From IMG/VR virus record IMGVR_UViG_3300008113_000424, positions 1-22,272 of that record: 22,272 bases of DNA; one strand, written 5' to 3'. The position numbers and the translations under genes were made by a program. The notes below the pieces were generated by a model. That model was not told the DNA's origin. It saw only the letters and a program-made list of their open reading frames with translations, and searched no databases. The first letter of the stretch is position 1, and each line of letters opens with the position of its first letter. Shown piece after piece: positions 1 through 22,272 of this stretch. Source of the DNA: a virus.

Positions 1-351
1 GAAGCTCACAAGTTTGTTGCAAAAACTTGGTTTCGTGAAAATCGTCAGGGAACAAGAAACTTTGTTGGAGGCATGAGAAGTATGGTTAGAAAAGGAAGTT
101 TGATTAATGGTAAGTCATTTTCCAATTTGGGTGACCAAAACGGGAATATGAAATATGATGTTAAGGTTAAAGGTGAGATTGTTAAACGAAGCATGACCAC
201 AGGAACTTTCATTAAGAAATTTCCAAAGGGTAGATATCTTGTTGTTGTTCGTGGACACGCCTTCTCAATCATTGATGGAGTTGTTGTTGGAAACACAGGA
301 GACTCTAAGATGAAAAAACGAGTTATTTTATACTCTTGGGAAGTTAAATAA
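1..351 (+). CDS. C-terminal part of a phage protein, 5' end outside window
   Basis: The reading frame is open from the first base to the TAA at 349-351, so the gene begins upstream; the first internal ATG at 73 need not be the start. The visible 116 residues are basic and end in a beta-rich segment containing RYLVVVRGHAFSIIDG (from about residue 79). A Gly-His-Ala-Phe-x-x-Ile-Asp-Gly arrangement like this is seen around the catalytic histidine of papain-like cysteine peptidases, so a peptidase-like fold is possible, but the cysteine half would lie outside the window. I do not recognise the family with certainty. It is followed directly by the promoter of the tRNA locus. Confidence 0.6.
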   Translation, partial: EAHKFVAKTWFRENRQGTRNFVGGMRSMVRKGSLINGKSFSNLGDQNGNMKYDVKVKGEIVKRSMTTGTFIKKFPKGRYLVVVRGHAFSIIDGVVVGNTGDSKMKKRVILYSWEVK

Positions 352-359
352 GATTTTCC

Positions 360-391
360 TTGACACGAGAGTATTTATTACTTACATTTGT
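360..391 (+). promoter_or_regulatory. Bacteroidota-type promoter of the tRNA/RNA locus
   Basis: TTGAC at 360-364 and TACATTTG at 383-390, with 20 bases between TTG and TA, match the Bacteroidota consensus TTTG / 19-21 bases / TAnnTTTG. Transcription would start near 397, just before a small hairpin (ATTCAG 398-403 with CTGAAT 410-415) and 39 bases before the first tRNA. Confidence 0.65.
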
Positions 392-435
392 AAAACAATT
401 CAGGAACGACTGAATGATGAAACAAAATATTAAAT

Positions 436-510
436 TGTGGGATGGAGAAGATGGTCAATCTCGTGACTCTCATAAGGTCAAGGTCGCAGGTTCGAATCCT
501 GCTCCCGCAT
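436..510 (+). tRNA. tRNA with CAU anticodon (Met, or Ile2 if lysidine-modified)
   Basis: Cloverleaf: acceptor TGTGGGA (436-442) pairs with TCCCGCA (503-509) with one G-U; D stem GAG/CTC; anticodon stem TGACT/GGTCA with loop CTCATAA, anticodon CAT; T arm GCAGG-TTCGAAT-CCTGC. No CCA is encoded. The discriminator position is T510, which is unusual. The first base pair is T-A and the anticodon stem lacks three G-C pairs, so it is not a standard initiator tRNA. Elongator Met and lysidine-modified Ile share the CUCAUAA loop and cannot be told apart by eye. Confidence 0.88.
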
Positions 511-520
511 CTAAAAGATA

Positions 521-613
521 GAAGTAAGTTTCACCTGTTGCAGGCGACATAAAGTAAGATTCACAACTTGACTGGTCGTTACTTCTTATAGTGGAAAATG
601 TGGACACTATAAG
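521..613 (+). ncRNA. Candidate structured RNA between tRNA-Met and tRNA-Glu
   Basis: No gene fits here, but complementary segments nest well: GAAGTAA (521-527) with TTACTTC (579-585) closes a domain holding CCTG/CAGG (534-537/541-544), CGAC/GTCG (545-548/575-578) and AAGT/ACTT (552-555/566-569). Next comes a 9-bp hairpin, CTTATAGTG (585-593) with CACTATAAG (605-613), followed by CTTTCTTTTTT. That hairpin and T-run could terminate transcription or be a processing site before tRNA-Glu. The outer helix is 7 bp like an acceptor stem, but no T arm or anticodon arm can be drawn, so it is not called a tRNA. Function unknown; the fold is by eye only. Confidence 0.4.
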
Positions 614-628
614 CTTTCTTTTTTAAAC

Positions 629-703
629 GCTCGGTTCGTCTAGCTGGCTTAGGACATCCCCCTTTCACGGGGAAGGTCACGGGTTCGAATCCCGTACCGA
701 GTA
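629..703 (+). tRNA. tRNA-Glu (UUC)
   Basis: Acceptor GCTCGGT (629-635) pairs with ACCGAGT (696-702), the first pair being G-U; D stem GTCT/GGAC; anticodon stem TCCCC/GGGGA with loop CTTTCAC giving anticodon TTC; T arm ACGGG-TTCGAAT-CCCGT; discriminator A703. No encoded CCA. It lies six bases upstream of tRNA-Tyr. Confidence 0.93.
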
Positions 704-709
704 CTAAAT

Positions 710-790
710 TGTGGTGTTGAGCAATTGGTTGGCTCGCTTGACTGTAAATCAAGTCCTTCGGGCGTGGCGGTTCGAGTCCGTCCACCACAA
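710..790 (+). tRNA. tRNA-Tyr (GUA)
   Basis: Acceptor TGTGGTG (710-716) pairs with CACCACA (783-789); D stem GAGC/GCTC; anticodon stem TTGA/TCAA with loop CTGTAAA giving anticodon GTA; a long variable arm (about 752-764, TCCTTCGGGCG) as expected for bacterial tRNA-Tyr; T arm GGCGG-TTCGAGT-CCGTC; discriminator A790. No encoded CCA. Confidence 0.93.
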
Positions 791-792
791 CA

Positions 793-987
793 AACAAACC
801 TTACAGAAGACGGATTAGCACCGTTGAAAGAGACCTTGGCTTCACCGTGGAGTAGCTACCACAACTGAAGTGTAAAATGACCCAAGGTATACTGTGATGG
901 ACCCTGCTCTATGGTGCACACATAACAGGTGAACAGTAAATTATGTTCAGTCAAATCCACAACTACGGTGAGCGTAGATGGTTTGTT
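793..987 (+). ncRNA. Candidate structured RNA, multi-helix, downstream of tRNA-Tyr
   Basis: About 195 bases with no credible ORF fold by eye into a closed multi-branch structure. P1: AACAAACC (793-800) with GGTTTGTT (980-987), 8 bp. P2: ACCTTGG (833-839) with CCAAGGT (882-888), continued by CTTCA/TGAAG (840-844/866-870) and GTGG/CCAC (847-850/859-862). P3: TACTGT (890-895) with ACAGTA (933-938), continued by CCTG/CAGG (903-906/926-929). P4: CTACG/CGTAG (963-967/973-977). ACTGAA (864-869) and TTCAGT (946-951) could form an additional tertiary pairing. It does not show tmRNA or RNase P landmarks that I can defend. It shares the tRNA promoter and terminator, so it is probably released by processing. 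Confidence 0.5.
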
Positions 988-1054
988 AAAATTAAATAAC
1001 CAACTTTAAAAAGGGCTCTTCCTGAAATATTGGCTTGTTGAGCCCGAGTTTGTT

Positions 1055-1084
1055 AACCCCCATCTTTAATAGGTGGGGTTTTTT
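1055..1084 (+). terminator. Rho-independent terminator of the tRNA/RNA locus
   Basis: AACC(C)CCATCT (1055-1065) pairs with AGGTGGGGTT (1071-1080) around a five-base loop, followed by a T run. A further GC hairpin, GGGCTC (1013-1018) with GAGCCC (1040-1045), lies just upstream and may protect the 3' end of the RNA. Confidence 0.85.
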
Positions 1085-1106
1085 ATTATTTAACATATTT
1101 ATAGAC

Positions 1107-1622
1107 ATGATGAATATTGAAGAATTTAAAACAGGTGATGTCCTACATTGTCGTGGGAAGAGTTTATTGAGTAGAATTATTAGATGGGCTACAAAATCTC
1201 AGATTAACCATACAGCATTATTCATTTGGATATGGGGTGAACCATATATCATTGATGCTCAGGACAATGGTGTTAATGTTAAACCATTCGGTGAATGGGT
1301 TAAGGAATATAACTACAATTTTGTTGTTATGAGAAGACCAAGAGTTATTGCTGAGAAGAAGATTGCAACCAAAGCAATGAGTAAGGTTGGTTTAACTGCA
1401 TATGACTTTGAGGGTTTAATTCTTAAACAACCTATTGAATTGTTAACTGGAAAGTGGAATAAGAAACCATCTAATCATGAACAAGACAAGATGTATTGTT
1501 CTGAGTTTGTTTCATGGGTATATGGTCTTGATGATTCATATAGAATGTCACCAAAGGACTTCTTGGATTATTGTAATGAGAATGAGTGGGATACAATTTA
1601 TAACACTGGAATTGAGTTGTAA
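1107..1622 (+). CDS. Permuted papain-like (NlpC/YiiX-type) hydrolase
   Basis: A 171-residue protein of the circularly permuted NlpC/P60 (YiiX/YebB-like, LRAT-related) superfamily. Seen in the sequence: GDVLHCRGKSLLSRIIRW at residues 10-27, then NHTALF with the catalytic histidine H35, and the nucleophile in MYCSEFVSWVY at C131, i.e. His before Cys as in permuted members. Such enzymes hydrolyse amide or ester bonds in peptides or lipids; the substrate here is unknown. ATG 1107 (or the adjacent 1110) was chosen because upstream codons run through the terminator. The gene overlaps the next by TAATG, so the three genes to 2265 form one coupled unit. A virion-carried wall or membrane hydrolase is possible, but this one lacks the tag of its neighbours. 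Confidence 0.8.
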   Translation: MMNIEEFKTGDVLHCRGKSLLSRIIRWATKSQINHTALFIWIWGEPYIIDAQDNGVNVKPFGEWVKEYNYNFVVMRRPRVIAEKKIATKAMSKVGLTAYDFEGLILKQPIELLTGKWNKKPSNHEQDKMYCSEFVSWVYGLDDSYRMSPKDFLDYCNENEWDTIYNTGIEL

Positions 1623-1951
1623 TGAAATACCTGATAACTGAAAATAAAATTAACAATGTCATTGAAAGATTCATCAGAGATTCTTTTGATGAAGTTATTA
1701 ATGTTAAATTTGTTAAAAAAAAAGTTTTTTTAGCGTCTGAGGATAGGTCAATTGAGGCCACAGAAATTCAAATGTTATTGGACCCTGAAGGAATATTGAA
1801 AGGTAATTTTAGACCTAATAAGGGAAGTTGGGTTGGAGACGATGTTAAAAGAAAAATTTGGAGAACCCTTAATTCTATGTTTAGTCTAAAAATGGAAGAG
1901 TATGGTTCTCCTTGGGACATTAAATTTATTGTTCTTAGTGTAATACAATGA
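1622..1951 (+). CDS. Small protein with MKYLITE tag, unknown function
   Basis: 109 residues, start ATG overlapping the previous stop (TAATG). It opens with MKYLITENKINNVIERFI, a short beta-like string followed by an amphipathic helix; the same opening recurs in the next gene and in those at 6855 and 13653. The body (about residues 25-109) is mixed alpha/beta with a basic stretch (VKFVKKKVF) and no motif I recognise. The I-T-E followed by N at residues 5-8 resembles the I/L-x-E prohead-protease site of T4-like phages, so the tag may direct the protein into the capsid; this is inference. The next gene overlaps by ATGA. Confidence 0.7.
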   Translation: MKYLITENKINNVIERFIRDSFDEVINVKFVKKKVFLASEDRSIEATEIQMLLDPEGILKGNFRPNKGSWVGDDVKRKIWRTLNSMFSLKMEEYGSPWDIKFIVLSVIQ

Positions 1952-2265
1952 AATATCTTATAACAGAATCACAAATAGATAGAGTAATTTTTCGTTATCT
2001 TGATAATCAGGATTTTATTCAGATTGAAAGGAGAAATAGTATATACTTCGTTAATTCAGAAGGTGATGTATATGCTCAAATCAGATATGATAAAAATAAT
2101 GGTTGGTGTTATATATATTGGAAGTTGATTGGTGAAATTTCTTCCTTCTTTTCTTTGGGACAAAATGAATCTGAGAAAGTTATCGGTAGATGGGTTGAGA
2201 ATACCCTCCAAGTGAGGGTCACTAACACCAACGCTGAAATGCATCCTTTTCTCCTAGTAAGTTGA
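1948..2265 (+). CDS. Small protein with MKYLITES tag, unknown function
   Basis: 105 residues, coupled to the previous gene by ATGA. The N-terminus MKYLITESQIDRVIFRYL repeats the tag seen in its neighbour. Residues about 25-60 look like beta strands (RRNSIYFVNSEGDVYAQI, then GWCYIYWKLIG). The C-terminal end may be altered: a 15-base direct repeat (2194-2208 and 2261-2275) spans the stop, the second copy being in another frame, which suggests that a duplication or recombination changed the last 20 or so residues. No catalytic motif is visible. Likely co-expressed and possibly co-packaged with the 1622 product. Confidence 0.68.
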   Translation: MKYLITESQIDRVIFRYLDNQDFIQIERRNSIYFVNSEGDVYAQIRYDKNNGWCYIYWKLIGEISSFFSLGQNESEKVIGRWVENTLQVRVTNTNAEMHPFLLVS

Positions 2266-2275
2266 GAATACCCTC
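2194..2275 (+). repeat. 15-base direct repeat across the end of the 1948 gene
   Basis: GTTGAGAATACCCTC occurs at 2194-2208 and 2261-2275, 67 bases apart. The first copy encodes VENTL in frame; the second is shifted by one base and supplies the TGA stop (2263-2265). Confidence 0.7.
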
Positions 2276-2310
2276 TAACTAATATTCACAAAAAAACAAA
2301 TTACCTTATA

Positions 2311-2397
2311 GTTATTAATGAAACCTTGTTGATGAGGTCCACCTGTCCCAAGAGACAGTTGAGTTGGAGAAATACCAACGAAGTGGGGTTCAATAAC
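2311..2397 (+). ncRNA. Candidate structured leader RNA (three-way junction)
   Basis: The 155-base gap before the 2421 gene contains nested helices: GTTATT (2311-2316) with AATAAC (2392-2397); GAA and CC (2320-2322, 2324-2325) with GG and TTC (2387-2388, 2389-2391); CCAC (2339-2342) with GTGG (2383-2386); and inside that two hairpins, CTGTC/GACAG (2343-2347/2354-2358) and GTTGG/CCAAC (2363-2367/2375-2379) with a 7-base AGAAATA loop. A 13-base internal loop, TTGTTGATGAGGT, lies on the 5' side. The element ends 23 bases before the start codon, so it may be a cis-regulatory leader or a small processed RNA. It matches no riboswitch class I know. Fold by eye only. Confidence 0.45.
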
Positions 2398-2420
2398 ATA
2401 AAAAATAAAATAAGGAAAAA

Positions 2421-3215
2421 ATGTATTACACAGAACTCAAGAAGTTTCCGTCGGCTCATATTACGACAGGGAAACAAAGATTAAAACAAAACGGCTCAAA
2501 CGTTTATCTTAACAACGGGGAAGAATTTGAGGTAGAAATCTTCAACCCAAAATCAAATTCAGTTTTAGCAAAAATAAAAATCAATGGGAATTACCTATCA
2601 GGTGGTGGAATTATTGTCCGACCTGGTCAGAGAGTATTCTTGGAAAGATATTTGAACGAAGCAAGGAAGTTCAAGTTTGAGGTGTATGAGGTTAACTCAT
2701 CATCAAAGGAAGTCCAAGAAGCAATCAAAAACAATGGTGAGGTTGTTGTTGAATTTTATGATGAAACAATTTATAAAGATAGACCAAACATAACATTATC
2801 AAGTGGCGGTAGTTATTGGAATAATGATTTTACTTATTATGGCGGGGGTTTAAATATTAATTCAACAACTACTGGTGATTTCAAATTGTATAACAATTCT
2901 TTCACAACTACTTCCGCATCACTTAATGCTGATGTTGATTATCACACATCTCAAAACCTCAGAAAGTCATTACAAACTGACAGGTTCAAAGAGACCGGAA
3001 GAATTGAGAAAGGTTCAGATTCAAAACAAGAGTTTGAGTCGGTTGATATGGATTTTAATGTATTTCCATCAAACTATTCAACTTGGAGAATTTTACCATT
3101 ATCAGAAAAACCATTTACCGCAAAGGAAGTGAATGTATTGTATTGTACAAATTGTGGAACCAAAAGAAAAAAGGATTCACATAAATTCTGTCCACACTGC
3201 GGAACAAAATTTTAA
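2421..3215 (+). CDS. Phage protein with C-terminal zinc ribbon
   Basis: 264 residues. Residues about 1-115 are beta-rich (NVYLNNGEEFEVEIFNP, then GGGIIVRPGQRVFLERYL), followed by a low-complexity Gly/Asn/Ser/Thr region (about 125-175) and a C-terminal zinc ribbon, LYCTNCGTKRKKDSHKFCPHCGTKF-like, with two CxxC pairs in the last 25 residues. The zinc ribbon should bind one zinc ion. The N-terminal part resembles beta-sandwich accessory or structural domains, but I cannot assign it. It stands alone between the candidate leader RNA and a strong terminator, so it is an independent unit, possibly controlled by the leader. Confidence 0.75.
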   Translation: MYYTELKKFPSAHITTGKQRLKQNGSNVYLNNGEEFEVEIFNPKSNSVLAKIKINGNYLSGGGIIVRPGQRVFLERYLNEARKFKFEVYEVNSSSKEVQEAIKNNGEVVVEFYDETIYKDRPNITLSSGGSYWNNDFTYYGGGLNINSTTTGDFKLYNNSFTTTSASLNADVDYHTSQNLRKSLQTDRFKETGRIEKGSDSKQEFESVDMDFNVFPSNYSTWRILPLSEKPFTAKEVNVLYCTNCGTKRKKDSHKFCPHCGTKF

Positions 3216-3238
3216 ATAAAATATTAACAAGGTTTCTT

Positions 3239-3269
3239 AAAACCCCTCCATTGTGTGAGGGGTTTTTTT
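3239..3269 (+). terminator. Rho-independent terminator
   Basis: AACCCCTC (3241-3248) pairs with GAGGGGTT (3257-3264), extended by A-T pairs, and is followed by a run of T. Confidence 0.9.
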
Positions 3270-3270
3270 A

Positions 3271-3301
3271 TTGACAAACCAAAGTTCATATCTTATACTT
3301 G
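3271..3301 (+). promoter_or_regulatory. Bacteroidota-type promoter of the DoxX-like gene
   Basis: TTGAC at 3271 and TATACTTG at 3294-3301 with 20 bases between TTG and TA; one departure from TAnnTTTG. The start codon follows within five bases of the box, so the transcript would be nearly leaderless or initiate inside the first codons; the exact start is uncertain. Confidence 0.5.
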
Positions 3302-3305
3302 GTTT

Positions 3306-3659
3306 ATGAAAAAATATCTTACACTTAAAAACTTGGGATGGTTGTTAACTGCAATCGTTACCTTTATGCTCGGAATGGGCGGATTGTCAAAAATTGCTGG
3401 TTCAGAGGCAATGACCACAAATTTCACTGCGATGAACATGTTGCCTTATATGGCTCTTGTTGGAGTTATGGAAGTTGCGGGAGTTATTGCTCTTTGTGTT
3501 CCAAGAACTTCAATCTACGGAGCGTTAACCTTGTCTTCTGTTATGTCAGGGGCGGTTGCGGTTCATATTGCAATGTTCGGTGGGGCTGGAATTTTTATGC
3601 CAATCTTCTTGGGAGCTGCAGCTTGGACAGCTCATTGTTTGAGAACTTACACAAAGTAA
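3306..3659 (+). CDS. DoxX-like four-helix membrane protein
   Basis: 117 residues with four hydrophobic helices: about 10-30 (LGWLLTAIVTFMLGMGGLSK), 45-65 (MLPYMALVGVMEVAGVIALC), 70-92 and 94-112. Length, helix count and the G-x-x-K after helix 1 fit the DoxX/DoxD-like (SURF4) superfamily of small inner-membrane proteins. The function of this family is not well defined; roles linked to respiration or redox stress have been proposed in bacteria. Why a phage would carry it is unknown. ATG 3306 is preferred because the upstream codons cover the terminator and promoter. Monocistronic, bounded by terminators on both sides. Confidence 0.65.
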   Translation: MKKYLTLKNLGWLLTAIVTFMLGMGGLSKIAGSEAMTTNFTAMNMLPYMALVGVMEVAGVIALCVPRTSIYGALTLSSVMSGAVAVHIAMFGGAGIFMPIFLGAAAWTAHCLRTYTK

Positions 3660-3681
3660 TTCAAACAAACAAAAAATAATT

Positions 3682-3709
3682 AACCCTTCCTTAAACGGAG
3701 GGGTTTTTT
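3682..3709 (+). terminator. Rho-independent terminator
   Basis: AACCCTTCC (3682-3690) pairs with GGAGGGGTT (3697-3705), loop TTAAAC, then a T run. The T run merges into the next promoter. Confidence 0.88.
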
Positions 3710-3712
3710 GTT

Positions 3713-3720
3713 TATCTTTG
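3713..3720 (+). promoter_or_regulatory. -7 box before the 3732 gene
   Basis: TATCTTTG matches TAnnTTTG exactly and lies 12 bases before the start codon. No TTG is found at the ideal upstream distance, since that stretch is the terminator stem. Confidence 0.5.
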
Positions 3721-3731
3721 TATTTATCATT

Positions 3732-4061
3732 ATGATATTAAATTCAGATATCGCAAATAAATTATTCAATTCGGATTATATTAAAAACATATATCCGATG
3801 ATTGATAATATTGATGCGGATGTTAGATGGGATGGAGATGAAGAATTTCCTTTCTACCAACTTTTTATAACTGTTAAGTTAAATGACCCGACAATAACTG
3901 ATAAGAACATGTATGAAAAGGCATTTGACCCACATTATTTATATGACAATCATCTAAAATACTTACTTAAATTTTTAAACATAAATAGAGAAACGGCCAC
4001 CATTAACCAGATTTACCTAAAAGTAGTTGGGGCGGACGGAGAAGATATATACAATTGGTAA
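3732..4061 (+). CDS. Conserved-looking phage protein, unknown
   Basis: 109 residues, acidic, beginning MILNSDIANKLFNS. ATG 3732 is chosen over an upstream TTG because it follows the -7 box at a sensible distance. Strand-like segments FPFYQLFITVKLN and INQIYLKVVGADG flank a helical middle (YLYDNHLKYLLKFLNI). No known motif. Its stop overlaps the next start as TAATG, so the two are translationally coupled and probably act together. Confidence 0.7.
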   Translation: MILNSDIANKLFNSDYIKNIYPMIDNIDADVRWDGDEEFPFYQLFITVKLNDPTITDKNMYEKAFDPHYLYDNHLKYLLKFLNINRETATINQIYLKVVGADGEDIYNW

Positions 4062-4624
4062 TGTCAGAGAAACTACTTAAAATATTATCCAACTACCTGA
4101 TTTCAATTGGTAAACTACCAAAGGATTTTGTTATTGAATATGTTGTTGATGAAAAATACGGAGACTATCTCAAATTTAATATTGATTTGTCAAAGATGGA
4201 TATTAACTCGCCCAATTATGATGAAAACTATGCGAAACATTTTGTAAAACCAAAAGGATTGAACGGGTTACAAAGTTTTACATATGATTGGAATAGAAGT
4301 ATGGAATACAATGTTGAAGAGTTTTTTAAAATTTCAGGATTATTTTCTAAATATAAAAGAATTAAAGTGTACAATGCCATGTATAATTACGATTACCTTG
4401 AAGGCATTGGTGACGTGATTGAGGAAAAAATTAAAGAAACAAACTACCCCAATGTCACAATTGATTTTGAAAAAGACAATAATCCTGACATTAAAATTAT
4501 ATTCAGAAATTTTAAAATTGAACAGTGGAGTTACACTCAAGATTTTATAAAAGAACTCAAAGAACTTTTATCACCCGATATTGATTTGGATTCTTATACT
4601 CAAGCTTTTACACAACCACGATAA
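4061..4624 (+). CDS. Phage protein, unknown
   Basis: 187 residues, acidic, coupled to the 3732 gene by TAATG (the ATG at 4061 is two codons inside a longer frame that would start with TTG). The opening MSEKLLKILSNYLISIGKLP is an amphipathic helix. Two similarly organised alpha/beta segments can be seen (about 20-95 and 100-187), each with a Y-rich patch, e.g. YNAMYNYDYLEGIGD. No transmembrane segment or catalytic motif is recognised. Confidence 0.7.
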   Translation: MSEKLLKILSNYLISIGKLPKDFVIEYVVDEKYGDYLKFNIDLSKMDINSPNYDENYAKHFVKPKGLNGLQSFTYDWNRSMEYNVEEFFKISGLFSKYKRIKVYNAMYNYDYLEGIGDVIEEKIKETNYPNVTIDFEKDNNPDIKIIFRNFKIEQWSYTQDFIKELKELLSPDIDLDSYTQAFTQPR

Positions 4625-4699
4625 TATAGATTGATTATTCGGTTAGAGATAATTACTCAGTAAAATTAACTTTTCATATATTTATATATAAATAAAATT

Positions 4700-5356
4700 A
4701 TGAATTGTAGATTTTGTGAAAAAGTTTGTAAAAATGACAATAGTTTGAGAAATCACGAGAGATTATGTCATAAAAATCCTGATAAACAGATTATAGTTAG
4801 TAATTTAATTGAGTTTAATAAAAAAAGAAAAGAACAGAATATTAAGGGGACTAACAAGTTTATAAAATTTAAACAATTAGGTTTACCATCACCATTGGTT
4901 TCTGAAGAAACTAAGAAAAAAATGTCAGAAGCGTCAAAAAAAAGAGTTTGGACTGAAGAACAAAGAAAAAAACATTCAGAGTCAATGAAAATTGCTGTCA
5001 AAAAACACCCTGATAGTTATACAAAAAATAATGTTGTTGGTCGGGTAAAAAATCTTGATTATAATGGGGTTAAACTAAAAGGTAAATGGGAATTAATTGT
5101 TGCTAAATGGTTAGATGAGAATCAAATCAAATGGGAACATGAAACTAAGAGTTTTGAATATGAATGGAATGGTAAAAGGAATTATTATCCGGATTTTTAT
5201 TTACCTGACTTTGATTTTTTTATAGAAGTTAAAGGGTATGTGACCGATAGGGATTTATCCAAGTGGAAAAATATTACTAATTTAAAAGTATTCAAATTGA
5301 ATGAGATAAACAAAATTAAAAATAATACTTTAGATTTTTTATCTGTAATGTTGTAA
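4700..5356 (+). CDS. Free-standing homing endonuclease, PD-(D/E)XK type with zinc finger and NUMOD-like repeats
   Basis: 218 residues in a homing-endonuclease architecture. Residues 3-24 form a C2H2 finger (C3-x2-C6-x12-H19-x4-H24). Residues about 68-100 hold two NUMOD3-like basic helices, SEETKKKMSEASKKR and WTEEQRKKHSESMK, which bind DNA in intron-encoded nucleases. The C-terminal part carries YYPDFYLP with D165 followed by IEVKG with E176 and K178, the PD-(D/E)XK catalytic set seen in Vsr-like homing nucleases. It would cut an intron-less or HEG-less allele and spread itself. It is a separate gene (no interrupted ORF is visible around it), next to a tRNA pair, with an AT-rich leader containing TATATTTA at 4677-4684 as a possible -7 box. 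Confidence 0.85.
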   Translation: MNCRFCEKVCKNDNSLRNHERLCHKNPDKQIIVSNLIEFNKKRKEQNIKGTNKFIKFKQLGLPSPLVSEETKKKMSEASKKRVWTEEQRKKHSESMKIAVKKHPDSYTKNNVVGRVKNLDYNGVKLKGKWELIVAKWLDENQIKWEHETKSFEYEWNGKRNYYPDFYLPDFDFFIEVKGYVTDRDLSKWKNITNLKVFKLNEINKIKNNTLDFLSVML

Positions 5357-5380
5357 TTGTAAATATTTTGATTATATTTG
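5351..5380 (+). promoter_or_regulatory. Bacteroidota-type promoter of the second tRNA pair
   Basis: TTG at 5351-5353 and TATATTTG at 5373-5380 with 19 bases between; exact -7 match. The tRNA begins 18 bases downstream of the box. Confidence 0.68.
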
Positions 5381-5397
5381 TATAGGATTTGAAACAA

Positions 5398-5472
5398 GCG
5401 CTTATAGCTCAGTTGGTTAGTAGCGGCGGTCTCATAAACCGTAGGTCCCTGGTTCGAGCCCAGGTTGGCGCA
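5398..5472 (+). tRNA. tRNA with CAU anticodon (Met or Ile2)
   Basis: Acceptor GCGCTTA (5398-5404) pairs with TTGGCGC (5465-5471) with one T-T mismatch and one G-U; D stem GCT/AGC; anticodon stem GCGGT/ACCGT with loop CTCATAA, anticodon CAT; T arm CCTGG-TTCGAGC-CCAGG; discriminator A5472. This is the second CAU tRNA of the window and differs from the one at 436 in almost every stem, so one may be Met and the other Ile2. Confidence 0.9.
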
Positions 5473-5492
5473 CAAAAGGTTCTTTATTTAAT

Positions 5493-5576
5493 GGTCGGAT
5501 GCTGAAATTAGGTATACAGTGCGGACTTAAAATCCGCTGGACATTGTCCGTGTGGGTTCGAGCCCCACTCCGACTA
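5493..5576 (+). tRNA. tRNA-Leu (UAA)
   Basis: Acceptor GGTCGGA (5493-5499) pairs with TCCGACT (5569-5575), first pair G-U; anticodon stem GCGGA/TCCGC with loop CTTAAAA giving anticodon TAA; long variable arm TGGACATTGTCCG as in class II tRNAs; T arm GTGGG-TTCGAGC-CCCAC; discriminator A5576. It reads UUA, a very common codon in these AT-rich genes. Confidence 0.93.
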
Positions 5577-5583
5577 CAACAAG

Positions 5584-5609
5584 ACCCCTTCTTTTTGAGG
5601 GGGTTTTTT
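5584..5609 (+). terminator. Rho-independent terminator after tRNA-Leu
   Basis: ACCCCTTC (5584-5591) pairs with GAGGGGGT (5597-5604), loop TTTTT, then a T run. Confidence 0.88.
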
Positions 5610-5638
5610 GTTTTTGTTAATATTTATTTATACATTTG
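5608..5638 (+). promoter_or_regulatory. Bacteroidota-type promoter before the 5643 gene
   Basis: TTG at 5608-5610 and TACATTTG at 5631-5638 with 20 bases between. It begins inside the T run of the preceding terminator. Confidence 0.6.
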
Positions 5639-5642
5639 TATT

Positions 5643-5786
5643 ATGAAAAATCCATTAGAAAACCTAACAGACAAAGAACTTAATGAGTTATTGACTAAGA
5701 CAGATGTTCCGATGAAATGGGAGTTGGATAAAATCTTAAAAGTTAAAACTAGTGATAAGTCGTCTAAGGATAAAACAGATAATTAA
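5643..5786 (+). CDS. Small acidic/basic phage protein, unknown
   Basis: 47 residues starting MKNPLENLTDKELNELL. The frame continues upstream through tRNA-Leu, but only ATG 5643 is plausible because it follows the promoter by five bases. Helical, highly charged, with a lysine/aspartate/serine-rich tail (KTSDKSSKDKTDN). The last 35 bases overlap the start of the next gene in another frame. No function is suggested; it could simply couple translation of the HExxH gene. Confidence 0.6.
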   Translation: MKNPLENLTDKELNELLTKTDVPMKWELDKILKVKTSDKSSKDKTDN

Positions 5787-6858
5787 AGAAGCCGCTGGGG
5801 TTCCCGATGATATTGAAATGATTGTTGACATCTTTACCAACTTGGTTAAAGATGAAATTCAGGCATTTAAAGATAGTGGAAAGTCTCTTAAAGTTGGTGA
5901 AGCTGAAGTTAAGAATTATGGTGATGTTGAGTTTAGGTCAGGTAACATAAATGTAAGTAAAGAGAAATCTTGGCAGTATGTAAAAAAATCACCACTCTTC
6001 AATAAAGAATCATGGGATAAGTTTCCTTTGTATAAGAATAAAGTTACGATAAGTTTTAATATTTACCCTGATGAGGCATTAGATATTAACAATATAAAAA
6101 AACCTACGATTAATGCGGTCCACGTTTTTGATGCTGAAAAGATGGGACTTGAAGATAGGAGAGGTTTAGGTAAAACTTATAGTAGTGGTGAGTTTGAATT
6201 TGAACTCACTATGGGAGATTCCAACTGGGATAATCTTGAAACCCTAAGCCCTAATTTAGATTCTGTAATTGCTCACGAGGTATTCCATTCTTATCAGTTA
6301 TATAAAAAATATACAAAGTCAGGGGAGATTGGTTTCGGTAAGGAACATACGTTAAATACTTTGGCTGGGTCACTTAAAAAAGACTTCAATAAAGAGTTCA
6401 ATTATTTTTTACATATTCTTTATTTGTCTTTAAGGTTTGAACATCAGGCTAGAATTCCTCAATCATTAAGAGTTCTTAAAAGTAAAAAAATTGAGAATTA
6501 CAATGACTTCATTACTGCCATCAAAGACACCGATGCTTATAGAGACGCTCAAATGTTGAAAACATTCTCAGCGGATAAGTTAATTAATGATTTGAGTCGT
6601 ATGCAAAGTTTGGAGGATATCTTTAGAAAACCAATGGCTCAACAACATACACAATTTGCGATTGAGAGCTGGAATGATATTTTGAAACATATTATTGAAC
6701 ACGGAAGACAAAGTGGTATGACCAGTAATCCTTTCCGTGGCATGAGTCAGAAACTATTAGATAACCCTGAGTTATTTTTTAAACATTGGGAGAAAGTATT
6801 TGATAGAAGAGGTGACGAATTGTATCGTAAATTAATTAAATTATATTCATTATTGTGA
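5752..6858 (+). CDS. HExxH putative zinc metallopeptidase, possibly virion-packaged
   Basis: 368 residues from a GTG at 5752 inside the end of the 5643 gene. IAHEVFHSYQ gives H175-E176-x-x-H179, the zinc-peptidase signature; a candidate third ligand is in FEHQAR (E230). The rest is alpha-helical and shows no signal peptide. The N-terminus, MISRLRIKQIIKEAAGVP, is a basic helix ending I-K-E followed by A, comparable to the I-x-E site after the tag in neighbouring proteins and to T4 capsid-targeting peptides. The gene overlaps the tagged 6855 gene by four bases. A role as an injected or head-internal peptidase is inference; the HExxH motif also occurs by chance, but its hydrophobic context supports the call. 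Confidence 0.65.
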   Translation: MISRLRIKQIIKEAAGVPDDIEMIVDIFTNLVKDEIQAFKDSGKSLKVGEAEVKNYGDVEFRSGNINVSKEKSWQYVKKSPLFNKESWDKFPLYKNKVTISFNIYPDEALDINNIKKPTINAVHVFDAEKMGLEDRRGLGKTYSSGEFEFELTMGDSNWDNLETLSPNLDSVIAHEVFHSYQLYKKYTKSGEIGFGKEHTLNTLAGSLKKDFNKEFNYFLHILYLSLRFEHQARIPQSLRVLKSKKIENYNDFITAIKDTDAYRDAQMLKTFSADKLINDLSRMQSLEDIFRKPMAQQHTQFAIESWNDILKHIIEHGRQSGMTSNPFRGMSQKLLDNPELFFKHWEKVFDRRGDELYRKLIKLYSLL

Positions 6859-7253
6859 AATACATAATAACTGAAAGTCAGAATCAAAAATTCTTCAATA
6901 TGATGTATGATTATATTGAAGATTTATTACTGTCAAATATGTCCGTGGGTTATTTTTATGATATGGAAGAAGTTAACTTCCCTGAAAAAATAAGTCACAT
7001 TGACTCTATTGCATTTTATAATGATGATTATGACAGACAGTTCACAATTTACTTGGAGAATTATTGGATGGATAATGAATTTGGTATGATTAGAAAAAAA
7101 GAATCACCAATATTGAGTATTGACGAACCTGATATTAAAAATCAGTTGGATAAAATGTTTGGTAACCACTGGCGTGAACCTTTTCTGAAATGGTTTGAAC
7201 ACAATTACGGACATGAATTACCTTATGGTGTAAAAATTAAGACAATTAGTTAA
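6855..7253 (+). CDS. Small protein with KYIITES tag, unknown function
   Basis: 132 residues from a GTG overlapping the previous stop (GTGA). The opening (M)KYIITESQNQKFFNMMYDYI is the same tag as in the genes at 1622 and 1948; even the underlying codons agree closely. The remainder is acidic, with strand FTIYLENYWMD and a C-terminal part rich in aromatic residues (NHWREPFLKWFEHNYGHEL). No catalytic motif. Co-translated with the HExxH protein, so the two may travel together, for example into the prohead. Confidence 0.7.
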   Translation: MKYIITESQNQKFFNMMYDYIEDLLLSNMSVGYFYDMEEVNFPEKISHIDSIAFYNDDYDRQFTIYLENYWMDNEFGMIRKKESPILSIDEPDIKNQLDKMFGNHWREPFLKWFEHNYGHELPYGVKIKTIS

Positions 7254-7257
7254 TATG

Positions 7258-7282
7258 AACCTGACAAAATGTCAGGTTTTTT
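7258..7282 (+). terminator. Rho-independent terminator
   Basis: AACCTGAC (7258-7265) pairs with GTCAGGTT (7271-7278), then a T run. The core CCTGACA/TGTCAGG is the same as in the terminator at 9824. Confidence 0.88.
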
Positions 7283-7317
7283 ATTTTGGCATATTGTTTA
7301 ATAATTGGGGGTCGGAC

Positions 7318-7348
7318 TTGACTCCATAAAAAATAATCAATATTATTG
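7318..7348 (+). promoter_or_regulatory. Likely promoter of dnaK
   Basis: TTGAC at 7318 and TATTATTG at 7341-7348 with 20 bases between; one mismatch to TAnnTTTG. The start codon is 19 bases past the box. No CIRCE (HrcA) element is visible, so heat-shock control of the bacterial type is not supported. Confidence 0.5.
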
Positions 7349-7367
7349 AACAAAATTAAATTAAACT

Positions 7368-9227
7368 ATGGGAAAAATTATAGGAATTGACCTTGGAACA
7401 ACTAATTCGTGTGTTGCCGTAATGGAAGGTAACGAACCAGTTGTGATTACAAACAGTGAAGGAAAGAGAACCACCCCTTCAATTGTCGCATTTATTAATG
7501 GTGGTGAGAGAAAGATTGGTGACCCGGCAAAACGTCAAGCGGTTACCAACCCTGAAAAAACAATTTCATCTATTAAGCGTTTTATGGGAACTGGCTTTGA
7601 TGAAAGTAAAAGTGAAGTGAACAGAGTTCCATACAAAGTGGTAAACAGTAAAGGTACTCCACGTGTTGAGATTGACGGTAAGGAGTATTCACCACAAGAA
7701 GTTTCAGCAATGGTTTTACAAAAGATGAAACAAACTGCTGAAGATTATTTGGGTTCTGAAGTTACGGAAGCAGTTATCACAGTACCGGCATACTTCAACG
7801 ACGCTCAACGTCAGGCAACAAAAGAAGCTGGTGAGATTGCGGGATTGAAGGTAATGAGAATTGTGAACGAACCAACTGCTGCGGCACTTGCTTACGGATT
7901 GGACAAACAATCTAAAGATATGAAGATTGTTGTGTTTGACTGTGGTGGTGGAACTCACGACGTATCCATTTTGGAATTGGGTGATGGAGTATTTGAAGTA
8001 TTGTCTACAGATGGTGACACACACCTTGGAGGAGATGACTTTGACCAAGCTATTGTTGATTGGTTGGTTAAAGAATTTCAAGACGAGAACGGATTGGATT
8101 TGACAAAAGACCCAATGGCTCTACAACGTTTACGTGAAGGAGCTGAGAAGGCGAAGATTGAATTGTCATCTTCATCTTCAACGGAGATTAATCTTCCATA
8201 CATTATGCCAGTTGATGGTGTTCCAAAACACTTGGTTCGTAATTTGAGTAAGGCAAAGTTTGAACAACTTGTTGATAGTTTGGTTCAAAGAACTATTAAA
8301 CCTTGTGAGTCGGCTCTTAAAAGTGCGGGACTTAAAACATCTGACATTGATGAAATCATTTTGGTTGGAGGTACAACACGTATTCCGGCAATTCAGGAAG
8401 CGGTTAAGAAGTTCTTCGGTAAAGACCCATCAAAAGGTGTTAACCCTGATGAGGTTGTTGCTCTTGGGGCGGCCATCCAAGCAGGAGTATTAGCAGGTGA
8501 TGTTAAAGATGTATTGTTGTTGGATGTTACACCACTATCACTTGGAATTGAAACAATGGGTGGAGTGTTCACAAAGTTGATTGAAGCGAACACAACAATC
8601 CCAAGTAAGAAATCACAAGTGTTCTCAACTGCGGTTGATAACCAACCATCAGTTGAAATCCACGTGTTACAAGGTGAGAGAGCAATGGCTAAGGACAACA
8701 GAACCATTGGTCGTTTCCACTTGGATGGTCTTCCACCGGCAATGAGAGGTGTTCCACAAATTGAGGTTACATTTGATATTGACGCCAATGGTATCATCAA
8801 TGTATCGGCTCTTGACAAAGGAACCAACAAACAACAAAACATTCGTATTGAAGCTTCATCAGGACTTTCAAAAGAGGAAATTGAAAGAATGAAACAAGAG
8901 GCGGAAGCAAATGCCGATGTTGATAAGAAGGCGAAAGAAGAAGTTGAGACAATCAATACTGCGGATAACACAATATTCCAAGTTGAAAAGGCTTACAAGG
9001 AAATTGAGGATAAATTAACCGAAGAGCAAAAGAACGATATTAATTCATCGTTGGAAGATTTAAAAAATGCAAAGTCTGAAAGAAATATTGATAAAATTAA
9101 AGAATCTATGGAGAAAGTTAACATGACATTCCAAAAGATTTCTGAAATTTTATATAACACTACATCAGAGAATAGTAATCCTGATATGGAAGTTTCTGAT
9201 GTTGACTTTGAAGAGGTTAAGGGTTAA
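7368..9227 (+). CDS. dnaK: DnaK (Hsp70) chaperone, full length
   Basis: 619 residues, colinear with bacterial DnaK (about 638). Seen: [17 protein letters not shown] at residues 4-20 (phosphate 1), [21 protein letters not shown], interdomain linker [12 protein letters not shown], substrate-binding domain (HVLQGER onward), helical lid from about 500 and the classical tail DVDFEEVKG. It would bind and release unfolded peptides using ATP with the host's DnaJ and GrpE, which are not encoded here. Oddity: the phosphate-2 loop reads D191-CGGGTHD, with Cys and His where E. coli has Leu and Phe next to the autophosphorylated Thr (T196 here). Flanked by terminators, so it is a single-gene unit. Full-length DnaK is uncommon in phages; acquisition from a host is likely. 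Confidence 0.97.
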
Positions 9228-9245
9228 TTAAAACCACAAGTTCTT

Positions 9246-9275
9246 AAAACCCTCATATTTTATATGGGGGTTTTT
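9246..9275 (+). terminator. Rho-independent terminator after dnaK
   Basis: AAAACCCTCATA (9246-9257) pairs with TATGGGGGTTTT (9263-9274) around a five-base loop; T run follows. Confidence 0.9.
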
Positions 9276-9351
9276 AGTTTACATCCTATTTCAACTTATT
9301 ATATTAAAACAAAAGTTATAAAAGTCATAAAAATTAAAAAAAATTAAAACT

Positions 9352-9738
9352 ATGGAAACAACTTATTTTGTTTTAGGTATGCTCTCGGTTTTTGCTCTAA
9401 TTCTTATTGGGGTGATTACTTGGGGTTGGCTTACGATTAATAAACAACAAACACGAATTAAAAATTTACAAGAAGATACCCAAGGACTGTTGAGAACCAT
9501 CTCAACTGAGATGGATTACACGTCAAGAAGAATTGATACTGAAAGACAAAATATTCATTCTGAGTTTAGAGAACATAACGACAGATTGGAAAGACAAATT
9601 ACGGATATTTGGAGAGGTATGGATAATAAAATGACGGATTCTGTTAGGGAGTCCAATTCATATACTGACAAACGAATTGATAAATTAATTGATACCTATT
9701 TTGATATCAAAAAAAATAAAGACCTTTTAAAAGGATAA
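9352..9738 (+). CDS. Membrane-anchored coiled-coil protein, unknown
   Basis: 128 residues: an N-terminal hydrophobic helix (about 5-28, YFVLGMLSVFALILIGVITW), then a long, charged, heptad-rich segment (about 32-115) predicted by eye as coiled coil. Its orientation would place the coil in the cytoplasm if the helix is a reverse anchor. No signal cleavage site. Start ATG follows an A-rich leader typical of Bacteroidota. It lies between dnaK and the synthetase-like gene, with its own downstream AT-rich spacer. A membrane-remodelling, superinfection or i-spanin-like role can be imagined but is not shown. Confidence 0.7.
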   Translation: METTYFVLGMLSVFALILIGVITWGWLTINKQQTRIKNLQEDTQGLLRTISTEMDYTSRRIDTERQNIHSEFREHNDRLERQITDIWRGMDNKMTDSVRESNSYTDKRIDKLIDTYFDIKKNKDLLKG

Positions 9739-9781
9739 AAAAAAGACTTTTATAACTTTTGTTAATATTTAACTAAAAAGT

Positions 9782-9829
9782 ATGATAAATAAATTACGAA
9801 ACACATATAATTTAGTAAGGAAGTCCTGA
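9782..9829 (+). other. Possible 15-codon leader peptide before the synthetase-like gene
   Basis: ATG 9782 opens a 15-residue frame, MINKLRNTYNLVRKS, whose TGA (9827-9829) lies within the 5' arm of the terminator hairpin at 9824. Three of the 15 codons are Asn. That geometry would suit transcription attenuation of the downstream AsnRS/AspRS-like gene, but AAT/AAC codons are common in AT-rich DNA and no anti-terminator pairing is obvious. Confidence 0.2.
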
Positions 9830-9849
9830 CAATTGTCAGGATTTTTTTT
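9824..9849 (+). terminator. Rho-independent terminator (perfect palindrome)
   Basis: TCCTGACAATTGTCAGGA (9824-9841) is a perfect 18-base palindrome followed by eight T. It is either the end of the preceding unit or an attenuator in the leader of the gene at 9893. Confidence 0.85.
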
Positions 9850-9892
9850 GCCCATACGTTAACAATAAATAAAAAATAAAAATAAAAAAAAA

Positions 9893-10720
9893 ATGAAAGA
9901 CACAAAAACTTACAATGAATTAGTCCAAAAAATGAGGACATTTTTCCAATCAAAAGGATTTAAAGAAGTCCCAACACAATCAAGATTATCAATCTTGGCA
10001 GCATGTGAAAACCCCCACTCAATAACAACATTCAATTATCAGGGAGAGGTTTGGCCACTACCACAAACAGGACAAATGTGGTTAGAATATGAACTACTTA
10101 AAAATCCTGAATGGAATGGTGTTTACTGTATATCAACATCCTACAGACAAGAAAAAGACCCAATCCCTGGCAGACATGAATTAATTTTCCCAATGTTTGA
10201 ATTTGAATCAAAAGGTGGAATGAAAGAAATGATAAAACTTGAATCGGAACTTTTAGACTATTTAGGTTTTGACAAACCTGTTGAGGTTAACTACGACGAT
10301 GTTTGTGAAGAATACGGAGGAGTCCCAATTTTAGAAAACGAACACGAAACAAGAATGTGGGAAGAAAAAGGTCCTGTAGTATCTCTTCAAAATTTCCCTT
10401 ATAGAACAAATCCATTTTGGAATATGAGAGAGAGTAAAAATAGAATATTCAATAAGGTTGACGTAATTCTTTACGGACAAGAAACAATTGGTTCCGCGGA
10501 AAGAAGTTCCAATGTGGAAGAAATGAGAAATAACTTTTACACAATTGAGAATGGTGGTTACTCTGCTAAATTGTTTGAACTATTCGGAAAAGAAAGAGTT
10601 GAGAAAGAATTGGAAGAATTCTTATCACATGACTTCTTCCCACGTTTTGGTGGTGGAATCGGAATGACAAGACTTGCCAGAGCTTATCAGTTAATGATGG
10701 AAGAAGTTGAAGCGTTTTAA
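9893..10720 (+). CDS. Class II aminoacyl-tRNA-synthetase-like catalytic core (Asp/Asn/Lys subclass) without anticodon domain
   Basis: 275 residues matching only the catalytic core of class IIb synthetases. Motif 2: CISTSYRQEKD with R85, then GRHELIFPMFEFE (about 93-105). Motif 3: FPRFGGGIGMTRLARA, with R260 as the ATP-binding arginine. The usual N-terminal OB-fold anticodon-binding domain of AspRS, AsnRS and LysRS is absent; the protein begins with the helix before motif 1. Such stand-alone cores are known to act as asparagine synthetases (the archaeal AsnRS-related enzyme), as protein-modifying ligases (EpmA) or as regulators (HisZ). Which applies here is unknown; an amide or aminoacyl adenylate-forming role is the safe statement. 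Monocistronic, preceded by a palindromic terminator or attenuator. Confidence 0.85.
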   Translation: MKDTKTYNELVQKMRTFFQSKGFKEVPTQSRLSILAACENPHSITTFNYQGEVWPLPQTGQMWLEYELLKNPEWNGVYCISTSYRQEKDPIPGRHELIFPMFEFESKGGMKEMIKLESELLDYLGFDKPVEVNYDDVCEEYGGVPILENEHETRMWEEKGPVVSLQNFPYRTNPFWNMRESKNRIFNKVDVILYGQETIGSAERSSNVEEMRNNFYTIENGGYSAKLFELFGKERVEKELEEFLSHDFFPRFGGGIGMTRLARAYQLMMEEVEAF

Positions 10721-10758
10721 AAATAAAATAATAAATATTTATTGTAAAATTAAAGCTT

Positions 10759-11595
10759 ATGTTACTAAAAGTTGGGTCTAAAGGAGAAGACGTTAAAAAA
10801 CTCCAAACAAAATTAGGGACTACTGCAGATGGAAGTTTTGGTCCTGGTACAGAAAAACTAGTTAAAGAATGGCAAGCGGCTAACGGACTAACTGCTGACG
10901 GTATCGTTGGTGATGGAACTTGGGGTAAAATGTTTGGAGCTACTGAACAACCTGCTCAAGTGATAAAAGAAGATGTTGTTATCCCAACAAGTTCAGAATT
11001 TAAATTACAAAATTTAAAAGGTCATATTCCTGACGCTGTAATTGCTCAAATTCCTGACACTGCTAAGAAGTTCAACATCACTAACCCATTAAGATTGGCT
11101 CATTTCTTGGCTCAGTGTGGTCACGAATCAGGTGGATTTAAATCAGTATCTGAAAACCTTAACTATTCTGCGGATGGACTTAAAAAAATCTTTGGTAAGT
11201 ATTTCCCTGGTAATCTAAATGAATCATATGCAAGACAACCTGAAAAGATTGCGTCTCGTGTTTATGGTGGAAGAATGGGAAATGGTGATGAGTCAACAGG
11301 TGAAGGATTCAAATTTCGCGGCAGAGGATATATCCAATTGACTGGGAAACAAAACTATACAAACTTTGCAAAATTCATTGGTGAAGATACAGTTGCAAAT
11401 CCTGATTTAGTGGCTACCAAATATCCATTGGCATCTGCAGCATTCTTCTTTGATTCAAATAAACTTTGGTCTATTTGTGATAAAGGGTCTGATGACGCTA
11501 CTGTAACTGCAGTAACTAAAAGAGTTAACGGTGGAACTATCGGGTTACCTGATAGAATTAAACACTTTAAAGAATATTATAACCTACTTAAATAA
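10759..11595 (+). CDS. Endolysin: peptidoglycan-binding domain plus GH19 lysozyme/chitinase-like domain
   Basis: 278 residues. Residues about 3-60 form a peptidoglycan-binding type 1 domain (KVGSKGEDVKKLQTKLG, then DGIVGDGTWGKMFG). Residues about 85-278 are a GH19 domain: AHFLAQCGHESGGF with catalytic acid E123, SENLNYS with E132, and RGRGYIQLTGKQNY. It cleaves the glycan strand of peptidoglycan at lysis. There is no signal peptide, so a holin or equivalent is needed. It overlaps the next gene by TAATG and starts the lysis cassette to 12282. An N-terminal binding domain is usual for endolysins of phages with Gram-negative hosts. Confidence 0.95.
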   Translation: MLLKVGSKGEDVKKLQTKLGTTADGSFGPGTEKLVKEWQAANGLTADGIVGDGTWGKMFGATEQPAQVIKEDVVIPTSSEFKLQNLKGHIPDAVIAQIPDTAKKFNITNPLRLAHFLAQCGHESGGFKSVSENLNYSADGLKKIFGKYFPGNLNESYARQPEKIASRVYGGRMGNGDESTGEGFKFRGRGYIQLTGKQNYTNFAKFIGEDTVANPDLVATKYPLASAAFFFDSNKLWSICDKGSDDATVTAVTKRVNGGTIGLPDRIKHFKEYYNLLK

Positions 11596-11921
11596 TGAAA
11601 GATGTTTTAAGTAAATATTGGTCTCAAATCCTGTTAGGGGTTATTGTGATTTGTATGGGTATATATGTAGGTATTTTATTAAATCGTGAACCTATTACTG
11701 TTACGATTGAAGATGGTACGAAGATTAATGCACTGCGTTCACAAGTTGATAGTTTGAATAAACAAATGAAAGATTTAAGAATTGCCTACGATAATAAACA
11801 GGGTAAAGTTATTACCAAAATAAAATACATTAAAGAAGAAAATGCTAAAGAAATTAGTAATCTTGGTAAGCTTAATCTTGCTCAACGTGACAGCGTTTGG
11901 TCAAGTATTGAAGCCTATTAG
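11595..11921 (+). CDS. Putative inner-membrane spanin (Rz-like) or lysis accessory protein
   Basis: 108 residues, start overlapping the endolysin stop. One N-terminal membrane helix (about 10-28, WSQILLGVIVICMGIYVGILL) is followed by a periplasm-facing coiled coil (about 45-95, INALRSQVDSLNKQMKDL). This is the topology of an i-spanin. The next gene starts 80 bases inside this one in another frame, which recalls the nested Rz/Rz1 arrangement. The call rests on topology and position in the cassette, since spanins have little sequence conservation. Confidence 0.6.
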   Translation: MKDVLSKYWSQILLGVIVICMGIYVGILLNREPITVTIEDGTKINALRSQVDSLNKQMKDLRIAYDNKQGKVITKIKYIKEENAKEISNLGKLNLAQRDSVWSSIEAY

Positions 11922-12282
11922 AATAGTATATGAAGGTGACACAGGAGTGTTCTTCAGTAAATCACAAGAGTTATTGTTATTAACAATTATCAAAACTGAA
12001 AAGGCTCAGAAGAAAGAGATTGAACAGTTATACATCTATAAAGATAATTGTGATGAACAGTTAAAGAATGAACAGGACGCTAATGTCTACCTGAATGTAT
12101 TATTTACACAAATGGAATCTGAAGCAAATCGTCTTAAAGAAAAATACAACAATGAGTTGATTGAGCACTCAAAGACGAAAGAAAAGTTAGAAATCCAAAC
12201 CGACAGAAAAAAGAAATGGAGAGGTGTTGCAATTGGTTCCTTGGTTGTTAATTTTGGACTATTATATTTGATTCTTCATTGA
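11842..12282 (+). CDS. Lysis-cassette protein with N-terminal signal and C-terminal membrane helix
   Basis: 146 residues overlapping the previous gene by 80 bases in a different frame. It has an N-terminal signal-like helix (residues 1-20, KKLVILVSLILLNVTAFG) with a plausible A-F-G cleavage site and no lipobox cysteine, a charged coiled coil (about 45-120) and a C-terminal hydrophobic helix (about 128-146, GVAIGSLVVNFGLLYLILH). The second member of a spanin pair is usually an outer-membrane lipoprotein, which this is not; it may be a holin-like or unimolecular spanin-like protein. The position after the endolysin supports a lysis role. Confidence 0.6.
   Translation: MLKKLVILVSLILLNVTAFGQVLKPIRIVYEGDTGVFFSKSQELLLLTIIKTEKAQKKEIEQLYIYKDNCDEQLKNEQDANVYLNVLFTQMESEANRLKEKYNNELIEHSKTKEKLEIQTDRKKKWRGVAIGSLVVNFGLLYLILH
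12241..12270 (+). promoter_or_regulatory. Possible promoter of the dehydratase gene
   Basis: TTG at 12241-12243 and TATATTTG at 12263-12270 with 19 bases between, inside the end of the preceding gene. The start codon is 44 bases past the box. It encodes part of a hydrophobic helix, so the match may be fortuitous. Confidence 0.4.
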
Positions 12283-12314
12283 TATTTTAGTTCTTATTTC
12301 TTATTAATTGTTTT

Positions 12315-13277
12315 ATGAAAATTCTTATTACAGGTGGACTCGGTTTTATCGGGTCCAACTTTTTTAATTACATGAGGGAAAAGTATCCCGATTATGAGAT
12401 GTTAATATTAGATTCTGAGACCTATGCATCAAATAGAAAAAACATTAATAATTTATCAGGATGTCGTTATGTAAAATTTGACATTATAGAAAGAGAACGT
12501 TTGTTTGAATTGTTTGACAATTATAAATTTGAATATGTAATCCACTTCGCAGCAGAATCACATGTTGACAACTCAATTTTAAACCCATTAAAATTTGTCC
12601 AAAGTAATATTGTTGGAACTATTAATTTATTGGACGCTTCGGTGAAATACGGAGTTAAACTTTTTTATCACATATCAACAGATGAAGTTTTTGGTCAATT
12701 GGGTCCTACAGGTTCATTTAATGAAAACACTCCATATGACCCTAGAAGTCCATACTCAGCATCAAAGGCATCTGCTGACCATTTTGTGAGGGCTTATCAT
12801 CATACTTATAACTTACCTGTTGTCATATCAAATTGTTCTAATAATTATGGACCTAACCAACATGATGAGAAGTTTATACCTACGGTCATAAAGAAAGTAT
12901 TGAAAAGTGAGAAAATACCAGTTTACGGTAATGGTTTAAATATTAGAGATTGGTTATATGTTAATGACCATGTTGAGGCAATTGACGCGGTATTTCATGG
13001 TGGGAAGATTGGTGAGACATATTGTATTGGTGGTGGATATGAAATAACGAATATCAGATTGGCTAAAATCATATGTGATAAAATTGACTATATTAAAGAT
13101 TGGGACAGAGATTCAAAAGAACTTATTGAATTTGTAGAGGATAGAAAAGGTCACGACCATAGGTATTCTATTGATAACAGTAAAATTAATAAAACACTTG
13201 CTTGGGAACCAAAAACAAGTTTTGATGAGGGTATTGAAAAAACTATCAAATATTATCTAAATAAATTTGGAAGTTGA
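12315..13277 (+). CDS. rmlB: dTDP-glucose 4,6-dehydratase (short-chain dehydrogenase)
   Basis: 320 residues. It would convert dTDP-glucose to dTDP-4-keto-6-deoxyglucose using bound NAD+, the second step to dTDP-rhamnose and related deoxysugars. Seen: Rossmann motif TGGLGFIGS (residues 6-14), the catalytic T122-D123-E124 in HISTDEVFG, Y147-x3-K151 in SPYSASKAS, NNYGPNQ, and IRDWLYVNDH typical of RmlB. RmlA, RmlC and RmlD and glycosyltransferases are not in the window, so the phage would draw on host dTDP-glucose. It may alter host surface sugars or decorate phage DNA or virions. Other nucleotide-sugar dehydratases (e.g. for CDP sugars) are less likely given the TDE triad. Confidence 0.9.
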   Translation: MKILITGGLGFIGSNFFNYMREKYPDYEMLILDSETYASNRKNINNLSGCRYVKFDIIERERLFELFDNYKFEYVIHFAAESHVDNSILNPLKFVQSNIVGTINLLDASVKYGVKLFYHISTDEVFGQLGPTGSFNENTPYDPRSPYSASKASADHFVRAYHHTYNLPVVISNCSNNYGPNQHDEKFIPTVIKKVLKSEKIPVYGNGLNIRDWLYVNDHVEAIDAVFHGGKIGETYCIGGGYEITNIRLAKIICDKIDYIKDWDRDSKELIEFVEDRKGHDHRYSIDNSKINKTLAWEPKTSFDEGIEKTIKYYLNKFGS

Positions 13278-13297
13278 TGATTGTTTTATTACTTTTG
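13267..13297 (+). promoter_or_regulatory. Bacteroidota-type promoter before the 13302 gene
   Basis: TTG at 13267-13269 and TACTTTTG at 13290-13297 with 20 bases between; exact -7 match, five bases before the start codon. Confidence 0.6.
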
Positions 13298-13301
13298 TCC
13301 T

Positions 13302-13553
13302 ATGAATAACAGAACAGTAATAATCACAAGTAAAGAATTCGGACAAATTTTGAGTCAAACATTCACTGACGCTACTCAGTTGAAAATGTTTTTAAACATG
13401 ATTCACGTTTCTTTAGTTAATAAAGAAGAGTTCTCAATATTCAATGGTGTTGACCAACTAACACACATTCCTTATGAGATATTGAAGAATTGTTTAGTTT
13501 TCACTAAAGAGAATCAAATCTCTTTTACTGAAATCGTTAAAAGTAAAATTTAA
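13302..13553 (+). CDS. Small phage protein, unknown
   Basis: 83 residues, MNNRTVIITSKEFGQIL onward. ATG 13302 is chosen because it follows the promoter; upstream codons are promoter sequence. Alpha/beta with a central amphipathic helix (ATQLKMFLNMIHVSLV) and no motif I recognise. Single-gene unit ended by the three-hairpin region at 13558-13630. Confidence 0.65.
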   Translation: MNNRTVIITSKEFGQILSQTFTDATQLKMFLNMIHVSLVNKEEFSIFNGVDQLTHIPYEILKNCLVFTKENQISFTEIVKSKI

Positions 13554-13557
13554 TAAT

Positions 13558-13630
13558 CTTTGTTTAAAACAAAGTGGTGGACGACTTATCCAAAGTCGGG
13601 CTCTTAAAAAGGTGGGAAACCACCTTTTTT
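13558..13630 (+). ncRNA. Three-hairpin intergenic RNA ending in a terminator
   Basis: CTTTG(TTT) (13558-13565) with (AAA)CAAAG (13567-13574); CGACTT (13582-13587) with AAGTCG (13593-13598); then a strong terminator, AAAAGGTGG (13607-13615) with CCACCTTTT (13620-13628), GAAA loop and T run. The terminator is secure. The two upstream hairpins could be a 3' UTR or a small RNA of about 60 bases: AATCTTTG at 13555-13562 is one base off a -7 box. GGTGG at 13576-13580 could compete with the terminator arm. Confidence 0.5.
13607..13630 (+). terminator. Rho-independent terminator
   Basis: Nine base pairs closing a GAAA tetraloop, with A run upstream and T run downstream. It is the last clear terminator of the window; none is seen from here to 22272. 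Confidence 0.9.
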
Positions 13631-13652
13631 GTATTTGATTATATTTATAGGT

Positions 13653-13946
13653 ATGAAAAAAATTATAATTAAAGAGTCACAACTAAATCAAATTAAAAAT
13701 CTTTTGACTGAGGATAAGGATAAAGATAAGGGCTCAGTTAAAGACAAACTTTTTATAATATCTACTTTGGCTCATGAGATGTTTGAATCATTAGAAAATG
13801 AGGATGAAATGGAAGATTGGATAAAAAGTAAAATTTCACAGTGTGAGCAAGATATAATTAATGTAATTGAATCATATTTTCACAACGAAACTAAAAGTTC
13901 ACCTGATATTGAAGAGAAGTTAAAAGATTTGGTAATAGGTAAATAA
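13653..13946 (+). CDS. Small protein with MKKIIIKESQ tag, possible capsid-internal protein
   Basis: 97 residues from ATG 13653 (a longer TTG start would add eight hydrophobic residues that overlap the TATATTTA -7-like box at 13640). It begins MKKIIIKESQLNQIKNLL, a divergent form of the tag found at 1622, 1948 and 6855, again with I-x-E then S. After a KDKDK linker, residues about 36-85 form a helical domain (LFIISTLAHEMFESL, then MEDWIKSKISQCEQDIINVI) that to my memory resembles a small helical domain recurrent in virion-associated proteins of T4-like environmental phages; this cannot be confirmed here. Function unknown. Confidence 0.65.
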   Translation: MKKIIIKESQLNQIKNLLTEDKDKDKGSVKDKLFIISTLAHEMFESLENEDEMEDWIKSKISQCEQDIINVIESYFHNETKSSPDIEEKLKDLVIGK

Positions 13947-13979
13947 ATTTGACAAAAATTTATTTTATTACTAAATTTA
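13941..13979 (+). promoter_or_regulatory. Promoter with inverted repeat before the 13984 gene
   Basis: TTG at 13949-13951 and TAAATTTA at 13972-13979 with 20 bases between. A 10-base inverted repeat, AAATAAATTT (13941-13950) and AAATTTATTT (13956-13965), covers the upstream element and could be an operator or a weak AU hairpin at the end of the previous gene. Confidence 0.4.
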
Positions 13980-13983
13980 AAGT

Positions 13984-14199
13984 ATGCGTTATTTAAAGAC
14001 ATTTCTGAACATACTTTTTTTTGTTTTTTTACCTTATTATTTTGAAATTTGTTTTCCTTGGTTTGAAGATTTCAGACCTAATAATTTATTTTATATATGG
14101 ATGTTTGGATTTGTTAGATTAGAAATTTTATTTCTAATTTTATTTTTTATCTATAATTTAATTAAAGTATTAAGCGAAAATAAACATGACTATGAATAA
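13984..14199 (+). CDS. Small two-helix membrane protein, unknown
   Basis: 71 residues with two hydrophobic segments (about 5-25, FLNILFFVFLPYYFEICF, and about 36-62, rich in F, I, L) and a short charged tail (SENKHDYE). ATG 13984 follows the promoter by four bases. Its end overlaps the start of the methylglyoxal synthase gene, so both are translated together. A second 71-residue two-helix protein lies on the other side of that gene (14604). Function unknown. Confidence 0.65.
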   Translation: MRYLKTFLNILFFVFLPYYFEICFPWFEDFRPNNLFYIWMFGFVRLEILFLILFFIYNLIKVLSENKHDYE

Positions 14200-14578
14200 T
14201 AAATTTAATATTGCGGTTATTGCTCACGATAACAAGAAGGCTGATATGGTGGCCTTTATTATGAAGAGATTGGATTTCTTCAAACGTAGGGCTAACATTT
14301 ACGCAACAGGAACGACAGGTAAACATATTGAGTTTGCTGGTGTTAAAGTTAATAGGTTACAATCAGGACCTATGGGTGGTGATGCTCAGATTGCTGCCAA
14401 GATTGTTGATAAAGATATTGATTATGTAATCTTCTTTATTGACCCATTATCATCACATCCCCACGAGGTGGATGTTCAGATGGTGTTAAGAATATGTAAT
14501 GTAACTGACACACCAATTGCCACAAATTACTCAATGGCAAGTATGATGATAAATTATTTGGAGAGTGAGGAAGTTTAA
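14192..14578 (+). CDS. mgsA: Methylglyoxal synthase
   Basis: 128 residues from ATG 14192 (ATG 14186 adds two residues). It would convert dihydroxyacetone phosphate to methylglyoxal and phosphate. Aligning by eye to E. coli MgsA, every catalytic position is kept with the same spacing: H12 in VIAHDN (H19), D64 in SGPMGGDAQ (D71), D84 in FFIDPL (D91), H91 in HPHEVD (H98) and D94 (D101). The phosphate-binding ATGTTGKHIE is also present. It stops about 24 residues before the E. coli C-terminus. Operon with the preceding membrane protein; the next promoter (14558) lies in its last codons. An active enzyme in a phage would divert glycolytic triose phosphate and relieve phosphate limitation, or produce a toxic aldehyde. 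Confidence 0.93.
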   Translation: MNNKFNIAVIAHDNKKADMVAFIMKRLDFFKRRANIYATGTTGKHIEFAGVKVNRLQSGPMGGDAQIAAKIVDKDIDYVIFFIDPLSSHPHEVDVQMVLRICNVTDTPIATNYSMASMMINYLESEEV

Positions 14579-14588
14579 TGTATCTTTG
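14558..14588 (+). promoter_or_regulatory. Strong Bacteroidota-type promoter before the 14604 gene
   Basis: TTG at 14558-14560 and TATCTTTG at 14581-14588 with 20 bases between; the best match in the window. It probably drives the long gene run to 17148. Confidence 0.7.
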
Positions 14589-14603
14589 TAAAAAATATAA
14601 TAT

Positions 14604-14819
14604 ATGAAAAAAGTTTTTAATTGGATTTGGTTGGTGTTGTATTCGTTACTACCAATCTATTTTATGGTAATATTGTTAGTTGATGTGTTCAGTGATTACA
14701 AAATAACTGAATTAGTTGATTATAATTGGTGGTTATTCTTTTTCGCATTTGAGATTTGGTTTGTGAATGTGGGTATGAGAAGAATTGATGAAGCGTTTGA
14801 AAAAATAAAGGGGGAATAA
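14604..14819 (+). CDS. Small two-helix membrane protein, unknown
   Basis: 71 residues with two hydrophobic segments (about 5-28, VFNWIWLVLYSLLPIYFMVI, and about 40-58, NWWLFFFAFEIWFVNVG) and a charged amphipathic C-terminal helix (RRIDEAFEKIKGE). Same length and layout as the protein at 13984 and a shared LP-x-YF motif in helix 1, but little other identity. First gene of the unit from promoter 14558; only one base separates its stop from the next start. Function unknown. Confidence 0.65.
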   Translation: MKKVFNWIWLVLYSLLPIYFMVILLVDVFSDYKITELVDYNWWLFFFAFEIWFVNVGMRRIDEAFEKIKGE

Positions 14820-14820
14820 G

Positions 14821-15270
14821 ATGAAGATTTATTTAGATGATGTTCGCACACCAATGGATAAGGACTGGATGGTTGTTAGAAACTACCACGAGTTTGTGAA
14901 TTTGGTTCAGAAGGTTGGAATTAAGAATATTGCAACCATTTCTTTGGACCACGACTTGGGTGATAGTGCAATGAATGAGTACTTCAACAACGTTGCTCCA
15001 AACTTTAAATTGGATTATGGAAATATCAATGAGAAGACTGGATACGATGCTGCTAAGTTCTTGGTTGATGAGTTTTACACTCAATACCCTGAAAGATTGG
15101 TGATGAATCATTTTGATAAAAAGAAAGAACCGATAATGTTTCCAATTGTTTTGGTTCATTCAGCTAACCCTATTGGTTCTGCAAATATGATGGGTTACAT
15201 CAATAACTTCTTGATGAATGAATCTAAACCACAAACTTGTGTTAGACACTCAATACCGCACACCGTATGA
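14821..15270 (+). CDS. Cyclic-phosphate-processing receiver-domain protein
   Basis: 149 residues with the fold of a receiver (CheY-like) domain but another active site, as in the cyclic-phosphate processing receiver family proposed by comparative genomics to act on 2',3'-cyclic phosphates of cleaved RNA. Seen: MKIYLDDVRTP with D6-D7, ISLDHDLG with D43-H44-D45, TGYDAAKFLV, and VLVHSANPIGSANM with H113-S114. The family is often linked to RNA ligases, and two lie about 3 kb downstream. The proposed role here is to prepare RNA ends, for example of cleaved tRNA, for sealing. No phosphorelay partner is present. ATGA overlap with the next gene. Confidence 0.82.
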   Translation: MKIYLDDVRTPMDKDWMVVRNYHEFVNLVQKVGIKNIATISLDHDLGDSAMNEYFNNVAPNFKLDYGNINEKTGYDAAKFLVDEFYTQYPERLVMNHFDKKKEPIMFPIVLVHSANPIGSANMMGYINNFLMNESKPQTCVRHSIPHTV

Positions 15271-15473
15271 CAAGTAGAATTGTAATTGATGTTGAATTGA
15301 CGATTAACCAAAGAATTGAAATCATTGAAAAGATTGACCAACACTTTGACATTCTTGATTTCGGAATTAATTCTAATTTTAATAAGGACACACAGGATGA
15401 AGATTTACATAAGACAATTGACAATCTTTATCCTGGTGTCCCAAGAAAGGTAACTGCTTATTACATAATTTAA
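15267..15473 (+). CDS. Small phage protein, unknown
   Basis: 68 residues, coupled to the receiver-domain gene by ATGA. Opening MTSRIVIDVELTINQRIEII is strand-helix; the middle is acidic (NKDTQDEDLHKTIDNL). No known motif. Position suggests co-expression with the RNA-end-processing protein but gives no direct clue to function. Confidence 0.6.
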   Translation: MTSRIVIDVELTINQRIEIIEKIDQHFDILDFGINSNFNKDTQDEDLHKTIDNLYPGVPRKVTAYYII

Positions 15474-15484
15474 AACAAAATAAT

Positions 15485-15763
15485 ATGCCAAATTTCACAG
15501 CTTATAATGTTGATGTTGATTTAGATATTGATGTTGACGAGTTTTTATCTAACTGTTCAAAAAGAGAAATTAAGGAAGTGATTACTGCTCTTATTGAAGA
15601 CGGACACCTTGCAAAACACCCATTACAGCCTTGGAATGAAGATAAGATAAGTCCGATGGAAGAAGAGTTCATAGGTAAATTACACACCATTTCAACCAAG
15701 TATTACTCAATGACAGATGAGGAACTTGAAATGATTAATAACCTTTATAACAAATACCGATAA
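15485..15763 (+). CDS. Small acidic phage protein, unknown
   Basis: 92 residues: an acidic N-terminal strand with alternating D (VDVDLDIDVDEF), then helices (SKREIKEVITALIEDGHL and TDEELEMINNLYNKY). The repeated D-x-D-x-D might bind metal, or simply reflect an acidic DNA-mimic-like surface; neither is shown. It lies 11 bases after the preceding gene, and one base separates its stop from the next ATG. Confidence 0.65.
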   Translation: MPNFTAYNVDVDLDIDVDEFLSNCSKREIKEVITALIEDGHLAKHPLQPWNEDKISPMEEEFIGKLHTISTKYYSMTDEELEMINNLYNKYR

Positions 15764-15764
15764 T

Positions 15765-15935
15765 ATGTTAACTAAGTTACTTTATTTTTTATTTGTTATG
15801 TTTTTATTGGCGGTTTCAAGTATTTTATTCATTTTGATTGGAGAATATTTTGCCGGTAAGTTTAAAAGTAGTAGATTTACAAAGTGGTGGAGAAGAAACG
15901 TAATAACCCAAATGCCTGAAAATTATGAAGATTAA
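15765..15935 (+). CDS. Small single-helix membrane protein, 56 residues
   Basis: ATG 15765 to TAA 15935. One long hydrophobic helix (about 4-27, KLLYFLFVMFLLAVSSILF) is followed by a basic segment (KFKSSRFTKWWRRN), consistent with an inner-membrane protein with a cytoplasmic basic face. It starts one base after the previous stop and overlaps the phosphoesterase gene by 11 bases, which supports it as a real coupled gene despite its length. Function unknown. Confidence 0.6.
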   Translation: MLTKLLYFLFVMFLLAVSSILFILIGEYFAGKFKSSRFTKWWRRNVITQMPENYED

Positions 15936-16608
15936 AGTAACATTAATGTCTGATACTCACACAAAGGAAAGAAATGTCCTTGTAAGTGGTGGTGACTTGA
16001 TTTTGCATAGCGGTGACGTTATGAATTCAGGTTACGATTGGGAAGATTTGTATGACTTCTTAAATTGGTTCAGTGAGTTACCATATAAGATGAAGGTATT
16101 CATTCCTGGTAATCACGACAGATACATTGAGGACAAACCATTTGACGCTTGGAAAATGATTCGTGAATTTAACGACAAAGGTGTTATTTGTTTGATTGAT
16201 GATTTCGTTGAGTTTGAGGGATTGAAAATCTATGGTAGTCCTTGGCAACCTGAGTTCTACAATTGGGCATTCAACTTACCACGAAACGGATGGGAGATTG
16301 AACAAAAGTGGAAAGATATTCCTGATGATACCGACATCTTGTTAACACACGGACCGGCTTGGGGTATCTTGGATACAGTTGTTAATCGTCGTGATTTTAA
16401 TCTTGGATGTGAGATGCTTACAAAACGATTGGAAACATTGCATCCTTTGATTCACAACTGTGGACATATCCATTCAGGTTATGGTTATGTTGAGAAGAAC
16501 GGAACACACTTCTTCAACTCATCTGTGTTGGATGAACGTTATTCTCACAGCCAAAAACCTTTTGACATTACAATTGATTTGGAAACTAAACAAATAGATA
16601 TAATATGA
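15925..16608 (+). CDS. Calcineurin-like metallophosphoesterase (MPPED/239AB type)
   Basis: 227 residues with the complete dimetal set: SDTHT (D10, H12), HSGDV (D31), PGNHDRY (N63, H64, D65), LLTHGPAWG (H142) and CGHIHSGYG (H181, H183). The THGPAWG form is typical of the MPPED2-like subgroup. It would hydrolyse phosphomono- or diesters, possibly cyclic nucleotides or RNA 2',3'-cyclic ends. The location between the receiver-domain gene and the RNA ligases fits RNA-end processing, but the substrate cannot be read from sequence. ATGA overlap with the following lipoprotein gene. Confidence 0.92.
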   Translation: MKIKVTLMSDTHTKERNVLVSGGDLILHSGDVMNSGYDWEDLYDFLNWFSELPYKMKVFIPGNHDRYIEDKPFDAWKMIREFNDKGVICLIDDFVEFEGLKIYGSPWQPEFYNWAFNLPRNGWEIEQKWKDIPDDTDILLTHGPAWGILDTVVNRRDFNLGCEMLTKRLETLHPLIHNCGHIHSGYGYVEKNGTHFFNSSVLDERYSHSQKPFDITIDLETKQIDII

Positions 16609-16874
16609 AAAAATCAAATTTTTATGTAGTACTGTTATTTACATTACTAACAATTATGGCGACGATGGTGTCTTGTACAGACGCAACAATGAGTAAGATG
16701 GGTGGTTATGGAGACACCTTTACGGTTAAGGTTCTTGGACCTGACACCATGATTACCTACCACTCAACAGGTAAAGTGATTAGTGAAGAAAACTCTGATG
16801 GGTATTATTTTACAAATCGTGAGACTGGAAAGTTGATTGAAGTGAGTGGAAACATTATTATTGAACAAGAATAA
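16605..16874 (+). CDS. Small putative lipoprotein
   Basis: 89 residues, coupled by ATGA. The N-terminus is a signal peptide (KKSNFYVVLLFTLLTIMAT) ending in M-V-S-C at residues 21-24, an acceptable lipobox with C24 as lipidated residue. The mature part (about 65 residues) is a small beta domain (DTFTVKVLGPDTMITYHSTG). Phage-encoded lipoproteins of this size sometimes block superinfection or act at lysis; neither is shown here. The next gene starts on its stop (TAATG). Confidence 0.65.
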   Translation: MKKSNFYVVLLFTLLTIMATMVSCTDATMSKMGGYGDTFTVKVLGPDTMITYHSTGKVISEENSDGYYFTNRETGKLIEVSGNIIIEQE

Positions 16875-16966
16875 TGTTGGCACTTGGATGTTTACTGATA
16901 GGGATATGGACAGGTATGTTCATATCCTTTTTAATAACTAAACCTTTTTATAATAAAGAAAAATGA
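16874..16966 (+). CDS. 30-residue membrane peptide
   Basis: ATG 16874 overlaps the previous TAA and its TGA (16964-16966) overlaps the next ATG at 16963, so it sits exactly in a translation-coupled chain. The product is almost entirely one hydrophobic helix (LALGCLLIGIWTGMFISFL) with a basic tail (KPFYNKEK). The perfect overlaps on both sides argue that it is real, though conservation is untested. Confidence 0.45.
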   Translation: MLALGCLLIGIWTGMFISFLITKPFYNKEK

Positions 16967-17148
16967 GCGGACATAGTATGAAAGTATTGGAGCAATACCT
17001 CCATGAAAAAAAACAACAAGCTGAAAGATTAAGGGATAATACATCTCAAAAAGATTACTTTAATGGGCAGGTTGAAATTATTGATGAGATATTAAGAGAA
17101 ATGAAAGAAAAACCGACACCTTTTAATCCTTGGTTGATGCCATTTTAA
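16963..17148 (+). CDS. Small helical phage protein, unknown
   Basis: 61 residues, ATGA overlap with the membrane peptide. Highly charged, mostly helical (MKVLEQYLHEKKQQAERL, then EIIDEILREMKEK), ending in an aromatic/proline tail (PTPFNPWLMPF). Reminiscent of small adaptor or regulatory coiled-coil proteins, with no identified function. Last gene of the unit from promoter 14558. Confidence 0.62.
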   Translation: MSGHSMKVLEQYLHEKKQQAERLRDNTSQKDYFNGQVEIIDEILREMKEKPTPFNPWLMPF

Positions 17149-17166
17149 AAATTTGATTTATCTTTG
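17134..17166 (+). promoter_or_regulatory. Bacteroidota-type promoter before the 17171 gene
   Basis: TATCTTTG at 17159-17166 is an exact -7 match; TTG at 17134-17136 is 22 bases upstream, slightly long. Start codon four bases after the box. Confidence 0.55.
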
Positions 17167-17170
17167 TCCC

Positions 17171-17773
17171 ATGATTGACAATATTGAATTAATAAAACCA
17201 TTACTGAACTTTGAAAACGAGGGGGACTTCTATATGCTCTATGTTTTCAAACGAAAGAAGGACCAACCTGAAGGTGAGAGGGACAATCACCAGTCAGTTC
17301 GCACCATCAAAACTTATTGTGTTAATAGTGTTGGATATTTGGAGAAACGATATGATGAGATTAAACAACTTTGTGAGATGTTTAAAGCTCGTGCATATAT
17401 CCATGTTCAGAAACAAAACCATAAGGATGTCTCTTTGGAGATGATGATATCTTTGGCTGAAAGAATTCGTAATGGACAGAACATTCAGAAAGGTTTATTT
17501 GATTCAGTTGTTGGGCAGATTAAAACTTATGAGAAGAGGTGGATTGTAGATGTTGATAGTAAGGATAACAAAGAGTTATTAAATGTTAAACTTGCAATTG
17601 ATAGTTGTGCTCCTTTTGGGAAGGATAAAATCATAAGTGAAATCCCAACCAAAAATGGTTATCATATTATCACTGAAAGATTTGATGTGATGGAGTTTGG
17701 CAAACATTACCCTGATGTTGATATTCAGAAAAAAAATCCAACTTTGTTATTTTTACCTGAAAGTTTAAGTTAA
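17171..17773 (+). CDS. Phage protein, possible archaeo-eukaryotic-primase-like fold
   Basis: 200 residues, ATG 17171 just after the promoter. Not firmly recognised. The C-terminal half has KRWIVDVDS with D127-x-D129, then PTKNGYHIIT with H165 about 36 residues later, then PDVDIQ (D182, D184). A hydrophobic DxD, then a G-x-H strand, then a further acidic residue is the motif order of archaeo-eukaryotic primase/polymerase domains. That is suggestive only, since the protein is short and the N-terminal half (residues 20-100) is unassigned. The next gene, an RNA ligase, begins 18 bases later with its own promoter; primase-polymerase and ligase partners are known in end-joining systems. Confidence 0.6.
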   Translation: MIDNIELIKPLLNFENEGDFYMLYVFKRKKDQPEGERDNHQSVRTIKTYCVNSVGYLEKRYDEIKQLCEMFKARAYIHVQKQNHKDVSLEMMISLAERIRNGQNIQKGLFDSVVGQIKTYEKRWIVDVDSKDNKELLNVKLAIDSCAPFGKDKIISEIPTKNGYHIITERFDVMEFGKHYPDVDIQKKNPTLLFLPESLS

Positions 17774-17779
17774 ATTTAT

Positions 17780-17787
17780 TATCTTTG
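17780..17787 (+). promoter_or_regulatory. -7 box before the RNA ligase gene
   Basis: TATCTTTG, exact match, four bases before the start codon; same TATCTTTGTC context as at 17159 and 18833. No TTG at the best upstream distance. Confidence 0.5.
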
Positions 17788-17791
17788 TCAA

Positions 17792-18829
17792 ATGGAAAGA
17801 AAATTAGCAACTATTAGAAGGATTGCCGACATCTCACCGATTGAGGGGGCAGATAAGATTGAACTCGTTACCGTTGATGGATGGAAAGTTGTTGTTGCAA
17901 AAGATGTTGGACACAAAGTTGGCAACTTGGTGGTTTATTGTGAGATTGACTCATTTTTACCAATTAAAGATGAGTTTGAGTTCTTGCGTAAATCTTCATA
18001 TAAGAAAATGGTTGACGGGACAGAAGGGTTCCGATTGAAAACAATCAAATTGAGAGGACAGGTGTCACAGGGTTTAATTCTACCCATCAATGTTCTTCCT
18101 ATCACCCAATTTGCTTCTGGACATAATTTACCTGAAGGAATGGATGTAACAGAAATGTTGGGTATTGTTAAATACGAACCACCAATTCCTGCTGAACTTG
18201 CGGGTAAGGTTAAAGGAATGTTCCCATCGTTTTTACATAAGACAGATGAGGAGAGAGTTCAAAATCTTACATCTGAGTATGAGGAATGGAAAATCCAATC
18301 TAAACATCAATTTTATGTGACTGAGAAGTTGGATGGTTCATCTGCAACATTCTATGTTAATGATGGGGTATTTGGTGTATGTTCTCGTAACCTTGAACTA
18401 TTGGAAACTGAAGGTAATACTTTTTGGAAAGTTGCTCGTGAGTTAGATTTGGAGAATAAAATGAAATCAGTTGGACGAAACATTTGTTTCCAAGGGGAGT
18501 TAATCGGGGAAGGAATTCAGGGGAATCCATATAAAATAAAAGGTCAAACCGTTAAGTTCTACACAGGATTTGACATTGACAAACAAATAAGAATTTCCTT
18601 TGTTAATTTTGTTGTAATGTTACAAGAAATGGATTTAGGATATGTACCAGTGTTAAATCAGGGATTTGGATTCCAATTACCTGAAACTGTTGGGGATATG
18701 TTGAACTACGCTGAAGGTAAATCAGCATTAAATTCGGACACTGAAAGAGAGGGAGTTGTAGTTCGTTCTATGGATGGAACGATTTCATTCAAAGCAATCT
18801 CAAATAAATTTTTAATTAACGAAAAATAG
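17792..18829 (+). CDS. RNA ligase, DRB0094/Rnl5-like
   Basis: 345 residues. The N-terminal module (about 1-110, ERKLATIRRIADISPIEGAD then VVYCEIDSFLP) matches the OB-fold-containing leader of the Deinococcus DRB0094 RNA ligase family. The nucleotidyltransferase core follows: motif I TEKLDGSS with the AMP-accepting K179, motif III FQGELIG, motif IV EGVVVRS and motif V ISFKAIS. It would seal RNA 3'-OH and 5'-phosphate ends through ligase-AMP and RNA-AMP; the Deinococcus enzyme prefers nicks with an RNA 3' end. Its own promoter and the directly adjacent second ligase with the same promoter type suggest coordinated use. Confidence 0.92.
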   Translation: MERKLATIRRIADISPIEGADKIELVTVDGWKVVVAKDVGHKVGNLVVYCEIDSFLPIKDEFEFLRKSSYKKMVDGTEGFRLKTIKLRGQVSQGLILPINVLPITQFASGHNLPEGMDVTEMLGIVKYEPPIPAELAGKVKGMFPSFLHKTDEERVQNLTSEYEEWKIQSKHQFYVTEKLDGSSATFYVNDGVFGVCSRNLELLETEGNTFWKVARELDLENKMKSVGRNICFQGELIGEGIQGNPYKIKGQTVKFYTGFDIDKQIRISFVNFVVMLQEMDLGYVPVLNQGFGFQLPETVGDMLNYAEGKSALNSDTEREGVVVRSMDGTISFKAISNKFLINEK

Positions 18830-18832
18830 TCG

Positions 18833-18840
18833 TATCTTTG
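18833..18840 (+). promoter_or_regulatory. -7 box before the second RNA ligase gene
   Basis: TATCTTTG, exact match, four bases before the start codon; the TATCTTTGTCAAATG string is shared with the preceding ligase gene. No TTG at the ideal distance. Confidence 0.5.
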
Positions 18841-18844
18841 TCAA

Positions 18845-19906
18845 ATGAATAAAGTTCTAAATAGATATTTTGAGGAAGGGTTGGTGTATAAACAAGTACA
18901 CCCAACTTTTCCTTTGACTATATGGAACTATACTGAAACCGTTCAATACGAAGATAAATGGGACGATGTTACCCTACAAACTCGTGGACTAGTGACTGAT
19001 GGAAATGGGAAGGTTGTTGCCCGACCATTCAGAAAGTTCTTCAATATGGAGGAAGGTAAACACACTGCAACTCCTGAGTTTGATGTCTACGATAAGATGG
19101 ATGGTTCTTTGGGTATATTATTCAATTACGAAGGTGAATGGGTAATGGCGACTCGTGGTTCCTTTACTTCTGACCAAGCGGTTAAAGGGTTTGAGATGTT
19201 ACAGAAGTATGATTATCAAAAACTACATAAGGACTACACTTACTTGTTTGAAATAATATATGATGAGAATCGTATAGTTGTGAAATACCCATACGAAGAT
19301 TTGGTATTGCTCGGAATGATAAACACTGAAACTGGATATGAGGTTGATTTGTATGGTGAGGGAGTTGATGTTAGATTGAAGAACTTAATAAACAATCTTG
19401 GTTTCAAAGTCGTTAAGAAGTATGACGGTATAAACGATTACTCTGTCTTAAAAGAAATGATAAAGGACGATGAGGAAGGGTTTGTTGTTCGTTTCTCTAA
19501 TGGTGATAGAATGAAAGTTAAGGGTGAGGAGTATCTTCGTCTTCATAAGATAATGACTAATGTTTCTACCACTGCGGTATGGGAAATGTTGAGTGAGGGT
19601 CAGGATGTGTTGGAATTATTGAAAGATGTTCCTGACGAGTTCTACAAAAAGATAAGGATGTATGTTGCGGATTTAAGATACAACCACTATCGTTATGGTG
19701 AATATGCTGGTAAAATACACGACTATTTCCGGTATGGTAAGTATGGCGATAGAGACCCTGAACCATCAAAGAAAGAGTTTGCATTACATTTGGATGAATG
19801 TAAGACCCACCCAAAGATAAAGACATTATGTTTTTTGATATGGGATGGAAAGAGTACTGATAAAGTAATATGGAATTATTTAAAACCTGAATATAAAAAA
19901 TTATGA
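18845..19906 (+). CDS. T4 RNA ligase 1-like enzyme
   Basis: 353 residues of the T4 Rnl1-like family, which joins single-stranded RNA and in T4 repairs tRNA cut by the host anticodon nuclease PrrC. Seen: LQTRGLVTDGNGKVVARPF and KFFNMEE upstream of motif I, motif I YDKMDGSLG with AMP-accepting K84, motif III YLFEIIYDENRIVV, motif IV EEGFVVRFSNG and motif V MKVKGEEYLRLH. The C-terminal helical part (about 245-353) is the likely substrate-specificity domain. The T4 partner Pnkp is not in the window; the receiver-domain protein (14821) and the phosphoesterases could do that work. ATGA overlap with the next gene. Confidence 0.92.
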   Translation: MNKVLNRYFEEGLVYKQVHPTFPLTIWNYTETVQYEDKWDDVTLQTRGLVTDGNGKVVARPFRKFFNMEEGKHTATPEFDVYDKMDGSLGILFNYEGEWVMATRGSFTSDQAVKGFEMLQKYDYQKLHKDYTYLFEIIYDENRIVVKYPYEDLVLLGMINTETGYEVDLYGEGVDVRLKNLINNLGFKVVKKYDGINDYSVLKEMIKDDEEGFVVRFSNGDRMKVKGEEYLRLHKIMTNVSTTAVWEMLSEGQDVLELLKDVPDEFYKKIRMYVADLRYNHYRYGEYAGKIHDYFRYGKYGDRDPEPSKKEFALHLDECKTHPKIKTLCFLIWDGKSTDKVIWNYLKPEYKKL

Positions 19907-20190
19907 ATGAAAAGAATTTTTGGGCAAATTTTGTCGTTGGAACCGCAATAGCATTGTTTACAATGTGTATAATTGCAATCGTGATAAAAGATAGTGGTAA
20001 AGGTGCTACCTATGTTGGTAGAGAAAAACATGTGGTAACCAGTGTTAAACGACACATACCAAGAAGTGTTCAAGAGGAAATGAATCTGTATTACGATGTT
20101 ACCATTGATGATACGACAACATTCAAAACTCTGAAGAACTATTCAGTTGGTGATACAGTATATTATGAAATCTATAAAATAAATAAGTGA
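19903..20190 (+). CDS. Small membrane-anchored protein, unknown
   Basis: 95 residues, ATGA-coupled to the Rnl1-like gene. One N-terminal membrane helix (about 8-28, ANFVVGTAIALFTMCIIAIV), then a basic linker and a small beta-rich domain (LYYDVTIDDTTTFKTLK, then SVGDTVYYEIYKI) that probably faces the periplasm. It resembles the small OB- or SH3-like domains common in phage and bacterial membrane proteins. No function assigned. Its stop overlaps the next ATG (TGATG). Confidence 0.65.
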   Translation: MNEKNFWANFVVGTAIALFTMCIIAIVIKDSGKGATYVGREKHVVTSVKRHIPRSVQEEMNLYYDVTIDDTTTFKTLKNYSVGDTVYYEIYKINK

Positions 20191-20450
20191 TGGAAGTAAG
20201 TATGGACGGACTAAGAAACCACTTGTTAAGAAGTTATAACTCTTTGGTTTCTAAATTAAATCGCCGAATTGATGGTGATGATATCGTTGATTTGGAGATT
20301 TACGATATTGAAAAAGAACTTGAAGGTATTAGAAATTGTGTTGTCACACTTGCCTTTACATCAATGGAAGGAGAAGGTGGATGGAAAGCAATGGATGAGA
20401 ATACCTACTTTGAACAATTTAATCCTGAGGAAGATTTGGAAGAAGAATAA
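20190..20450 (+). CDS. Small acidic phage protein, unknown
   Basis: 86 residues from ATG 20190, overlapping the previous stop as TGATG (a GTG one codon upstream is less likely). Predicted helices (DGLRNHLLRSYNSLVSKLN and DLEIYDIEKELEGIRN), a conserved-looking TSMEGEGGWKAMDEN turn, and an acidic tail (NPEEDLEEE). No catalytic motif. Its coding sequence contains the TTG element of the next promoter. Confidence 0.65.
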   Translation: MEVSMDGLRNHLLRSYNSLVSKLNRRIDGDDIVDLEIYDIEKELEGIRNCVVTLAFTSMEGEGGWKAMDENTYFEQFNPEEDLEEE

Positions 20451-20466
20451 TTTTATTGTATATTAG
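20436..20466 (+). promoter_or_regulatory. Bacteroidota-type promoter before the 20471 gene
   Basis: TTG at 20436-20438 and TATATTAG at 20459-20466 with 20 bases between; one mismatch in the -7 box, four bases before the start codon. Confidence 0.5.
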
Positions 20467-20470
20467 CACA

Positions 20471-20710
20471 ATGAAAGCAAAATTAGAATTTGATTTAGAT
20501 GACTTTGATGACAGAATGGCTCACATGTGTTGTGTTAAAGCTTCCGATATGGCTTCCATTTTATTTGAAATGAGTACTAATGCTCGTAAAAGAATAACTA
20601 TGGGTTCAGAATATGGAGAAGAATACTATAAAGGAGTTGACGATGTCTTCAATAAGTTGAGAGAATTAATGGATAAACATAATATTGACATAGACGAATT
20701 AATACGATGA
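20471..20710 (+). CDS. Small conserved-type phage protein
   Basis: 79 residues from ATG 20471, beginning KAKLEFDLDDFDDRMAH and followed by KASDMASILFEMST and a C-terminal helix ending NIDIDELIR. This arrangement (short strand with L-x-F-x-L, acidic DD, long helix, D-E-L-I end) is one I know from many phage hypothetical proteins of about 80 residues, whose function is not known. ATGA overlap with the next gene. Confidence 0.7.
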   Translation: MKAKLEFDLDDFDDRMAHMCCVKASDMASILFEMSTNARKRITMGSEYGEEYYKGVDDVFNKLRELMDKHNIDIDELIR

Positions 20711-21315
20711 AAACAAATTTTACAAATACATTTTTTGAAAGCTTTGAAAGAATGATAAACCGACAAAGATGGTATTGGAAAACCTACGATTTATTTAGGT
20801 ATGACCTCCCAAACTTTTTCCGTAATCTTTGGTTGTTCCGTAAAAACTTATGGAACCACACTTGGTATAACGGAGATGGTTCTATATTGCCTTGGGTGAA
20901 AACTGCGGTTGATGATATGGCGTGGAAAATTGAAACTCGCGGACACGAGGTGGATGAAAGTCGTATGAAGAAAGTTGCAAAGATGAAACGACTATCATAT
21001 CTTATTGATGTTTGTGTTCACGATACATTCATTGAAGAAGCCGAAAAGGAATTGGGTATTGAAATGATTTTACATCCTTGGGAGTTCGTGCCGGCAGAAG
21101 GACATGAAGGTTCATATGAGTTATTAGATAAAGATACTCCCGAAGAAAAAGAACATAATCATAAAATCTTGGAAAGGTCCCACCAAATTCAAAAAGAATA
21201 TTGGGAAGAACTTTGTTACATCATCAAGGGACCTGACTATGACTTAATTAGAGAGACAGGTGAAGATTTTTATGAAAAACTTGATGGAACTGATATTAGA
21301 AGTTGGTGGGATTAA
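20707..21315 (+). CDS. Phage protein, unknown, Trp/Tyr-rich
   Basis: 202 residues, coupled by ATGA. The N-terminal 60 residues are unusually rich in aromatic and basic residues (RQRWYWKTYDLFRYDL, then NLWLFRKNLWNHTWY). The rest is helical and acidic, with a region of His/Glu (HPWEFVPAEGHEGSYEL, then KEHNHKILERSHQIQKEYW). No transmembrane helix and no known catalytic motif. It forms a two-gene unit with the 20471 gene. Confidence 0.68.
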   Translation: MKTNFTNTFFESFERMINRQRWYWKTYDLFRYDLPNFFRNLWLFRKNLWNHTWYNGDGSILPWVKTAVDDMAWKIETRGHEVDESRMKKVAKMKRLSYLIDVCVHDTFIEEAEKELGIEMILHPWEFVPAEGHEGSYELLDKDTPEEKEHNHKILERSHQIQKEYWEELCYIIKGPDYDLIRETGEDFYEKLDGTDIRSWWD

Positions 21316-21334
21316 AAAAATATTAATATATTCG
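21303..21334 (+). promoter_or_regulatory. Bacteroidota-type promoter before the 21339 gene
   Basis: TTG at 21303-21305 and TATATTCG at 21327-21334 with 21 bases between; one mismatch in the -7 box, four bases before the start codon. Confidence 0.5.
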
Positions 21335-21338
21335 CCGT

Positions 21339-22037
21339 ATGATTTTAAGAATTGAAAAAGATATAAAGGGAGTATTCCCAAACATTTGGATATGTTCTGA
21401 CCCTCACTACAATCACAAAAACATTTGTAGAGGGACAACAAATTGGAGAACAACAGATAATGAAATTCCTGTTGACCAAACTCGTGACTTCCCAACACTT
21501 GAAAGGATGAACGAGTCAATCTTAAATGGCATTAACTGGAATGTGGGTCAGGATGATGTGTTGATTTGTCTTGGTGACTGGTCATTTGGTGGATTTGAGT
21601 TTATCAAACAATTCCGTGATAGAATTGTATGTAAGAACGTTCACTTGGTACTTGGGAACCACGACCATCACATTGAAAGAAACAGGGAGAATATTAAATC
21701 AATATTCAGTTCCGTTTCAGAATATCTACGAATTGTTGTGATGGAACCTGTGAAGAAAAACGAAGCAATGAGTCACGAGTTCGTATGTATGCACTACCCA
21801 ATCCAAAGTTGGGATGGATTGAACAAAGGAATTATTCACCTTCACGGACACGTTCACTTACCAAACGAAAGAAAGTTCGGTAAAGGAAAGAAAATGGATG
21901 TTGGATTTGATGGACACCCTGAGTTTCGTCCTTATAATTTGTTAAGGGAGATTGTCCCAATAATGAATAAAAGAGAGATGTTGTCAGATATGCCAAACGA
22001 CCATCATCTTGAAAGATTGTTAAATGCTGATAAATAA
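21339..22037 (+). CDS. Metallophosphoesterase, phage type
   Basis: 232 residues with the calcineurin-like dimetal set: SDPHYNHKN (D21, H23), CLGDWSFGG (D80), LGNHDHH (N107, H108, D109), MHYPIQSWDG (H152) and LHGHVHLP (H171, H173). It belongs to another subgroup than the 15925 enzyme: the SDPHYNHKN start and MHYP motif are typical of phosphoesterases found widely in phages. It would cleave phosphomono- or diesters; the substrate is unknown, with RNA or nucleotide ends being plausible given the nearby ligases. The next gene starts one base after its stop. Confidence 0.9.
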   Translation: MILRIEKDIKGVFPNIWICSDPHYNHKNICRGTTNWRTTDNEIPVDQTRDFPTLERMNESILNGINWNVGQDDVLICLGDWSFGGFEFIKQFRDRIVCKNVHLVLGNHDHHIERNRENIKSIFSSVSEYLRIVVMEPVKKNEAMSHEFVCMHYPIQSWDGLNKGIIHLHGHVHLPNERKFGKGKKMDVGFDGHPEFRPYNLLREIVPIMNKREMLSDMPNDHHLERLLNADK

Positions 22038-22038
22038 T

Positions 22039-22272
22039 ATGATTGAAAAACTGATTAAAAACAGAACTCCATATCTCGGTAAGATGATATTGAAGTTTGA
22101 GAAACACCCACACTATTCAAGTAGTCAGGATGGTAAATTAAATAAAGTTCACCTTAATTTAGGGTTCACCAAATTGGTTTCTAGGTTCATACCTAAACAG
22201 GTTATGGAAGGACACTCAAATGTTGACCCTGAAAAAGTTAAGTTGATTGAGAAATACACTGATGGTGTTATT
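22039..22272 (+). CDS. Start of an unknown phage gene, 3' end outside window
   Basis: ATG 22039, one base after the previous stop, opens a frame that stays open for 78 codons to the end of the window. The visible part begins MIEKLIKNRTPYLGKMIL and is basic (SRFIPKQVMEGHSN, then VDPEKVKLIEKY). Spacing to the phosphoesterase gene fits an operon. No motif recognised. Confidence 0.6.
   Translation, partial: MIEKLIKNRTPYLGKMILKFEKHPHYSSSQDGKLNKVHLNLGFTKLVSRFIPKQVMEGHSNVDPEKVKLIEKYTDGVI

Follow-up and report, generated by a model that had tools for sequence, protein, structure and literature searches.

A phage gene island with putative RNA end-healing and sealing functions recurs in related phages alongside a stand-alone kinase

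Five genes lying within 7.2 kb on one strand of an uncultured phage encode a cyclic-phosphate-processing receiver-domain protein (cREC), two metallophosphoesterases (PPE1 and PPE2), an Rnl5-type RNA ligase and an Rnl1-type RNA ligase. Genes of these kinds cluster repeatedly in related phages, where a stand-alone PseT-related P-loop kinase lies among them. On balance, and with some reserve, we favour the reading that the island is the phage's dispersed kit for RNA end healing and sealing.

The window analysed here is the entire IMG/VR fragment IMGVR_UViG_3300008113_000424, 22,272 nt in length. The five genes of the original prediction proved to be real and intact, all on the + strand, with profile matches and all catalytic motifs present. 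The features of the region are as follows.

14186..14578, + strand: methylglyoxal synthase-like gene (MGS), upstream of cREC (NF003559, E 1e-45)
14821..15270, + strand: cREC, cyclic-phosphate-processing receiver-domain protein, 149 aa (PF20274, E 6e-21)
15925..16608, + strand: PPE1, MPPED2-like class III metallophosphodiesterase, 227 aa (PF00149, 8e-12)
17159..17166, + strand: TATCTTTG box, 4 nt 5′ of the ATG of the AEP-like gene
17171..17773, + strand: AEP-like small protein, 200 aa, phrog_14949 (AF2 model and structural alignment)
17780..17787, + strand: TATCTTTG box, 4 nt 5′ of the ATG of the Rnl5-type ligase gene
17792..18829, + strand: Rnl5-type RNA ligase (N-terminal OB and nucleotidyltransferase), 345 aa (PF21189, 5e-37; PF09414, 2e-20)
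18833..18840, + strand: TATCTTTG box, 4 nt 5′ of the ATG of the Rnl1-type ligase gene
18845..19906, + strand: Rnl1-type RNA ligase, 353 aa (PF09511, 3e-19)
20707..21315, + strand: g20707, conserved protein with no family match in Pfam or PHROG
21339..22037, + strand: PPE2, calcineurin-like phosphoesterase, phrog_547, 232 aa (PF00149, 1e-8; phrog_547, 1e-37)
22024..22272, + strand: ORF cut by the contig end (start only)

MGS adjoins cREC in relatives; it is not enriched near the kinase, and is a neighbour without a shown repair role. The g20707 gene recurs next to cREC, PPE and AEP genes in relatives. Similar promoters had been ascribed to the island. This description fits both ligases and the AEP-like gene, which share the arrangement TATCTTTG-N4-ATG, and does not fit cREC, PPE1 or PPE2. 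Sigma-70-like sites in the window were at chance level (33 found, 36.0 ± 5.7 expected), a terminator scan of the window was not above chance, and the Bacteroidetes promoter TTTG-N18-21-TAnnTTTG was found 4 times against 1.2 expected, with none directly 5′ of the five genes.

The cREC protein passes the curated PF20274 cut-off (75.4 bits against 27), and residues D6, D7, D43, H44, D45, T73, H113 and N116, among them the conserved catalytic aspartates (D6, D7, D43, D45), are invariant among 27 homologues. Its AF2 model (pLDDT 96.6) is predicted to have a receiver-like fold: all 50 best structural matches were receiver domains, with Z 7.7–9.0 over 85–101 aligned residues. These matches came from VIA-align re-ranking; Foldseek alone gave none at E<=0.001. 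Against PDB sequences, cREC gave kinase matches at chance level only. The family is experimentally uncharacterised (PMC9503650). A role for cREC on RNA ends, linked to RNA ligases, was predicted in 2021 (Iyer et al. 2021, PMC7824862), so that its placing in RNA repair beside ligases is not new here.

PPE1 matched the MPPED2 structure 3rl4 (E 2.6e-34) and retains the motifs DxH, GD, GNH, H and GHxH across 40 homologues, making it a candidate 2′,3′-cyclic phosphodiesterase; 2′,3′-cAMP is the preferred substrate of MPPED enzymes (PMC10547211). PPE2, which has the full set of metal-ligand motifs in 86 homologues and drew no informative name in an NCBIfam search, is a candidate 3′(2′)-phosphomonoesterase.

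The Rnl5-type ligase passes the TIGR02306 equivalog cut-off (206.9 bits against 151.15), has the domain order OB then NTase (PF21189 at 5–99, PF09414 at 173–335), and matched the Naegleria RNA ligase 5cot (E 8e-73) and phrog_968 (2e-89). The Rnl1-type ligase matched the T4 Rnl1 structure 2c5u (E 6e-11), and K89/D91/G92, E216/G217 and K229/K231 (ORF numbering) are conserved in 81 homologues. It fell below the cut-off of the T4 RnlA equivalog TIGR02308 (72.8 against 242.25 bits), and the T4_Rnl1_C domain PF20819, present in T4, was absent from its matches at E<=1. By these profiles the protein is an Rnl1-family ligase, passing PF09511, and not a T4 RnlA equivalog.

The AEP-like gene had been left unannotated, and an NCBIfam search of its product gave no informative name. 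Its AF2 model (pLDDT 86.4) aligned with RepB′ primase (Z 8.2, 131 residues, rmsd 3.1), with Pol-alpha primases (Z 6.3–6.9) and with S-2L PrimPol (Z 6.8). These matches again came from VIA-align re-ranking, Foldseek alone giving none at E<=0.001. The model points with moderate confidence to an archaeo-eukaryotic primase fold over the whole protein, at borderline Z. Residues D127, D129, G163 and H165 are invariant. D127xD129 and H165 are candidates for the DxD and H motifs of the superfamily; a third acidic residue is not invariant.

Gene-neighbourhood co-occurrence in phages had been suggested as a check on the island, and a recurring association was found across 21 relative lineages and 18 kinase lineages. 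Every pair among cREC, PPE2, kinase, Rnl1, Rnl5 and the AEP-like gene lay nearer together than expected by chance (p 1e-3 to 2e-8, 21 lineages). The same set gave p 2e-8 for PPE2–kinase, at a median of 2.3 kb, 2e-8 for cREC–PPE2, 1e-6 for PPE2–Rnl1 and 2e-4 for cREC–Rnl1. A DnaB control showed no proximity to the island families (p 0.98–1.0). Of the 18 lineages seeded on the kinase, 13 had PPE2 and 12 had Rnl1, where <=3.6 were expected, and always on the same strand. Clusters of these families recur on different backbones, and complete cREC–PPE2–kinase–Rnl1 runs were found in L320, L321, L323, L330, L334–L340 (except L338, counted separately), L342 and L343. In a looser ±10 kb test cREC–Rnl1 association was not significant (6/22, p 0.28), and the two were separated by 16–46 kb in several contigs.

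The end-healing set had also been described as Pnkp-independent. This part of the claim is not supported: relatives carry the stand-alone kinase (phrog_2071) within the island, and the impression arose because the contig ends 235 nt past PPE2. The closest colinear relative, L007, is ~87% identical up to the last base of the window (window 20436–22271 corresponding to L007 11327–13158, 87.2% by blastn). An ORF colinear with 22024..22272 lies at 12914–13654 in L007, followed by one further ORF and then the kinase (ATG 14415), whose start lies ~1.26 kb beyond the L007 position equivalent to the window's edge. We infer that this very phage may encode the kinase too. No kinase remnant was found in the window (best tblastn E 0.12), and the kinase had no match among PDB sequences. 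Both members of the proposed two-ligase set are present in the window, but the set is lineage-specific, the Rnl5 gene being absent at the matching place in L007.

Because the window is a fragment (22.3 kb), absence of a gene from it is weak proof; the phage's own record holds these 22,272 bases only, and absence was therefore tested on relatives. A conventional T4-type HAD_PNKP was above cut-off in 2 of 34 relative records (G016 and G017), unfused in G017, so that relatives usually appear to be without the HAD 3′-phosphatase half of T4 Pnkp. Hen1 (PF12623) was found in none of 40 relative records, with a Deinobacterium control positive, and RlaP likewise in 0/40.

The RNA-repair theme survives, with the kinase added, as an inference supported by the recurring association. 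A host or competitor endoribonuclease would cut tRNA or rRNA, leaving a 2′,3′-cyclic phosphate and a 5′-OH. The cyclic phosphate may be opened by cREC and/or the MPPED2-like PPE1, and the resulting monophosphate would be removed by PPE2 to give a 3′-OH. The 5′-OH would be phosphorylated by the stand-alone kinase, whose gene in relatives lies shortly beyond the position of the contig end, although its substrate could be something else. Rnl1 would then join breaks in single-stranded RNA, for instance in cut anticodon loops, and nicks in duplex RNA would be sealed by the Rnl5-type enzyme. It is quite doubtful that the AEP-like protein is a polymerase that restores the nucleotides an RNA break has lost, ahead of sealing; in that case polymerase, phosphoesterase, kinase and ligase would make up the RNA equivalent of the LigD-type end-joining machinery of bacteria, replacing the missing RlaP nucleotidyltransferase.

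A different and somewhat unlikely account is that cREC, PPE1 and PPE2 degrade cyclic signal nucleotides (cADPR-type, ADPR 1″,2″-cyclic phosphate, 2′,3′-cNMPs), blunting host immune signalling, and that the ligases do a separate job. Free 2′,3′-cAMP is hydrolysed by MPPED-type enzymes (PMC10547211), the bacterial class III PDE SpdA is 2′,3′-cNMP specific (PMC4222275), and cADPR or ADPR-cyclic-phosphate have also been proposed as cREC substrates, with Nudix fusions (PMC7824862, PMC9503650). Complete isolate genomes retain the cREC/PPE1/PPE2 trio with ligase and kinase not detected, which also counts against the repair reading: the 160-kb genomes of Flavobacterium immuto phages, deposited as complete, carry PPE2, PPE1 and, in 3-5A, cREC, with neither RNA ligase nor AAA_33 kinase detected. 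Cellulophaga phi17:2 has cREC and PPE2, likewise with no ligase detected. However, the tightest clustering of PPE2 is with the kinase and Rnl1, and Nudix, SIR2 and Macro genes were not recognised among the window proteins scanned.

That unrelated phage genes gathered in an exchangeable region, with no joint pathway, is improbable. The lineages differ in how the genes are ordered, individual members of the set also occur alone, the Rnl5 gene is an insertion relative to L007, and in many cases the AEP-like gene stands apart from the others. The kinase-neighbourhood enrichment and the pair distances in 21 lineages already disfavour it, however: PPE2 and Rnl1 are enriched near the kinase, whereas MGS, g20707 and PPE1 are not. 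A single family, phrog_8238, moreover unites the same three activities by fusing a PseT-like kinase, a PPE-matching segment (weak matches from the PPEs, E 0.065 and 0.01) and an Rnl1 ligase. T4 gp63 also serves tail-fibre attachment, and the Rnl1-type protein matches phrog_562, 'RNA ligase and tail fiber protein attachment catalyst', but such a main role in an island not related to RNA is highly improbable, as no tail genes were recognised around it, its neighbours are of end-healing type, and it differs from T4 RnlA in the equivalog score and C-terminal domain given above.

The loose prediction that placed cREC near ligases becomes a defined and testable gene set that includes a named kinase, a phosphatase and possibly a polymerase. 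Uncultured phages carry this set widely, and it probably does not depend on the T4-type HAD phosphatase. Repair of tRNA by this set would show how these phages withstand RNA-cutting defences, and would provide a first assay for cREC function.

Bacteriophage T4 mends host-cleaved tRNA with Pnkp and Rnl1. The likeness to T4 PseT (Pnkp) and RnlA (gp63) lies in the Rnl1-family ligase here and the PseT-related kinase in relatives, but that kinase stands alone, HAD_PNKP exceeds its cut-off in only the two records of 34, and the phosphatase role would pass to metallophosphoesterases. In jumbo and V5-like phages, too, cREC has gene neighbourhoods that link it to ATP-dependent RNA ligases (PMC7824862; PMC9503650). 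V5-type loci are sirtuin-centred, whereas no sirtuin was recognised in the window; the recurrent elements here are a metallophosphoesterase–kinase–Rnl1 core together with a further ligase, of Rnl5 type, and an AEP-like gene, and most relatives lack HAD phosphatases. Fused proteins, phrog_8238 and bacterial Pnkp of the C. thermocellum type, have the same three activity types, but here the genes are separate, the ligases are Rnl1 and Rnl5, and Hen1 was found in none of the 40 relative records. The phosphatase of bacterial Pnkp is calcineurin-like. It belongs to a different superfamily from that of T4 (PMC4411300). PPE1 resembles the MPPED1/2 class III metallophosphodiesterases in its match to MPPED2 structures, and differs in being phage-encoded, 227 aa long and of putative activity. 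Finally, the Rnl5-type ligase is a full-length match to DraRnl/NgrRnl (Rnl5), with no sequence difference seen; in contrast to these it is phage-encoded and adjoins putative end-healing genes.

All five genes of the proposed RNA-repair island were found on the + strand of the window, which is the entire 22,272-base virus record, at the positions claimed in the original prediction and with complete catalytic motifs:

14821-15270, + strand, cREC, cyclic-phosphate-processing receiver-domain protein (receiver domain aspartates complete)
15925-16608, + strand, PPE1, calcineurin-like phosphoesterase (all metal ligands present)
17792-18829, + strand, Rnl5-type RNA ligase (catalytic motifs complete)
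18845-19906, + strand, Rnl1-type RNA ligase (catalytic motifs complete)
21339-22037, + strand, PPE2, calcineurin-like phosphoesterase (all metal ligands present)

The cREC model (pLDDT 96.6) indicates a receiver fold, and receiver domains made up 50 of the 50 structural matches listed for it. PPE1 is assigned by sequence to the class III metallophosphodiesterases, near MPPED2 (E 2.6e-34 against structure PDB 3rl4). The preferred substrate reported for the MPPED group is 2′,3′-cAMP, and the fly member shows no phosphomonoesterase activity (PMC10547211). PPE2 belongs to phrog_547, and the one solved relative that sequence comparison found for it is a hypothetical protein from Aquifex. Both ligases retain motif I (KLDGS/KMDGS) and, further along, the EG and KxK motifs. 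The Rnl5-type enzyme, encoded first, scored above the TIGR02306 equivalog cut-off and is matched by a Naegleria RNA ligase (E 8e-73). It is lineage-specific: where the window has 17790-18831, its closest colinear relative, L007, has about 370 unrelated bases (9617-9988) between flanks aligned at 88%. The second ligase is an Rnl1-family member; it did not reach the T4 RnlA equivalog cut-off, and the T4 C-terminal domain was not detected in it.

The gene before the ligases (17171-17773, phrog_14949) gave a model with pLDDT 86, whose best structural matches were the RepB′ primase (Z 8.2 over 131 residues, borderline by the comparison tool's own yardstick), Pol-alpha primase subunits and the S-2L PrimPol. 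Two invariant motifs, D127xD129 and GxH165, are as in archaeo-eukaryotic primases and raise to moderate our confidence that the protein is of this type (AEP-like). Its gene was frequently near those for PPE2, Rnl1 and kinase (p 3e-7 to 1e-6, 21 lineages), and was also found without them. The usual nucleotide-restoring partner is RlaP, which was found in 0 of 40 relative records; hypothetically, the AEP-like protein might refill broken RNA ends.

The recurrence of these gene neighbours in other phages, on which the original prediction depended, was borne out. In whole contigs from 21 lineages, reduced by hand and selected through three of the genes themselves, fifteen of fifteen gene pairs were closer than random (Fisher p 1e-3 to 2e-8), and the control replicative helicase DnaB showed no closeness to island genes (p 0.98-1.0). 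When contigs of at least 50 kb were seeded with the kinase, collapsed by seed identity to 18 lineages and counted within the fetched stretch, PPE2 was present in 13/18 and Rnl1 in 12/18, against an expectation of at most 3.6 even assuming one copy per contig. Methylglyoxal synthase, PPE1 and g20707, from the same region, were not enriched near the kinase in these 18 lineages, and co-occurrence of cREC and Rnl1 within ±10 kb alone was not significant (6/22, p 0.28). The gene g20707 (20707-21315) encodes a conserved protein of 202 aa with no family match, and is a repeated neighbour of cREC, PPE1 and the AEP-like gene. Relatives repeatedly have the methylglyoxal synthase-like gene (14186-14578 in the window; NF003559, E 1e-45) immediately before cREC or PPE2.

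T4-type repair requires a 5′-kinase, and none was found within the 22,272-base window. Only two of 34 relative records (G016 and G017) had the HAD phosphatase portion of T4 Pnkp above its cut-off, and most IMG/VR relatives encode a stand-alone kinase of the AAA_33 family, 130-166 residues long. Those copies that were scanned fall into phrog_2071, with phrog_8238 and phrog_505 (T4 PNK) as the next-best families. The kinase lies between cREC and Rnl1 in G001, G002 and G003, is consecutive with Rnl1 and cREC in G022-G024, and follows PPE2 in L006-L009, which are colinear with the window. L007 is 87% identical in an alignment reaching the window's final base, and its kinase starts about 1.26 kb past the matching point; the window therefore probably stops just short of the kinase gene. 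The Pnkp independence first supposed is not supported: relatives have this PseT-related kinase in their islands. In L003 (8472-8825) and L004 (3190-3543) the island kinase has no in-frame start of the P-loop, likely through frameshift or gene decay.

From these assignments we infer a repair scheme that is most likely how the island works. The cyclic phosphate ring would be opened by cREC and/or PPE1, the phosphate taken off by PPE2 and the 5′ end phosphorylated by the kinase. Sealing would be by Rnl1 at single-stranded breaks, or by Rnl5 at nicked duplexes, the substrate of the DraRnl family. The nearest isolates by DNA, Flavobacterium immuto phages, retain PPE1 and PPE2, with cREC shown in one case, and neither ligase nor AAA_33 kinase was detected in their 160 kb. 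It follows that these three proteins can be of use to a phage with no ligase of its own, either through host enzymes or by degrading soluble cyclic nucleotides. This last, a signalling role also proposed in the cREC papers (PMC7824862, PMC9503650), we consider unlikely, and it keeps that much weight because of these isolates.

The suggestion that the island genes have similar promoters held for the ligases, which share a box with the AEP-like gene, and failed for cREC, PPE1 and PPE2, which lack it in the window. TATCTTTG-N4-ATG stands before the AEP-like gene and both ligases (17159, 17780, 18833); TAnnTTTG lies exactly 4 nt before ATG at these sites and also at 5631 and 13290. TAnnTTTG-N2-8-ATG occurred 9 times on the + strand of the window, where 3.1 were expected and the highest count in 200 simulations was 10; it occurred 0 times on the - strand. 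The box likewise precedes Rnl1 (81/172) and PPE2 (79/169) genes of relatives. We take it to resemble the Bacteroidota -7 box, and it fits a Bacteroidota host; so near the start, it would give leaderless transcripts or very short leaders.

Upstream, at 436-5577, the phage carries five tRNA genes (Met x2, Glu, Tyr, Leu), so that tRNA supply and repair genes are both present in the window. The phage also encodes a class II aminoacyl-tRNA synthetase-like catalytic domain (9893-10720; PF00152, 275 aa), which seems to lack an anticodon-binding domain, and a full-length DnaK-like chaperone (7368-9227), whose gene also precedes the island in several relatives. Small proteins at 1622, 1948, 6855 and 13653 differ in their bodies and have a common N-terminus like MK(Y/K)(L/I)I(T/K)ES(Q), as if it were a shared leader or targeting tag.

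The phrog_8238 profile (737 positions) comprises a PseT-like kinase (1-141), a segment with weak PPE1 and PPE2 matches (about 192-259) and an Rnl1 ligase (about 435-685). In relatives this single profile matches three separate genes of one island (kinase, PPE2 and Rnl1), and the island therefore looks like a dispersed form of a kinase-phosphoesterase-ligase protein. That arrangement is known from bacterial Pnkp, whose phosphatase is of a superfamily other than T4's (PMC4411300). The name cREC comes from Iyer et al. (2021), who predicted that the protein processes 2′,3′-cyclic phosphates or cADPR and linked it operonically to RNA ligases, with occasional calcineurin-like phosphatases (PMC7824862). 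V5-type loci, described in 2022 and centred on a sirtuin, hold a T4-like ligase, cREC and a nucleotide kinase, joined in some cases by a calcineurin-like phosphoesterase (PMC9503650). New here are the phosphoesterase-kinase-Rnl1 core, which recurs without a HAD phosphatase, the phosphoesterase resembling MPPED2, the additional ligase of Rnl5 type and the AEP-like gene beside them.
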